From: Psychroserpens ponticola
Lineage (GTDB): Bacteria > Bacteroidota > Bacteroidia > Flavobacteriales > Flavobacteriaceae
Assembly: GCF_023556315.2 (NCBI RefSeq)
Contig: NZ_CP116221.1
Location: forward strand, 1,747,001 to 1,811,000
Direction: 5' to 3'
DNA length: 64,000 nucleotides
Position numbers and translations under genes: made by a program. This document shows, in pieces, positions 1 to 64,000 of this stretch. Numbering within the stretch: the first letter of the stretch is position 1; every line of letters starts with the position of its first letter. The notes beneath the pieces were generated by a model that searched no databases, was not told the DNA's origin, and saw only the letters and a list, made by a program, of their open reading frames with translations.

Positions 1-44
1 GTAGATAATAATAGTACTAAAAGTAAAACGCATATTTTTCTCAT
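1..44 (-). CDS. Secreted protein, N-terminal fragment cut by the window edge
   Basis: Reading leftwards from an ATG at 44-42 gives [14 protein letters not shown] and then leaves the window. This is a short basic start followed by a leucine-rich core, as expected of a signal peptide or lipoprotein signal. The ATG overlaps the TGA stop of the upstream secreted-protein gene in an ATGA arrangement, so the two are probably translationally coupled. Nothing can be said about the mature protein. Confidence 0.55.
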
Positions 45-1102
45 AAACTATTTACTGTTCCTTTTGTGTTTGAACTAGCACTTAGGCTCCAAGTACCATC
101 TATTGCTCTTTCAAGCGCAGCATTTTCGTCTGTTGAATTTGTTTCATTAACACCTATATTAACACTTGTTACACCAGTTGCAATACCATCTACTGCAGTA
201 AAAACCCCTTCATAACTTAAAAACTCGATAAGTCCAGAAGGTCCACTAATGGCTATTCCATCGGGATCTCCATTTTGAATTGTTATAGCATCCCATACAT
301 AATAACAATTTGAGGCATCACAAGTTTGTATAAGGTTATCAAAAGTTTCCGTGTCATAAGACATTCCATTAGAACCATTGTAAAGCGTCACTGTATATTG
401 TGTTAAATCAACTGGTTGACTTCCTGAATTTCCAGTGATTCTAATTTCAACAAACTCATTAACATCAGTGTTAATGTTGTCGTAATGAAATTCGTTAATT
501 CGAACAGTACTAGTATTTTCGGGTCCAATTGCTCCAACATAATTACTTTTAACTTCTAATCCAGTTAAAGCACCTGTTACAGCTATAGGAGTTACACCAA
601 AACTTATATATTTGCTTTCATCAGTAGTTGTTAATGTATAATTTAAACTCGTTGCTCCAGAAATAGCAATTTCATTTGTTCCAGAAGCATCATCAGCACG
701 ATACCATTGATATATTGAAGTGTCTTCTGCATCTGAATCTGCATCTTGATACGTATAAGACGCTGTTAAATTTGCTGCTACATTTAATGTTCCGCTAACG
801 GCAAGATTTATAGCTGTTGGAGCTGTATTAGTGGTTGGACAATAAATATTTTCCCAACTGGTTCCATTGTACACTTGCAAACATTGCTGAGTTCCTTCTA
901 TCAGATAAATAAGTAATCCGATGGCTGGGTTAGAAATTGCATCGCGTTGTACCTCATTCATACGTGGTAGCAAAAGTCCTTTGTTTGTTGATGAAACTTC
1001 TAATATTGCAGAATCATCAGGTGCAACTGTTCCTATACCTACTTGAGAGTAAGTGTAAAAGGAACAAAAAAATGATACAATAATAGTTAGTGATTTCTTC
1101 AA
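41..1102 (-). CDS. Secreted flavobacterial protein with SQVGIG N-terminus and lamin-tail-like C-terminal half
   Basis: About 353 residues. There is no in-frame ATG near the 5' end. The TTG at 1102 gives [20 protein letters not shown], a good signal peptide cleaved before VGIG, so I prefer it to the TTG at 1126. The mature N-terminus ([21 protein letters not shown]) is the module found in many exported flavobacterial proteins and recurs in the genes at 10507 and 11363. A beta-rich Ig-like stretch follows. The last ~150 residues (RINEFHYDN...NEFVEIRI...[12 protein letters not shown]) resemble a lamin-tail domain, often seen in extracellular nucleases and adhesins. No catalytic residues or T9SS tail are visible. 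The stop overlaps the next gene's start by ATGA. It is probably an exported structural or binding protein; the function is unknown. Confidence 0.75.
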
Positions 1103-1213
1103 ATTATATAAGCAAAAAGCTTCCAAATATAATTTTAAAATGCTATTTGATAGAGTAATAATTCTATGCTACTTCATACTTTGTTTAGGGCAATACTTAT
1201 AGAAAGATACTTA

Positions 1214-1573
1214 TTATTTTCTTCGATACTTTTTTAGTATGGCATAGAATTGATTCTTAAACGCGTTAAATTCTTTTATATATTTCAAATAGTTGTCGCG
1301 TTTTTGTTCATGTATTTTAGATCTTGTCAAATCATATTCTACTTTTCCGTATTCATACTCTTTTTTAAGTTCTTGTTCATACTTACATAACGTTGCCATG
1401 TTTAAAACATTCTTTCTACGTATGGCTTGAATTGCTGTTGATATTGAAGTATTATGAATCAGTTGTTTTTCAACACTATTAAAATGATTTAGTTCGGTAT
1501 TAACATACTCTAGCATGTCAATCCATAAGCATAATTCGCTCAAGTCTTTTTGTATACACAGTCTCCTATGCAT
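1214..1573 (-). CDS. Hypothetical coiled-coil protein, paralogue of the next gene upstream
   Basis: A 119-residue charged helical protein from the ATG at 1573; a TTG at 1603 would add ten residues. No known domain is recognised. Its C-terminal half (YDLTRSKIHEQKRDNYLKYI, then FKNQFY) lines up in spacing and character with the C-terminal half of the protein encoded at 1622-2047, so the two look like diverged duplicates. It is the last gene of a tight run starting at gdhA (3794), with gaps of only 10-50 bases. No signal peptide or membrane segment is seen, so it is likely cytosolic. It could be an RNA-polymerase-associated or stress-related helper, but only its position suggests that. Confidence 0.6.
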   Translation of the reverse strand: MHRRLCIQKDLSELCLWIDMLEYVNTELNHFNSVEKQLIHNTSISTAIQAIRRKNVLNMATLCKYEQELKKEYEYGKVEYDLTRSKIHEQKRDNYLKYIKEFNAFKNQFYAILKKYRRK

Positions 1574-1621
1574 ATCGATTTTATATATTGAAAGAGTATT
1601 CAAAAGATTAAAAAGGCATAA

Positions 1622-2047
1622 TTAATTTGTTTTTAAAAGCGTTAATTTCCCTTGTACTTTATTAAAAAATTCATCTTTAAGTCTTCTATATTTATCTAAG
1701 TGATATAAATAACTTTTGCGATAGCTTTCATGCTCAGTGATATAAGCCATATCGCATTGTGTATCTTCACACTCTACAATATTAGACCTAGAATTAGCAT
1801 ATTTACGAAGTGCATTTAATAAGGCTTCATTTTCAACTTCTTTTTTCTTTAAACGTTCAGCGACACTATCATCACCAATTTTGCTTTTTAAATCCTTATT
1901 ACAAATGCTTATAAGGTTGATCAATTCTTTTTTGATGTATTTTAAATGGTTCGTCCAATTATCAAGTTCCATGGTGTTGATTTTATGTGTCACATCAACA
2001 TCAGAATCATGAGTAAATATTTCTGTATTTAAATTTGTCATAATCAT
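1622..2047 (-). CDS. Hypothetical coiled-coil protein
   Basis: A 141-residue soluble, highly charged, helix-rich protein. The start codon is ATG at 2047, with a second ATG two codons in. It shares a pattern with its downstream neighbour: a W..hl.yik.EL opening helix, a central leucine/arginine helix, and a final helix with Y..YL.KYR.LKDEFF. It lies 10 bases downstream of the GreA/Rnk-like gene and is almost certainly co-transcribed with it. No catalytic motif is visible. The function is unknown. Confidence 0.65.
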   Translation of the reverse strand: MIMTNLNTEIFTHDSDVDVTHKINTMELDNWTNHLKYIKKELINLISICNKDLKSKIGDDSVAERLKKKEVENEALLNALRKYANSRSNIVECEDTQCDMAYITEHESYRKSYLYHLDKYRRLKDEFFNKVQGKLTLLKTN

Positions 2048-2057
2048 TTCATTTATG

Positions 2058-2477
2058 CTATATATTTATTCCACTTAAGGTTTCTTCTTGAGTAACATTG
2101 GTTATTTTTAACTGCTGTTTTCCTCCTGGGAAATCCCATATAATTGTATCATCTTTTGAATACCCAATTAATGCAGAACCCATTGGTGTTAGAACAGAAA
2201 TTTTATTTTTGTTTAAATCCTTATCTAATGGAATAACGACTTGTAATGTTTTAACTAATCCACTTTCAAAAGTTATTGTCACTTCACTATTAAATCTTAT
2301 AATGTCGCTTGGCATGTCTTCTTCATCAACTATATGAGCACTTTTTAGCTCTTCAACTAATTTCATAAGTGATTTTTGAACTTCATGATCTTCAGCATAA
2401 CCTGAAATATTTAATATGCGTTTTAAATACACATATTCTTTTTTTTCTAATATTAAACTTCCGTACTTCATTTGCAT
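2058..2477 (-). CDS. GreA/GreB C-terminal-domain protein (Rnk-like)
   Basis: 139 residues. The N-terminal ~50 form a short helical region instead of the full Gre coiled coil. Residues ~60-130 carry the Gre C-terminal (FKBP-like) fold signature: VTITFESG...LQVVIPLD...ISVLTPMGSALIGYSKDD.I.W..PGG. Family knowledge: proteins of this size bind RNA polymerase near the secondary channel, as Rnk (regulator of nucleoside diphosphate kinase) does, without the acidic cleavage tip of GreA. It lies 12 bases downstream of glutamate dehydrogenase and upstream of two paralogous coiled-coil proteins. Starts at 2477 (MQMKYG) or 2471 are both possible. Confidence 0.8.
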   Translation of the reverse strand: MQMKYGSLILEKKEYVYLKRILNISGYAEDHEVQKSLMKLVEELKSAHIVDEEDMPSDIIRFNSEVTITFESGLVKTLQVVIPLDKDLNKNKISVLTPMGSALIGYSKDDTIIWDFPGGKQQLKITNVTQEETLSGINI

Positions 2478-2489
2478 CGATTTTAAAAT

Positions 2490-3794
2490 TTATGGAAAAA
2501 TTCCTCTTTGTACATAGGCTTTTTCTATACGCTCAATAGCAATACAAAAAGCGGCAGTTCGCATATCCATGGCTTCACGTTCAGAATACGCATAGACTTT
2601 ATCAAAAGATTCTTTTAATTTCTTGTCTAGTTTTGTCATGACTTCATCTAATTGCCAAAGCTCTCCATTTCGGTTTTGCAACCATTCAAAATAGCTAGCT
2701 ACAACGCCTCCTGAATTGCATAAAATGTCTGGAATAATACTTATTCCTCTTTCTAGAAGAATCTTCTCTCCTTCAACGTTTGTTGGTCCATTTGCGCCTT
2801 CAGCAATAAGTTTTGCTTTAATTTTTGAAGCGTTCTTTTTAGTAATCTGATTTCCTAAAGCTGCTGGAATACAGATATCACAATCTAAAGTGAAGAATTC
2901 TTCCTTTTTAACAGACATCGCATTTGGAAAATCAACAATACTACCATCATTGATTTGACTGTATTTAAATAAGTCTTCAACAGTGATTCCTTTTTGATTT
3001 TGAATACTTCCAAAAGCATCCTGAACAGCAACTAATTTTGCACCATCTTTTTCTAAAAAATGTGCAGCCCAATAGCCAACATTTCCAAAGCCTTGAACAA
3101 TAAACTTTTTACCTTTTAAACTCACGCTCTTTTTTTCTGCCCAAAACTTAATCGACAAATACACACCATATCCTGTTGCTCTATCACGACCTTCTAACCC
3201 TCCACTTCCATCAGGCTTGCCAGTAACGACATGTTGATTGGCAGTACGTTCTGCTGGTGGACGCGTACTCATGTAAGTATCAGCAATCCAAGCCATAGTC
3301 TGACTATTCGTGTTGACGTCTGGAGCAGGAATATCGTGTTCTGGTCCAATATTATCTGCTAAGGCGAATGTGAAACGTCTGGTAATACGTTCTAGTTCTG
3401 AATGTGAATATTTTGAAGGATCTATTTTAATACCTCCTTTTCCTCCTCCATAAGGCAAGCCTGCCAAAGATGTTTTCCAAGTCATCCACATTGCTAAAGC
3501 TCTTGCTGCATCAATATCTACGGTTGGATGGTAACGCAATCCACCTTTATAAGGTCCTAATGCATTATTATGTTGCACTCTATATCCTGTAAATATCTCT
3601 ACATCTCCATTATCCATTTTTACTGGGAAATTTATAATAATCTCATTATTTGTTATACTTAATATTTTTCTAATATTTGGGTGTAAATTAATTTGGTCTG
3701 CAGCTGTATTAAACTGCTCCATTACATTATCCATCATACCTCTAACAGGTACTTTTTTGGTTACTTTTTTCAATTTTGCTGTTGCTATTGCCAT
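2490..3794 (-). CDS. gdhA: Glu/Leu/Phe/Val dehydrogenase, probably glutamate dehydrogenase
   Basis: 434 residues, the usual length. It interconverts glutamate and 2-oxoglutarate plus ammonium in the cytoplasm. Visible motifs: the substrate-binding YKGGLRYHP (82-90), the catalytic lysine in YGGGKGGIKIDP (K119), PAPDVNT (157-162) with the catalytic aspartate, and a Rossmann loop GFGNVG (235-240). The opening ~20 residues are basic. It is the first large gene of a compact minus-strand run with the Rnk-like gene and two hypotheticals. The sigma-54 promoter and NtrC-like regulator some 400 bases upstream hint at nitrogen control, but that promoter lies before a different small gene, so the link is inference. 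NAD versus NADP use cannot be settled by eye. Confidence 0.93.
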   Translation of the reverse strand: MAIATAKLKKVTKKVPVRGMMDNVMEQFNTAADQINLHPNIRKILSITNNEIIINFPVKMDNGDVEIFTGYRVQHNNALGPYKGGLRYHPTVDIDAARALAMWMTWKTSLAGLPYGGGKGGIKIDPSKYSHSELERITRRFTFALADNIGPEHDIPAPDVNTNSQTMAWIADTYMSTRPPAERTANQHVVTGKPDGSGGLEGRDRATGYGVYLSIKFWAEKKSVSLKGKKFIVQGFGNVGYWAAHFLEKDGAKLVAVQDAFGSIQNQKGITVEDLFKYSQINDGSIVDFPNAMSVKKEEFFTLDCDICIPAALGNQITKKNASKIKAKLIAEGANGPTNVEGEKILLERGISIIPDILCNSGGVVASYFEWLQNRNGELWQLDEVMTKLDKKLKESFDKVYAYSEREAMDMRTAAFCIAIERIEKAYVQRGIFP

Positions 3795-3814
3795 TTTGTA
3801 TGTATTTAAAATTC

Positions 3815-3952
3815 TTATTTGAAATAACGATTAATGATCGATCTTTCATGATACTTATCACTAATGTATTTACTTCTAGGACTTTTGTTTTTAATTTTTA
3901 TTCCTGAGGAATTTCGATTTGAAACTGTTGCTATTAATGTGCTAAAAATCAT
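3815..3952 (-). CDS. Possible small basic protein (45 aa)
   Basis: An ATG-started frame of 45 codons (begins MIFSTLIATV, ends IINRYFK) fills the gap between the Cys-rich small gene and gdhA on the same strand. It is rich in K, R, S and N after a short hydrophobic start. No family is recognised and there is no other support. It may equally be the untranslated leader of gdhA. Confidence 0.22.
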   Translation of the reverse strand: MIFSTLIATVSNRNSSGIKIKNKSPRSKYISDKYHERSIINRYFK

Positions 3953-3971
3953 AATTGTTAATCTTAAATTA

Positions 3972-4130
3972 TTAAACTAATTCTAAAGTTTGTTCTTGTA
4001 TTGGTTCTAAATCGCGTGTATTTGGTATAGCTTCATCGAACTCGCTACAAGACCATACCTTATCTTTTTGAGCAGTTAACACGCAATTGTTGCGATGCAT
4101 GCAACTCGGACAAATATTAAATTGATTCAT
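3972..4130 (-). CDS. Small Cys-rich protein, likely under sigma-54 control
   Basis: 52 residues from the ATG at 4130: MNQFNICPSCMHRNNCVLT, then W.CSEFDE. The four cysteines (CPSC, NNC, SC) look like a small zinc or redox site. A longer reading frame to 4187 exists, but the extension overlaps a near-consensus sigma-54 promoter at 4182-4167, so the shorter form, with a ~25-base leader, is preferred. I recognise no named family. The gene sits between gdhA and an NtrC-type regulator pair transcribed in the same direction, and is the closest candidate target of that regulator. Confidence 0.7.
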   Translation of the reverse strand: MNQFNICPSCMHRNNCVLTAQKDKVWSCSEFDEAIPNTRDLEPIQEQTLELV

Positions 4131-4166
4131 ATTCAAAAAATTAGTATTACTTACGCATACCAAAAG

Positions 4167-4182
4167 GCAATGCTTATGCCAA
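4167..4182 (-). promoter_or_regulatory. Sigma-54 (-24/-12) promoter
   Basis: On the minus strand the bases read TTGGCAT-AAGCA-TTGC, matching the sigma-54 consensus TTGGCAY-N5-TTGC at every fixed position with correct spacing. A start site ~12 bases downstream would leave a ~25-base leader before the ATG at 4130. It follows the terminator of the NtrC-type regulator gene. Confidence 0.75.
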
Positions 4183-4211
4183 AACATTTTTTGAAATTAT
4201 CCCAAAACGAG

Positions 4212-4236
4212 AAAGCCCTTTTAAACAAAGGGATTT
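4212..4236 (-). terminator. Rho-independent terminator of the NtrC-type regulator gene
   Basis: Arms AAAGCCCTTT and AAAGGGATTT pair with one mismatch around a 5-base loop. In minus-strand RNA the hairpin is followed by a pyrimidine stretch ending in UUUU. It lies between the regulator stop (4320) and the sigma-54 promoter. Confidence 0.55.
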
Positions 4237-4319
4237 GTTTATATTAACATGAAAGTTGAAGATGTATTAACTGAGACAAAATCACCCAGTCGAGTAAAAA
4301 AGTATCAGTTTTTATGCAA

Positions 4320-5648
4320 TTATTCCGAAAGTTTTTGACGAATGGTTTTTCGATCTATTTGAAGGATTTCAGCAGCTTTTGTTTTATTGTTTCCAGTTGC
4401 TCTTAATACTTTCTCAATGTATTGTTTTTCAATAACCTTTAACGGTTGTAAGCTTTCTGAAGAGAAATTTAAATTGTATTTTATATGCTCAGGTAAATGC
4501 TCAACATTAATTTCTTTATCGCACATAATAACTGCACGCTGTATGATGTTTTCTAATTCTCTGATATTTCCTGGCCAATCATAACGATTTAAAACAGTCA
4601 AAGCTTCAGGTGTAATTTTTATAAATCGATCTTTGTATTCTACACCATATTTAAAGAGGAATTTATCGACTAATAATTGAATATCATCTTTACGTTCTCG
4701 TAAAGGCGGAATGTCAATTTCTACAACAGTCAAGCGATAAAACAAATCTTCTCTAAAGCTTTGTTTTTGAATCATAGCTTTCAAATCACTATTTGTAGCA
4801 GCAACAATACGCACATCAATTTTTTCAGACTTAGTTGTACCTACTTTAACGACTTCCTTTTCTTGTAAAACACGCAATAATCGAGATTGCACTGCAAGTG
4901 ACGCATTTCCAATTTCATCTAAAAAAATAGTACCTCCATTTGCTGCTTGAAAAAATCCTTCTCTATTAGTTTCTGCTCCAGTAAATGCACCTTTCACATA
5001 ACCAAACAATTCTGCTTCTAAAAGATTTTCTGGAATTGCACCACAGTTTACCGCAATAAAAGGTGCTCTAGAAAACTGGCCTTGATAATGAATTGCTCGA
5101 GCCACTAATTCCTTTCCTGTACCACTTTCTCCTTTAATAAAAACTGTTGCTTTATTATCTTTTACACGTTCAATGATCTGAATAACATCATTAATTTTTT
5201 CAGAGTTTCCAATAATGTCTCCATAGGTTTTATTTTTTCTTTGGGAAAGCACTTTTGATTGTTGCATTTTTACTTCAGAAATAACTAAAGATTTCCCTAA
5301 AGCCGATTTTAATTCTTCTTTCGTAAAAGGCTTCGTTAAATAATCGACTACACCAGATTTTATAGCTGCTAATGAATCTTGAACGGAAGGATAACCAGTG
5401 ACAACCAATTTTGGTAATTTCGGATAATGTTCTGATACAAATTTAATGAGTTCAAAACCGTCAACTTCAGGCATTTTTAAATCCGTAATTAATAAATCTA
5501 TAGACGTATCTCGTAAAATTGTGACAGCTTCTTTTACTGAAATTGCTTTAAATACGTGATAATTCCATGACTGTAAATGACGTTGTAATAGTTCTAATAT
5601 ATTAACATCATCGTCTACAATAAGTATATTTTCTTTACGTAATTGCAT
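4320..5648 (-). CDS. Sigma-54-dependent response regulator (NtrC family)
   Basis: 442 residues in three parts. Receiver domain 1-120 has the acidic pocket (D12-D14), phosphoacceptor D56 (LLITDLKMP) and K107 in LTKPF. The AAA+ sigma-54 interaction domain (~145-380) has Walker A GESGTGKE (172-179) and an intact GAFTGA loop (219-224). A Fis-type helix-turn-helix ends the protein (NNKTKAAEILQIDRKTIRQK). Family knowledge: phosphorylation drives ring assembly and ATP-dependent opening of sigma-54 promoters from enhancer sites. It sits 9 bases downstream of its cognate kinase gene. A near-perfect sigma-54 promoter lies just past its 3' end. Confidence 0.93.
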   Translation of the reverse strand: MQLRKENILIVDDDVNILELLQRHLQSWNYHVFKAISVKEAVTILRDTSIDLLITDLKMPEVDGFELIKFVSEHYPKLPKLVVTGYPSVQDSLAAIKSGVVDYLTKPFTKEELKSALGKSLVISEVKMQQSKVLSQRKNKTYGDIIGNSEKINDVIQIIERVKDNKATVFIKGESGTGKELVARAIHYQGQFSRAPFIAVNCGAIPENLLEAELFGYVKGAFTGAETNREGFFQAANGGTIFLDEIGNASLAVQSRLLRVLQEKEVVKVGTTKSEKIDVRIVAATNSDLKAMIQKQSFREDLFYRLTVVEIDIPPLRERKDDIQLLVDKFLFKYGVEYKDRFIKITPEALTVLNRYDWPGNIRELENIIQRAVIMCDKEINVEHLPEHIKYNLNFSSESLQPLKVIEKQYIEKVLRATGNNKTKAAEILQIDRKTIRQKLSE

Positions 5649-5657
5649 CGTTATTAT

Positions 5658-6749
5658 TTATTCTTTAGGAAGTGTTATTGTAAATATAGCACCTTTATTT
5701 GGGTTGTTTTTAGCTGTAATAATTCCTTTATGAGAAGCGACAATACCATGCACAACACTTAGGCCTAAGCCAGAACCGTCTCCTAAAGGTTTTGTTGTAT
5801 AAAAAGGCTGAAATACTTTGTCTAAATCTTCAGTTGTAAATCCTTTTCCTTCATCAGAAATTTTAAGAATTACGTCTTTTGCTGTGGTTTTAGCTTCAAT
5901 TGTAACTAAACCATTTTTAGGTGAAAAATAGATGGCATTCATTAATAAATTGAAAATAATCTGCGTTAACTGAATTGGATCTGCACGCAACCATAATTCG
6001 TCATCCTCAACTTTAACCAGATATTTCACCTGTTCTTTTCTAAACGTAGCATCTAATAAATTAATTGAATTTTTAATATTTGGAATGAGATTAACACGCT
6101 TCATTTCTTGTGGCATTTCACAAGCGAAAAACATGAGTTTCTTTACAACTTCTCTAGAAAAAATGGCGTTTTTTATAATCTTATCGACATCCTCTAAAGA
6201 TTTATCATTTGCTTTTAGATCACTTTTTAATAATTCAGCAAAACCTAAAATATTGGCTAAAGGCGTATTCAACTCGTGAGCAATACCAGCAGTAATTTCA
6301 CCTAAAATACCCAAACGATCAGCATGTTCCATCTGACGCTTTAAAGAGGTTTCATTTTTCTGAATTTCAATACGCTCTAATAGGCTTCCGAGTTTCAATG
6401 CAACATTATTTAATAAAGATTGCTCTTCTACTAAAAAATCACTGGCAGTATATTCTGAAGCATTCAAATGCGCACTAATGTTTCCTTTAGATTCATTAAA
6501 CAAATGAATTTCAGAATCAATTATAACTGTTTTTTTTAGATTATCATTTGTAGTAATTGAATGTGTAGCAGTAATTATAGTAACCTCTGTTTTTTTAGGA
6601 AACTGAAATGCTTTTTTTACACTAAATGCAATCGCTTTTAAAGTCTCTTCAATAAGTTCAACATTAGCATTTACAATAAAAGATGACACCTCGTAAAGAC
6701 AAGTCAACTCCTTTATACGTTCTTGTAATGCTTGTTCTGTTGTACTCAT
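5658..6749 (-). CDS. Sensor histidine kinase partner of the NtrC-type regulator
   Basis: 363 residues with no transmembrane segment, so a cytosolic sensor. An N-terminal ~130-residue region (opening helix with LTCLYEVSSFI) looks GAF-like and ends in a coiled coil. The HisKA motif GIAHELNTPLANILGFAELL places the phosphorylated histidine at ~158. The HATPase region has the N box (NLLMNAIYFS), G1 (DEGKGF), F box (FQPFYTTKP) and G2 (GDGSGLGLSV). The response regulator gene begins 9 bases after the stop. The signal is unknown. Its promoter region is shared, in divergent orientation, with the arsenic operon. Confidence 0.92.
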   Translation of the reverse strand: MSTTEQALQERIKELTCLYEVSSFIVNANVELIEETLKAIAFSVKKAFQFPKKTEVTIITATHSITTNDNLKKTVIIDSEIHLFNESKGNISAHLNASEYTASDFLVEEQSLLNNVALKLGSLLERIEIQKNETSLKRQMEHADRLGILGEITAGIAHELNTPLANILGFAELLKSDLKANDKSLEDVDKIIKNAIFSREVVKKLMFFACEMPQEMKRVNLIPNIKNSINLLDATFRKEQVKYLVKVEDDELWLRADPIQLTQIIFNLLMNAIYFSPKNGLVTIEAKTTAKDVILKISDEGKGFTTEDLDKVFQPFYTTKPLGDGSGLGLSVVHGIVASHKGIITAKNNPNKGAIFTITLPKE

Positions 6750-6902
6750 TTAGCTGCTGTAACTGATTTAGTCATTCATAAATTATGTATAAAAATATTA
6801 ACAAATGCAACTACAAATATAACACAAAAAAAGACCACTTCTTAAGTGTTGTTTTTCTACTATAACGATAAATTATGCTAAAAACAATATTGTAATCCAA
6901 AT

Positions 6903-6931
6903 ATTAATCGTAATATTGCAATAAACAAATA
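6903..6931 (+). promoter_or_regulatory. Putative ArsR operator/promoter, copy 1
   Basis: Just upstream of arsR is the imperfect palindrome ATCGTAATATTGCAAT followed by AAACAAATA. The same element, slightly altered, recurs at 7289-7317 before the second gene. Its position 10-40 bases before the ATG fits autorepression by ArsR. Confidence 0.5.
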
Positions 6932-6941
6932 AAGCAACAAA

Positions 6942-7271
6942 ATGGGATTAGCAAAAACAGAAATGTTTACCGATGAACAAAACAAAATTTCTTTATTCGC
7001 TAAAGTCTTTGGACATCCAGCAAGAGTAGCAATTTTACAGCATCTATTTAATATTGACAGTTGTGTCTGTGGTGATTTAGTCAATCAAATCGGACTTGCA
7101 CAACCTACAATATCGCAGCATTTAAAAGAACTCAAACAATTAGGCTTAATAAAAGGAAACGTAGAAGGCACAAGTGTTTGCTATTGCATCGACGCAGAAA
7201 ATTGGACAAATATGAAAAAAATAATGTTCCAATTTTTAGACCAAGACATAACTAAAGGAAATTGTTGCTAA
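6942..7271 (+). CDS. arsR: ArsR-family metalloid-responsive repressor
   Basis: 109 residues with a winged helix-turn-helix (LAQPTISQHLKELKQLGLI as recognition region). It has Cys41 and Cys43 in DSCVCGDL, the classic As(III)/Sb(III)-sensing position of ArsR. Extra cysteine pairs lie at 80/82 (VCYC) and at the very end (NCC). It is the first gene of the ars operon. The repressor should leave the duplicated operator-like elements when arsenite binds. Confidence 0.93.
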   Translation: MGLAKTEMFTDEQNKISLFAKVFGHPARVAILQHLFNIDSCVCGDLVNQIGLAQPTISQHLKELKQLGLIKGNVEGTSVCYCIDAENWTNMKKIMFQFLDQDITKGNCC

Positions 7272-7288
7272 TAAAAAAATTTGATCAC

Positions 7289-7317
7289 ATTAATCGTATA
7301 ATCGCAATAAACAAATA
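7289..7317 (+). promoter_or_regulatory. Putative ArsR operator, copy 2
   Basis: AATCGTATAATCGCAATA followed by AAACAAATA repeats the element before arsR (6903-6931) with a few changes. It lies in the 51-base gap between arsR and the DUF6428 gene, ending 5 bases before that ATG. It could be an internal promoter/operator allowing separate control of the downstream genes. Confidence 0.4.
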
Positions 7318-7322
7318 TACTT

Positions 7323-7790
7323 ATGAAACTATCAGAGATTAAAAACGAATTGAACCAATTGGAAACCATATCATTTCAATTGCCAAACGGAGAATTAGTT
7401 CCAAGTCACTTCCATGTTACAGAAGTTGGTAAAATAACAAAACACTTTATCGATTGTGGAGGAACTATAAGAAACGAAGAAGTTGTAAACTTTCAGCTTT
7501 GGAATGCAAATGATTATGACCACAGATTACATCCTGAGAAACTATTGCATATTATTGAGCTTTCAGAAAAAGTTTTAGGCATCGAAGATTTAGAAATTGA
7601 AGTAGAATATCAAGCGGAAACTATTGGAAAATTCGGACTTGATTTTGATGGAAAAAACTTCTTACTAACGACCAAACAAACCGACTGCTTAGCAAAAGAC
7701 AATTGTGGAATTTCGGCTGAAAAACCTAAATTAAAATTGTCTGAAGTACAAGCCGAAAACTCTTGTGCACCTGGAAACGGTTGTTGCTAA
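7323..7790 (+). CDS. DUF6428 family protein of arsenic operons
   Basis: 155 residues. The protein matches my recollection of the DUF6428 family (MKLSEIKNEL..., SHFHVTEVG, FIDCGGT.R, F.LW...D..HRL). Cysteines occur at the central CGGT, at CLAKDNCG, and in a C-terminal SCAPGNGCC tail, suggesting thiolate binding of arsenite or a related metalloid. It stands between arsR and the arsenate reductase gene, a placement typical of this family in Bacteroidota. The biochemical role is not established; a metallochaperone or sensor role is inference. Confidence 0.8.
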   Translation: MKLSEIKNELNQLETISFQLPNGELVPSHFHVTEVGKITKHFIDCGGTIRNEEVVNFQLWNANDYDHRLHPEKLLHIIELSEKVLGIEDLEIEVEYQAETIGKFGLDFDGKNFLLTTKQTDCLAKDNCGISAEKPKLKLSEVQAENSCAPGNGCC

Positions 7791-7809
7791 TTTTAAAACA
7801 TCAATATAA

Positions 7810-8442
7810 ATGATCACAACACAATCAACGCTCTTTTCAGATATTGAAAACCTAATTAAAGGATTAGATTCTCAGTCTATTTCTGAAGAGCGCAAAGCTG
7901 TTTTGCAACCACTAACTAATTTTATACAGACGAAAGTGTCGTCTAATCAAGTGGTTCGAATCAATTTCATTTGCACACACAATTCTCGTAGAAGTCATTT
8001 GTCTCAAGTTTGGGCACAAACTATGGCAAATTACTTTAATATAAAAAATGTGTTTTGTTATTCAGGAGGAACAGAAGCAACTGCATTGTTTCCAATGGTG
8101 GCAGAAACACTAAAAAATTCTGGGTTTGAAGTCAGAACAATTTCTGAAGGGAAGAACCCGATTTACAGTATTAAATATGCTGATAACGAACATCCTATCA
8201 TCGGGTTTTCTAAAAAGCTAGATGATGATTTTAATCCGAAATCTGAATTTGTAGCAATCATGACCTGCTCTCAAGCAGATGGTGGTTGTCCGTTTATTGC
8301 TGGAGCAGAAAAACGTATTCCTATCACTTTTGAAGATCCAAAAGCATTTGACAATACACCTCTACAGGCTGAAAAATATAATGAAAGAAGTCTGCAAATT
8401 GCAACTGAATTATTTTACATTTTCTCACAAATCAACTCCTAA
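7810..8442 (+). CDS. arsC: Arsenate reductase, low-molecular-weight phosphatase fold (thioredoxin-linked type)
   Basis: 210 residues, longer than the usual ~130 because of an N-terminal helical extension of ~45 residues. The P-loop CTHNSRR (C55-R61) is the CX5R active site. A second pair, CSQADGGC, has the same C-x6-C spacing as the Cys82/Cys89 relay of Staphylococcus pI258 ArsC. EDP near 176 supplies the catalytic acid. The relay predicts thioredoxin as reductant. It converts arsenate to arsenite in the cytosol for export by the adjacent Acr3. The next gene starts 3 bases after the stop. Confidence 0.92.
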   Translation: MITTQSTLFSDIENLIKGLDSQSISEERKAVLQPLTNFIQTKVSSNQVVRINFICTHNSRRSHLSQVWAQTMANYFNIKNVFCYSGGTEATALFPMVAETLKNSGFEVRTISEGKNPIYSIKYADNEHPIIGFSKKLDDDFNPKSEFVAIMTCSQADGGCPFIAGAEKRIPITFEDPKAFDNTPLQAEKYNERSLQIATELFYIFSQINS

Positions 8443-8445
8443 AAA

Positions 8446-9489
8446 ATGGCAGTAAAAAAATTAAGTTTTCTGGACAAAAATCTTACACTTTGGATCTTTG
8501 TTGCTATGGCTATTGGCGTAGGCCTTGGGTATTTTATTCCAACATTTCCTGATATTATTAACTCATTTAATAGTGGAACAACGAATATTCCTATTGCTAT
8601 CGGATTGATCTTAATGATGTATCCTCCTTTAGCTAAAGTGAATTATGCGCTTTTACCAAAAGTATTTAAGAACACGAAAATATTATCTATTTCTTTGATC
8701 CTAAATTGGATCATTGGTCCTGTGTTGATGTTCATTTTAGCAATCACATTTTTAAGTGACTATCCTGAATATATGGTTGGACTTATTTTAATTGGTTTGG
8801 CACGTTGTATAGCCATGGTTTTGGTATGGAATGACCTCGCAGAAGGCAGCAGCGAATATGGAGCTGGTTTAGTCGCTTTAAATAGTATTTTTCAAGTCTT
8901 TGCATACAGTTTTTACGCATGGCTTTTTATCACAGTACTTCCACCCTATTTTGGTTTTGATGGTGCTATTGTTGATATTTCAATAGGAACCATTGCAGAA
9001 AGTGTAGCCATTTATCTTGGAATTCCTTTTTTACTAGGAATTTTAAGTCGACTCATTTTAGTAAAAATGAAAGGTGAAGAATGGTACACTCAGAAATTCA
9101 TTCCAACCATTTCTCCACTAACCTTAATTGCGCTGTTATTTACAATTGTAATTATGTTTTCATTAAAAGGTGAATTAATTGTTGAGATTCCAATGGATGT
9201 ACTCATTATTGCCATTCCGTTATTGATCTATTTCACGTTAATGTTTATCATTGGCTTTTTCTTTACCAAAGCTACAGGAGCCGAATATGACAAAACAACT
9301 GCTGTTGCATTTACTGCTGCAGGTAATAATTTTGAACTCGCTATTGCTGTTGCTATTGCTGTTTTCGGATTGAATTCTGGGCAAGCTTTTGCTGGAGTTA
9401 TTGGGCCTTTAGTAGAGGTTCCAGCTTTAATTCTATTAGTCCGAGTGTCGTTTTGGCTGCGGAAAAAGTATTACTTAAATGAAAAGTAA
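8446..9489 (+). CDS. acr3: Arsenite efflux permease, ACR3 family
   Basis: 347 residues with about ten membrane helices, the standard ACR3 length. Visible family signatures: [13 protein letters not shown] after helix 2, and [18 protein letters not shown] with the conserved cysteine needed for transport. Later comes [20 protein letters not shown], the conserved helix-9 motif. It exports arsenite (and perhaps antimonite) across the inner membrane using the proton gradient. It is the last gene of the ars operon, ended by a hairpin at 9522. Confidence 0.94.
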
Positions 9490-9521
9490 CGTGTATTTTA
9501 AATATAATTAAAACTTATACG

Positions 9522-9551
9522 AGACTTTAGTGCAAGCTAAAGTCTTGTTTT
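9522..9551 (+). terminator. Terminator of the ars operon
   Basis: AGACTTTAG and CTAAAGTCT form a perfect 9-bp stem around a 6-base loop, followed by TGTTTTGC. It lies 33 bases after the acr3 stop. A smaller stem (TTGCT/AGCAA) follows directly. Confidence 0.75.
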
Positions 9552-9580
9552 GCTAAAAGCAAGATTTTATCTAGTAAAAA

Positions 9581-10210
9581 TTATCGTCTTCTACCACCAG
9601 AATACGTCATCGCTTCTCCTTTTCCGAAACCATAACTAATTCCTAAAGTTATAAAACGACCACGTTGATCAAAACTGTAGGTTTCATCACTATAAATCAC
9701 TTCAATACTTTCAATCATATCAGCAGTAATTGTTCTAGTGTATTACTAGATTCATCTGCCAATACAGACGGTTTTCTATTAATAAGAATTTGCACACCAG
9801 AACTTCCGCGTAAGCTAACCTCTGCTTCAATATTAACATTTACTGAAGGCACATTATTTAGTACTTCTAACGTACTAACTCCTGTGCTACTAATATCTTT
9901 TCCAACATTAAACACAGGCTTATCAAGCTTAAATACCGTTTTAGACACTTCTCCTTCAATAACAATTTCATCAAGTGCCTGACTATCTGCTTCCAATGAA
10001 ATTGTACCTAATATCATCAGAAGTAACGCCTTTAATAATCGCTTTTGTATTAGTTTCATAAAGTACTACTGTTGCATATGGAACAGGTTGCAAACTCTCT
10101 TTTTCAATTAGAGTACCATAAACATTAATTTGAATGTCTTGAGAAAACGCATAATTGCTTGAAACTAGAATCAGGAAAATATAAAATGCTTTTTTTATAA
10201 TCAAGTGCAT
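9581..10210 (-). pseudogene. Decayed TonB-dependent outer-membrane receptor, with internal deletions and frameshift
   Basis: The remnant begins with a signal peptide and the carboxypeptidase-like domain start (QPVPYATVVLYETNTKAIIK, then GVTSDD). It jumps out of frame to the end of that domain plus the plug (LGTISLEADSQALDEIVIEG ... LNNVPSVNV ... LRGSSGVQILINRKP). A one-base deletion near 9726 then shifts ..EQL from the expected PADMIESIEVI. The plug is joined directly to a beta-barrel terminus (FDQRGRFITLGISYGFGKGE) ending at 9581. About 630 bases remain of a gene normally over 2 kb. The order of the surviving pieces is still that of the intact family (CarboxypepD_reg, plug, barrel end), so this is a relic with at least two deletions and one frameshift. 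Confidence 0.85.
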
Positions 10211-10322
10211 TAGATAAGATTTAGGATTTTGTTTAAAAACTTAGATTAGGAAATTTAATGTAGAATACTGTATTAAATAATTTGTATCCAAGTAAAATAT
10301 TAAACATACTTCTTTATTATAA

Positions 10323-10363
10323 TTAAAAAAAAGCGAGCCACTTCAATTTGAAGTAAGCTCGCT
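10323..10363 (-). terminator. Strong terminator of the secreted-protein operon
   Basis: AGCGAGC...GCTCGCT and ACTTC...GAAGT stack into one stem with a small internal loop. In minus-strand RNA it is followed by eight U residues. It lies ~145 bases beyond the stop at 10507. Confidence 0.85.
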
Positions 10364-10506
10364 CTGCTATTAACTAATTATAGGGAAAATTTACAATACT
10401 TTTTATGTAATCAATAAGCGCTCTGGTGTAAAATATAAATCTATTTAAGTAGCACCTTCTGTGTTTTTTAGTCGTGTTAAGTTAACATACTAAAATAGAT
10501 AAAAGT

Positions 10507-11262
10507 TTATCTTCCTTTATGGGTTCTAGTTAATACATATCTTATATCGTAAATCTCAGCAGAATAATCAGATTCTATTTTAACTGTTCCTCCATTTGTT
10601 TCCCAAGTATCTAAAGTATAAGTATTAAAAGAACTCAAATAAAAATGCTCTATTCCTACACCTTTTGAAGTTATAAAGTCTCTTGTATATATTTCTCCTA
10701 CTGCTCCTCCAATATCTATAGCTACAGTTATTTTAGTGGTTTTATTAGCAGTTGGTTTCACTTTAAATTCTATCATTACATTTAAACCATCTCCATCTCT
10801 ACCTGTTATTTTAGAATTAGCAGAATCATAAAACTCTGTTATATCTATCGGTTTTTGACTATCTCGAGTCGTACTTGCATCATTAGGTAAAGTCACTTTG
10901 GTATTAGCTACTAATGTAAAAGGACTTCCTGAAGTGTAAGTTCCATCAACATAATCAGCCCATCCTGTATAATCACTAGTGCTATTTTCATTAATAAGTC
11001 TTACCCAGCTTACACCATCAAAAAAGCAAAATACATTGTCGTCTGTATCAAACACCAATAAGCCATCTGCTGGGCTCGATATGGCATTTTTTTGTGCTGT
11101 TGTCATTCGTGGTGCTAAAAGCCCTTTATCTGTAGAGCTTACATCTAACATTGCAGATGCTTCTGGTTCTACACCTATACCAACTTGTGAAATGGCGTTA
11201 TAATTTATGCTGGCAAAAATGACTAAAGTTAATAGTATCAATCGTAGTTTTATAGTTTTCAT
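10507..11262 (-). CDS. Secreted protein with SQVGIG N-terminal module (paralogue A)
   Basis: 251 residues. A signal peptide (MKTIKLRLILLTLVIFASIN, then YNAISQ) is followed by the VGIGVEPEASAMLDVSS module and KGLLAPRMTTAQK, nearly identical to the gene at 11363. After ~residue 95 the two diverge completely. This one continues as a beta-rich domain (WADYVDGTYTSGSPFTL...IDIGGAVGEIYTRDF) that resembles the receptor-binding beta-sandwich of phage or pilus tip proteins only in general composition. No T9SS tail and no catalytic motif are visible. It is the last gene of a three-gene exported set (14038 to 10507), closed by the terminator at 10323. The role is unknown; a surface or matrix component is inferred from the leader. 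Confidence 0.75.
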   Translation of the reverse strand: MKTIKLRLILLTLVIFASINYNAISQVGIGVEPEASAMLDVSSTDKGLLAPRMTTAQKNAISSPADGLLVFDTDDNVFCFFDGVSWVRLINENSTSDYTGWADYVDGTYTSGSPFTLVANTKVTLPNDASTTRDSQKPIDITEFYDSANSKITGRDGDGLNVMIEFKVKPTANKTTKITVAIDIGGAVGEIYTRDFITSKGVGIEHFYLSSFNTYTLDTWETNGGTVKIESDYSAEIYDIRYVLTRTHKGR

Positions 11263-11362
11263 AATGAGTATTTTAAAGTTGTTTTATATTCTTATTTTTA
11301 TAATAAATAGGCTTCTTTTAAGATATTTAATCTTCAAGCTTTGAAATCAAAAATGACTTCTA

Positions 11363-12067
11363 TTATAAACCTTCCACTGTAATGTAACCATAGTCCGAAT
11401 CTACATTAACACTTGTTCCTGTTAAGGAGATTATTTTCAGATAAACTTCTGTAGTTACTAATGGTGTTATAAAGGCCACTGCAATAGGTTGACTAGAACC
11501 GCTTACATTAAGGTTAGTTGGAGAAATAAAAGCTTTATTTCCAAATTCTATTGAATTTGTATCATCGTACCATTGATAAACTAAATAAGAAAAGTTAGAC
11601 GAATTAGTGGCATTTAATGCTGCTGTTAGCTTATATGTAACACCAGCACTTAAGGTCACAACTCCAGTTCCTGCAGAAAACCCTGCAGTACCTAAAGCTC
11701 CAGAAGAAGCTGTAATAGTTAGGTTATCAATATTATTCCCTGTGACAACAGATTCATCTGCATTCATTTTTGCATGTAAAAATTCTGGTGTTTTTGTGTT
11801 AATACTCTTCCAACTTATACCATTAAAAAAGGAAAACCCTTTTTCATTTGTATCAAATACCAAAAGTCCATCAGCTGGATTCGTAATCGCTGTTTTTTGA
11901 GCAGTGGTCATTCGTGGAGCTAAAAGTCCTTTTTCTGTAGAACTCACATCTAGCATTGCAGACGCTTCTGGTTCTACACCTATGCCTACTTGTGATATAG
12001 CATTATAATTAAAGCTAACAAAAACTGTTAAAGTTAATAGTGTTAATCGTAGTTTTAGATTTTTCAT
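11363..12067 (-). CDS. Secreted protein with SQVGIG N-terminal module (paralogue B)
   Basis: 234 residues. The first ~90 are almost the same as in paralogue A (signal peptide, VGIGVEPEASAMLDVSSTEK, GLLAPRMTTAQKTAI). The rest (from FLHAKMNADESVV) is a different domain: a jelly-roll-like series of beta strands with VVTLSAGVTYKLTAALN and YLVYQWYDDTN, resembling C1q/TNF-like tail domains of exported bacterial proteins. It starts 3 bases before the stop of the T9SS protein gene, so the two are surely co-transcribed. The function is unknown. Confidence 0.75.
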   Translation of the reverse strand: MKNLKLRLTLLTLTVFVSFNYNAISQVGIGVEPEASAMLDVSSTEKGLLAPRMTTAQKTAITNPADGLLVFDTNEKGFSFFNGISWKSINTKTPEFLHAKMNADESVVTGNNIDNLTITASSGALGTAGFSAGTGVVTLSAGVTYKLTAALNATNSSNFSYLVYQWYDDTNSIEFGNKAFISPTNLNVSGSSQPIAVAFITPLVTTEVYLKIISLTGTSVNVDSDYGYITVEGL

Positions 12068-12070
12068 AAT

Positions 12071-14038
12071 TTAGTAATTTATGATTTTATTGGTTAGTTT
12101 CATTTTATTGGTTTCAACCTTCACTAGGTAAATACCGTTGCTATTATTAAATGGGATTACTATTCTATTTTGGTTATTTAAGTTTGTATGTAACTGTAAA
12201 ACTTCTTGTCCTAGAACATTAAATATTTTGATATTCTTTATCTGTGCTCTTTTAGGGTTATTCACTATGATTTGCTTATTACCATTATAGAAAACATCAA
12301 TATTTGAGGCAGCTTCATCCGTAATAGATAAAGTCTCTTGTGGTTGAAAAACAATTGAATATCGATCTAAATGATTTCCTGATGGCAAATTGACATCATA
12401 GTTAGATTCACTTAAATTATGTGTGATATTTAAAACATTATCTTTTAAATACACAGTATGTTCAAAGCTTTCAACATCATCGAGCATAATTTGTTGATTT
12501 TCAGCATTTGTTATCAATATTCCTAATGGCACTTCTATGGTGTCATTAAAATTGTTTAAACCTTGAATTGCATACTTTTTTTCAGCATCATCCTCTATCA
12601 CAAAAAACATATCATCATCTCTATTTTGATTTAATAGAGCGTCATAACCTGGATTGTAGTTTATATCTGCATAAGTGTTTGGTAAAAACCCTAAAAGTAA
12701 CTGTCTATGAAAACCTTCAGTATCTTCAAAACCAATTCTTATATATTGATTAGTTGCATCTATATCTGTTTCTGATTCCACCTGATTTGCTACTCTAGAT
12801 TGTAATGAACTTTCAGTAACAAAAACTCTTTGAGAATTTGTAAAGGCAATGTTGCCACTTCCGTACGAATCGACAAAAAATCCTTGACCAATAGATATGT
12901 ATTGCGATGGTGCAGTGACACTACCAGAACTTCCAATACCAGTAATTAGAGGTGAAGCAATAGATGGTGTTATTCCACCAGTTAAATTGCGTATGGCATA
13001 TCCTCCTAAATAATCTGTTAACGCATGTGAAGTTGATCCTCCATCAACCCAAAAATATAGAGCGTCAAATAACAATATATTATCATTTATAAATTTATTA
13101 GCATCTATAGCTGATGGGTAAGGATTACCTATTAAAGATTGTTCTCCTATATTTATCGGTAAAAAATAGTTTGCATTATTTGGAGCTCCAGAATACACAT
13201 AGTTTTGTTCTGTAAAAAGAGTATTAGTCCCTTTCATGGTATATCCTTCTCCTGGGTTTAGTCTACTGTATTGATCTAAACCAACCCAATCTGAGTATGC
13301 GCCAGTTCCTTGTAAATATTTGTATACCCATTGTTCATTAATGGTTAAAGCTGTAACAACATTGCCAAATTCATCTAATACAGAAGGTAATCCATTATAT
13401 GGTGAACCAGAATTAAATAATATTGGCCTTGGTTTAAAAGGGTTATTACTCGAGTCTGAACCATCAAATTTTGATTCTGAAAGAGAAAACGTACCATCAT
13501 CACTTACAGGAGATGACCAATAATTAAATTTGAAAGCAGATGCATAGCCTTGTTGATCAACTAGTAGTCTACCAGAATCAATTATATTCATATTTGCAGG
13601 TGAAGATTGGATGAGTTGTGATTCTCCTAATAGACGAAAATTTCCATTTATTAAGTTTAATCCTTTCTCTATAATAATTTCGAAATTGTCAGCTACTGCA
13701 ACACCTTTAGTATTAGTTGCTGTAACGTTAATTTCTAAATTATAGAAATTGATTGAATTTGAAGAGCCAGAAATATTTAATAATGTATTGTTAGAGCTCT
13801 TAAAATAAGTGGTGCCAGACGTTGGCAATGTTGTTATACCATTATTAATAAAATCATGGTTTAAATAAAGGTTGCCATTGGTAGTATGAATACCGTTAGT
13901 TGCGTTTGTGTAGTCATTTTTAAAATAAACATCTGTAAACGATTCAATTTTTAAAAGCCCCTCATTTACAATTTGAGAGTAACAACAAATAAAACTTGAA
14001 ATAGTTAAAATGCTACATAAGTAAAATTTAATTTTCAT
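12071..14038 (-). CDS. T9SS type A sorting domain-containing surface protein
   Basis: 655 residues. It has a signal peptide (MKIKFYLCSILTISSFICCY), and then a beta-rich opening typical of flavobacterial exported proteins (LKIESFTDVYFKND...LYLNHDFINNG). A long central region has FNYWSSPV, GEGYTMKGT and LIGNPYPSAID, motifs shared by many secreted Bacteroidota proteins of unknown role. The last ~75 residues (IKIFNVLGQEVLQ...NGIYLVKVETN..KLTNKIIN) are a type A T9SS C-terminal signal, used for export across the outer membrane and usually removed on surface anchoring. It is 56 bases downstream of the response-regulator gene and 3 bases upstream of paralogue B. Confidence 0.88.
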   Translation of the reverse strand: MKIKFYLCSILTISSFICCYSQIVNEGLLKIESFTDVYFKNDYTNATNGIHTTNGNLYLNHDFINNGITTLPTSGTTYFKSSNNTLLNISGSSNSINFYNLEINVTATNTKGVAVADNFEIIIEKGLNLINGNFRLLGESQLIQSSPANMNIIDSGRLLVDQQGYASAFKFNYWSSPVSDDGTFSLSESKFDGSDSSNNPFKPRPILFNSGSPYNGLPSVLDEFGNVVTALTINEQWVYKYLQGTGAYSDWVGLDQYSRLNPGEGYTMKGTNTLFTEQNYVYSGAPNNANYFLPINIGEQSLIGNPYPSAIDANKFINDNILLFDALYFWVDGGSTSHALTDYLGGYAIRNLTGGITPSIASPLITGIGSSGSVTAPSQYISIGQGFFVDSYGSGNIAFTNSQRVFVTESSLQSRVANQVESETDIDATNQYIRIGFEDTEGFHRQLLLGFLPNTYADINYNPGYDALLNQNRDDDMFFVIEDDAEKKYAIQGLNNFNDTIEVPLGILITNAENQQIMLDDVESFEHTVYLKDNVLNITHNLSESNYDVNLPSGNHLDRYSIVFQPQETLSITDEAASNIDVFYNGNKQIIVNNPKRAQIKNIKIFNVLGQEVLQLHTNLNNQNRIVIPFNNSNGIYLVKVETNKMKLTNKIINY

Positions 14039-14078
14039 AAATAAAAAATTTAAGGTTAATAATAGATTTGTTTGGGGA

Positions 14079-14128
14079 TTTTTTAAATAATTAGTTATAG
14101 GGCTTTTTTAAAATAATTAGTTATAGGG
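14079..14128. repeat. Direct duplication of ~24-25 bp across a stop codon
   Basis: TTTTTTAAATAATTAGTTAT(AGGG) occurs at 14079-14102 and again, with one extra A, at 14104-14128. The duplication covers the end and stop codon of the response-regulator gene; the coding frame now ends in the first copy on the + strand. Confidence 0.8.
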
Positions 14129-14565
14129 TTAATTTGATAATCATAACTGTTTAAATAGGGATAAAATTCACATAAAATAGTATTGAAATCCTGAGTTGTT
14201 AAAGGCTTGCATATAAAATCTACACAATGTTTCTCACTCTTAACTTTAATAACATCATGTATGTTAGTTGATGAAGACAGCATATATATTTTAATGGGCT
14301 TTTCTCTTATGTTTTTTAGCTTATTAAACTCATTTAAAAATTGAAAACCATTCATTTCTGGCATGTTTATATCTAATAAAATAACATCTGGTATAAACTT
14401 GTCTTGGTGCTCTTTTTTCTTTTCAAAGATTTTTAAAAAATTAATAGCTGTGTTGCCTCTTACAAATGTTCTTACATTAGTATCAATTGTGGCTTTCTCA
14501 ATAATTTTTTTACTGATAAATAGATCTATTTTATTGTCGTCAATTAGCATAATGTTCAGTTTCAT
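14095..14565 (-). CDS. Single-domain response regulator (CheY-like)
   Basis: About 156 residues from the ATG at 14565 (MKLNIMLIDDNKIDLF). A start at 14604 would overlap the kinase gene by 29 bases and add an atypical leader. Receiver features: acidic pair in LIDDN, phosphoacceptor D in VILLDINMPEMNGF, S in YMLSSS, K in ICKPL. There is no output domain, so it acts through protein contacts or as a phosphorelay member. It lies 10 bases downstream of the PAS histidine kinase, its likely partner. Confidence 0.87.
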   Translation of the reverse strand: MKLNIMLIDDNKIDLFISKKIIEKATIDTNVRTFVRGNTAINFLKIFEKKKEHQDKFIPDVILLDINMPEMNGFQFLNEFNKLKNIREKPIKIYMLSSSTNIHDVIKVKSEKHCVDFICKPLTTQDFNTILCEFYPYLNSYDYQINPITNYFKKAL

Positions 14566-14575
14566 AAGCAAGTAG

Positions 14576-16414
14576 TTATTTGGGGTTAGGTAATATAATT
14601 TCAAAGCAAGTACCTCTATTTATTGTGCTTTTCACAAGTATTTCTCCTTCTAAATCTTCTACTATACTTTTAACAACATATAAGCCTAATCCATTTCCAG
14701 CCACATCATGTTTGTTTGCTCTATAGTATAAATCAAATATCTTTTTTACATCATCCTTTGCTATACCAACTCCATTATCTATCACTGTAATTACTACTTT
14801 ATCTTGATTAGTTTTCACTGAAATATTAATACATGATATACTCTCTTTTGTAGGTGCTTTAGAATATTTAATAGCGTTTTGAATTAAATTATGAAAGACA
14901 GAACTCAATAACTCTGGGCTCGAATTGAATGTAGCAGGTGTATCTAGATGAGTCTCTACTTTAATTTTTTTTAAATTATTTGAACATGAAAGTATCTGTA
15001 TAATGTTTTCAATAATATCTTGAAAATCAATCTCACTAAATACATTTCTATTTAAGGTTATCAGAGAGGCTTGAGTTAAACTTTCAGACAAAAGTTTACC
15101 TTTTGCTATAGTAGTATCAAGCATTTCTAATAATATATTCCTGTCACTTACTGCTTCATCTTTTAATAAGTTTAGTAAGCCTTCAGCTGATGAAAAAGGA
15201 GCTTTTAAATCATGAGCAGAACGATATAAAAACAACTCTAAATCTTTAGTTTTTTGTTGTAATTTATTTTCTAATGCTTTCCGTTTAGAAATATCCAACA
15301 TCATAGCACAGTAAATTTTTTGTCCTCTAATATTCAAACTACTTAATGCAAATTCTACCGGAAATTCTTCTTTATTCTTACTTAGGCAATACATTTCAAT
15401 CAAATCAACATCTTGATTGTTTTCTAGTTTTTGAGTCACATTTAATAACTCTCTAATGCTTGTTTTTCTATACTTTTTTGAGATTAAAATGGTAAGTGGT
15501 TTTCCTATGATTTCAAATTTGGTATATCCAAAAGCAAGCTCAGCTCCTTTATTCCATTCTGTAATATTTCCTTTATGATCTGTGACAACTATAATGCCTA
15601 CATTAATAGATTGATAAATTAATCTACATTTTGAACCGACTTCTCTGTCTTCGTTTATAGAATATGTCTTAGGATTTTCTTGAATGGTAACTGTTATAGA
15701 AACCATACCTCCTAGTTTGTTAAAAACTGGAGCTACTAATACTGAATAATCATGTTGTTTTCCTTTTGAATCAAATTCAGTGATTTCAAATTGATTAGCT
15801 GTTTTTTCAGTATTTACATAATTAATATTTTGTTTTAAAATTTCAAAAGAGTCTAAACTAATATGATCATAAATATAAGTGTCAATCATTTCTGAAACTT
15901 CTAGATTGCCATAATTCTTATTTGCATTTAGAATTTTACCATGTCGTGTAATTAAAAACACATGAAATGGCATAATATTCAAAAAATCTTTGTGTTTTGA
16001 ACTCGCCTTTAATAGTAAATTATTTTGTTTATAGGTTTTAGTTACATCATCATAGAGGCCAAAATATTTCACATTATTTTCAATCTCATCATTTACTGGA
16101 ATTAGTTTAGTATCTAAATATATTATTTGTCCACTAGTTAATGTTTCAGATAAAACACCATTCCACTTTTGTCCCATTTTAAGAGTTCTCCATAAATTTT
16201 TATACAGTGAATCTGTATGTAAATGAGATCTTAATATTTTTTGAGTTTCACCAATAAGTCTATTACTATTACTCTCTAAAATTGCACAATAACTATCACT
16301 CGCATATTCTAACCTACCTAATGAATCAGTAACAGTAAACATTGAATTATCTTTAATTAAAGACAATGCGTTTTTATCTAAGTTTGATGATATGTAATAA
16401 TTAATTGCTTCCAT
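14576..16414 (-). CDS. PAS-domain sensor histidine kinase
   Basis: 612 residues without membrane helices. Three PAS regions are visible: ~15-135 (a strongly diverged first, DSLGRLEYASDSYCAIL), ~140-255, and ~265-385 with GNITEWNKGAELAFGY and a PAC end at MMLDISKRKALENK. HisKA follows with RSAHDLKAPFSSAEGLLNLL (phosphohistidine in AHDL, a Bacteroidota variant). The HATPase has NLIQNAIKYS, DNGVGI and GNGLGLYVV. It overlaps the upstream STAS-like gene by 14 bases and is followed by a CheY-like gene, so the three form one signalling unit. Confidence 0.9.
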   Translation of the reverse strand: MEAINYYISSNLDKNALSLIKDNSMFTVTDSLGRLEYASDSYCAILESNSNRLIGETQKILRSHLHTDSLYKNLWRTLKMGQKWNGVLSETLTSGQIIYLDTKLIPVNDEIENNVKYFGLYDDVTKTYKQNNLLLKASSKHKDFLNIMPFHVFLITRHGKILNANKNYGNLEVSEMIDTYIYDHISLDSFEILKQNINYVNTEKTANQFEITEFDSKGKQHDYSVLVAPVFNKLGGMVSITVTIQENPKTYSINEDREVGSKCRLIYQSINVGIIVVTDHKGNITEWNKGAELAFGYTKFEIIGKPLTILISKKYRKTSIRELLNVTQKLENNQDVDLIEMYCLSKNKEEFPVEFALSSLNIRGQKIYCAMMLDISKRKALENKLQQKTKDLELFLYRSAHDLKAPFSSAEGLLNLLKDEAVSDRNILLEMLDTTIAKGKLLSESLTQASLITLNRNVFSEIDFQDIIENIIQILSCSNNLKKIKVETHLDTPATFNSSPELLSSVFHNLIQNAIKYSKAPTKESISCINISVKTNQDKVVITVIDNGVGIAKDDVKKIFDLYYRANKHDVAGNGLGLYVVKSIVEDLEGEILVKSTINRGTCFEIILPNPK

Positions 16415-16826
16415 AAAACATATTTTTAGTTTCTATACAATACTGTTTTGCTATTGCGACATCACTAAACATAAAGTATGGTGTAACTTGATTGTATATT
16501 CTTTTATATGAAATAATTAATAGTTTCATGCCTATTGAATTATAAACAAAAGCTTCAGATATTCTTAAGACTTTTAGATATGAAGACTCAGCTAAAACAG
16601 TAATTGCTTCTGGAGAAAATGTGCCACGTGTTCCTCTTAAGTCTATTAGAAAAGGCATTGATTTTCCATTACATAATCTTACTATTGCTTGCACATATAA
16701 TTTTGCTCTTTCTATATCTAATTTATAATTAGGGTTATCATTACTAAACTTACAGTAAAGGATACCTTTAGCTCCTACCCAAAATTTTGTAGATCCTATT
16801 ATTATACTATTTTCACTGTTATTCAT
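16401..16826 (-). CDS. STAS/SpoIIAA-like (DUF7793-type) protein
   Basis: 141 residues from the ATG at 16826; an upstream frame to 16856 would add ten residues. The alternating strand/helix pattern and the core MPFLIDLRGTRGTFSPEAI resemble the STAS-like DUF7793 family found beside PAS kinases in Bacteroidota. No catalytic residues are seen. It overlaps the histidine kinase gene by 14 bases, suggesting coupled translation. The likely role is as a small partner or antagonist of the kinase; this is inference from context. Confidence 0.65.
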   Translation of the reverse strand: MNNSENSIIIGSTKFWVGAKGILYCKFSNDNPNYKLDIERAKLYVQAIVRLCNGKSMPFLIDLRGTRGTFSPEAITVLAESSYLKVLRISEAFVYNSIGMKLLIISYKRIYNQVTPYFMFSDVAIAKQYCIETKNMFYGSN

Positions 16827-16923
16827 GCTTATTTTATTAGTCCTAATTAAATGCACTTGACATCTTTTATTTTAAAACGAACTATTAGTATTTAATTTAG
16901 TTCTAGTTTCATTTTTAAAACTG

Positions 16924-16942
16924 ATGCCAAAACAAGTGCCAA
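16924..16942 (-). promoter_or_regulatory. Sigma-54-like promoter before the STAS/kinase/regulator/secretion gene run
   Basis: On the minus strand: TTGGCAC-TTGTT-TTGGCAT. The -24 block is perfect and the -12 block reads TTGG instead of TTGC (the GC is one base off). It lies ~100 bases before the ATG at 16826 and just after the terminator of the sigma-54 activator gene. Confidence 0.45.
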
Positions 16943-16962
16943 AAATGGATTTAGTCCAAAAA

Positions 16963-17001
16963 AAAAACACAAAATACTGATTTTAAGTACTTTGTGTTTT
17001 T
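16963..17001 (-). terminator. Terminator of the large sigma-54 activator gene
   Basis: CACAAAATACT (16968-16978) pairs with AGTACTTTGTG (16986-16996), with one G-U wobble in minus-strand RNA, extended by A/T pairs. A run of U residues follows. It lies ~85 bases past the stop at 17083. Confidence 0.85.
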
Positions 17002-17082
17002 AAATTTAAAATTAAGCCTATTTATAAAATATCGATATACCGTGTATTTTTATCGCTGAAATACACAATACACGGAATGCCG

Positions 17083-20000
17083 TTACATAACTTTAGATTT
17101 ATGAATTCCTAATTTTTTCATTTTATCACGTAATGTGCTTGGTTTTAAACCTAGTAACTCAGAAGCACTTTTCTTACCACTAATTTTCCATTGACAATTT
17201 TCAAGAACTTCTAATATATGATTTCGTAATACCGAGTCTAGAGATAGGTCTTTACCTGTAATAAGTTGCTTGGTTTTTTGATGAGCCGTTTCAAAACCAG
17301 GCACAACTAAAGTTTCACTATGAGATAATATTGAAGCACGCTCTATAAGGTTTTCTAATTCTCTAATATTTCCTGGCCAGTTATAAGCTTTTAATTTACT
17401 CATAGCATCATCAGAGATATACTTAATATGCTTATCGTAAGCTTTATTAAACTTATCAACGAAATGCTCTACCAATAAAGGAATATCATCTTTTCGTTCC
17501 CTCAATGCAGGTACATTTATTGGAAATACATGGAGTCTAAAATACAAGTCTTCTCTAAATTGCTTCTTTTTTATTTCTTCTAAAAGATTTCGGTTAGTAG
17601 CAGCAATTACTCTTACATCAAGAGTTTTTGAGCCAAGACCACCAACAACTTCTATTTCTCCTTCTTGAAGAAATCTTAAAATTTTCGGTTGCATATCTAA
17701 AGGTAATTCACCTATTTCATCTAAAAATAAGGTGCCTCCATCTGCTAATTCAAACTTTCCAACTTTATCACTAAAAGCACCTGTAAATGATCCTTTTTTG
17801 TGACCAAACAACTCACTCTCAATAAGCTCTCTAGGTATAGCAGAACAATTAACTTTTATTAAGGGTTTTTTATTTCTATGACTAATATTATGAATGGCTC
17901 TGGCAAGTAATTCTTTTCCTGTTCCAGACTCACCTGTCAATAAAACTGTTGCATTTGTTGGTGCTACTTTCTCTACTTCATTTAAAACATTACTAAACTC
18001 TACACTCCCATATACCATTTCTTCATAGTTAAATACTAAATCTAACTCGTTACGTAGATACACGTTTTCTTGTTCTAATTGGTATTGTAACTTATTTAGC
18101 TCTTCATTTGCTAAGGTTAACTGTTGATTTGCTAAAATTGAAGCTTTTTCTGCTAATTCTCTTTCATTACTTTGAATCATTAAAGACACTAAATTAGCAA
18201 TTGAAGTTGCAAATTCCTCCTCATCAGTTGTCCAAACATGAACAGTACGAACTTGTTCAAAACATAGAATTCCATAAACTTCATTGATTCCTTGAATTGG
18301 AATACTTAATTTAGATTTTATATTTAATGGTATAAGATAATCATCTATAAACCCTTTTGAAAGCTCATGACTTAGAGCATTGGAAGCAGCTACTATCTTA
18401 TTTTCAATTAATGTATTAAAAAATTTTTCATTCCCTTTTTTTGAATACACTTGTCCATTTTCGTAAACATCATTTTTTAGATTGTATTGTTTTTTACAAC
18501 ACATTTCAGTTTTTTCTTTGTTAAATTTCAAAACACTTGCTCTTTCAACATTTAACGTTTTTGCTGATAGTGCTGTAATTTTATTTAACGCTACTTTATA
18601 ATCTGTACCTACTAGACTAGCCAATTCTATAATAACCTGTTTTCTCTCTAATGATTTCTGAGCAATATTCTCTAAAACACTTTTAGCTTTTTCTTCTTCA
18701 GAAATATCTTTCATAGTCGCATACGTTGCTATCAACTCTCCTGCATCATTATTTATAATACCAGTTAAGAATGATGCCGTAAAGACCTTACCGTTTTTTT
18801 TAATTAATTCAAATTTTATAGATTGTTGTCTTCCTTTTTGGGGAGACTTAAGCTTTTTTTCAATTGTTTTTACATCCTTTTTGTTTTCAAAAGGAAACGG
18901 TCTTTTCATATCCAATAATTCTTCTCTAGAATATCCTAAAATATGACAAGCTGACTCATTAACCATAATGATTTCACCAACTAGGTTAACAATAATCAAT
19001 CCTTCTTGCATCGACATTACTAAATTATCTGTAAACTCTTTTGACGATCTTAATTTTAACTCTGCCTTTTTACGATGCGTAATATCTTGTATCGTACCAA
19101 AAAAGTTTGAAGCTTGGCCATCTTTATATAAAACTTCGCCTAGTCCATGAATCCATTTTAAGTTCTTATTCTTTTTGGTCAATATTCTAAATTCTAAATC
19201 AAACTTTTCACTTGTTTCTACGCATTTATCAAGCATTTTTAAGAGTATTGGAGCATCTTCAGTGTGTGTTATTGACGTAGTCCAAAGATCAAGTGTGACT
19301 TCACTATTTAGATCAAGTTCTGCAATTTCATTAAAAGCAATTGAAGTTTCAGCAATTCCAGTTTTTAAATTGAGGTTATAATTACCAGTCTTAGCGATTT
19401 TTTGAGCTTCTAATAATGACTTTTCATTTTTTTGCAGTTCTATTTCTGTTTGTTTTCGTTCGGTTATATCTTGAATAGTACCAATCATTTTTATTGGATT
19501 TGCATCTTCATCAAAAATAAATTCACCTATTCCATGCACCCAAATTTCTTTTTTAGTATCATGTTTTAAGATTCTGTACTCTTTGTCAAATCGTAATTTA
19601 TTTTGAATACACGTTTTCAAGTAAGTTAGCATGTCTTCTTTTTCGTCAACATGAATAAGATTATTCCAACTTTCTACAGTTTTTTTATAGGATTTATTAA
19701 TACCAAAAATTTTATTCAATACGTCAGAAGCTTCCCAAGTCATGGTATCAAATTCTACTGTATACGAACCAATATTCCCAACAATTTGAGACTGTCTTAA
19801 ATTATACTCACTTTCCAAAAGCTGAATTTCAAACTGTTTTCGATTAGTAATGTCTTGAACAGTTCCAAAATAAGCTAGCATATTGCCTTCAGAATCGTCA
19901 ATATACGAGACCATAACATTAACGTTAAAGCGCTTTCCATCCTTTCGCATGTAAACGCTTTCAAAATTTTCTAATTTAAACCCTTTGGCTGCTTTTTTAT

Positions 20001-21411
20001 GACGTATGCTTGATTCGGCTATTATTTCAGGAGGACAAAAAGAATAAGGATAGTGTTGACCAATTAATTCATTTGCAGAAAACCCAGACATGATACAAAA
20101 CGAATTATTAACACTTATAATTACAGTATCTGTATCATAAACAACCAAACCATCATGCATAGAATTTATTAAATTCTCCGAATAATCATTAGCCGATTTT
20201 AACTCTCTTTCAATCTTTTTAAGTTGAGTAATATCTCTTATAATTCCAACAATAAACTTATTCCCATTGGCATCTATAAATCTATTTTTTTTGGTAGAAA
20301 TGATTTTTGTCTCACTTCCGTTTAATGTTAAGTTTTCAATATTTATACTCTCAATACCAGTCTTTAAAACCTCCTTATCAATCTTAAAAAAATTAGTTCG
20401 TTCTTCTGGAGCAACATCATCTTCTAAGGTTTTACCAATAATATCCTTTTTTGAATGATTAAAAACTTCACAAAAAGCATCATTTACAAAGATTAAACGG
20501 CTTTTATCATCTTTTACAAATACTGGATCGGCAATATTATTAATAATATTATCTAAGTTTTTTTCACTCTCTATTAAAAGGTTTTCAATTTTTTTGCGCT
20601 TTGTTATATCTGTAAAATATAAGGTCAAACCCTTTGGGAACGGATAAACTCTGTTTTCGAACCATATATTAAAAGGCGCATAAAAATCGTCAAAAATTTG
20701 AGTTTCTTGGGTTTCAACTGCCTTATGAAAAGCGTTGTAAGATGAATGGCCTACTGCTTCAGGAAATTCTGTCCAAACATGTTTGCCTATTAAACTGCTT
20801 GGATCTCTTCCTATGAGCTCTCCTGCCCTTTTATTTACATAAGTATAACACCACTTGGTGTCAAAAGATACTAAACCATCAGACATATAGTCTAAAGCAT
20901 TATCTAATTGAGAAGTAAGATGTTTATTAACTATTAAATCGAGATATCCTTTTCTGTAATTTAATACAGAATATAATTCTTTATTAGGGAATGATTTATT
21001 ATCTAAAGTGTGCTTTTTATTAGTTAAATCTTGAACTAAAACCAAATATGCAATGGCATTATTATTTTTGTTTTTAACTGTTGCTACAAATAGTAAAACA
21101 GGAATTCTATCCTTATTTTTTTGTACATAAATAGCTTCAAATTCACACTTCAAGTTATCCTTCAGCATTTCATCAAAACGATTTGTATAATCATTATGAA
21201 ACTCTTTAGGCCAAAATGGAAATGGAGCATGTAACCCTAATATTTCATCTTTAGCATACCCAATTATATCACAAAAAACCGCATTCGTTATAATTATACT
21301 TCCTTTTGTGTCTATAAGAATAAAACCATCTTTTAATGATTCTATAAAACTATCTGTAAATCCATTTAGTTGTTGTAATTCTTCAACTAATCCCTTATTT
21401 GTTTTACTCAT
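17083..21411 (-). CDS. Seven-PAS, GAF, sigma-54-dependent transcriptional activator
   Basis: 1442 residues, very large for the family. Seven PAS/PAC units fill residues ~10-920; their PAC ends are recognisable ([56 protein letters not shown]). A GAF domain (~935-1075) and a ~40-residue coiled coil follow. The AAA+ sigma-54 domain has Walker A GESGTGKE, the loop as GSFTGA instead of GAFTGA, and LDEIGELP. A Fis-type helix ends the protein ([20 protein letters not shown]). There is no receiver or transmembrane segment, so it should sense small cytosolic ligands, redox or partner proteins directly. It stands alone, with its own terminator, upstream of the sigma-54-like promoter at 16942. The Ala to Ser change in the loop may alter sigma contact. 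Confidence 0.9.
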
Positions 21412-21850
21412 TAAAAATATATTATTTCCCTCTAATATATTTTATTGAATTAATAGCATTTTTATTAAAATCATCACTCCAAAAAGTGAAAATCAATAGG
21501 TATAATTTACTAAAAAAATCAGTAAAAACCAATCTTTAAAATAATTTGTAAAAATAATAATTCACTCTATTACAATTAGATACACTAAAATAGTTATCAA
21601 TATACTTGTTAACAATTTTAAAAACAAAACATAATGATTTAGAAAATAGTCTATTACAAATTGTAATGTAAGAAAAGACATATAAAAAGAGTAAATATTT
21701 TCTTGTATATACAGAAAACAGTTATAAGAATTCTGAATAAAAAGGACAAATTTGGCATAAGAAATATCAAAAAATAATCAAATTAGCAATCGGAATTATT
21801 AAGATTCAATAATCTTAAAGACATTAAAAGTTGATTGTGTTGATATTATT
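21412..21850. other. AT-rich intergenic region
   Basis: About 440 bases between the activator gene and the alpha/beta hydrolase gene. It must hold the activator's promoter. I see no credible gene, strong hairpin or clear sigma-54 site; a TTGGCAT at ~21753 on the + strand lacks a matching -12 block. Confidence 0.5.
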
Positions 21851-22696
21851 CTATTTAATGCTATGTTCTATTGCTCTAAAGTCTTTAGAATTTGGCACGT
21901 GTTTGGAACCTTCTATTAATACTACCTCTTTCAAAGAAGGAAAAATTCTTTTTGCTCTTTTTAACATTTTTTTACCAGGAAACATAATATCGTTTTCTCC
22001 AGCGAAAATTGTAATTGGAGTTACTATATTTTCAGCATTTCTTTTTGATATTACAGGTAATGGCGAGAAATCCATATTACAATACTGAAAAGTAGATGAC
22101 ATAAATGTTAATGCAAAATCATCGTATTCTGAAAAAAGTACATTCATCACTTTTTTAATATATCGTTGATTATTGGTTTTTATGAATTTTTTTAAAGGCA
22201 TAAGCATCTTAAATAAACCAAGCAATGGGTTTCCGTTTACAATATAAACAGGTGCTATTAAGTAGACTTCTTTTATAGGAATTTCACTAAATTCAAGCGC
22301 CTTTAAACTGATTAAACCACCAAATGAAAATCCAACTAAGGTTACCTCTTTTAATCTTAATTTTATGATGACTTCTAATAGCCATTGTCCATAATCTAAC
22401 GTTTTCATATCTAACCTATTTTCGTCACTTTTATTAGGTTGAGCCAACACGTCTACTGCATAAACACAATAATGATTGGATAGTTCTGAAAAGGATTCTA
22501 ACATTAAAGGTGCACAACCTCCTGTACCATGTATAAGTACTAAAGGTGGCAATTCAGAATCTCCAGTTATGATGACATTTGTTGTACCAAATTGGGTTTC
22601 TACTAATTTTTCGGAATATTCGATACAAAGATTTTGTAGCTTTTGATTGTAAAGCTTAAGTATCGCTATTTTTCCTTCTTGTGATTTAAATAACAT
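21851..22696 (-). CDS. Alpha/beta-fold hydrolase
   Basis: 281 residues. The oxyanion-loop motif VLIHGTGGCAP, the nucleophile elbow GFSFGG (serine), an acidic residue in AGENDIMFP and the histidine in GSKHVPN complete the catalytic triad in the usual order. There is no signal peptide, so it is cytosolic. The fold covers esterases, lipases, lactonases and C-C hydrolases; the substrate cannot be told. It stands alone, 140 bases from a CPBP protease gene on the same strand. Confidence 0.88.
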   Translation of the reverse strand: MLFKSQEGKIAILKLYNQKLQNLCIEYSEKLVETQFGTTNVIITGDSELPPLVLIHGTGGCAPLMLESFSELSNHYCVYAVDVLAQPNKSDENRLDMKTLDYGQWLLEVIIKLRLKEVTLVGFSFGGLISLKALEFSEIPIKEVYLIAPVYIVNGNPLLGLFKMLMPLKKFIKTNNQRYIKKVMNVLFSEYDDFALTFMSSTFQYCNMDFSPLPVISKRNAENIVTPITIFAGENDIMFPGKKMLKRAKRIFPSLKEVVLIEGSKHVPNSKDFRAIEHSIK

Positions 22697-22836
22697 AAAA
22701 TTGTTCGTTTTTTGATTGATGATGTATTATGGATTGTTGATTGCTGATTTCATAATTTGTAGCAAAGTTGTAGCATATTTCAAGCTTAAAGGTTCGTGTT
22801 TTGAAATTAGAACCTATTCATAAAAAATAAGTGATG

Positions 22837-23691
22837 TTATATCTTTTCTTTTATTGCTTTTCTCCAATAGTAAATTCCAAAGGCAAGAGTCACGATTGCA
22901 AACATAATTCCGTTTTCGCCAAGCCAATGTTCAGAACCTTCCATTTTTGTTGTTAATGGCGGAAATACTTTTTGAATATATACATTGCTTACTGCGTGAA
23001 AGAGCACTGCTGGCCATACACTTTTAGATTTAAATGTGTAATAGGTCATCATAAATGACATCGAAATAATAACAACAAAAAACATTACCAATTCCAAGAT
23101 GATATTTTCTCCATAATACACAATTAATGGCCAGTGCCAAGATGCCCAAATAATACCACTAAAAAAAGAGACACCAGTAAAGGAAAGTACCTTTCTTAAT
23201 TCATAAATAAAAAAACCTCGCCACCCTATTTCTTCTCCTAATGTAGTTGCCATTGCTCGTATCACTTCTATAGTTCCTAACAGAATTACCGCCACAATTA
23301 CTGCAACCGTTACATTTAATGTTCCTATTCCAACGAGTCCAAGTTCTTTAGCCCAATCTAGAACCATTTCTTTATTAACCAAACCTCCAAATCCAAAAAA
23401 CCAGATAAGTATATAAGTGATTAGTGCATATAAGGTAGGAGTGAAATAAGACCATCTAATATACTTCCAATTTCCCCAGTTCCAATGTAATGAAGAAATA
23501 GAACCTCCGTTCAGTTTAATTGTGAGTATTGCAGCTACAGCTGGACACCACATAAGGGCACCAATGTATATACGTGACGGATATAAAGTAACTATTGCAT
23601 AATGAAATAATGAACTTAATACGGTTACTATAGCTAAGAAAAAAAAGATTGTTTTCCAAGTTTCTTTGTTTTTAGATTTCGCTTTTGACAT
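22837..23691 (-). CDS. CPBP (CAAX/Abi) family intramembrane glutamic endopeptidase
   Basis: 284 residues with about eight membrane helices. The family signatures are present: GEEIGWRGFF (catalytic glutamate pair and Arg), FSGIIWASWHWPL (motif with the conserved histidine), and a third motif around AVLFHAVSN. Members cleave prenylated or peptide substrates in the membrane. Others are linked to bacteriocin immunity or to processing of membrane proteins, but this context does not choose among these roles. The next upstream DNA holds a broken membrane-protein gene. Confidence 0.88.
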   Translation of the reverse strand: MSKAKSKNKETWKTIFFFLAIVTVLSSLFHYAIVTLYPSRIYIGALMWCPAVAAILTIKLNGGSISSLHWNWGNWKYIRWSYFTPTLYALITYILIWFFGFGGLVNKEMVLDWAKELGLVGIGTLNVTVAVIVAVILLGTIEVIRAMATTLGEEIGWRGFFIYELRKVLSFTGVSFFSGIIWASWHWPLIVYYGENIILELVMFFVVIISMSFMMTYYTFKSKSVWPAVLFHAVSNVYIQKVFPPLTTKMEGSEHWLGENGIMFAIVTLAFGIYYWRKAIKEKI

Positions 23692-23793
23692 ATAATTATT
23701 TTTTAAAGTGATATTTTAATCACATATATTGTAATTAGTAATTTTCAACATTTTCTATACTGAATATAAGCAATGAGTCAAGCAAAATATTTG

Positions 23794-24149
23794 CTATACC
23801 GTAAGTTTTCTTTTTCCAAAAAATTTAATTACTAAAATAATAAGCATAATAGCAAAAATTAAAAAGTATGCGATTGTACTCATGCTCTTAAGTAGACTGA
23901 AACTGCCAGTTATTGTTACAACACTTTTGATAATTCCGGTTAAGTCACTACTATATAGCCTATTACAGTGTTTTTTTTACATAATCCATTAATCCTACTA
24001 TAAAAGGCAAAATACAGAGATGGCTAAATGGTATAATAAGCTTACCGAGTTTGTTTAGAAAATATGCTAAAGGAAACATTAATAATACCTATAAAAATGA
24101 AGCTATCATTGGTGGTGTTTCCAAATCCTATGTTGGTTACGTTTTTCAT
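23794..24149 (-). pseudogene. Small membrane-protein gene broken by two frameshifts
   Basis: Three pieces in three frame steps read in order. They are MKNVTNIGFGNTTNDSFIFI, then MFPLAYFLNKLGKLIIPFSH running to GLMDYVKK, then SSDLTGIIKSVVTITGS leading to a terminal helix (STIAYFLIFAIMLIILVIKF) and FGKRK. The second break falls at a run of eight T bases (~23971-23979). The whole would be a ~118-residue protein with two or three membrane helices. I do not recognise the family. The breaks could also be sequencing errors in homopolymers. Confidence 0.5.
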
Positions 24150-24240
24150 TCTTTCTAATTATTTCAAGATTTATATTTAATGCTACCAAACAAAACTAAT
24201 TTAGCTGGCTTAATAAAAAGTTCGGTATTGAGAATCAGAA

Positions 24241-26031
24241 CTAATTGGCTTTACTATTTTTAAGATAAGTGTTGGGTGTGATTCCTTCAATCTTTTTAAA
24301 AAACGTATTGAAGACTGTTTTAGAATTAAAACCACTATCGTAGGCAACAGCCATTATGGTTAACTCGCTATTTTCCTCTAGAATTATGCGGTCTTTAAAT
24401 TCTTCAACTCTATAAATATTAATATATTCGGCGAAGTTTTTTTGAAAACCTTGATTTAACAATTGAGATACATAATTTGCTGGAAGTTCGAGATAAGATG
24501 CTAGATCCTTTAATGACAGGTCTGGGTTTAAATACAGTTTATAATCCATCATTATTTGTTCGAGATCAGTTGAATATCTATTAATTTCAACATCACTTAG
24601 CAGTGATTGCTTATACTTTTTTGAAAACTTATAATTGTTGTTATCTGGAATTGCTCTAAGCATTATTTCTTTAAACCTTTTGTGATTTTTTATTGGCTTA
24701 AGAATTGGTGATGGATTTAATATTAAAATTAAAGGCAAACGGCTATTGTATGCTTGTTCTATTAAATCAACTACCTTTTCATTATTACCTAGCAAGGCAT
24801 TTACTAGTATCAAAAAAGTAAGTGCCTTATCTACAAGTGCTGTTGTTAAATAAGTCTCTAATTCTTTTAATCCATCATTGCACTTTTCCGTTTCATTGAG
24901 CTTTGCATAACACATGGTTTCACCTCCTAATTTGGTAAGGTCTATCACAGAAATACCTTTCAGTGAACCAAAATATGCCAAAGCTTCATTTGATTTACCT
25001 AGCATTAATAAACTAATTCCTAAATAAATTGGTGGAAAGGGTAGCATAGGATCTAAATCCAATGCTTTTTTCAGATAAGGTATTGCAGAGTCATATTCTT
25101 CTTTCAAGTAATACAAAAACCCCTTATAATGATGGTTTATGGCCGCATAAGGGTCTAACTGTAACGCTTTATCAAGGTAATTACGTGCTGCATCTAATTT
25201 TCCTTCTACTGTTAAAAAGTTGGAAATGGTTAAGTAAATATCATCTGTTGGTTGCATCTCTAAAGCATTATTAGCATGTTCATAAGCCTTCTTCAGATTC
25301 CAATTTTGCCAACATTCTATCCAAGACAAATTCAATTGAGACCTTGATGAATAGGGATCAAGTTCTAAGGCTTTCTGTAAATAAGGCTGGGCCTTTTTGT
25401 ATGCTTCAAATGCAGGTAAAAGCCCCATGGTTCCCATATACGTATAGCCTTGATTAATATCAAGATAAGAATTTGGGAAATTTGGTGCTTTTTTAATAAT
25501 GTCTTCAAATATTTCAATTGCCTTACACGTATTATCATAACCTAATTTCATTAAAAAATACCGACCCTTAAGGTATTCTCTGTAAATAGCTACGGGAACA
25601 TCTAGTGGCTCAACGAGCTTATCTTCAATTTCAATATGACCAATATATTCTCTTAGTCTTTCAGCTATAAAAAGACTAATTTCATCTTGTACAGCAAAAA
25701 TATCACCCACTTGTCTGTCAAAAGTTTCGGACCAAAAGTGAAAATCATTTTCGGCATCAATCATCTGAACCGTGATTCTCATTTTATTGCGAGAGACTCT
25801 AACACTTCCTTCAATAAAGGTTGCAACATTTAATTTTTCTCTTATTGCATGAGAGGTAACTTTTTTATTTTTAAAATAAAAAGAAGAAGTTCTAGACGTT
25901 ACTAACAAATCCTTAATTTTTGCCAGTGCATTAATAATTTCTTCGGTAATACCATCGCAGAAATATTCATTATCAATAGTATTGCTTATATTGACAAAGG
26001 GTAATACTGCTATTGTTTTTTGGTTGGTCAA
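24241..26031 (-). CDS. TolB-like / TPR / AraC-type transcriptional regulator
   Basis: 596 residues. Start is TTG at 26031 (TNQKTIAVLPFVNIS); an in-frame TAA four codons upstream rules out an ATG start. Residues 1-135 are the TolB/FlgO-like beta-alpha domain seen in adenylate-cyclase-linked and CadC-like regulators (FCDGITEEIINALAKI...). TPR helices run from ~170 to 400 (PNFPNSYLDI, LDPYSSRSQLNLSWIE, LDPYAAINHHYKGFLYYLK). The last ~100 residues are an AraC helix-turn-helix (SLKDLASYLELPANYVSQLL...SELTIMAVAYDSGFNSKTVF). It has no membrane span. It could control the downstream hydrolase/CPBP genes or the divergent-looking ABC locus; the target is unproven. Confidence 0.87.
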   Translation of the reverse strand: MTNQKTIAVLPFVNISNTIDNEYFCDGITEEIINALAKIKDLLVTSRTSSFYFKNKKVTSHAIREKLNVATFIEGSVRVSRNKMRITVQMIDAENDFHFWSETFDRQVGDIFAVQDEISLFIAERLREYIGHIEIEDKLVEPLDVPVAIYREYLKGRYFLMKLGYDNTCKAIEIFEDIIKKAPNFPNSYLDINQGYTYMGTMGLLPAFEAYKKAQPYLQKALELDPYSSRSQLNLSWIECWQNWNLKKAYEHANNALEMQPTDDIYLTISNFLTVEGKLDAARNYLDKALQLDPYAAINHHYKGFLYYLKEEYDSAIPYLKKALDLDPMLPFPPIYLGISLLMLGKSNEALAYFGSLKGISVIDLTKLGGETMCYAKLNETEKCNDGLKELETYLTTALVDKALTFLILVNALLGNNEKVVDLIEQAYNSRLPLILILNPSPILKPIKNHKRFKEIMLRAIPDNNNYKFSKKYKQSLLSDVEINRYSTDLEQIMMDYKLYLNPDLSLKDLASYLELPANYVSQLLNQGFQKNFAEYINIYRVEEFKDRIILEENSELTIMAVAYDSGFNSKTVFNTFFKKIEGITPNTYLKNSKAN

Positions 26032-26200
26032 TTTCGTCTTTTAACTCAAACAAATGTATAAAATAAATGTCTATATGAATTCTCAAAAATATTTCTATAC
26101 AATCATTCTACACACATAATGCTTCCCACCTACTATTGTATACATTTGTTTTATTAAATGGCATTCTCAAAATCAAAAAAATTTATTCCCTTTTAAGAAT

Positions 26201-29200
26201 TTAATATTTTACTCTTAAGGTGTTGTCTATTAAATTTTCATCTAATCGTGTTCCAAAAGGATCAATAGAAAGATAAACAGGTTTCTCTTTTACTATAATT
26301 TTAAGCTCTGTTAATTCTTTAGTAATCTGATGTGATTTGTAATATAAAATTGAGTTGTCCTCCTTACTAACCTCTGAAGGATGTTTTGAAAACACACCAA
26401 TTTTAATGGGTTCATTTATTGTGATTTTTTTTATTTCTCTGTTATCTAAAGTTTTAAAACGTTTGGCATTTATGATAGCTGAAATTTCAAAAGTACCATT
26501 AGATAATTCAATATAAGATGCGTCGTCTACTTTTAAATCATAAGTAATAACTTTTTTAAACCAATCATTTACTAAAGATTTAAGCTCTATTGGTGTTACT
26601 TTAAAAATTTCATCTAACAATTCGAGAGTGGTCGCTTCAAACTTGTTTGTTGAACGATATCTATCTGTCATTATTTTTAATACGTTATTAACTTGCTTTT
26701 CGCCAATTAAATCTCGTAAACCTAGCATTACTGTCAATGCTTTTCCGTAAGAAATATAACTTTGTCCGTCTATTTTATAAACTGGTGGTTCAATGTCTCC
26801 TTCAAAAGCTCTTCCAGTGAAATATCTGCTCCTTGCATTTTCAGTTAAGGTATATAATGCACTTTTTCCATACATTTTTTCTAATACAATAGCTTCTGTA
26901 TATTTAGCAAATCCTTCAGTAAATAATGATCCTCCTGGTACTGGTTTTGCAGAAAGTGTGTGTCCCCAATACTGATGTGAAACTTCATGAATTGTTCTTT
27001 TTGCAACGACATTAAATGTCTCATCATCACTAACATCAGACAAATATAATCTGTCTTCTACCATACTAATTACTCCTGGATGCGCAAATCCTGCAAAGGG
27101 CCAATAGGAAGGAACTTCTGCAATTCTTACATGGTCAAAAGCATAGTCTCCAAAATTTTCTTGACAATAGTCTAATGTCTCTTTTACGCTGTTTTCAATG
27201 TCTTGAATATTAAAGTCATGATTTTCATCATAATATTGCTCAATTGAAATACCGTTATAATCTATCTTTTTAGTACTGTATTTAGCAGAAATATATCCGA
27301 CTTCTGGTAAAATCTTTTCACTCGATTTATAATGAAAATAGTTTCTGTTATTATCGATCCATTTTTTTACTAAACGTCCAGAACTTATGGCGGTTTGATC
27401 ATTAGATGTAGAGATAATGGTTTCGAATCTTACTTTTTCATATTTGATATCTTCTAAAACAATATGTGCGTCCGAATTATCTTCTTCAACACGTACTGGT
27501 AAATTTCTTTTTTTACGTTCGATATTATTTTTAATCTCGAATGATGTTGTATAGCCCAAAATAGGTTCAAAATTGGCAAATCGATTTAAATAAGTCCCGT
27601 TGATTTCATTTGAATGGTCTTCTTCATAGCCTTTTACTTCTTTTTTTAATGTATAAGTATACTTCACAGAATCGCTTGGCTGTAAAGGTGTATCATATTT
27701 GAATACATACGTTCCATAGTAAGTATCATGCGATACCAACTGTGCGTTTTCTATAGTAATTGAATCTAACGGAATTCTTTCAGTGATGAAAAGAATCGAC
27801 ATAGGTTGCTCGCTTTTATTTTTAATCATATAATCAGCTGACACTCTTATAACTCTCTCTTTTGGAAAGATATCAACTTTTGTCTTTTTTGAAGTCGGAA
27901 TTAATCTTTCAATATCCTCATATGCCTTGTATTTTCGTTCATAGCCTTCACTAAAATCTAATTTATTGCTCACAGTTTCATAATCTGAAACAATATTTAC
28001 ATTGTAAAATATCAAGCTTCCAAAACCTATAAATAGAACAATTAAGAGCGATGTTGTTAATTTTTGAATAGATGTCCAATTATAAAAGAGTTGATTTAAT
28101 TTCACTGAAAAGCTAGCAATCACTCCTCTATTCCAAATTTTAAATGATAATACAGATAATAATAAACCAAAAGCCAGCCAATACATTGCTAAATGATTAA
28201 ACAAACTTGAACCACCATAAAAACCATTGATATTTGTGTAAGAAATTCTCGGCATAAATCCAATACTAGTCAAAGGGTGTTCTAAACCTATGACACTAGA
28301 TTTTGTGCATAACAATACAATGAATCCGAAGATTCCCATTCCCATATATTTGGTTTTTGCTAGACTGCTAATAAATAAGGCAATCATTGCATAAATACCT
28401 AATTGTAATCCGTAATGATAATATAGAGATGCATAAAGACTAAATTCGAAGTTAGAATATCCTAACGCTACTTGAAAAGCGATGCACATTAAAATCCCTG
28501 TAGTTATTAAAATAACTGGTAGTAATAGTATGGCGAAAAATTTAGACAAAAAGAATACGCTATTCTTTGTTGGCACAGCATCAATAATTAAATTAAAGTG
28601 CAAACTACGTTCTTTCCATACAATTTCGGAACTATAAAAAATGATTAAGATTAAACTGAATATAGTTAATGGATTTACTATTAAATCTATCAGTTGGTTT
28701 GTAAATGGATATATACTAACTCCATATTCACTTCCGCTTATTACTATAGAATATAATTCTGAAAACACAATAAACAACCACATAATTAAGACTGCAATAA
28801 ATGGTAAGCTTTTAAAAACACTTTTTAATTCTAGTTTTAATAAAGAAAAAAATGCTTTATGTTGAGCTTTAAATCCATGTGTGTTCTGTATTGGTTTATA
28901 GGCTATTAATTCTTTACTTGCATTTTTTATTTTTTTATCTTTCTTTACTTTTTTAGTGATTTTTCTAAAAGAGAATATTCGGTAAGTTCCAAATAAAATA
29001 CCAATTGAAACGAATATCCAAACCAGCCGGTTAAGTAAGAATAATCCTGAAAAAGATAGTAATTGTGTATTCTTTTGAAAAGGAGTCCAGAATTGTGTTT
29101 GCTCAAAAAATGCAGCAATTCCAAATGGATCTGCAATAGCAGCAATAGCCATGCTTTCTGGTGATGCCGGAACGGCTTGTGCTAACATAGGTGAATTTAA

Positions 29201-29770
29201 AAAGAGTGAGCTTACAAAATATAGCATGTAAACAAATACAGCACTTACATAAGTTGCTGTATTGTTTTTTGTAAGTGTACTTACAGAGAATATTATTGCA
29301 GAGCAAAAAAAGACGTTAGGTAAAACAATGTATAACCAAGGTTGCAAATAGGTTAGCAATTGAAAGTCACTAATGCGTTCTGGATCTAAATCGGAAAAAT
29401 AATTCCCAATAATATAGCCAATAATGAAAGGTGAAAACGCTAATACACTAAAAGTAAAAGTACCTAAAAATCGACTCCAGAAATACTGTGCTTTTTTAAT
29501 TGAAGAACTGTAAACTAGACTCTCCATATTGTGCTGCTTATCTCTAAGAATTGCACTAATAGCGAAAAACATGATGATAAAAACACTACCTAAAGTAAAA
29601 AGACTGGTATGAAAATATACTTGATAAACAGAGTTGAAATTCACCCCTTTTGGTGCAAATCCTTGTCTACCAACAAATACACCTAATGCTAAAAATAAGA
29701 TAGCAAATATTGGAAATGCACGTTGTTTTAACTGATAAAAAATTTCAAAATTAAATAATTGTTTAAACAT
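26201..29770 (-). CDS. ABC transporter permease fused to an M1 aminopeptidase domain
   Basis: 1189 residues. The first ~590 form a duplicated ABC-2-type permease (about 12 helices in two groups). The rest is a periplasmic or extracytoplasmic M1 peptidase. The zinc site HEVSHQYWGH (~928-937) is followed by TEGFAKYTE with the third ligand, one residue further than in classical M1 enzymes, as is usual in this ABC-linked group. The ATPase gene ends 3 bases upstream. Family knowledge: such proteins are common in Bacteroidota, and their substrate is unknown. Peptide export coupled to trimming is a reasonable guess. Confidence 0.9.
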   Translation of the reverse strand: MFKQLFNFEIFYQLKQRAFPIFAILFLALGVFVGRQGFAPKGVNFNSVYQVYFHTSLFTLGSVFIIMFFAISAILRDKQHNMESLVYSSSIKKAQYFWSRFLGTFTFSVLAFSPFIIGYIIGNYFSDLDPERISDFQLLTYLQPWLYIVLPNVFFCSAIIFSVSTLTKNNTATYVSAVFVYMLYFVSSLFLNSPMLAQAVPASPESMAIAAIADPFGIAAFFEQTQFWTPFQKNTQLLSFSGLFLLNRLVWIFVSIGILFGTYRIFSFRKITKKVKKDKKIKNASKELIAYKPIQNTHGFKAQHKAFFSLLKLELKSVFKSLPFIAVLIMWLFIVFSELYSIVISGSEYGVSIYPFTNQLIDLIVNPLTIFSLILIIFYSSEIVWKERSLHFNLIIDAVPTKNSVFFLSKFFAILLLPVILITTGILMCIAFQVALGYSNFEFSLYASLYYHYGLQLGIYAMIALFISSLAKTKYMGMGIFGFIVLLCTKSSVIGLEHPLTSIGFMPRISYTNINGFYGGSSLFNHLAMYWLAFGLLLSVLSFKIWNRGVIASFSVKLNQLFYNWTSIQKLTTSLLIVLFIGFGSLIFYNVNIVSDYETVSNKLDFSEGYERKYKAYEDIERLIPTSKKTKVDIFPKERVIRVSADYMIKNKSEQPMSILFITERIPLDSITIENAQLVSHDTYYGTYVFKYDTPLQPSDSVKYTYTLKKEVKGYEEDHSNEINGTYLNRFANFEPILGYTTSFEIKNNIERKKRNLPVRVEEDNSDAHIVLEDIKYEKVRFETIISTSNDQTAISSGRLVKKWIDNNRNYFHYKSSEKILPEVGYISAKYSTKKIDYNGISIEQYYDENHDFNIQDIENSVKETLDYCQENFGDYAFDHVRIAEVPSYWPFAGFAHPGVISMVEDRLYLSDVSDDETFNVVAKRTIHEVSHQYWGHTLSAKPVPGGSLFTEGFAKYTEAIVLEKMYGKSALYTLTENARSRYFTGRAFEGDIEPPVYKIDGQSYISYGKALTVMLGLRDLIGEKQVNNVLKIMTDRYRSTNKFEATTLELLDEIFKVTPIELKSLVNDWFKKVITYDLKVDDASYIELSNGTFEISAIINAKRFKTLDNREIKKITINEPIKIGVFSKHPSEVSKEDNSILYYKSHQITKELTELKIIVKEKPVYLSIDPFGTRLDENLIDNTLRVKY

Positions 29771-29773
29771 AAT

Positions 29774-30661
29774 TTAGGACGCTTTAGATTGATTGTTGAA
29801 AAGTGTAGTGAAATAAAAATCTTCTAAATTAGGTGTGATTAATCCGAAGCCTTCTTCTGGTTTTTTGCCTGACAATACTCTAATTTGAGTCTTTCCAGAC
29901 ACTAGCTTTGTAGAGATAACATCGAATGCTTTTTTATAAATATCAATGTCTCTTTTAGGAATGATTTTTGCCCAAACCTTTCCTTCTATACTAGCAACTA
30001 ATTCTGTTGGATTACCCTCAGAAATTATTTCACCATTAGAAAGTATTGCCATTTTTGGGCATAAGTTTCTAACATCTTCTACAATGTGAGTTGATAAGAT
30101 GACAATGACGTTCTCCCCTATTTCACTCAGTAAGTTTAAAAACCGGTTGCTCTCTTCTGGATCTAAACCTGCTGTTGGTTCATCTACAATGATTATTTGT
30201 GGATTTGCTAACAATGCTTGTGCAATCCCAAATCGCTGGCGCATGCCTCCAGAAAAAGTGTAAACAGATTTTTTTCTGTGTTGATATAGATTGACTTGCT
30301 GCAATAATGCTGTAACCTGTTCTTTGCGTTCCTTTTTATTTAATATCCCTTTAAGAATAGCTAAGTGATTTAATAATTTTTCAGCAGAAATTTTTGGATA
30401 TACTCCAAACTCTTGAGGTAAGTATCCTAAGTGCTTTCTTATCTCTTCAGGTTTTTGAACAACATCAATAGTATTGAATGAAATACTACCAAAAGTAGGT
30501 TCTTGTAAAGATGCAATGGTTCTCATTAAAGATGATTTTCCTGCACCATTGGCTCCTAACAAGCCAAACATACCGTTAGTGATTTCTAAATTAATTCCGT
30601 TTAGCGCCTTAACACCATTTGGATAGGTTTTACTTAAATTCTTGATTTGTAATGTATTCAT
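29774..30661 (-). CDS. ABC transporter ATP-binding protein
   Basis: 295 residues from the ATG at 30661 (MNTLQIKNLSKTYPNG); a longer GTG frame to 30748 is unlikely. Walker A GANGAGKSS, Q-loop YLPQEFG, signature FSGGMRQR, Walker B IIIVDEPTAGLDPEE and the switch histidine in LSTHIVEDV are all intact. The C-terminal ~75 residues are a regulatory extension. It pairs with the M1-fused permease directly downstream. Confidence 0.93.
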   Translation of the reverse strand: MNTLQIKNLSKTYPNGVKALNGINLEITNGMFGLLGANGAGKSSLMRTIASLQEPTFGSISFNTIDVVQKPEEIRKHLGYLPQEFGVYPKISAEKLLNHLAILKGILNKKERKEQVTALLQQVNLYQHRKKSVYTFSGGMRQRFGIAQALLANPQIIIVDEPTAGLDPEESNRFLNLLSEIGENVIVILSTHIVEDVRNLCPKMAILSNGEIISEGNPTELVASIEGKVWAKIIPKRDIDIYKKAFDVISTKLVSGKTQIRVLSGKKPEEGFGLITPNLEDFYFTTLFNNQSKAS

Positions 30662-30996
30662 GGTTGCTCGTTTTTGATTGATGTATTTAGCAATGATTTT
30701 TTTATCTAAAACGTCTTTTAGAATTCCATATATAGCTATTGGTTGCACTTACTTTGCTCGTAATTTGATTGTTGTTTAATGTTCTCATAATTGATGTTTT
30801 ATATTAATTTAAGACAAACATAAAGTAGACGGAATGAGCTATATAATTAATATGATATATGCTATTTTTTTTAAGTCATACACATAAAAAAACGGCATCA
30901 ATAGTGTTCGTCCTGAAAATGAACATGTTGGTCATAAAAATCATAGTGTCTATAAACTTACTTGTCTAGATAACTTATCATACTTACTTTTGAGTT

Positions 30997-32121
30997 ATGA
31001 TTAAGCTATTAAAGAAATACAAAGCCTTTTTAATTGGATCCATAATTATGATTCCAATATTCTATGTGTTAGATTATTTAGGATTAATCCTACTTCCTAA
31101 AGAAAGATCATTAGAGATTGCTTTTTATGCCATTTTTTGGGGATTTATAGTGGCTTTACCATTTTATCATTTTAAAAAAAACAGGATAACTGTAATTAAA
31201 ATACTTACTCTATTCTCACTCTTTTTTGTAACGTTGCTTGTAGATTCTTATATGGATTTGCCAGATAATCCAATTACATTTATTCTTTTAATGGGATTTT
31301 GGTTTGGCTTGGCCTATTTGTTAATGTCAACTTTTATAATAAAATATTGGAAACTTATTACATTCATTTATGTTCCATTAATACTCTACTTTCTCTATTT
31401 AAGATTGTTTACAGGTGACTTAGAAGCCTATTTAAAAATTAAAGAAGATATCCCTTTCTATATGTTCTTTTTGCCTATTCCAATTTTGTTTCTTATTTGG
31501 GTTTTTGAGCAATGGAAATGGTTACAAAATCTAAAGGCTGAAAAAGCAAAAACTGAATTATCATTATTGCGATCACAAATAAATCCTCACTTTTTCTTTA
31601 ATACGCTAAATAATCTTTACGCATTAACAGTTAAGAACTCTGATCGAGCGCCAGATGTTATTCTGAAACTATCAGACATGATGCGTTACACCATTTACGA
31701 AGGAGAAAAGGAAACAGTAAAACTCGCTGATGAAATAGGATATTTGAACAACTATATAGAATTACACAAAATACGTTACAAAAAATCTGTTGAGATTACC
31801 TTTGACTATGCATCTGTAAATACGCATATCGCTATTGCCCCATTATTGTACATTATCCTTTTAGAAAATGCTTTTAAACATGGTGTTGAAACATTGTCGG
31901 AAAATGCATTCATTCATATTAACTTATATGATGATGAAGATATTATCTATTTTGAAATTGAAAATAATTTTGACGATAAAGAAAGTGATAAAACAAATGG
32001 AATTGGTTTAAAAAACTTAAAAAGAAGACTATCTTTATTGTATAAAGAAAAGCATAATTTGAGTATTATAACAACAACCAACTTGTATAAAACAATTTTA
32101 AAAATTTCTAAACATGCTTAA
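30997..32121 (+). CDS. LytS/YehU-type membrane sensor histidine kinase
   Basis: 374 residues. The N-terminal ~165 hold five or six membrane helices. The His_kinase domain begins with RSQINPHFFFNTLNNLYALT (phosphohistidine in NPHF), and the ATPase has LLENAFKHGVE and NGIGLKNLKRRL. Family members sense envelope, peptide or metabolite signals and phosphorylate a LytTR regulator. The response regulator gene overlaps by 8 bases. The pair diverges from the ABC/M1 operon across a 335-base gap and may regulate it. Confidence 0.92.
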   Translation: MIKLLKKYKAFLIGSIIMIPIFYVLDYLGLILLPKERSLEIAFYAIFWGFIVALPFYHFKKNRITVIKILTLFSLFFVTLLVDSYMDLPDNPITFILLMGFWFGLAYLLMSTFIIKYWKLITFIYVPLILYFLYLRLFTGDLEAYLKIKEDIPFYMFFLPIPILFLIWVFEQWKWLQNLKAEKAKTELSLLRSQINPHFFFNTLNNLYALTVKNSDRAPDVILKLSDMMRYTIYEGEKETVKLADEIGYLNNYIELHKIRYKKSVEITFDYASVNTHIAIAPLLYIILLENAFKHGVETLSENAFIHINLYDDEDIIYFEIENNFDDKESDKTNGIGLKNLKRRLSLLYKEKHNLSIITTTNLYKTILKISKHA

Positions 32122-32815
32122 CTATATCATTATTGATGATGAACCCTTAGCTCATGAAATTATCGAGGAATTTTGTAGCATGTTACCGCATTTACAATTA
32201 AAAAAAAACTGTTACAATGCCATGGAAGCAGTGCAATTTTTAAATAAAAATAGTGTGGATTTCATGTTTTTAGATATTAATATGCCTAAATTAAAAGGTT
32301 TAGATTTTTTAAAGACACTAACTAATCCTCCAAAAACAATCATTACTACAGCTTATAAGGAACATGCCTTAGAAGGTTATGAATTAAATGTCATCGATTA
32401 CCTGTTAAAACCCTTTAGCTTTGATCGTTTAGTCAAGGCTGTTAATAAAGTTTCTGAAATTCAAGAAACTAAAACGATTATCAAAGATGTTAGTAATGAA
32501 AATTCTTCTACTAGATTCTTTGTTAAAGGAGATAAAAAGCATCATCAAATTGATTTGAATGAGTTACTCTATATCGAAGCTTATGGGAACTATACTAAGC
32601 TTTTTTTTAACGATGAAATGATTGTAAGTCACGAAAAAATATCTCAATACGATTCAATTTTACCCGAAGGAAGTTTTTTAAGAGTTCATAAATCATTTAT
32701 TGTGCTCTTAGATAAAATAAAATTCATTGAAGGAAATCGTATTCTTATAAAGAATCAAAAAATTCCTATTGGACAAACCTATAAAAACCAAGTGAACAAA
32801 CTTTTAAACCTATAG
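32114..32815 (+). CDS. LytTR-family response regulator
   Basis: 233 residues. The receiver domain has IIDDEPLAHEII at the start, FMFLDINMPKLKG with the phosphoacceptor, and LLKPFSFDRL. The LytTR DNA-binding domain (~135-230) has FFVKGDKKHHQIDLNELLYIEAYGNYTKL and FLRVHKSFIV. It overlaps the kinase gene by 8 bases. LytTR proteins bind direct repeats upstream of their targets. Confidence 0.93.
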   Translation: MLNYIIIDDEPLAHEIIEEFCSMLPHLQLKKNCYNAMEAVQFLNKNSVDFMFLDINMPKLKGLDFLKTLTNPPKTIITTAYKEHALEGYELNVIDYLLKPFSFDRLVKAVNKVSEIQETKTIIKDVSNENSSTRFFVKGDKKHHQIDLNELLYIEAYGNYTKLFFNDEMIVSHEKISQYDSILPEGSFLRVHKSFIVLLDKIKFIEGNRILIKNQKIPIGQTYKNQVNKLLNL

Positions 32816-32869
32816 TTCATATTTTTAACTTTTGCTTAAATTGTCAATAATCGTTAAAAATCCTTCCCT

Positions 32870-33310
32870 TTAATTACTGCTTATGGGAATCTCATTCCCA
32901 TCGATAACCACACAGTATTTCTTGAACGTTTCAATATGTTTTATTGCAATAATATAGGAACGATGAATTCTTACAAATAACTGCTGAGGCAATAAATCTT
33001 TGATTTATGATAATTTATAACGTGCTAAAATAGAACGCTTAATAGTATGTAACGTTACATAATTGCCATCACTTTCTATGTATTTAATATCTTGAATAAG
33101 TACTTGATGAAATTCTGAACCACTCTTAATAAAAATGGTATACTCTTTTGTATCTTTTATTCCAGAAATATAAACGTAATCATTAGTTGGATTAGGATAA
33201 ACTATTATTTTTTTTGATTCGCTTTCATATTCTGTTACAGACAATAATGATCTATCAAAAACAGAAACATAAGTCGTTAAGTTTTTAATGTTTGCTAACG
33301 ATTTATATAG
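32870..33310 (-). pseudogene. Fused relic: T9SS C-terminal tail joined to a LytTR domain with an internal stop
   Basis: The frame open from 33310 reads a T9SS type A tail start (KKIIVYPNPTNDYVYISGIK, then DTKEYTIF). Without a frame break it continues as a LytTR DNA-binding domain (IKSGSEFHQVLIQDIKYIES, then GNYVTLHT). A TAA at 33005-33007 interrupts it; the same frame then resumes (IKDLLPQQLFVRIHRSYIIA) to the family's normal end at 32870. Two unrelated genes have been joined by a deletion, and the product has since acquired a stop. Beside it lies an intact LytTR gene on the other strand, possibly the ancestor's relative. Confidence 0.8.
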
Positions 33311-33425
33311 TTACTTTCCGATACAGAAAGCTATTATCCAGTGTTTATAAGTTATTGTAGACTTTAAGACACAAAACAGGTACAGAGTTAAGGAAAATTA
33401 CTTAAAATAAAACATTCAAAGTTCA

Positions 33426-34118
33426 CTACAACCGCATTCCATACATTTCCGCATCTAATTCCTTCCAATTTGGAATATGCTTTGATAATTCTGACCAAAA
33501 TTCTTTTGAGTGGTTTTTAACTTTTGTATGCACCAGCTCATGCACTATTAAATAGTCTATTAAACTAAATGGAAGTTTAATAGCTTCTAAATTAATAATT
33601 ATAGTATTTGATGCCGTGCAACTACCCCATCGTTTGTCTAATTTTCTAATTTTAAGGTCTGTAAAATCTAAACCTGTTACTTTAGACCACTTTCTTATTC
33701 TTGGTGTAATCTTCTCTTTAGCTTTTTGCCTATAAAAGGTTTCAAACGCTTGTTTTAAATCTTCTTGATTATTCAATAATTTTGGCAATGAGACTATAAA
33801 CTTAGATTCTGTAAAATTGATTACGATTTTATTATTGTCATTAGTCTCAAAAATCTCAACATAATACTTTCGTCCTAAGTATTGTTTCCTCGATCCTGTA
33901 ACGATATCATCATCTCCAATCGAGCTTACCAAATCTAACTTATCTATAATCCATTTGGCTTTTTTAAGAATCAGCTTCTTAGCATGGTCATTGGATATTG
34001 GTTTACCTTTCAAAATAACACCTTCTCCTTTCTCAACACTAATGTAATGTGACTTAAGAGAACTTTTTTCAAGAACCTTATACTCTATTGTTTTATGTCC
34101 GTACTTTACGTTAGGCAT
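33426..34118 (-). CDS. YgjP-like zinc metallopeptidase (DUF45/M48-type) of the restriction locus
   Basis: 230 residues. The C-terminal zinc motif HELVHTKVKNHSKEFW supplies HExxH and the distal histidine. KLDKRWGSCTASNTIIINLE is the conserved element before it in YgjP/SprT-like proteins. It overlaps the hsdR 3' end by 8 bases, so is translated with it. Such genes are commonly found next to type I hsdR. Its role there is not known; processing or turnover of the nuclease subunit is a guess. Confidence 0.88.
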   Translation of the reverse strand: MPNVKYGHKTIEYKVLEKSSLKSHYISVEKGEGVILKGKPISNDHAKKLILKKAKWIIDKLDLVSSIGDDDIVTGSRKQYLGRKYYVEIFETNDNNKIVINFTESKFIVSLPKLLNNQEDLKQAFETFYRQKAKEKITPRIRKWSKVTGLDFTDLKIRKLDKRWGSCTASNTIIINLEAIKLPFSLIDYLIVHELVHTKVKNHSKEFWSELSKHIPNWKELDAEMYGMRL

Positions 34119-37100
34119 CCTTATTCTTTATTAATACATCAACCATATCTTTAGCTTTAGCTTTCGCTTCGCTTCGTTCTATTTTTGCAGTGGTTAAATA
34201 TCTTCTAATTTTGTTTTCTATATCTTTTTTTACCTGACCTTTAGCTTGCCAGCCCACAATGTCTAACTCTCCTTTTATGAGGTCAAATATCGTCTTTGTG
34301 GCATCTTCAGCGTCTTCGTTAAACAATACCTTCATTGAGTCGTAAACAGCTCTCTCACGCTCTGTTTTAAACCCCTTTTCTTCACCTTCTTTTTGTTGGT
34401 CTATAATTTCGTCTTGAATATCAGCATAAGCTTTAAGTAGCTCCAGTTGAGTAATGCGTTCGTCTTTTTTTAGTTTCAGTAGCTCATCTAAACGTTGCGC
34501 TAATGGTTTATAGAAGTCTGGATTTTTATCTATTCCAACTTTTATGGTATGCTTTAAATTATTTCGCATCTTCAATTCCTTGGTTGCAGGAGAGGCGTTC
34601 ATTATTTCTTCCTTAAACTTCTCTTTATCAATAATAGAGATGGGCTCTTCTAAAAGATTCTCAACTCCTTCAGATTTTAAATGCTCATCAATTAACCCTT
34701 GAAGCATTTTACTTTCGTCTTTACTGATTTTTAGCTCGTCATCATCTGGAAAAGCATTTCTGGCTCGTAATTTAATCTCGTTAAAAAGTTTAAAATCTCC
34801 CTGATACTTCATTGCTTTTGTATTAGGTAGCACGATGTTAACTGACTTATTAAAGTCCTTCAGTAAAACTTTAAAATCATCTCTTTTATTAATAGGCTCA
34901 ATAAATCGAACTGCCGAATCAATATAATCAGCTCTATTATAATTCCTATCAATTTTCATAGGCTTAAAGAAATTAACCAGTTTAGTGTGGTTCATTTCTA
35001 GCTTAGGCAATTCTTCATTTATATTCTTTAAAATATCATCTGGTCTTATATCACCAGAAAATATGTCTAATGCTTGAATTAGATACGCTGTTATCCCATT
35101 GTAATCCACAATAAAACCAGCACTCTTACCTTTTCTGGAACGATTAACTCTTGCTATAGCTTGTAAGAGATTGTGTTCCTTTAATGGTTTATCTAAATAC
35201 AAACAGGATGCAATTGGAGCATCCCAACCAGTAAGTAACATATCTGACACAATAATGATAGCCGTATTATCATACTTTTTCTTCCCAGATTTTTCTGTTT
35301 CATTTTCATTTCCAAAAGGCAATTTAAAATCATCGGTAACATTTTTGATGTCTTCTGGAGGAACTACATAAATTGGTTTTTTATCTGTAGGGTTGTTCTT
35401 GTTCCATTCTAAAGTTTCATAATACGCTTTTGCTATGATATCAGACTTAGGAGAACCTATACTCATAACCACTTTAGATTCAAAATTATGATAACCTTGG
35501 TCGCTTAGTTCTTGAAGTGCTTGCTGATATCTTAATGCTTGAGGTCTTCCACTACAAACCAACATCGCTTTATGTCCATCTGGAAATATCTTATCTCGAT
35601 AATGGTCTATAAGGTGTTTTGAAATATCATTAATCCTACTTTTAGAAAGTTGGTATTTTCGTAATGCTTCCTTTTTTAACTTATCCTTTTTTTCTTCTGA
35701 AAAGTGTCCAAACTTCTCTTCAAACTCTTTGTCTAATTCTTCTTTTTTAACATCTAGTTTAGCGATGCCTTCATCATACAATAACTCAACGGTTGCTCCA
35801 TCGGCTACAGCTTCCGTAATCGTATAAACATCTATATAATCACCTCCATAAAATTCTCCAAGTGTAGATTTATCTTCTTTAGATATTGGTGTACCTGTAA
35901 AGGCTACAAACTTAGCATTGGGTAATACAGTACGCATGAATGAAGCTAAAAAACCATAATGACTTCGGTGTGCTTCATCTACTAATATGTAAAGGTTCTC
36001 TTTTTTAGAAAGCTCTTCCAGTTCTATTTCTTGACGTTCAATTTCAACCCATTTACCTTTTTGAAGCTCTTTGGTAATTTTTACTAATGTTTTTTCTTTT
36101 AGATGTTTTTCAATCATCAAATTACCACGCTCTTCCAGTTCTGTTTGGTCAGCTGAAGCTGTAGCATCCTTATCGGTTTCTTGAAATTTTTGTAGCGTAG
36201 TTGTAATAATACCTCCATAATCATTACGGAGCAATTTATCTAAATGCACCACAGACGATGCTTGATTTACATTTTTAAACCCTACGTTTTGAAGCGTTGT
36301 GGTTATCTGCCTGTCTAAATCTTTTCTATCGGTCATTATCATAACCGTTGGATTATCAAATCCATATTCTGAAGCTTGTAACTTTCTAGTAACATATGCC
36401 ATAGTTAAAGACTTTCCAGAACCTTGTGTATGCCAAACAACACCACCTTCGCCAGCTTGTAAACGTGCAATAGTTTTATTTGTAGCTCTTAACTGTTGAT
36501 ATCTTGGAAGCTTTTTAATAGTTACGCCTTCTTCTAATTCAAATAAAACAAAGTGACGAATAATATCTAAAACACGTTCTTTTTTAAATAAGGCTATAAT
36601 GAGTTTGTCTTGGTCTTTTTTAGCTTGATTTATTATCTCTGTATCTTCTTTACTAGTTTTAAATACGGAATAAAATTGTTGTGGAGCATTGATTGCTCCA
36701 TACTTACCACCAACATCCCAAATACCAGCACATATTTGATTATAATGAAATAGCTTTTCTGAATTCTTTTGATAATAATCTAAATCACCATAAGCTTTAT
36801 CCCATGCATTTTGAGCTGTTGGAGATTTACATTCAATTACACTTATAGGCAAACCATTAATGTAGACTACCAGATCTGGAATAGAGTTTTGATATCTACC
36901 ATGATATTTCATTTGATTAACCACTAAGAAATCATTATTCTCAGGCTTGATATAATCTATAAAGTGAACTGATTTAAAAATCTCTGTACCATCAATAACT
37001 TGTTTTACGGTATATGTGCCACCTCGTATTAACTCCCATATTTTTTGATTAATCTCCATTAAGGACGCACCAGTAACCGATGTTAAAACTGTGTACGCCT

Positions 37101-37290
37101 TATTAAGATTATTCTCGTTAATCCATGGGTTTATTTTCTTTATAGAAGCAAGTAACCTGTCTTTTAACAGCACCTCTGTAATGACTGCTCGCTCATCATG
37201 CAAACTAGCATCAAAGTATTGATAGCCCAATTGTTGAAACAACTTAATGGCTGGTAGCTCACTATGTATAAATTCTGGTGATTGATTCAT
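34111..37290 (-). CDS. hsdR: Type I restriction endonuclease subunit R
   Basis: 1059 residues. The N-terminal PD-(D/E)XK nuclease has PDLVVYINGLPISVIECK. The SF2 motor follows: Walker A HTQGSGKS (~290), DEAHRSHYG (~440), FVAFTGTP, and motif VI near NRSRKGKS. The C-terminal ~250 residues are the helical region that contacts the methylase core. It cuts unmodified DNA after ATP-driven translocation. It is the fourth gene of the hsd run, 1 base after the PD-(D/E)XK-like gene. Confidence 0.96.
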   Translation of the reverse strand: MNQSPEFIHSELPAIKLFQQLGYQYFDASLHDERAVITEVLLKDRLLASIKKINPWINENNLNKAYTVLTSVTGASLMEINQKIWELIRGGTYTVKQVIDGTEIFKSVHFIDYIKPENNDFLVVNQMKYHGRYQNSIPDLVVYINGLPISVIECKSPTAQNAWDKAYGDLDYYQKNSEKLFHYNQICAGIWDVGGKYGAINAPQQFYSVFKTSKEDTEIINQAKKDQDKLIIALFKKERVLDIIRHFVLFELEEGVTIKKLPRYQQLRATNKTIARLQAGEGGVVWHTQGSGKSLTMAYVTRKLQASEYGFDNPTVMIMTDRKDLDRQITTTLQNVGFKNVNQASSVVHLDKLLRNDYGGIITTTLQKFQETDKDATASADQTELEERGNLMIEKHLKEKTLVKITKELQKGKWVEIERQEIELEELSKKENLYILVDEAHRSHYGFLASFMRTVLPNAKFVAFTGTPISKEDKSTLGEFYGGDYIDVYTITEAVADGATVELLYDEGIAKLDVKKEELDKEFEEKFGHFSEEKKDKLKKEALRKYQLSKSRINDISKHLIDHYRDKIFPDGHKAMLVCSGRPQALRYQQALQELSDQGYHNFESKVVMSIGSPKSDIIAKAYYETLEWNKNNPTDKKPIYVVPPEDIKNVTDDFKLPFGNENETEKSGKKKYDNTAIIIVSDMLLTGWDAPIASCLYLDKPLKEHNLLQAIARVNRSRKGKSAGFIVDYNGITAYLIQALDIFSGDIRPDDILKNINEELPKLEMNHTKLVNFFKPMKIDRNYNRADYIDSAVRFIEPINKRDDFKVLLKDFNKSVNIVLPNTKAMKYQGDFKLFNEIKLRARNAFPDDDELKISKDESKMLQGLIDEHLKSEGVENLLEEPISIIDKEKFKEEIMNASPATKELKMRNNLKHTIKVGIDKNPDFYKPLAQRLDELLKLKKDERITQLELLKAYADIQDEIIDQQKEGEEKGFKTERERAVYDSMKVLFNEDAEDATKTIFDLIKGELDIVGWQAKGQVKKDIENKIRRYLTTAKIERSEAKAKAKDMVDVLIKNKDA

Positions 37291-37291
37291 A

Positions 37292-38536
37292 TTAGCTTAT
37301 TTTTTCCAAACATTCTTTTATCCACGGTTGAATAAGTTCACGATTTATTACTTCAAATTTCATCTTAAAGATTTCTAAAAACGAGGTGTTTTCAGAATAA
37401 TACATATCGTCATCAAATAATTGTACACCGCAAATCCCTGCAAATTCCATAGATGAATTGTGGTTATGGTGGTCAATAGATAGTTTTTTATTTTTAAAGC
37501 ATTCAAAACCTTTCATTGTATTAAATAGTGCATCCTTTTTTTCTTGCAAAGCCCCTTTGTGTATAGACTCAACAATATTTCCGAAGCCAAATTTCATCCA
37601 AACTACATCTTTTTCAAAATAAATTACTAGGCTAAAAATAAATTCCCCACCACGAGATTCTGCTTCTGGATAACGAAACAACTCTAATAAATCTTCATTG
37701 TCTGGTAATAGAAAAATAACATTTCTATTTTCTGAATTATGACTGATTATAAACCCTTCAAAACCACCTCCATTAAAATAATTTAGAATGTCCTTTTTGT
37801 AAACTGAAAAATCCTCTTGATTGCTGATAATAAAATCTATTTCCTTTTTGTAATTCTTGTAAAGCTTTTTGGCTAATGCTACTTCTTTACTGGTTTTTGT
37901 AATGTCTTTTTGTACCATGGATATATATTGGCTAATGCTTTCTTTTACTGTTGGTTTTGATGCATCTATAAGTTGCTTATTTGCCTTAAGAATAGTTACA
38001 ATGTTTTTATAGTTAATATTGATGTACATATCTCCCAAATTAAAGCCAATATGACGATTACTTTCATTTGGAGTTAATGTTAAATACACTCTAGTTTTTA
38101 AATGGCTATAATTTAGTTCTATATACTTGTAATATTTTGCTAATTGATGTTCTGAGAAATCTGAAAAGATTTTATTCTCTATGGTTATAACAAACCCTAA
38201 TTGTTCATTGACTATTAAAATATCTATATTATGTACACTTTCTCTATATACTTGCGTACTTGATAAATCTTTATTTAATAAATCCCCTAAATTGAAACCT
38301 TTTACAGCATCTAATTTACTAAGATACTGTAATAATGTTTTTAAAAGGGCATCACCTAACTGATGCGACTCGTTAGGGTCAAACAACCAGCCTAAAAAAT
38401 TACTATGACGTATTTCACGATGTTGTATGCCTAACACATTAAAAATATTAAAAGCACTTAATTCTCTTTTAATAGTTTCTAAATCTGGTTGCGTTTTTAT
38501 AATAAAATTTTCTAGGTCTTCAACTGAAACACTCAT
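37292..38536 (-). CDS. PD-(D/E)XK nuclease-family protein inserted in the hsd operon
   Basis: 414 residues. The opening (IFNVLGIQHREIRHSNFLGW LF) and the core NIDILIVNEQLGFVITIENK, with D-x(n)-E-x-K, match the PDDEXK_4 (PD-(D/E)XK nuclease superfamily) group, and SEHQLAKYYKYI supplies the following helix. The C-terminal half is a mixed domain without a motif I recognise. It lies between hsdS and hsdR with gaps of 10 and 1 bases, so is made with them. It may be an accessory nuclease, an anti-phage partner or a control factor; the function is unknown. Confidence 0.8.
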   Translation of the reverse strand: MSVSVEDLENFIIKTQPDLETIKRELSAFNIFNVLGIQHREIRHSNFLGWLFDPNESHQLGDALLKTLLQYLSKLDAVKGFNLGDLLNKDLSSTQVYRESVHNIDILIVNEQLGFVITIENKIFSDFSEHQLAKYYKYIELNYSHLKTRVYLTLTPNESNRHIGFNLGDMYININYKNIVTILKANKQLIDASKPTVKESISQYISMVQKDITKTSKEVALAKKLYKNYKKEIDFIISNQEDFSVYKKDILNYFNGGGFEGFIISHNSENRNVIFLLPDNEDLLELFRYPEAESRGGEFIFSLVIYFEKDVVWMKFGFGNIVESIHKGALQEKKDALFNTMKGFECFKNKKLSIDHHNHNSSMEFAGICGVQLFDDDMYYSENTSFLEIFKMKFEVINRELIQPWIKECLEKIS

Positions 38537-38546
38537 GCTTTACTTT

Positions 38547-39830
38547 TTAAACTTTTACCCTAACCTTACCCGTTAACAACTGTTGCGTTAAGCCTTTTTT
38601 AAGCTCTTGATAAGTTGCTTTTTTTCCTAAAAGAACATCTAACTTATCATCTGCTAAATTTAATATTTTGGAAATTTTATTTTGTTCCTCTATTGGTGGA
38701 ACAGCTATTTTTAATTTCTTAAAAAAACCAAGACCTATTGTTTTAATTGTTGAACCAACTGCCACTCTTTCAAACAATGGTTTTAATTGTTGTAAAGTGT
38801 AATATAAAAACCAATTATTAAAATTATCATCACATTTCCAAACAATGAAGTGTTGGCTAACTGCCATTTCTGTTTTCATCACTGCACTTTTTCCTACTCC
38901 AGCATCTCTTGACATTAGAACTGTACCTTTAGGGTGCAAAACAGCAGAAGAGTTTTTAATCCCTTCTTCTGATATTTCAATTTTAGTTTTTGATATGTAT
39001 CTTTTATCTAATCTTTTTGAATCACCCAAAGAGACCCATTTTATCCCACCATTGTAATAACTATCTTCTTTTTTGTTTGGAGTATGACCACTAGCTCTTA
39101 TAGCACATTCATCAAGAAGCTTTACCTCCCAACTCTTAGGAATCTCTCCAAAAGGAGAATCTTTAAACTTGGTATGTCCAATACCTTTGGTTAGCAAGCT
39201 TTGCATTAACCCCTTTTTTAGTTCTTGGGTTTCAGTAATTTGTTGGTCTATAACTTCGATTTTAGCATCTACAGTGCTTAGTATGTCTGCTATTTTTTGC
39301 TGTTCTAATAATGGTGGAAGAGGTATGTAACTTTCAAGTATTTGTTTTGTCCCTAAATTTGCTTGAGCTCCTTGAGATGCAATGTTTCTACAATTTTTTA
39401 GCCAGTTTTCAGAATTCCCAATATATGATAAATAAGAAACATTAATTAGTTCTTTATTTAACTTCAGATGTCCTACTCTCTGATTCAACAAAAACTTACC
39501 ATCTATATCTATAACAGCCATCTTCCCTATTAAATCTTTATTAGGTGTAACATCTGTCATAGCAATAATTAAATCTCCCTTCTGTAAAAGATAACGAGAA
39601 AGGCTATCTTCTTCCTTAGAATCCCAATATTTACATTTGTTATCATCAAATTTAAACCTTCCTTTCAATGAAATCATAGCCATTGAAACAATTGGTATTC
39701 CATGTTTAACATATCCTTTTGCTGAAAAAGCATACCCGTTTTGATACTCTAAAAGTATATCTTGTATTTTAGTTGAACTCCAAGAACTCGGTATCAAACC
39801 AGCCTTCGTTTTCACAATTAGTTCACTCAT
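38547..39830 (-). CDS. hsdS: Type I restriction-modification specificity subunit S
   Basis: 427 residues with two target-recognition domains (~10-180 and ~220-390). Each is followed by a conserved helical spacer: PLPPLLEQQKIADILSTVDA then QELKKGLMQSLLT, and VPPIEEQNKISKILNLADDK then QELKKGLTQQLLT. The two half-subunits set a bipartite recognition sequence. The gene overlaps the hsdM stop by 4 bases (ATGA). Confidence 0.95.
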   Translation of the reverse strand: MSELIVKTKAGLIPSSWSSTKIQDILLEYQNGYAFSAKGYVKHGIPIVSMAMISLKGRFKFDDNKCKYWDSKEEDSLSRYLLQKGDLIIAMTDVTPNKDLIGKMAVIDIDGKFLLNQRVGHLKLNKELINVSYLSYIGNSENWLKNCRNIASQGAQANLGTKQILESYIPLPPLLEQQKIADILSTVDAKIEVIDQQITETQELKKGLMQSLLTKGIGHTKFKDSPFGEIPKSWEVKLLDECAIRASGHTPNKKEDSYYNGGIKWVSLGDSKRLDKRYISKTKIEISEEGIKNSSAVLHPKGTVLMSRDAGVGKSAVMKTEMAVSQHFIVWKCDDNFNNWFLYYTLQQLKPLFERVAVGSTIKTIGLGFFKKLKIAVPPIEEQNKISKILNLADDKLDVLLGKKATYQELKKGLTQQLLTGKVRVKV

Positions 39831-41389
39831 ATCCCTAATTCCTTTAAAAATCCAGCTAATTTTTCATCAATATCAGTTTCTTTTTCTTCTAAAATAGCTA
39901 ATTTTTGATGTACTACTTTAATGTCCACTTCTGGTTCTGGTTCGCTAGTATCTATAAAACGAGAAATATTTAATTTGTAATCGTTCTCTGAAATTTCTGC
40001 TAAGTCTACAATTCGCATGTATTTCTCTACATCTTTTGCTTCATCGTAAGCATCTACAATTTTAGAAATATGTTCTTCTAATAATTCGTTTTGGTTTTTA
40101 CCATCTTTATAATCGTTACTAGCATCAATAATAGACACTTTTCCTTTTTGTGCTTCGGTTTTATTTTTATTAATAATCCAGATACTTGCTGGTATCCCTG
40201 TATTGTAAAACAAAGCAGATGGCAAGCCCACAATACCTTCAACCAAATCGGCTTCTAATAATGCTTTTCTAATTTTACCTTCTGTACCACTTCTAAACAA
40301 GGTACCATGTGGTAATACCACACCTGCTTTTCCATCTTGTTTTAATACGGCTATCATGTGTTGTAAAAAAGCTAAATCGGCATAACCTCTTGGTGGTATA
40401 CCGTATTGAAAACGCCCAAAAGGGTCGCTTACTACTTTGTTGTAGTTAGGTGATACTTTTTTCTCTTTTCCGTTTTTATCTAGTTTCACTTCAATAGAGT
40501 TTTCTGCTGGAGTCCACCAACCATCCATAGAAAAAGGAGGATTTGCAATAACTCTATCAAAAAGTGTGAGTTCGTTATTATCGTTTTTATGTTGTGGTGT
40601 GGTAAGCGTATCACCTTTGCGTATATCGGCATCCATAAAATTATGGAGTAACATATTTAGCTTCCCAATAGCCCAAGTGCCTAAGTTTTTTTCTTGTCCA
40701 AATAAGGACACATTTACGTTATTACCCACTTTACCATTGGGTTGTTCTGCAATATATCTAGCAGACTCTATTAACATACCACCAGAACCACACGTTGGGT
40801 CGTACACCTTTTGTTTTGGCTCTGGTTTAATTAACTTTACAATTAATTGCACTACACCTCTAGGTGTATAAAATTCCCCTCCTTTTTTACCAGCGTCATC
40901 CGCAAACATCTTAATTAAATACTCGTAAGCATCTCCCAATAAATCGTTAGACTCTAAATGGTCGTTACGTAAAGAATGCTGATTAAAATGACGTAATAAA
41001 CGTTGTAAAAGCTCGTCGGACAATTTTTCTTTATCACCAAATTTGGTAGCTGTCATGACGCCTTCTAATGAAGTGTTTTCACCTTCTATTCCAGCAAATG
41101 CTTTATCTAATGCAATACCTATGTTTTCGGTATGCTTTTTAATGGTTTCCCATCTAGACTCTTCTGGCATTTGAAAATAGGTGTCGTCTTCGGCATCTTC
41201 TCTTGAAACGTTATCACGCTTCATAATAGCTTCTACTTCTTCTTCAAAAACATCATTAGAACGTTTTAGGAATAGTAAACCGAAAATGTAATTTTTAAAA
41301 TCTGAGGAATCTATACTTCCTCTTAATATATTGGCAGAATCCCAAAGCCAAGACTCTAAGGTTTCTAAGGTTAATTTGTTTTGGATCAT
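39827..41389 (-). CDS. hsdM: Type I restriction-modification methyltransferase subunit M
   Basis: 520 residues. The HsdM N-terminal helical domain (ETLESWLWDSANILRGSIDS) is followed by the N6-adenine methylase: GGEFYTPRGVV, SAM motif YDPTCGSGGML and catalytic NPPF. It methylates the adenine of the recognition site and forms the core with HsdS. It is the first gene of the run hsdM-hsdS-PDDEXK-hsdR-metallopeptidase. Confidence 0.96.
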   Translation of the reverse strand: MIQNKLTLETLESWLWDSANILRGSIDSSDFKNYIFGLLFLKRSNDVFEEEVEAIMKRDNVSREDAEDDTYFQMPEESRWETIKKHTENIGIALDKAFAGIEGENTSLEGVMTATKFGDKEKLSDELLQRLLRHFNQHSLRNDHLESNDLLGDAYEYLIKMFADDAGKKGGEFYTPRGVVQLIVKLIKPEPKQKVYDPTCGSGGMLIESARYIAEQPNGKVGNNVNVSLFGQEKNLGTWAIGKLNMLLHNFMDADIRKGDTLTTPQHKNDNNELTLFDRVIANPPFSMDGWWTPAENSIEVKLDKNGKEKKVSPNYNKVVSDPFGRFQYGIPPRGYADLAFLQHMIAVLKQDGKAGVVLPHGTLFRSGTEGKIRKALLEADLVEGIVGLPSALFYNTGIPASIWIINKNKTEAQKGKVSIIDASNDYKDGKNQNELLEEHISKIVDAYDEAKDVEKYMRIVDLAEISENDYKLNISRFIDTSEPEPEVDIKVVHQKLAILEEKETDIDEKLAGFLKELGI

Positions 41390-41663
41390 TTATGTTGTAA
41401 AGTGTTTTGTACTATGATTAATAGAATCTTAAAAATATAACAAATCATAGGAATAGAAAAGCTTCTATACCTTGATATGTTATAATTCTTCTAAAACAAG
41501 TATAAACGTACAAAACCGAAATGCATTAGGCATTACAATTTCAAATTATAATTGACCAGGCTATGATCGCACAATTATGCTTTTTCAGTACAGTTGTCAT
41601 GCCCACAGAGCATAGCGACGAGGAATCTCATACGTGCATATTTATCATAAAAAGTACAACCAA
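41390..41663. other. Intergenic DNA upstream of hsdM
   Basis: The hsdM promoter must lie here. No gene is seen. The segment at ~41597-41640 (CATAGCGACGAGGAATCTCA) has the look of a dispersed flavobacterial repeat, but only one copy is in the window. Confidence 0.35.
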
Positions 41664-41963
41664 ATATTTCTAATCAGATGTAAAACTCCTGAAAACTCGT
41701 GAAATTCGTGTCAAACCTTTTAGAAGCTTAAACAAAACACACCCAACATCACAACACCATAAAACCAACGCCATCCTTAGCATTAAGTAAAATCAGTATC
41801 CAAAACCAAAGCAGAAGCCAAATGCAGCTCATAATCTAAAGTTCTAAAATTAAAGTCAAGCACACCATAAGTCAATTCAATATGCGTAGCACCATCAATA
41901 AATCCAACTCGATTAATATCAAAATCAGAAATCGTTAAAGCATAACTAACAGAATCAACCACA
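41664..41963 (-). pseudogene. Truncated tandem duplicate of the 3' end of the following gene
   Basis: These ~300 bases repeat 41963-42371 (offset 299, rising to 408). They therefore copy the 3' flank and the last ~320 coding bases of the gene at 42048, with a 109-base internal deletion. The deletion ends lie in a direct AGCAAA repeat of the parent. 109 is not a multiple of three, so the copy is out of frame and cannot encode the same end. The near-identity of the rest shows that the event is recent. Confidence 0.9.
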
Positions 41964-42047
41964 TATTTCTAATCAGATGTAAAATTCGTGAAGATTCGTG
42001 AAATTCGTGTCAAACCTTTTAGAAGCTTAAACAAAACACACCCAACA

Positions 42048-42788
42048 TCACAACACCATAAAACCAACGCCATCCTTAGCATTAAGCAAATACAGTGCGT
42101 CATCAACCTCTTGATAAAACCGAACACCAAAAACACAAAGTTCAGTACCAATACCTAAAGGCAAGGTATCAGGCACAAGCGAAACACTAGCACCAGCAAA
42201 ATCAGTATCCAAAACCAAAGCAGAAGCCAAATGCAGCTCATAATCTAAAGTTCTAAAATTAAAATCAAGCACACCATAAGTCAATTCAATATGCGTAGCA
42301 CCATCAATAAATCCAACTCGATTAATATCAAAATCAGAAATCGTTAAAGCATAACTAACAGAATCAACCACATAATTAAATGGCAGCACAGTCTTAACCT
42401 GACAATCAGGCGTATAACTAAAACGCTTAAGCAATTCCAATCCATCAGCACCAACAACACCATTAGCAACCACGCGTTCACCACGTTTACTAACCAAATC
42501 CAAGTTTTTCAATGTACTAAATAAACCCATCAATCGGCTATGTAAATGCGTAAATCGATGCTTTTTATAAAACGGACGCAAAGCCTCTCTAAAAGCTTTA
42601 TTCACCCGAGAGCAACCTCCAAACTCATTGCTATTCTCCCGAACACGCTGCATACTTCCTTTACTTTTAATAGCCTTACCATTAAAACCACCACCAGCCT
42701 GTCTAGCAATAGGCTTACCGTTCAAATAGTAAAAATTAATACCACCTATAGTACCTACAAATGGTAAAATACCTGCCTGTTTTGCCAT
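42048..42788 (-). CDS. Uncharacterised protein, distant relative of DUF6266 proteins
   Basis: 246 residues from the ATG at 42788 (MAKQAGILPFVGTIGGINFY); a frame to 42833 would run into the promoter region. Its N-terminal ~80 residues keep the same landmarks as the DUF6266 protein at 44050: G..G.I, a central R and N, Q-R, then RPF/KPF. The C-terminal ~120 residues are probably a beta sandwich. No signal peptide, catalytic motif or membrane span is seen. Four 11-bp phased repeats lie 61-104 bases upstream, and a broken copy of its 3' end follows downstream. It is rich in Gly, Val and Asp, unlike the Lys/Ile-rich neighbours. The function is unknown; a phage- or contractile-structure-like component is one idea. 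Confidence 0.72.
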   Translation of the reverse strand: MAKQAGILPFVGTIGGINFYYLNGKPIARQAGGGFNGKAIKSKGSMQRVRENSNEFGGCSRVNKAFREALRPFYKKHRFTHLHSRLMGLFSTLKNLDLVSKRGERVVANGVVGADGLELLKRFSYTPDCQVKTVLPFNYVVDSVSYALTISDFDINRVGFIDGATHIELTYGVLDFNFRTLDYELHLASALVLDTDFAGASVSLVPDTLPLGIGTELCVFGVRFYQEVDDALYLLNAKDGVGFMVL

Positions 42789-42848
42789 AATACTCTGTTT
42801 TAAGTTAACACTCACATTTACAGCAATATACAAAAAATCAAATTAAGG

Positions 42849-42892
42849 CTTATAGCGTGGTTATAGCGTGCTTATGGCAACCTTATAGCATG
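42849..42892. repeat. Four 11-bp direct repeats upstream of the MAKQAG gene
   Basis: CTTATAGCGTG, GTTATAGCGTG, CTTATGGCAAC and CTTATAGCATG follow one another without a gap. The 11-base period is about one helical turn, so a protein could bind all four on one face. They lie 61 bases before the ATG. The analogous gene at 44691 has a similar arrangement. Confidence 0.75.
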
Positions 42893-43013
42893 ACAGATAC
42901 TTATAAGATATAGATAAGACACCTACGAAATACAAATCAAGAAAAAGGAAACGAAACATTTTAATAAGAAATCGTGATTATTCACTAAAACAAAAAACCA
43001 ACAAATCGCACCA

Positions 43014-43845
43014 TCTACGTCAGTTCGAGTGCTTTCAATGCACGAGAAATCGTATCATTTTCGTCAGTTCGAGTGATTGCGAGGAACGAGAAATCGTATC
43101 GAGAACCTATAGCACTACCTACATCTGTTCAAGTGATTTATAAACCTAACAAATCGTATCATTTTCGTCAGTTCGAGTGATTTCGAGGCACGAGAAATCG
43201 TATCGAGAACCAATCACACCATCTACCTCAGTTAAAGTAATTTCTAAGACACAAGAAATCACACCATCTACGTCAGTTCGAGTGCTTTCGAAGCATGAGA
43301 AATCGCATCGAGAACCTATAGCACTACCTACATCTGTTCAAGTGATTTATAAACCTAACAAATCGTATCATTTTCGTCAGTTCGAGTGATTTCGAGGCAC
43401 GAGAAATCGTATCGAGAACCAATCACACCATCTACCTCAGTTAAAGTAATTTCTAAGACACAAGAAATCACACCACCTTCGTCAGTTCGAGTGATTCCGA
43501 TACATGAGAAATCGCATCGAGAACCTATCACACCATCTACCTCAGTTAAAGTAATTTCTAAGACACAAGAAATCACACCACCTTCGTCAGTTCGAGTGAT
43601 TCCGATACATGAGAAATCGCATCGAGAACCTATAGCACTACCTACATCTGTTCAAGTGATTTATAAACCTAACAAATCGTATCATTTTCGTCAGTTCGAG
43701 TGATTGCGAGGAACGAGAAATCGTATCGAGAACCTATCACACCATCTACCTCAGTTAAAGTAATTTCTAAGACACAAGAAATCACACCACCTTCGTCAGT
43801 TCGAGTGATTCCGATACATGAGGAATCGTATCGAGAACCCATTAC
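43014..43845. repeat. Tandem array with a 104/105-bp period
   Basis: CGTCAGTTCGAGTG starts at 43018, 43062, 43166, 43271, 43375, 43480, 43585, 43689 and 43794. After the first 44-base step the spacing is 104 or 105. Each period has one well-kept unit (CGTCAGTTCGAGTG ... GAGAAATCGTATCGAGAAC) and one decayed unit 60 bases on, of two kinds (CATCTGTTCAAGTG or CCTCAGTTAAAGTA). The kept unit is an imperfect palindrome around GTTCGAG/CGAGAAC. Reading frames run through it (for example 43177-43389) only because the array lacks stops; I do not take them as genes. Confidence 0.9.
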
Positions 43846-44000
43846 AAACTAAAAACAAACTAATTATTTCCCGATACAATATTTAACTAACCCTATATTC
43901 ATTGGTATTGTAGCGTTTGGGCAACAAATAGGAAACAAAAAACACAAAATAAGAGAAGATTAGCAACAAACATTAATAATATTAATTACAAATATAGCAT

Positions 44001-44029
44001 AAAAAAAACCACTCATAAAGAGTGGTTTT
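44001..44029 (-). terminator. Terminator of the DUF6266 gene
   Basis: AAAACCACTC and GAGTGGTTTT form a perfect 10-bp stem around ATAAA, followed in minus-strand RNA by a run of U. It lies 21 bases past the stop at 44050. Confidence 0.9.
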
Positions 44030-44049
44030 CATACATAAAACACCAAGCA

Positions 44050-44691
44050 TTAATTAGCTGTTCCAGAGCCTAAATAAGTACTGTTTGATACTTGACTACC
44101 ATCGGCAGTGATAAATGCCATAAATAGCTCCACTGTATCTCCTGCGTAGGTTGTTGGGATAGCAACAATTTGACTTCCTACTGTTCTGTCTGCTCCATCA
44201 GTTAAAGAAATAGATTCTTTCTTTGATGGATTGTAAACCAATAACATTGCTTTATCGGTGGCGTTCGCATTACCTTCAGCAGAGTTATCATCCCAGTTAA
44301 AAGTTACTTCTCCCGCAGTTGTAAGATCAGTAGTAGGGTTTAAAGCAGTCGATAAACCTCCTCTACTTACTAAAGCGTTAGCATAATCTACATTGAAGTT
44401 TGGCTCAACTCCACCAATAGCATTGTTTAACACATACGACATTGCAGCATTGAATGCTGTTTTCTTCACTGCTAAAAACTTATATCCTTTCTGGATAAAA
44501 GGTTTAACAGCTTGAATAAATTCTAAAGTCACTGTAAACTTATTTCTTTGGTTTACCTGACCTACAGTTCTTGGATTCGCTACACTTGAAGGTTTAATTC
44601 TAATGTAGTCAATTCCTTTCCAGCTTCCACCGATAATGTTTCCAACCTTACCTGAAAGCCCTCCTAAAATACCTTGAGCAATTTTACCCAT
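44050..44691 (-). CDS. DUF6266 family protein
   Basis: 213 residues. MGKIAQGILGGLSGKVGNII followed by GGSWKGIDYIR is the N-terminal signature I associate with DUF6266, a multi-copy Bacteroidota family. RTVGQVNQRNKFTVTLEFIQ and the beta-rich C-terminal half (VTFNWDDNSAEGNA...AMLLVYNPSK...DTVELFMAFITADG) complete it. No signal peptide is present. The gene has its own terminator and 11-bp repeats upstream. Its distant relative at 42048 lies 1.3 kb away beyond the 104-bp array. The function of the family is unknown. Confidence 0.83.
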   Translation of the reverse strand: MGKIAQGILGGLSGKVGNIIGGSWKGIDYIRIKPSSVANPRTVGQVNQRNKFTVTLEFIQAVKPFIQKGYKFLAVKKTAFNAAMSYVLNNAIGGVEPNFNVDYANALVSRGGLSTALNPTTDLTTAGEVTFNWDDNSAEGNANATDKAMLLVYNPSKKESISLTDGADRTVGSQIVAIPTTYAGDTVELFMAFITADGSQVSNSTYLGSGTAN

Positions 44692-44725
44692 AACATAAAT
44701 GATTTAAATGAAACTTACTTTTCTT

Positions 44726-44758
44726 CGGACTTGGTACGGACTTAACACGAAGCTGTAC
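44726..44758. repeat. 11-bp direct repeats upstream of the DUF6266 gene
   Basis: CGGACTTGGTA and CGGACTTAACA are adjacent; a third block (CGAAGCTGTAC) keeps only the first bases. They begin 35 bases upstream of the ATG at 44691. The 11-base phase is the same as before the relative at 42788, but the sequence differs. Confidence 0.5.
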
Positions 44759-45098
44759 CTTCCGCTGAAATATATGGCAAGTTTTATGCTATTCTTTCAA
44801 TATGGGTTTTGTTGCTTTAGATTGCTTCTTTTTGCATCAGAAATAAAAAAACAATATTTTTTTTACAAAGAAAAAGAGAAAAAAGAAAGCAGTTCAATTG
44901 ATGGCGTGGACATACTGTCAAGTTTTTTGGGAAAAATATTGCTATACAAAATAGCTATAGCAGGATTTGCCAAAAGTTGGGTGCAAAATTTTTTTCAAAA
45001 CCCGTAGGGCTTGAACTTTATAGTATGATAGCGATGGATGAAGGAAGGCATCTAACTTTGCAATCTTTTTACTTAACTTTAAAATATAAAATAAACCT
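44759..45098. other. Intergenic DNA before the HNH-like gene
   Basis: About 340 bases. A + strand frame (44708-45007) has 99 codons, but its composition and overlap with the DUF6266 promoter argue against coding. A palindromic stretch at ~44938-44965 (GCTATA...TAGCTATAGC) is present. The promoter of the next gene must be here. Confidence 0.35.
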
Positions 45099-46139
45099 AT
45101 GAATTGTAAATTATGTTTAGTTAAACCTGCTGACAAAAAAGGTTCACATATAGTACCTGCATTTATTTTAAAAACTCTATTTGAAAGAAATAAAGAGTTT
45201 GTAGTATCTATAGGAAGTGAAGCTGTTGAAAATCATATCGGACGAGAACTTACACCTGAACAAATTGAGGATTATATGGGAAGAGAATTGACCGATGAGG
45301 AAATTGATCAAAACTATATACCATTTATAGAAGACAATATCTTTTGTTCTGATTGTGAAAAAAAGTTAGGACATTTAGAATCTATGTATGCAGATAAAAT
45401 CCATAAGCATTTAAGTAAAAAAGAGTGTGACAAGGATGAAATATTCACTTTTAATAATGATTTAGGACTTATATCTTTATTCTGGTATTCTGTTATATTA
45501 AGGTTTTCTTTAGCAACCCACAATAAATTCAAACTGAAAGATAAAGAACACAGAGCCATTAGAAACTATTTAAATAATAATCTTAAAGAAAATATACCTG
45601 AACTAAAAATTCACGTCGAAAAAAACATAAACTTAAACTGTCCTTATCCTCTTGGAATTTTTTTTAATTCAAATGCCATTAAAAGATTGTCAAGCAATTC
45701 TGTTTTAGAGATACCAAAATATAGAAATCCATATTTTTTATTGTTCAATGAATATATAATTATACTATATAATAAAGCCAGTCAAGTAAATGGAATGAAA
45801 CATAGTTTTTTTGATTTAGAAAAATCTTTTGATCCATTAAGAAATATAAATTATAACAATAATGAAGAATGTAATATTTGTATTATTAGAAATGACGTTT
45901 GGGAAGGAATTAAAACGAATATATTTGAATTATTTGCAAAATTTAAACATCAAGAATTTATTGATATGTTCAGATTTGTAGCAGAATATTCAAATCTTGC
46001 CTTTACTAAAGCTAATATCGTACATTTTGTAAATCGGATTTTATATGAAGACTCACATATTGCAGATAGATATGATAGGACGCGTGTTCTAACAATTTTA
46101 GCTGAAGAATTAAATCAATTACCAAAAATAAGCAGGTAA
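45099..46139 (+). CDS. Zinc-finger / HNH-like protein of unknown function
   Basis: 346 residues. The opening MNCKLCLVKPADKKGSHIVP (C3, C6, H17) and a second CSDC (C83, C86) with H92 form a CxxC ... SH.VP ... CxxC arrangement like the treble-clef fold of HNH endonucleases, although the usual second HNH Asn/His pair is not obvious. Residues 48-70 hold a short internal repeat (GRELTPEQIEDYM then GRELTDEEIDQ). The remaining ~250 residues are a helix- and Asn/Lys-rich domain I do not recognise. It stands alone, on the opposite strand to its neighbours, between repeat-rich and structured non-coding DNA, a setting typical of accessory or defence genes. Confidence 0.65.
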   Translation: MNCKLCLVKPADKKGSHIVPAFILKTLFERNKEFVVSIGSEAVENHIGRELTPEQIEDYMGRELTDEEIDQNYIPFIEDNIFCSDCEKKLGHLESMYADKIHKHLSKKECDKDEIFTFNNDLGLISLFWYSVILRFSLATHNKFKLKDKEHRAIRNYLNNNLKENIPELKIHVEKNINLNCPYPLGIFFNSNAIKRLSSNSVLEIPKYRNPYFLLFNEYIIILYNKASQVNGMKHSFFDLEKSFDPLRNINYNNNEECNICIIRNDVWEGIKTNIFELFAKFKHQEFIDMFRFVAEYSNLAFTKANIVHFVNRILYEDSHIADRYDRTRVLTILAEELNQLPKISR

Positions 46140-46176
46140 TCTAAAAGGCGCGAGCCGGCTGCGAGATGAGCAAGGG

Positions 46177-46228
46177 TGTTGTGGTAATAGCACGTTGCAT
46201 TTTTTTTGCATAAGTGCGTACCACAGCA
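46177..46228. other. Long bulged hairpin after the HNH-like gene
   Basis: TGTTGTGGTA pairs with TACCACAGCA (one G-U), then GCAC/GTGC and GCA/TGC pair inwards, separated by small unequal bulges, around a T-rich loop. The stem-bulge-stem plan resembles the folded attC sites of integrons in outline only; the GTTRRRY box is not found. Confidence 0.55.
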
Positions 46229-46236
46229 ACGGTTTA

Positions 46237-46258
46237 CCGCAAGGGTGGCGGATTTTTT
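46237..46258 (+). terminator. Possible terminator of the HNH-like gene
   Basis: CCGC and GCGG pair around AAGGGTG and are followed by ATTTTTTG on the + strand. The stem is short (4 bp), so this is a weak call. Confidence 0.35.
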
Positions 46259-46259
46259 G

Positions 46260-46660
46260 ATTCTTATTTCGTGTCAGAAGGATTTTTATTGGTAGTTCAA
46301 AATAGTAATGTTTAGGCAAGTGCAAGGATTGAAGGAAGCAATGGAAGGTTTGGGAATAGTTTTCATTTAAGGTTTGCCGTATTTGACACGAAGTAATGAA
46401 GTTGAGGAAATGCCGTATTTGAAGAAAAATAGGAATTGAATTTGTCTGAAGGCAAACCGTAATGTAGAAACTATTGTGTGGTGGATGGAATTGCTGACTG
46501 AATGAGTTGCTCTTGTGTACTGCTTGCGAAATAGGATAATCCGCAGTATTCAATGAAGTTCAATTTATCTTATGATGCGAATATTTTAATTCAATAATCA
46601 AATATTGTTGATTTAACTGCGGTTATCTTATTTGCAAACTTGGGACGTTCAAAAAATGTG
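46260..46660. other. Non-coding DNA between hairpin regions
   Basis: About 400 bases with no credible gene. A minus-strand frame at 46119-46553 has low-complexity, His- and Gln-rich content and runs into the neighbouring gene. The G+C content is higher than that of the neighbours from 46140 to ~46260, suggesting a different origin. Confidence 0.4.
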
Positions 46661-46661
46661 A

Positions 46662-46881
46662 CACCCGTAGACCCACATACTTTATTAAATCAAATGTTAT
46701 GACATTCTGTAATTTCAATTAATTCGCTAAACAATCTATTGAAGCGAAATTATATGTGGGTTTTGCCCGAAGCGACCCGCAGGCTCGCATAACATTAAGT
46801 AGCGGTTGCCCCTTAATAATTTCTAACAGCACAACGTGCTGACCTTATTGGGATTTTAAGGGGCAAAAGTAGCTACGGGTG
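46662..46881. ncRNA. Candidate structured RNA or folded-DNA element with a pseudoknot
   Basis: A closing helix CACCCGTAG (46662-46670) / CTACGGGTG (46873-46881) encloses three more perfect pairings. These are ACCCACATA (46671-46679) / TATGTGGGT (46753-46761); AATGTTATG (46693-46701) / CATAACATT (46788-46796); and TTGCCCCTTAA (46806-46816) / TTAAGGGGCAA (46856-46866). The last contains a small hairpin, CAGCAC/GTGCTG (46827-46841). The second and third cross each other, which is a pseudoknot, or they are two alternative folds. TTCGCT/AGCGAA (46723-46748) sits inside the second. No reading frame is conserved here. Strand and family are unknown. Confidence 0.5.
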
Positions 46882-46912
46882 AGGAAGGCGAGTAATGTGT
46901 GAAATAAAACAA

Positions 46913-46958
46913 ATAAATAGTACCAACGAGGACGTGTCGCCGCAGTGGTACTATTTAT
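46913..46958. other. Perfect 13-bp stem-loop
   Basis: ATAAATAGTACCA and TGGTACTATTTAT pair perfectly around a 20-base G+C-rich loop (46926-46945) that contains GACGTGTCGCCGC. It directly follows the candidate structured element. Confidence 0.6.
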
Positions 46959-46964
46959 GGTATA

Positions 46965-47049
46965 TGCAAGCCCTTTTAACTTGAGAGCTTTTTGATTGTG
47001 AGATTGTCGATTACTACGTAATGACGATATATAAACAAACTGGCTTGCA
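46965..47049. other. Stem-loop with inner hairpin
   Basis: TGCAAGCC (46965-46972) pairs with GGCTTGCA (47042-47049). Inside, TCG.ATTAC and GTAAT..CGA (47007-47027) form a second stem with a TAC loop. Confidence 0.5.
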
Positions 47050-47135
47050 GATATGTTTTATGGAACTAAATGGAACAACTGACGAACACCTTATTACCTG
47101 CTCACGGATTATACTATCATTACTGAATTGTGTAA

Positions 47136-47163
47136 TAAAAAAAGAGCCCTAAAAAGGACTCTC
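47136..47163 (-). terminator. Terminator of the metal-resistance operon
   Basis: AGAGCCCT and AGGACTCT pair (one G-U in minus-strand RNA) around an A-run, followed by seven U residues. It lies 13 bases beyond the stop at 47176. Confidence 0.85.
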
Positions 47164-47175
47164 AATTTGTAGATT

Positions 47176-47616
47176 CTAATGATCGTGATTTGTATCGTCA
47201 TCATCTTTCATTTCACCAGATTGATTCATCATCATTTCGTGGTCGTATTTACAACAACCTGGTAAACCATCATATGCTTCTTCATCACCTGCTACTTTTT
47301 CGGTATCATATCCTGAAGCTGCGATTGCTTTATGGATTGCCATTGCATCGGTTTTTGTATCATCAAAAGACACATCAATCTTCTTTTTATCGACATCCCA
47401 ATTAGCACTTGCTACACCTTCAACACCGTTAGCTGCTTTTTCGATAGTGTTTTTACACATTCCGCAATTTCCTCTTACACCAAAAGACAGGTCTGTCATT
47501 GCCATATCTTTTGACATTTCAGTAGTTGTGGTTTCTGTTTCTTTTTTGGTTTCGTTTTTACAACTTGTCAAACCTAATGCTGCTATTACAGCTACACTTA
47601 AAATTACTTTCTTCAT
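47176..47616 (-). CDS. Periplasmic lipoprotein with heavy-metal-associated (HMA) domain
   Basis: 146 residues. The lipoprotein signal ends in LTSC (cysteine ~19), then a Thr/Glu/Lys linker leads to an HMA domain (DLSFGVRGNCGMCKNTIEKA ... GYDTEKV) with the metal pair in CGMC. A C-terminal His/Asp/Met/Cys tail (CCKYDHEMMMNQ... NHDH) adds metal ligands. It is likely a copper or silver binding protein on the periplasmic face, handing metal to the adjacent adaptor and RND pump. It is the last gene of the island before the terminator. Confidence 0.82.
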   Translation of the reverse strand: MKKVILSVAVIAALGLTSCKNETKKETETTTTEMSKDMAMTDLSFGVRGNCGMCKNTIEKAANGVEGVASANWDVDKKKIDVSFDDTKTDAMAIHKAIAASGYDTEKVAGDEEAYDGLPGCCKYDHEMMMNQSGEMKDDDDTNHDH

Positions 47617-47648
47617 TGTTTAAAATTTAATTGTTATTACTTGATTTA

Positions 47649-49427
47649 TTATTCTATTACTTGTTTTACTTCACCACAGGTTAGCATTGCTTCGCCAAAA
47701 TATGGATTGATTACTTTTTCTTCTTTACTCAACCAATATGCACCATTGTTGTTATCTGCCATTGGACAAAATTCCACATAGACCTTTTCATTAACACCAA
47801 ACAATTGAACAGCATTGATTAGATGTGATGATAAATGTTTAAAATGGTCTCTTTGTGATTCTATATCGGACGTTTCAGAAATTGAAGTTGCAGAAGATTT
47901 TATTTCGCCTTCTAATGACATCCAATGGTTATGCGCCTTATTATCTGACAACAATTTCATATCTACTTTGTTCAATTTATTTAATAAAGTTGTTGCGTTT
48001 GCTGAAGTACTTTTTGAATCTTCTTTTACTAAAGCATCTTTTAAATTGATATACTCATTGAAAACAGCTTTTAACTGCTCTTGAAATTTCGCTGATACTT
48101 TCAAACGCTCATTCATATTAGTGTGGTCACTTTCTTTGTTAGATGCATTGTTATCCATACCTAAATGACCTTCGTGTCCAGTCATTACTTTACCACCATC
48201 TTTATTCATCATAGACTTTTTGCCTTGTAATTGTGCTGCTGCATCAACCGTAAATGTACCGTTAGTCACTATTTCATTTCCAACAAATAAACCTTCTACA
48301 ACTTCATATTCATTACCAATTTGATTGCCTAATTTAATTTCACGCATTTCAAAAATAGGTTGGTCTGGATTTGTTTTAAGGTACACCACAGAACGTTCAC
48401 CTGTCCATAACACAGAAGATGCAGGAATTGTTAATACTTCGTCATTTTTAGCTGTACTGCCTTCAATATTTGCGGTTACAAACATTCCTGGTTTAAATAC
48501 ATCGTCCTTATTGCTTAAAACAATACGTAAGGTTACAGTTCTTGTTTTCGTGTTTAAAACTGGGTCAATGAAATCAACTTTACCTTTAAACTCTTTATTA
48601 GGATAAGCATTGGTTGTTATCATCACTTCCTGTCCTTTTTTAAAGCGGTCAATCTGATTTTCATACACATCAAAATTTCCCCAAACCGTGTTTAGATTAG
48701 CAATTTTAAGTAAGGGTTGTCCTTGTTTAATGTAATCGCCTTGCTCTACCAATTTTTCTGTAACAGTACCCGAAAAGGTTGCATAAACAGGAAAGTTTTC
48801 TTTCACTTTTCCTGTTTCTTCAATCTGATTGATTTGATTTTCAGAAAGCTTCCATAATTTCAACTTATTACGGACTGCTTTGTATAAAGCAGGTTGTGAT
48901 TCTTTTAAAGATGCTGCTGTAATCAGTTCCTGTTGTGCTGCATAGAGTTCTGGCGAATAAATGGTTGCCAATAATTGACCTTTACGAACTTCTTCGCCTG
49001 TAAAACTCACATTCAAACGTTCAATTCTTCCAGCGAAATAACTTACCTGTACTGCATTGGCTTCTTCGTTTTCAGCAATTTTACCAGATAATTTGATAGT
49101 ATTGCCTTCAACATTGCCTTTACCAACAATAGATGTTTGAATATTAGCTAAAGCCATTGCGTTTTTAGTCAATTTGAATTGGTCTGCTAACAAGCCATCA
49201 CTTCCATTTTCCGCAGGAATTAAATCCATTCCACAAATAGGACAATCGCCTGGTTCTGGTTGCATAATTTGTGGATGCATAGAACACGTCCACAGTTGAT
49301 TGGTTTCTGAAATGGCATCGTGATTATGTTCTGTATCTTTTTTTGATGAACCACCAAAAAGCAACCAACCCAATAACACACCTACTACGAGTATGCCAAT
49401 ATATATGACTATTTTATTATTTTTCAT
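47649..49427 (-). CDS. cusB: RND efflux periplasmic adaptor (CusB type) with metal-binding and DUF3347 domains
   Basis: 592 residues. An N-terminal membrane anchor is followed by a small metal-binding domain, WTCSMHPQIMQP...CPICGMDLIP (46-71). Next comes the adaptor core: lipoyl/hairpin (RKGQLLATIYSPELYAAQQE, KLVEQGDYIKQGQPLLKIAN) and beta-barrel (GNFDVYENQIDRFKKGQEVM). The last ~150 residues are a DUF3347 domain (FNEYINLKDALVKED...VYVEFCPMADNN...ISKEEKVINPYFG type end), as in many Bacteroidota adaptors. It links the CusA-like pump at 53744 with TolC. It overlaps the DUF305 gene by 11 bases. Confidence 0.9.
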   Translation of the reverse strand: MKNNKIVIYIGILVVGVLLGWLLFGGSSKKDTEHNHDAISETNQLWTCSMHPQIMQPEPGDCPICGMDLIPAENGSDGLLADQFKLTKNAMALANIQTSIVGKGNVEGNTIKLSGKIAENEEANAVQVSYFAGRIERLNVSFTGEEVRKGQLLATIYSPELYAAQQELITAASLKESQPALYKAVRNKLKLWKLSENQINQIEETGKVKENFPVYATFSGTVTEKLVEQGDYIKQGQPLLKIANLNTVWGNFDVYENQIDRFKKGQEVMITTNAYPNKEFKGKVDFIDPVLNTKTRTVTLRIVLSNKDDVFKPGMFVTANIEGSTAKNDEVLTIPASSVLWTGERSVVYLKTNPDQPIFEMREIKLGNQIGNEYEVVEGLFVGNEIVTNGTFTVDAAAQLQGKKSMMNKDGGKVMTGHEGHLGMDNNASNKESDHTNMNERLKVSAKFQEQLKAVFNEYINLKDALVKEDSKSTSANATTLLNKLNKVDMKLLSDNKAHNHWMSLEGEIKSSATSISETSDIESQRDHFKHLSSHLINAVQLFGVNEKVYVEFCPMADNNNGAYWLSKEEKVINPYFGEAMLTCGEVKQVIE

Positions 49428-49899
49428 TCTCTAATCGTTTTATTATTGCTTTCATTTCTTCTATTTCTTTACGTTGTGCTTTTATAATGTCTTCTGCTAA
49501 TTTCTTAACTTCTGGGTCTTGAATATCTGCTCTTTCACTTGTTAAAATAGCGATAGAATGATGTGGTATCATTGCTTTCATCCAAAGGACATCACCAATA
49601 ATTGGTGCTTGTGTTCTTACCAACCCTAATGCACCTACAAACAGTATAAAACTACCTGCGAGTATGGCGATATTCTTCTTTTTATCATTATACATTTTTC
49701 GCATAAAAAACCACATTATTACTGCCATTGTTGAAATTCCTAAACACGTCATATAGAATCGTGTTAGACTAAACCATACGTGGTCTATGGAATAGGTGTT
49801 TAAATACATTGTGATGTACATTGCTACAAATGAGCAAGCCAACATTATAAAGAAGGTTTTGTAATTTCCTTTGTTTGAGTGTTCTTTTGAATTTTCCAT
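49417..49899 (-). CDS. DUF305 domain membrane protein
   Basis: 160 residues. Three membrane helices fill the first ~95. The DUF305 region has WMKAMIPHHSIAILTSERAD and ends in a charged helix (KAQRKEIEEMKAII). DUF305 proteins belong to the ferritin-like/copper-resistance setting (for example beside CopA and CusB). The HH in MIPHHS is the conserved pair. It overlaps the adaptor start by 11 bases and is 18 bases downstream of the copper ATPase. The exact function is unknown. Confidence 0.88.
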   Translation of the reverse strand: MENSKEHSNKGNYKTFFIMLACSFVAMYITMYLNTYSIDHVWFSLTRFYMTCLGISTMAVIMWFFMRKMYNDKKKNIAILAGSFILFVGALGLVRTQAPIIGDVLWMKAMIPHHSIAILTSERADIQDPEVKKLAEDIIKAQRKEIEEMKAIIKRLENEK

Positions 49900-49917
49900 A
49901 TTTTTTTGATTTTATAG

Positions 49918-52419
49918 TTAAACTTTAATTGTTCTTAATCGTAGTGCGTTTGCTATTACCGAAACCGAACTAAAACTCATTGCTAAAGCTGCTATCATTG
50001 GCGAGAGTAGTATTCCGAAGAATGGAAACAACACACCTGCTGCAATAGGCACACCAAAAGTGTTGTAGATAAGTGCAAAAAATAGGTTTTGCTTAATGTT
50101 CTTCATTACAGCATTACTTAAATTTTTTGCTTTTACAATACCGTGTAAATCGCCTTTTACTAACGTTATCATTGCACTTTCTATCGCTACATCTGTTCCT
50201 GTTCCCATTGCAATACCTACATCACTTTTTGCCAATGCTGGTGCATCATTAATTCCATCACCTGCCATAGCAACTACTTTTCCATTTTTTTGTAGTTTCT
50301 CTACTTCTTTGAGTTTGTCTTCTGGTAGCATACTGGCTTTAAAATCTGCCAAATTTAGTTCTGATGCTACTGCTTGTGCTGTATCGTGATTATCACCTGT
50401 AAGCATTATCACATCAATGCCTTTATCTTGAAGTGCTTTAATCGCTTTAGCACTTGTTTCTTTTATCTTATCGCCTATAACTACATATCCAACTACGGTT
50501 TCATCTATTGACAAATAAGAAACTGTTTTGCCTTGTTTTTGGTAAGATTTAGCTTCGTCTTTCATTTTAGAGGTAATATCTGCTTTGGCATATTCCATCA
50601 TTTTAGGATTACCTAATGCTACATTTTTTCCATCAATTTTAGCTTCAACACCTTTTCCTGTAACAGCACTAAAATCTTCGGACTTTAAAATTTCTGCGTT
50701 GTGTTCTTTGCCATATTTAACTGTCGCTTCTGCTAAAGGATGTTCGCTATTTGTATTTAATGACACGATGTATTGTAACACTTCTTTTTCGCTTAAAACA
50801 GCATTAAAAGCACCAACGGTTTCAACTGTTGGTTTTCCTTCGGTAATTGTGCCTGTCTTGTCAACGATAAGCGTATTTACCTTATCCATTTTTTCAAGAG
50901 CTTCGGCATTTTTAATCAATACACCATTTTGAGCACCTTTACCCACACCAACCATCACAGACATTGGTGTTGCTAAACCTAAAGCGCAAGGACACGCAAT
51001 GATTAGTACTGCAATTGCATTCACAAACGCATACACATAAACTGGTTCTGGTCCCCAAATAGACCATACAATAAATGTGATAATAGAAATAAGAACTACA
51101 ACTGGTACAAAATAACCTGAAACTTTATCTGCTAAATTTTGAATAGGTGCACGACTTCTACTGGCATCATTAACCATATGAATGATTTGTGATAAAAGCG
51201 TGTCACTTCCTACTTTTTCAGCTTTCATTAAAAAGGTTTTATTCCCATTAATTGTTCCGCTACTTACTTTATCTTCTTGAGATTTGTTTACAGGAATAGG
51301 TTCACCTGTAATCATAGATTCGTCAATGGTTGTTTCGCCTTCAGTTATCACACCATCTACAGGAATTTTATCTCCTGGTTTCACTTTTAGAATATCGTTG
51401 AGTTCTATCTCGTCAATACTGACTTCAACTTCTTCACCATCTACTAATTTTATGGCTTTATTCGGTGCTAACTTTAGTAACTCTTTTACTGCCGAATTGG
51501 TTTTACTATGTGCGCGAGCTTCTAATAATTGACCTAAAAGTACTAATGTTAGAATTACCGTTGCTGCTTCAAAATAGACGTGAACTGCACCTGATTCAGT
51601 TTTAAATTGTTCAGGAAATACATCTGGAAACAACATCCCAAATACACTAAATAACCAAGCCACACCTGCACCGATTCCAATGAGTGTAAACATATTGAGA
51701 TTCCAAGTTTTTATGCTTCTATAAGCACGCTCAAAGAACATCCACGTAGCGTAAAAGACAACTGGAATGGATAAAGCAAACTGAATCCAGTTCCAATATT
51801 TCTGTTCCATTATATCGTATAATGGATTATTATTAAGCATTTCGCTCATAGCAATTAAGAAAATAGGTAATGTGAATACAGATGCTATCCAAAATTTCTT
51901 TAATAGCTTCTTATACGTTTTTTCTTCTGCTGAACTATCTACTTCCATTGGCACTAAATCCATCCCACAAATAGGACACGAACCTGCTTCGTCTTTGACA
52001 ATTTTTGGATGCATAGGGCACGTCCATTGTTCTGCTGAAGCTGTGGATAGATTTTGTTCTTCCACCAAATCCATTCCGCAAACAGGACAATCGCCTGGTT
52101 CATCATAAGTTTTATCGTCTTCGCAATGCATAGGACAATAAAATGTGCCTGTGCCTTTTCCTTTTGGTTGCTCTTTCTTTTTATCATTTGAATGTTGATG
52201 TTGTTCACCTTGTTTATGAATACTGTATCTATCACCATCCTTTTTTAAGGCTTCTTGAAACTTTTCTATAGGAATATGCGATTCCATTTCGATGGTAGCT
52301 TCTGCCTTATCTAAATCGACTGTTGCTTTTAAAACACCTTCTATTTTAGAGAGCGTTTCTTCAACGTGACTGCGACAACCGTTGCAAGTCATTCCGTGTA
52401 TATGATATGTGTGTTTCAT
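49918..52419 (-). CDS. copA: Copper-translocating P1B-type ATPase
   Basis: 833 residues. The N-terminus has an HMA domain (GMTCNGC, C12/C15), then two small metal-binding modules of the CPMH...CPVCGMDL and CPMHPKI...CPICGMDLVP type (90-120 and 132-158). Eight membrane helices carry CPC at ~475 (IACPCALGLATP). The phosphorylated aspartate is in DKTGTITEG (~520), with SEHPLAEA and GDGINDAPAL for the nucleotide and hinge regions. It pumps Cu(I) (and Ag(I)) from the cytosol to the periplasm, where the CusA/CusB/TolC set can remove it. It lies upstream of DUF305. Confidence 0.95.
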   Translation of the reverse strand: MKHTYHIHGMTCNGCRSHVEETLSKIEGVLKATVDLDKAEATIEMESHIPIEKFQEALKKDGDRYSIHKQGEQHQHSNDKKKEQPKGKGTGTFYCPMHCEDDKTYDEPGDCPVCGMDLVEEQNLSTASAEQWTCPMHPKIVKDEAGSCPICGMDLVPMEVDSSAEEKTYKKLLKKFWIASVFTLPIFLIAMSEMLNNNPLYDIMEQKYWNWIQFALSIPVVFYATWMFFERAYRSIKTWNLNMFTLIGIGAGVAWLFSVFGMLFPDVFPEQFKTESGAVHVYFEAATVILTLVLLGQLLEARAHSKTNSAVKELLKLAPNKAIKLVDGEEVEVSIDEIELNDILKVKPGDKIPVDGVITEGETTIDESMITGEPIPVNKSQEDKVSSGTINGNKTFLMKAEKVGSDTLLSQIIHMVNDASRSRAPIQNLADKVSGYFVPVVVLISIITFIVWSIWGPEPVYVYAFVNAIAVLIIACPCALGLATPMSVMVGVGKGAQNGVLIKNAEALEKMDKVNTLIVDKTGTITEGKPTVETVGAFNAVLSEKEVLQYIVSLNTNSEHPLAEATVKYGKEHNAEILKSEDFSAVTGKGVEAKIDGKNVALGNPKMMEYAKADITSKMKDEAKSYQKQGKTVSYLSIDETVVGYVVIGDKIKETSAKAIKALQDKGIDVIMLTGDNHDTAQAVASELNLADFKASMLPEDKLKEVEKLQKNGKVVAMAGDGINDAPALAKSDVGIAMGTGTDVAIESAMITLVKGDLHGIVKAKNLSNAVMKNIKQNLFFALIYNTFGVPIAAGVLFPFFGILLSPMIAALAMSFSSVSVIANALRLRTIKV

Positions 52420-52508
52420 CTGTTGTTATTTATTTTTTAATGGTCAGATGTAATTCGCTTATAAAAATCTTGAATAGTTTTATAATAATAATACATCCGC
52501 TCATTTCA

Positions 52509-53747
52509 TTATTGCTGTGTTAAATAATTAATGATTGTACTTTGCACATAGTAGGTCTTCACAGATTCTATTTGGTTCATTTGAAACTTTAGCTGCAACT
52601 CTTGAATATCCAAAACATCATTAAAATCTATCGTTCCTGTTTCATAGCTTTTGATTAAAATACCTTCTGCATCTTTAGCTTGCTTTAGGTTTTTGGTTTG
52701 GGTAGCATAACTTATTCTTGCAGAAATGCCTTCGTTAATCGCTTTGTCTAAAAGAGTTTCCAAAGTATTTAAGCGTTCCTGTTTTTGAGCAGTAATTTCT
52801 TGCTGTTGCAACTCATTCTGCTTGGTTTGCGATTTATATTTCTTATTGAAAATTGGGATAGATACCGAAACCATTGGCATCACAATGTCCTTTCCGTTAT
52901 CACTAAAATCCATATTTGGCCTTTCAGCAACATTGATATAATCTAATCCAAAACCAATCATTGGACTGCTTTCTTTTTGATTCAATAATTCTGATTGTTC
53001 TATGGATTGATACAGTTTATCATATTTTAGCAATTCAGGATGTAATGCTAAATTTTCAGAAGTAATATCAAAGTCTTCAGAAGGTATCATTAAACTATCT
53101 ACTACATTCACGGTAACATCATTATCTCTATTCAATAGATTATTGAAGTTAGTTTGTTCTGCTAAAAATTGTTGTTGCAATACATCTTTTAGTTGTTGCA
53201 TTTCGTTTTGGCGCATTTGTAAACGCAATACATCTACTGCGGATGCTTTACCAACCTCAACAGATGTTAGTGCTAATGTTTCGTAAGTTTCTAATAGTTT
53301 GATGTTTTCAGTTAAAACCTCTTGCTTTGCTTTGTTGGCGTATAGATTATAATAGGATTGTGATACCGAAGCCATTAGTTTTCGCTTTGCGATAACAATG
53401 TCCTCGTATTTAGCATCTGCCAATGAACTTACATAGTTTTCTCTCGATGTAATGGTTCCGAACCACGGTAACATTTGTTTAGCAGATACTTTAAAGCGTT
53501 GTGCACCTGTTCTGGTTTCCGGTTCACTTACAAAGTAACCAACACCAAATTCGGTATTAGGAATGGTATTGACTTCGTTTACTTTTTCAGAAGCTCTTTT
53601 GTATTGTAACTCAAACTTTTGAATTTCTGGATTGTTTGTTAATGCTTCATCTATAAGTGTTTCTAATTGTTGTGCATTTCCAATGAGAACAAAGAATAAC
53701 GAACAAAGAATAAAGACTGATTTTATGTGTGATTTTATTTGTTTCAT
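52509..53747 (-). CDS. TolC-family outer-membrane efflux protein
   Basis: 412 residues. The signal peptide ends near GNAQQ, followed by two copies of the long-helix TolC repeat, with the family pattern (ALTNNPEIQKFELQYKRASE, KQMLPWFGTI, NLLNRDNDVTVN, PELLKYDKLYQS). The extra periplasmic helices are coiled coils. It forms the outer-membrane channel for the adjacent CusA-like pump, whose stop overlaps this start by 4 bases. Its length is typical of metal-efflux TolC proteins. Confidence 0.9.
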   Translation of the reverse strand: MKQIKSHIKSVFILCSLFFVLIGNAQQLETLIDEALTNNPEIQKFELQYKRASEKVNEVNTIPNTEFGVGYFVSEPETRTGAQRFKVSAKQMLPWFGTITSRENYVSSLADAKYEDIVIAKRKLMASVSQSYYNLYANKAKQEVLTENIKLLETYETLALTSVEVGKASAVDVLRLQMRQNEMQQLKDVLQQQFLAEQTNFNNLLNRDNDVTVNVVDSLMIPSEDFDITSENLALHPELLKYDKLYQSIEQSELLNQKESSPMIGFGLDYINVAERPNMDFSDNGKDIVMPMVSVSIPIFNKKYKSQTKQNELQQQEITAQKQERLNTLETLLDKAINEGISARISYATQTKNLKQAKDAEGILIKSYETGTIDFNDVLDIQELQLKFQMNQIESVKTYYVQSTIINYLTQQ

Positions 53748-56700
53748 TTTACAGTTCTTTTAAGTTGAAATTCGGCTTTCCAGCTATATAATACTGGAAC
53801 AACAAATAAGGTTATTAAGGCTATAAGCATTCCACCAAAACTTGGTATTGCCATAGGTATCATTATATCACTTCCTCGACCTGTAGAGGTTAATACTGGT
53901 AATAATGCTAAAATGGTTGTAGCTGTAGTCATTAAACAGGGTCTGATACGTTTTTCTCCTGCTTCCACTATGGATGCTCTAATTTCCTTTTTATTCTCTG
54001 GTGTGTTTCTATCAAATGTTTGCGTTAAATAGGTTGCCATTACTACACCATCATCTGTTGCAATACCGAAGAGCGCAATAAATCCAACCCAAACTGCTAC
54101 ACTTAAATTAATAGGATGCATCTGGAATAAGTCTCGCATATTTTCGCCAAAGAAATTGAAGTTTAAAAACCAATCTTGGCCATAGAGCCAAATCATTATA
54201 AAACCACCTGCAAACGCTACTGCGATACCTGTGAATACCATTAAGGACGTACCAACCGAACGGAACTGGAAATACAGAATTAAGAAAATGATTGCCAATG
54301 CTAACGGTACAACAACCGATAAGGTTTTTTCTGCTCGTAACTGATTTTCATACGTTCCTGTGAATGCATAGTTGATTCCTTTTGGAACTATCAATTCACC
54401 AGAATCTATCTTTTCTTGGATTAGTGCTTGTGCATTTTCTACGACATTGACTTCTGCAAAACCATCCATTTTATCAAACAATACATAACCTACTAAAAAA
54501 GTATCTTCACTTTTAATGACTTGTGGACCTTGTTCGTATCTTATAGTTGCCAATTCGCTTAATGGCACAGGACTACCCTTTTCAACTGGTACATAAATCT
54601 GTTGTAAGTCTGTTGGGTTTGCACGTAATTCTCTTGGGTATCGTACTCGAACACCATATCGCTCTCGACCTTCTACCGTTTGGGTTAAGACCATACCACC
54701 AACTGCTACTTTTAATACATCTTGAACATCTTGTATCGAAATGCCATAACGTGCAATTTTCTCTCTATCAATATCAATTAACAAATAGGGTTTACCAACA
54801 ATACGGTCTGCAAAAACAGCTTCTTTTTTAACACCTTCAGCTTCCTTGATGATGTTTTCTAATTGCACACCAAACGCTTCAATCTGCTTTAAGTCTTGAC
54901 CTTTTACTTTAATTCCCATAGGTGCTCGCATTCCTGTTTGAAGCATCACTAATCGGGTTTCAATAGGTTGTAGTTTTGGTGCTGAAGTAACACCTGGTAA
55001 CTTTGTAACTCTTACGATTTCATTCCAAATATCGTCTGGTGACTGTATTTCTGGTCGCCAATTACGATAGTACTCGCCATCATCATCTTCAATTAATTGA
55101 GACCTTTTTATAGTGCTAAAAATGACGTTTTCGGAATTATTAGGATTAGAAACCAAACGACCATCCTTCAATTCAAAGAAGCCATCATCATTTACTTTGT
55201 AGCGTTGGCGTACTCCGTTTTCATTCAGCATATATTCTGGTTTATACTGAATCATATTCTCGTACATTGATAGTGGTGCTGGGTCTAAAGCTGATTCTGT
55301 TCTTCCTGCCTTACCAACTACGGTTTCAATCTCTGGAATACTGGCTACTGCCATATCTAATTGCTGTAAAACACGTTTGTTTTCTTCTACGCCAGAATGT
55401 GGCATCGAGGTTGGCATTAGTAGAAATGAGCCTTCATTTAATGAGGGCATAAACTCTTTGCCTGTATTTTTCATAATGAAAAATCCTGCGATGACAATAG
55501 CAGTTGGAACAGATAAAAACAATAGTTTGTTATCTAAACACCACCTTAAAATACGTGTGTAGTATTTTATAAATAATGAGAAAACACCTAATAAACCAAA
55601 GCAAATAACACTCACAAAAATGAGATTCCAAAAAATGCTTTTATCAACGCCTAATGGTCTCCAGTATTCGGCTAACAAGAACACAATAGCTGATACGGAA
55701 ATAATAATATTGATAAGATTAGCTTGTTTCTCTGTTATCTTATTTTGAAGATTGAGAAGTGCTGTAATTCCAAACGCTATCAAAATCAATCCTAACCAAT
55801 ACCCATAAATTATGGCAGCGATTCCTAATGCCATTAAGACACCATTTAAAACATATTTAAAAGTGTTTTTAATGTTTTTCTTTCTGAATAAAAATGCAGC
55901 AAACGGTGGAATTAAAAATAACGCCACGATTATAGAAGCTGTTAGTGCAAAAGTCTTTGTGAAGGCTAATGGTCTGAATAGTTTTCCTTCCGCTCCAATC
56001 ATTGTAAATACAGGAATGAAACTGATAATAGTTGTCATAACTGCGGTCACGATTGCGCCAGATACTTCAGCTGTTGCGTTATAAACTACCGTATTAGTGG
56101 ATTGTGTTCCATCATCTTCATCTAAATGCCGAATGATATTTTCTGATAGTATGACACCAACATCGACCATTGTACCGATAGCAATAGCAATACCTGATAA
56201 AGCGACAATGTTGGCATCTACACCAAAGAGTTTCATTGCAATAAATACCATTAAAACTGCAACAGGTAATAGTCCAGAAATTAGTACGGAAGCTCGAAGA
56301 TTAAACACCATAATAATTATTACTAAAATGGTAATCAATATTTCAAGAGTTAAGGCTTCGTTAAGTGTGCCTAATGTTTCTTGTATCAATTCTGTTCTAT
56401 CGTAAAAAGGCACTATGGTTACTTGTGAGGTTCTACCATCCGCTAATACTTTTGAAGGTAATCCTGCACTTAATTCATTAATTTTTTCCTTTACGTTATT
56501 AATGACTTCCATTGGGTTTGCGCCATAACGAGCCACCACAACAGCACCAACAACCTCTGCACCTTCTTTATCTAATAATCCACGTCTTGTTGCAGGACCT
56601 AATGAAACTTTACCAATATCCTTTATCCTAATTGAAGTATAATCTTCTGAAGTGACTACTGCATTTTCGATGTCTGAAATGGATTTCACATAACCCAAAC

Positions 56701-57451
56701 CACGAACTAAATATTCGGCTTGGTTAATTTCCAAAGTCTGTGCACCAATGTCTTTATTGCTTTCCTTAACTGCTTTTACAACGTGATGTAATCCAATATT
56801 ATACTGACGCATTAGTTCTGGATTCACGTCCACTTGATATTCTTGAACATAGCCACCAATAGAAGCAACCTCTGAAACACCACTTGCAGAGGACAGCGCA
56901 TACTTTACATAGTAATCCTGAATACTGCGTAACTCTTGCAAATCCCAACCACCAGTTACATTTCCGTTTTCGTCACGACCTTCAAGCGTGTACCAAAATA
57001 TTTGTCCTAATCCTGTAGCATCTGGACCCAATGCAGGATTAACACCTTCGGGTAATAAACCACTTGGTAAGGAATTAAGTTTTTCGAGAATACGACTTCT
57101 ACTCCAGTAAAATTCTATGTCTTCTTCAAAAATGATATAGATACTTGAAAAGCCGAACATAGAAGAACTACGAATGGTTTTTACTCCAGGAATCCCTAAC
57201 AAGGATGTGGTTAATGGATATGTAATTTGGTCTTCTATATCTTGTGGTGAGCGACCATCCCATTTTGTAAAAACGATTTGTTGGTTTTCTCCTATATCTG
57301 GTATGGCATCTACAGCAACTGGATTACTTGGTAAGAAACCTGTATCCCAATTAAAAGGTGCATTAACCGTTCCCCATCCTACAAAAAGGACGAGTAGCAG
57401 AACTGCAACGAGTTTATTTTCTATTAAAAATTTGATGCTTTTATTGAGCAT
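53744..57451 (-). CDS. cusA: CusA/CzcA-family heavy-metal RND transporter, Cu/Ag type, with extra membrane segment
   Basis: 1235 residues against ~1040 for CusA. The usual 12 helices and two large periplasmic loops are present (DIGENQQIVFTKWDGRSPQD at the start; GIAIAIGTMVDVGVILSENI; the loop at RLVMLQTGMRAPMGIKVKG with methionines in place of CusA's metal path). Between ~524 and ~630 an insertion of ~100 residues adds about four helices before the second half. The stop overlaps the TolC gene by 4 bases. It takes Cu(I)/Ag(I) from the periplasm to the outside with CusB and TolC. The pair of genes is repeated, in divergent form, in the CzcA-TolC gene at the right edge. Confidence 0.92.
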   Translation of the reverse strand: MLNKSIKFLIENKLVAVLLLVLFVGWGTVNAPFNWDTGFLPSNPVAVDAIPDIGENQQIVFTKWDGRSPQDIEDQITYPLTTSLLGIPGVKTIRSSSMFGFSSIYIIFEEDIEFYWSRSRILEKLNSLPSGLLPEGVNPALGPDATGLGQIFWYTLEGRDENGNVTGGWDLQELRSIQDYYVKYALSSASGVSEVASIGGYVQEYQVDVNPELMRQYNIGLHHVVKAVKESNKDIGAQTLEINQAEYLVRGLGYVKSISDIENAVVTSEDYTSIRIKDIGKVSLGPATRRGLLDKEGAEVVGAVVVARYGANPMEVINNVKEKINELSAGLPSKVLADGRTSQVTIVPFYDRTELIQETLGTLNEALTLEILITILVIIIMVFNLRASVLISGLLPVAVLMVFIAMKLFGVDANIVALSGIAIAIGTMVDVGVILSENIIRHLDEDDGTQSTNTVVYNATAEVSGAIVTAVMTTIISFIPVFTMIGAEGKLFRPLAFTKTFALTASIIVALFLIPPFAAFLFRKKNIKNTFKYVLNGVLMALGIAAIIYGYWLGLILIAFGITALLNLQNKITEKQANLINIIISVSAIVFLLAEYWRPLGVDKSIFWNLIFVSVICFGLLGVFSLFIKYYTRILRWCLDNKLLFLSVPTAIVIAGFFIMKNTGKEFMPSLNEGSFLLMPTSMPHSGVEENKRVLQQLDMAVASIPEIETVVGKAGRTESALDPAPLSMYENMIQYKPEYMLNENGVRQRYKVNDDGFFELKDGRLVSNPNNSENVIFSTIKRSQLIEDDDGEYYRNWRPEIQSPDDIWNEIVRVTKLPGVTSAPKLQPIETRLVMLQTGMRAPMGIKVKGQDLKQIEAFGVQLENIIKEAEGVKKEAVFADRIVGKPYLLIDIDREKIARYGISIQDVQDVLKVAVGGMVLTQTVEGRERYGVRVRYPRELRANPTDLQQIYVPVEKGSPVPLSELATIRYEQGPQVIKSEDTFLVGYVLFDKMDGFAEVNVVENAQALIQEKIDSGELIVPKGINYAFTGTYENQLRAEKTLSVVVPLALAIIFLILYFQFRSVGTSLMVFTGIAVAFAGGFIMIWLYGQDWFLNFNFFGENMRDLFQMHPINLSVAVWVGFIALFGIATDDGVVMATYLTQTFDRNTPENKKEIRASIVEAGEKRIRPCLMTTATTILALLPVLTSTGRGSDIMIPMAIPSFGGMLIALITLFVVPVLYSWKAEFQLKRTVK

Positions 57452-57560
57452 TGGCTTTGATTATTAAACAGTTAGACAATGGTGTAAGGAAAACACCGAA
57501 TACAGCGAATTATCCTTACGAAATTGCAGTCATAGGATAAAAAATTCTATTGTTTAAAAA

Positions 57561-57974
57561 TCAAATTAAGTATGTTTCGTCAATCTTGTAGAGTTGCCTT
57601 ATGACGAGTGGCGGTTTATATTCTTCGTAAGTAGAAACGTTATTTTCTAAACCTTCAAAAAGGTTAATGTAAGTGTAAACAAATGAAGCTATAAATAGGT
57701 GTTGCTCAAACGTGATTTTATCAACTTGCAATTGCAATTCGTCTTGACCTTCAATTGCTAATTGTTCATCATCACAACAATTTTTCTTGGTAATAGAACA
57801 TCCTTCGGTTGAAGGCTTTTCCATTTCCATTCCGCACCCTTTGGCTTTTTGAAAGATAGCAGTTTCTACTAACGTATCTCCACAATAATGCATATTCAAA
57901 GTAAATGACATTGTAGAGAATAACACTACAAAAGCCATTGTTAAAGACATTATTTTATGGAAAAATTGCTTCAT
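57561..57974 (-). CDS. HYC_CC_PP family protein
   Basis: 137 residues from the ATG at 57974 (MKQFFHKIMSLTMAFVV, a signal peptide). The three family landmarks are visible: MHYCGDTL, KNCCDDE and YKPPLV. A middle cysteine (GCGMEME) may add a ligand. Family knowledge: this small exported protein occurs beside cation-efflux genes in Bacteroidota, and the role is unknown. It lies between the CusA-like and the second P-type ATPase genes. Confidence 0.88.
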   Translation of the reverse strand: MKQFFHKIMSLTMAFVVLFSTMSFTLNMHYCGDTLVETAIFQKAKGCGMEMEKPSTEGCSITKKNCCDDEQLAIEGQDELQLQVDKITFEQHLFIASFVYTYINLFEGLENNVSTYEEYKPPLVIRQLYKIDETYLI

Positions 57975-58045
57975 ATTGATTGCGAAGTTACGAAATTTTA
58001 ACAACTATTGATTCTGTTTAACAGAAGTTTAATTGACTAATCTGC

Positions 58046-59998
58046 TTAATCCCAAGTCATTTTCTGCAAGCGAACCGCATTTAATATTGCTAAAAGTGCA
58101 ACACCAACATCTGCAAAAACTGCTTCCCACATTGTTGCCAAACCTCCTGCTCCTAAAATCAATACAATTACTTTGACACCAAATGCCAAAATAATATTTT
58201 GCCAAACAATTTTTCTTGTGGAACGACTTATTTTAATCGCCTTTACCACTTTTGAAGGTTGGTCTGTTTGAATAATAACATCTGCTGTTTCAATAGCTAC
58301 ATCACTTCCTAAACCACCCATTGCGATCCCTACATCACTTGCTGCTAAAACTGGTGCGTCATTAATACCATCACCTATAAAAGCTATTTTGTTTGCTGGA
58401 TTTTTCTTTAAAATTTCAACTTCGTTTAATTTATCTTCTGGTAATAATCCACCTTTAGCATTTTTAATATTCAATTCTTTTGCGACTTGTTGGGTAATGG
58501 AATCTTTATCTCCAGAAAGCATCATTATATTATTAATACCAACTTTATGTAAGGCTGTAATTGTTTCTTTGGCATCTTCTTTTAATTCGTCTGCTATTAC
58601 CACATAACCAGCGAACTTATTATCTATTGCTACTAAAACTATAGATTCTACAATAGATTCCGTTTCCGTTGGAACCTCAATATTATTGGCAGTCATTAAG
58701 GCTTTATTTCCTACTAAAACTGTTTTACCATTTACAATGCCTCTTAAACCTTTTCCTGCAATTTCAGAAACGTCTTGTGCTTCAAAATCTTCTCCTTCTG
58801 CTTTATACTCTAAAATTGCTTTAGCAATTGGATGCGTGGATTGCTCTTCCATCGCCATTAAATATTGCATAAATTCGGTTTCTTTCCAATCAATTGCTTT
58901 TACTTCTTTGATTTTGAAAACTCCTTTGGTAACCGTTCCTGTCTTATCCATTACCAAGGTGTTTATTTTGGTCATTGCATCTAAAAACGAAGCTCCTTTA
59001 AATAAAATTCCGTTTTTTGAAGCTGCTCCCAATCCTCCGAAATAACCCAATGGAATAGAAATTACCAAAGCACAAGGACAAGAAATCACAAGAAAAATTA
59101 AAGCTCTGTATAACCAATCTCTAAAGACATAATCATCTACAAAAAAGTATGGTAGAAACGTAACACCTATTGCTAAAAACACAACTATTGGCGTGTAGAT
59201 ACGTGCAAATTTTCTAATGAATAATTCTGTTTTAGATTTTCGAGCTGTGGCGTTCTGTACCATATCCAAAATTCTTGCAATGGAACTGTCTTTAAATTCT
59301 TTGGTGGTTTCTATTTCAATTACACCGTCCAAATTAATGCTGCCTGCAAAAACTTTTTCACCTTTTGCAATCGTATCAGGTTTACTTTCTCCTGTTAATG
59401 CAGCTGTGTTGAATGAACCTTTTTTGGAAAGTAGAATACCATCTAAAGGAATTTTTTCTCCCACACGCACTTGCACTTTTTCGCCAATTTCAACCGTTTC
59501 TGGACTCACAGACACATAATCATTGTTGCGATATACCAGAGCTTCATTTGGTCTTACATCAAGTAAGGCTTTTATATTTCCTTTTGCTCTGTTAACAGCT
59601 GCATTTTGAAATAGTTCCCCAACTGCGTAAAACAACATTACTGCAACACCTTCAGGATATTCGCCAATAATAAACGCACCAATAGTAGCAATGGACATTA
59701 AAAAGAACTCTGTAAACACATCTCCTTTTTTAATACTTTCCCATCCTTCTTTTACTACAGGAAGACCTACTGGCAAATATGCTATACCATACCATACAAT
59801 ACGCAACCAATCTTTAAAAAATGCAACATCAAAATAATCTAAAGCAATGCCAATAATTAGCATTGTAAAACTTATGATTGCTGGAATATAGGCTTTAATT
59901 TGACTTGAATTGCCACTATGATCGTGACCATCATCGTGACTATGTTGTTCTTCTGAATCTGGTTTTAAATCTCTTAAATTGACTTTCTTTTTTTTCAT
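58046..59998 (-). CDS. Zn/Cd/Co-type heavy-metal P1B ATPase
   Basis: 650 residues, without an HMA domain; instead the N-terminus is His-rich (HSHDDGHDHSGNS, ~19-31). Eight membrane helices carry CPC in ISCPCALVISIP (~306). DKTGTVTKG (~351) is phosphorylated, and STHPIAKA and GDGINDAPVL complete the core. The S-C-P-C-A pattern and the histidines favour divalent metals over copper. It overlaps the DUF3703 gene by 4 bases. Together with the Fur-family gene upstream this suggests zinc or cadmium control. Confidence 0.93.
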   Translation of the reverse strand: MKKKKVNLRDLKPDSEEQHSHDDGHDHSGNSSQIKAYIPAIISFTMLIIGIALDYFDVAFFKDWLRIVWYGIAYLPVGLPVVKEGWESIKKGDVFTEFFLMSIATIGAFIIGEYPEGVAVMLFYAVGELFQNAAVNRAKGNIKALLDVRPNEALVYRNNDYVSVSPETVEIGEKVQVRVGEKIPLDGILLSKKGSFNTAALTGESKPDTIAKGEKVFAGSINLDGVIEIETTKEFKDSSIARILDMVQNATARKSKTELFIRKFARIYTPIVVFLAIGVTFLPYFFVDDYVFRDWLYRALIFLVISCPCALVISIPLGYFGGLGAASKNGILFKGASFLDAMTKINTLVMDKTGTVTKGVFKIKEVKAIDWKETEFMQYLMAMEEQSTHPIAKAILEYKAEGEDFEAQDVSEIAGKGLRGIVNGKTVLVGNKALMTANNIEVPTETESIVESIVLVAIDNKFAGYVVIADELKEDAKETITALHKVGINNIMMLSGDKDSITQQVAKELNIKNAKGGLLPEDKLNEVEILKKNPANKIAFIGDGINDAPVLAASDVGIAMGGLGSDVAIETADVIIQTDQPSKVVKAIKISRSTRKIVWQNIILAFGVKVIVLILGAGGLATMWEAVFADVGVALLAILNAVRLQKMTWD

Positions 59999-60357
59999 TT
60001 TGAATTGAATAAATTTTTAATATCATTAGGAATAGGCATACGTTTTAATGGTGGTACATTTGCACCTCCTGTATTGCCGATTGGTATGTGATTAATGAAC
60101 GATTTCCAACCTCCAACAATTAATCTTATTATTTGTCCAAATACTTCTTTGGTGTTTTTTTGCATTAAGCCAAACTTTAGCATTAACCAATGTGAATAGG
60201 TATGCTCAATAGGATAAGATTGACCTATAATGTGACTTCTTTCTAAATGATACCACGCATTAGTAAAATCACTGTTAGCCAAAGCAACTTCATATAAACC
60301 AAGTTCTTTATTATAAGCATCTTTTAAATACTTTGGTATTTTATAATTCAGTTTCAT
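59995..60357 (-). CDS. DUF3703 family protein
   Basis: 120 residues from the ATG at 60357 (MKLNYKIPKYL); the longer frame to 60435 overlaps the regulator gene. Family landmarks: AWYHLERSHIIGQSYP, HWLMLKFGLM and IPIGNTGGANVPPLKRMPIP. It is a small protein of unknown function that repeatedly accompanies cation-efflux genes. It overlaps the ATPase start by 4 bases. Confidence 0.87.
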   Translation of the reverse strand: MKLNYKIPKYLKDAYNKELGLYEVALANSDFTNAWYHLERSHIIGQSYPIEHTYSHWLMLKFGLMQKNTKEVFGQIIRLIVGGWKSFINHIPIGNTGGANVPPLKRMPIPNDIKNLFNSK

Positions 60358-60412
60358 TATTATCTCATTTGATTGTAAAAATATAATACCAATACGTGCA
60401 ATGGAAGTGCAA

Positions 60413-60829
60413 TTATTGTCCACTACATTTATCACAAATACCTTTTACCACCAAGTTTACGTTTTCTGACACAAAACCATCTGGTACTTTTATTAAAGGG
60501 ATTTTATGTTCTGTTAAGCAAATAGTTTCATTACAGTTATTGCAATGAAAATGCAAATGCAAATCAGTTTCAATTTCACAATTACATCCGTTTTCACACA
60601 GAGCATATTTAGTAATTCCTGTACCATCGTCTATTTGATGCACTATCGCTTTTTCCTCAAATGTTTTAATAGTTCTGTACAATGTGGTTCTATCTGCTTT
60701 TTCAAAAGCATTTTCTATATCACTTAATGTTACTGCTATTTGTTTATTTGCAAGAAACTTATAAATCAATAAACGCATTGCCGTAACCCGTATATCTTTT
60801 GACTCTAAAAATTGTTCTATTGTTTGCAT
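60413..60829 (-). CDS. Fur-family transcriptional regulator
   Basis: 138 residues. A winged helix-turn-helix (DRTTLYRTIKTFEEKAIVHQ) is followed by a metal-binding dimerisation domain with HLHFHCNNC and a C-terminal CDKC. These are the His/Cys sites of the Fur/Zur/PerR group. The opening (EQFLESKDIRVTAMRLLIYK) is typical. It lies between the second adaptor gene and the DUF3703/ATPase genes and probably controls them according to Zn or another divalent metal. The exact metal cannot be told. Confidence 0.92.
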   Translation of the reverse strand: MQTIEQFLESKDIRVTAMRLLIYKFLANKQIAVTLSDIENAFEKADRTTLYRTIKTFEEKAIVHQIDDGTGITKYALCENGCNCEIETDLHLHFHCNNCNETICLTEHKIPLIKVPDGFVSENVNLVVKGICDKCSGQ

Positions 60830-60831
60830 AA

Positions 60832-62037
60832 TTAATGTTCGTGTTCTGTTTCGCCTTTTTTCATTTCTGCTATAAGGTAGTAAGCATTATTATAAGCGAA
60901 TTTTGTATTTGGCTTTATATCTACAGAAAATTGAACTGCTATCCAATTACCATCTTTTGCCCCTAATAGCACTTCTATAGGTTTAAAACTCCAGTCTTCA
61001 TTTTCTTTTTCCGCCGAAAACACGAAAAACCTATCGCCTTCTTTTACTATGGCACTTTCGGGCAACGCCATAGTTTTCGTATTTTCTGTTTGGATTTTTC
61101 CTTGAATATACATTCCAGGAATAAGAATGCCTTTTTTATTCTCAATTTCTGCGTGTACGTGTACCGCTTTAGGATTGTCTTCGAAAGTTTTACTTACCGA
61201 ATAAATTTCAGCTGTTAATTCTTCATCTTGCATTGTTTGTACATTAAAGGTTACTTTTTGACCTTTCTTAACTTTATACACATCTTTTTCAAACACCATT
61301 AAATCAGCGTGAACGTGATGTGTATTTACTATTTCAAAGAGTTCGGTTTGAGGTTCAACATATTGTCCTGTTTTTACTTCTACTTTTTGCACATAGCCTT
61401 CAATAGGACTGCGTAGTGAAATACGTTGTGCAATACTACCATTGCGAACCGACGTTGCACTAATATTTAATAATTGTAATTGAGCTGCCATTCCTTGAAC
61501 CATTGCCTTTGAGGCTTCATATTCTGCTTCAGCTTTTTGGTAATTTGCACCAGATCCTACACCTGCATCGTACAATTTTTGTTGACGCTCATAATTCTTC
61601 TTTAAAAAATTACTATCACTATAGGCATTTAAATAATTGGTTTGCATTTGAATAATATTTGGATGTGAAAGATATGCCACTACTTGACCTTTATTCACTT
61701 TATCCCCTTCAATCACTTCAATAGAAACTACATTAGCACCAATTACTGATGTTATAGCAGCCTCGTTTTGTGGTGGTACTTCTAAAGTTCCATTGGCTTC
61801 CACATAACCACTCATATTGCGTGAAGCAATGGTATCTATTTTCATTTTTAAGGCTTCAAACTGTTGTTGTGAAAGCATCACTTCTTCGTCTTCTTTATGG
61901 TCATCGTTTTCTTCAGTATTTTGTTCTTCGTTATGCGAATTGCCATTGTCTTCTTTGTGGCTTTCTTTATTTCCGCAAGCAGAAACAAAAATGGATAACA
62001 TTATTATGGCTAAAAATTTATATAATCTATTTTTCAT
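60832..62037 (-). CDS. RND efflux periplasmic adaptor subunit (second set)
   Basis: 401 residues. A lipoprotein signal ends in SACG (cysteine ~21), then a His/Glu/Asp-rich linker (~25-50) leads to the adaptor core: lipoyl domain (INGANVVSIEVIEGDKVNKGQVV-like), long hairpin (YLNAYSDSNFLKKNYERQQK), beta-barrel (TGQYVEPQTELFEIVNTHHV). No extra metal-binding module is visible. Its partner is the CzcA-TolC fusion just upstream (4 bases). Confidence 0.9.
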   Translation of the reverse strand: MKNRLYKFLAIIMLSIFVSACGNKESHKEDNGNSHNEEQNTEENDDHKEDEEVMLSQQQFEALKMKIDTIASRNMSGYVEANGTLEVPPQNEAAITSVIGANVVSIEVIEGDKVNKGQVVAYLSHPNIIQMQTNYLNAYSDSNFLKKNYERQQKLYDAGVGSGANYQKAEAEYEASKAMVQGMAAQLQLLNISATSVRNGSIAQRISLRSPIEGYVQKVEVKTGQYVEPQTELFEIVNTHHVHADLMVFEKDVYKVKKGQKVTFNVQTMQDEELTAEIYSVSKTFEDNPKAVHVHAEIENKKGILIPGMYIQGKIQTENTKTMALPESAIVKEGDRFFVFSAEKENEDWSFKPIEVLLGAKDGNWIAVQFSVDIKPNTKFAYNNAYYLIAEMKKGETEHEH

Positions 62038-62041
62038 TTTC

Positions 62042-64000
62042 TTATTGATTAAAATATTGTAATTGAAATGTACTTTCTAAATAGTTTGCTAACGCTGTTT
62101 GTGCTTCCAGTTCTGATTGAATAGCTTCTTTTATAAGTTGTGTAAACGCTGTGTAATCAATCTCTCCTTCTCTATATGCAAACAAAGCACCTGTTTTTTG
62201 TTCTTTAATAAGTGGTAATACTTCATTCTTATAGAACAGCCAAGATGTTTTCCATTTTTGGTAATTTTCTTTAGTTTGATTAAATTTAGATTGTACTTCC
62301 TTTTGTTTGAACTGCATATTTGATTCGGCAATTTGTCTATCAATTTTTGCTGTTCTAACTTGTGCTTTTGTTGTACCAGATAAAAACGGAATGGAAATAC
62401 CAGCTTGATAGGTGTAAAATCCAGAATTTCCATTTACTTTTTGCAAGCCACCTTGAAGGTTGAACTTTGGTAAATTTTCGGCTTTGGCAGCTCTATAGTT
62501 TGCTTCTGCTTCTGTGACTTGAAGTTGAGAAATAGTATACAACGGATGTGCTTCTAAACTAAAGGATTCTACATTTATTTCGCTCTCTATATCAATTTCA
62601 TCTGAAACTGTATAAAATTCATTAGAAACTAACCATAGATTTAATTGTTGTAATGCAATAGCATATTCACTTTTTGATTGCATAAATTTATTCTGAATTT
62701 GTAAGGCTTGATTTTTGGCAGCCGAATATTCTAACCGCGAAATAGCTTCTACTTCATAATTTAATGCAACTGCTTTTTCAAAGTTGGTATAAATAGAATC
62801 TAACTCTTTGTATAAATTATATTTTCTTTTACTCTGTAAGGCATTTGCCCACGCCTTTTTAACTTCCAATTCTAAATCTAATTCTGAAAGCTGAAAGGCT
62901 TTTTGGGCTAACTGAATACGTTGCTCCTGTAATTTTCTCTTTGGCGAAATACCAAACACGTCTATATTTGATTGACCAACACCTATAGTTGTATAAATAC
63001 CTGTGCCATTGTTAATTTCTTCGCCACCAGTAAAAATTTGAGTAGTACCAAAATCGAAAGCAGTTTCTTTTAATTGTTGTTGCTTATCAATTTCAAGCTG
63101 TCGTTGTTTTAGACTTGGATAGTTTTCTTTAGCCAATTTCACAGCTTCTTGCATTGAAATATTAGGTAACGAATCGTTTATTTGTTGTGCGTTACCTGTT
63201 ATTGGCAACAAAAACATAAAAGCTACCATAGCAGTAACTGTTATTACTTTTTTGTCAGTTCTAAAATTGAATGATTTGTTTTCTACCCAATGATATAATA
63301 TAGGTAAAACGAATAATGTTAATAATGTAGAGGTTAATAAACCACCAATTACAACAGTTGCTAAAGGACGCTGAACTTCTGCACCAGCTGATGCTGAAAT
63401 TGCCATAGGTAAAAAGCCTAAAACATCTGTAAAAGCTGTTAACATAATAGGTCTAATTCTTCGCTTTGTACCTTCTATTATTCTATCTTTTAGATTGGTT
63501 ACTCCTTCTTCTTTTAATTCGTTAAGTCCACTAATCATTACTAATCCGTTTAAAACCGCAACACCAAACAGAACAATAAAACCAACACCTGCCGAAATAC
63601 TAAAAGGCATATCTCGTAACCACAATGCCACAACACCACCAATGGTTGCCATTGGGATAGCGATGTAAATCATTAAGGTTTGTGGTAACGATTTTAGTGC
63701 AAAATATATCAGTACAAAAATGAGTAACAAGGCAATAGGAACGACAGTTTGTAAACGGTTACTGGCACGTTCTAAATTTTCAAAAGCACCACCATAACGA
63801 ATAAAATAACCAGAAGGTAGTTCTAATTGTGCATCTAATTTAGTTTTAATTTCGCCTACTAACGATTTTACATCACGACCTCTTACATTAATACCTACAT
63901 AAGTTCTTCTATTGGTGTTATCTCTACTTATTTGCATTGGACCTGCTTTGTAACTTACATCAGCTACTTCGCGAAGTGGAATCTGTGCACCAGAAGGTAA
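62042..64000 (-). CDS. CzcA-type heavy-metal RND pump fused to a TolC domain (5' end outside the window)
   Basis: 653 codons are in the window. The frame stays open to 64000 (…PSGAQIPLREVADVSYKAGP before MQISRDN), so the gene continues beyond the edge. The first ~245 residues are the end of an RND pump (NRRTYVGINVRGRDVKSLVG; ISAGVGFIVLFGVAVLNGLV; RPIMLTAFTDVLGFLPMAIS; LPILYHWVENK). After a membrane segment, ~360 residues form a TolC-like domain (SMQEAVKLAKENYPSLKQRQ ... NLPKFNLQGGLQKVNGN). This inner/outer fusion is known in Bacteroidota and puts the channel on the same chain. It is upstream of the second adaptor and should export Zn/Co/Cd or similar. Confidence 0.9.
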   Translation of the reverse strand, partial: LPSGAQIPLREVADVSYKAGPMQISRDNTNRRTYVGINVRGRDVKSLVGEIKTKLDAQLELPSGYFIRYGGAFENLERASNRLQTVVPIALLLIFVLIYFALKSLPQTLMIYIAIPMATIGGVVALWLRDMPFSISAGVGFIVLFGVAVLNGLVMISGLNELKEEGVTNLKDRIIEGTKRRIRPIMLTAFTDVLGFLPMAISASAGAEVQRPLATVVIGGLLTSTLLTLFVLPILYHWVENKSFNFRTDKKVITVTAMVAFMFLLPITGNAQQINDSLPNISMQEAVKLAKENYPSLKQRQLEIDKQQQLKETAFDFGTTQIFTGGEEINNGTGIYTTIGVGQSNIDVFGISPKRKLQEQRIQLAQKAFQLSELDLELEVKKAWANALQSKRKYNLYKELDSIYTNFEKAVALNYEVEAISRLEYSAAKNQALQIQNKFMQSKSEYAIALQQLNLWLVSNEFYTVSDEIDIESEINVESFSLEAHPLYTISQLQVTEAEANYRAAKAENLPKFNLQGGLQKVNGNSGFYTYQAGISIPFLSGTTKAQVRTAKIDRQIAESNMQFKQKEVQSKFNQTKENYQKWKTSWLFYKNEVLPLIKEQKTGALFAYREGEIDYTAFTQLIKEAIQSELEAQTALANYLESTFQLQYFNQ

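Follow-up and report, generated by a model that had tools for sequence, protein, structure and literature searches.

What is the stretch at positions 46662-46881 of the window, the 64,000 nucleotides of the Psychroserpens ponticola chromosome analysed here? A first-pass annotation had singled it out as a compact element of about 220 non-coding bases, with four long perfect pairings, a 6-bp hairpin and a pseudoknot, for which chance was a poor explanation. The complementarities are all present: 46662-46670 with 46873-46881 (9 bp), 46671-46679 with 46753-46761 (9 bp), 46693-46701 with 46788-46796 (9 bp), 46806-46816 with 46856-46866 (11 bp) and the small hairpin 46827-46832/46836-46841 (6 bp). 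On both strands, moreover, none of 200 dinucleotide shuffles folds as well as the 220-base stretch (z -5.13 on the plus and -4.96 on the minus strand), which bears out the judgement on chance.

The compactness did not hold: 46662-46881 is the middle part of a larger element of about 970 bases. Among DNA matches in relatives, found at E 0.001 or better in 10 genomes of 146 and in some cases short, flanking sequence is conserved well beyond the stretch in both directions. An 18-base end pattern occurred in at least 119 stretches in 84,980 species genomes, and 80 loci among the matches listed were taken up. Title and context marked three of them (L057, L076 and L078) as chance matches, and these were dropped; among the 77 loci kept from the matches listed, both element ends were located in 59. 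Pattern loci, boundary comparison and blastn blocks place the whole conserved non-coding element at 46132..47101 on the plus strand, running from GCAGGTAA to TTACCTGC. It is 970 bases long in the window copy and 499-1088 bases in the 59 relatives, among the matches listed, with both ends located; blastn blocks of full-length relatives against the window start at 46129-46132 and stop at 47101-47129. The two ends can pair over 9 bp, with GCAGGTAAT (46132..46140, plus strand) as the 5' arm and ATTACCTGC (47093..47101, plus strand) as the 3' arm. The inner eight of these pairs were set by the search pattern and so have no evidential value; across 60 elements, the ninth is T/A 35 times, A/T 24 times and T/T once. 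One copy (L046), otherwise nearly identical, carries about 116 additional bases within the element, at window position 46520. A protein-coding function was rejected: taking the longest open stretch of each element, the median is 93 codons and the maximum 208, and comparisons short of a protein alignment established no fixed place for it.

Support for the proposed fold was assessed helix by helix in A4, an alignment of 15 homologues of the 46662-46881 region. Near-identical copies were taken out ahead of the alignments; L039 and L084, with a large insert or a missing helix, were omitted (leaving 17 of 19 sequences in A1 and 15 of 17 in A4), as were the over-long rows L060, L073, L079 and L108 from A4. 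Two of the long helices, both read on the plus strand, are well supported. The helix 46671-46679/46753-46761 is paired in 94.0% of cells, with two-sided change at 4 of 9 pairs, and the 11-bp helix 46806-46816/46856-46866 in 91.5%, with two-sided change at 4 of 11, its three inner pairs being absent in 12 of the 15 sequences. The outer helix 46662-46670/46873-46881 (plus strand) is partly supported: 92.6% of its cells are paired, only one of its nine pairs shows two-sided change, and in all 15 sequences its 3' arm in part pairs instead with 46799-46803. As a nine-pair helix it was therefore rejected, being mostly unvaried and in competition with 46799-46803. The crossing helix 46693-46701/46788-46796 (plus strand) is paired in just 63.7% of cells and is not conserved, so the pseudoknot is unsupported, and the suggestion that the crossing helices are switch-like alternatives falls with it. 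For the small hairpin, homologues were compared by eye only.

A helix absent from the first-pass annotation, 46799-46803 (GTAGC) with 46872-46876 (GCTAC) on the plus strand, is paired in 100% of A4 cells, with two-sided change at two of its five pairs. When it replaces the crossing and outer helices, the structure's score on the 15 homologues, in an independent MAFFT alignment, is 0.225 (shuffled mean 0.077); 94.3% of cells are paired, and 10 of 25 pairs show two-sided change. For the originally proposed structure the score is 0.172 (shuffled mean 0.083). We also built a model, R1, of a 148-base block (46765-46912) from 17 sequences; it gave 81 matches in 80 of 84 sources, and 69 distinct rows formed alignment A5. 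Here 97.5% of cells are paired and 20 of 21 pairs show two-sided change; the score is 0.418, compared with a mean of 0.168 after shuffling and no more than 0.118 for the slid structure. In A5 the 11-bp helix is 95.5% paired, with two-sided change at all eight modelled pairs, and the helix 46799/46872 is 99.7% paired, with two-sided change at five of five. Since the rows of A5 were aligned to the model structure, and most of the variation in the last small helix is wobble, we base the claim of covariation on the two central helices. When 39 three-prime halves are folded to a consensus, many compensated pairs appear and further covarying helices reach the 3' end; conserved stretches also occur outside the predicted helices. 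On these alignments, the predicted folded shape of the element is kept by evolution beyond what chance would produce. The original observation is thus partly confirmed and its interpretation partly supported: a failure of the pairs to covary in homologues had been named as evidence against a structured element, and most of the structure does covary.

No Rfam 15 family matched the window at the gathering threshold, and of the nine Rfam matches listed to E 10 over 43800-47300 none falls within 46132-47101, which together with the covariation agrees with the earlier view of an undescribed structured element. No tRNA or tmRNA was found in the window, and the open-licence literature searched yielded no description of the element. 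Plasmid or phage sequence was rejected as an identity, there being no match to the element at E 1e-5 in either the plasmid or the phage collection; viral contigs held no exact match of the 18-base pattern. When 72 of the 80 pattern loci were given to the R1 search, 68 matched (the exceptions were L059, L071, L095 and L096). Among the matches listed, loci that match R1 span, going by record titles, 22 Bacteroidota genus names, and two more (L072 and L100) come from a metagenome bin whose title assigns it to Rickettsiales. Searches of even samples, with filters that lose weak matches, found R1 in 10 of 296 genomes at the level of the order and in 3 of 395 at that of the phylum; the latter figure indicates that the element is not widespread. 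There is one copy per locus in 79 of 80 matched sources. The sole two-copy source (L190) has its copies 10.6 kb apart on one contig.

The element stands in a fixed order and orientation: a divergent DUF6266 gene, its leader, exchangeable cargo, then the element. In the window, the DUF6266 gene (PF19781, E 3.3e-91) lies at 44050..44691 on the minus strand. Among 31 loci with at least 4 kb of sequence upstream of the element, the upstream gene is a divergent DUF6266 gene of type A in 21 and a paralogue (type B), in the same orientation, in six; four have neither. The leader ends in a promoter-like box, TAACTTTG (45053..45060, plus strand), which points at the cargo and the element. In 35 of 40 loci the motif of this box, TAnnTTTG, which we take to be the Bacteroidota -7 box, lies no more than 75 nt from the leader motif; shuffles would give 2.8. 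The exchangeable slot holds a 346-aa ORF at 45099..46139 on the plus strand, with its stop codon inside the first bases of the element and with no match in Pfam, PADLOC or NCBIfam. One relative (L040) is 97% identical to the window over 43865-45074 and 94% over 46131-47129, and the cargo between is unrelated. Likewise, the sequence immediately left of GCAGGTAA is variable in 59 relatives, and cargo differs across the 40 listed loci, where it includes PIN_12, SRAP, HTH_17 and DUF6943 proteins. Several cargo genes in these loci run on the minus strand, so that the transcript proposed below would be antisense to some of them. DUF6943, DUF6617 and DUF6266 recur in the islands, and nothing on the three was found in the open-licence literature. 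AlphaFold models have a mean pLDDT of 68.9 for the DUF6266 protein and 84.4 for the product of a paralogue at 42048-42788; a known fold for DUF6266 was rejected on a Foldseek run with that paralogue only, whose best hit in PDB and BFVD had E 0.030.

The same place can be taken by something else. Fourteen high-scoring DUF6266 loci (L175-L188) lack an R1 match, and in nine of them another large non-coding element, with both ends found, occupies the same position. It is uninterrupted in six and has cargo inside in three (L176, L179 and L185); uninterrupted copies are about 560-890 bases long, starting near TTAAAAAAATAGGTT and finishing near CTGGGTTTTGTTTTGTGGGGA (for example in L187, L184 and L186).

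The carrier is an integrative island. A left end repeat, TTATTTCCCGATACAA (43864..43879, plus strand), equals TTACTTCCCGATACAA, at the 3' end of mnmE (L201:13471, about window coordinate 77471), in 15 of 16 bases. Because the left end repeats the mnmE 3' end, the island spans about 33.6 kb, from 43864 to about 77471 past the window, ending at mnmE and leaving that gene intact. Its tyrosine integrase (L201:11787-12881) has arm, SAM-like and catalytic domains (PF17293, PF13102 and PF00589) and is followed by mnmE. In seven of eight genomes that have type A DUF6266 together with the element, a tyrosine integrase lies 12-33 kb away on the element's side and points back; on the contig of the eighth (G248) no integrase is listed. 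Among three type B genomes, the integrase is about 3 kb away in G066, with none near in the other two. Matching end repeats were found in six of eight genomes compared, at mnmE, tRNA-Phe or tRNA-Ser. The exact repeats are 15, 19 and 16 bases at mnmE in G051, G139 and G075, 15 at tRNA-Phe in G060 and 13 at tRNA-Ser in G359, the last being the search minimum and accepted as the tRNA-Ser 3' end beside an integrase; none was found in G092 or G066. We consider this anatomy of place, ends and neighbours secure.

To the right of the element, ORFs at 47176..63937 on the minus strand encode metal-efflux-like cargo, named by eye, and in this respect the annotation was right that the element goes with a metal island. 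The island also encodes an Argonaute, pAgo (L201:2956-5049, about window 66956-69049; PADLOC E 1.8e-237). Its right end further holds HTH_17, DUF6617, BT4734-like_N and PriCT_2-DUF3987 genes. DUF3987 is missing from 11 of 28 genomes, including the element carriers G060 and G359, and the element was accordingly rejected as an origin for the DUF3987 primase-helicase. A search for PF03432, the one relaxase family sought, found none in this genome and two among 15 genomes, outside the island. Tandem repeats of about 105 bases lie just left of the island's left end (43100-43861). A weaker copy of the end repeat at 33311-33326 has three mismatches (1.26 such matches are expected by chance), with restriction genes and the DUF6266 paralogue at 42048-42788 to its right; it possibly marks a second island in tandem.

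What, then, does the element do? The best explanation is that it belongs to an undescribed family of structured non-coding elements, large ones of about 0.5-1.1 kb, which are a constant feature of one end of Bacteroidota islands moved by a tyrosine integrase. That the element keeps its place and orientation, that its fold is under strong selection and that an alternative element can stand in its position all speak for a function in the life of the island itself. Our tentative preference, which we rate a little short of evenly balanced, is for a transcribed RNA that serves the island's mobility or upkeep. Transcription would proceed rightwards and may start at the promoter-like box that closes the DUF6266 leader; the folded RNA would act in mobility or upkeep much as the small RNA of SGI1 does. 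On the plus strand, no terminator-like site was found in 47101-47300.

Alternatively, and with a lower but still appreciable probability, the element may function in the form of folded single-stranded DNA, such as a transfer origin or an initiation site used while the island is single-stranded. We compared G-U with A-C combinations in helices picked without G-U, at a 0.8 Watson-Crick cut-off, and used RNase P (27 of 30 loci) and tmRNA (30 of 30) from relatives as RNA controls. The controls gave G-U:A-C counts of 54:6 and 47:12, respectively, whereas the full alignment of the element gave 29:31, with no excess of G-U. G-U accounts for 1.3% of cells in the full alignment and 1.8% in the three-prime half, versus 4.5% in RNase P and tmRNA, so wobble pairs are some 2.5-3.5 times rarer than in the two controls. 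These values favour single-stranded DNA, as do the stronger z of the window copy of the element on the minus strand (-7.28, against -4.90 on the plus strand) and the replication-type module (PriCT_2-DUF3987, BT4734-like_N) at the island's other end. However, well-supported pairs of the three-prime half gave 24:12, and the central hairpin gave 16:3 in the model-based alignment, 10 of the 16 at one pair. The lack of a PF03432 relaxase in this genome, the loss of DUF3987 from carriers such as G060 and G359 and the lack of a plasmid match also tell against a DNA site, and we know of no kilobase-sized covarying DNA folds.

Strand energies were no more one-sided. Of 42 full elements, 30 were tested, and in all 30 raw energy was better on the plus strand, by a mean margin equal to that of RNase P. 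This preference vanishes on shuffling, which indicates that it is largely base composition, and whole-structure strand energy was rejected as proof of RNA; among 14 three-prime halves, z was lower on the plus strand in seven. Picking helices without G-U keeps the choice itself from favouring either strand; another such count of G-U against A-C in the three-prime half came to 31:29, a point for single-stranded DNA. Wobble counts and strand energies together point both ways, and on them the choice between RNA and single-stranded DNA is undecided.

A third reading, which we judge improbable, makes the element a large integron-like recombination site at which a tyrosine recombinase exchanges the adjoining cargo. 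An integron attC is a folded site beside exchangeable cargo in a system with a tyrosine recombinase, and the near-identical flanks of L040 around unrelated cargo, the variable sequence left of GCAGGTAA and the promoter-like box ahead of the cargo fit such a scheme. But attC sites are far smaller than this element, one copy per locus in 79 of 80 sources means that there are no cassette arrays, and homologous recombination in two conserved flanks accounts for the exchange equally well. Least probable of all, and hardly to be expected, is a ribozyme that processes itself and is of the kind of circularly permuted group II RNAs. These are of similar size, and a divergent protein gene whose function is unknown, AcpG, can lie near them (PMC8637638), but no group II model appears among the Rfam matches to E 10 over 43800-47300.

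Returning to a folded nucleic acid that serves the island, we regard as rather unlikely the stronger proposition that this is a new class, of kilobase size, with at least two versions that have no detected similarity, placed alike by DUF6266 and required for the movement of undescribed Bacteroidota islands, maybe as single-stranded DNA. If it were true as single-stranded DNA, these would be among the largest covarying DNA folds. Few known non-coding elements of comparable size covary so extensively, and for most of those the role has yet to be settled. Because the carrier is defined in its ends, integrase, protein family and cargo, the role of this one is testable by deletion of a single module. 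The work also provides an anatomy for marine Bacteroidota islands that bear metal-efflux-like, Argonaute and restriction genes.

Among known large RNAs, the GOLLD, ROOL and OLE families are in Rfam. They are described as large, ornate non-coding RNAs of unknown role, GOLLD and ROOL being found in many phage genomes (excerpts of PMC12286853 and PMC7567579); the present element, unlike them, sits in integrative islands and matches neither Rfam nor the phage collection. Circularly permuted group II RNAs form a structured class of about 900 nt, reported from Thermus, Firmicutes and Proteobacteria, and often adjoin a protein gene without known function, AcpG, in many cases divergent (PMC8637638, in part). 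The element resembles them in size and in its neighbouring divergent protein gene, but it has no group II match to E 10, and the likeness of AcpG to DUF6266 is one of description only. It differs from attC in being much larger and in forming no arrays. Its carrier, as a tyrosine-recombinase island, is like the strand-biased circularizing integrative elements, which have the core genes intA, tfp, intB and srap and which the sections available of PMC10214605 report from Gammaproteobacteria only. The closest precedent, as far as the portions available of PMC9299015 and PMC8409611 describe it, is SGI1, which sits at the trmE/mnmE 3' end and whose own small RNA is needed for transfer. SGI1 is found in Gammaproteobacteria, and its sgm-sRNA, unlike the present element, is small and derived from an mRNA 3' end (PMC9299015, same portion); we treat SGI1 as an island unrelated to the present one that occupies the same kind of site.
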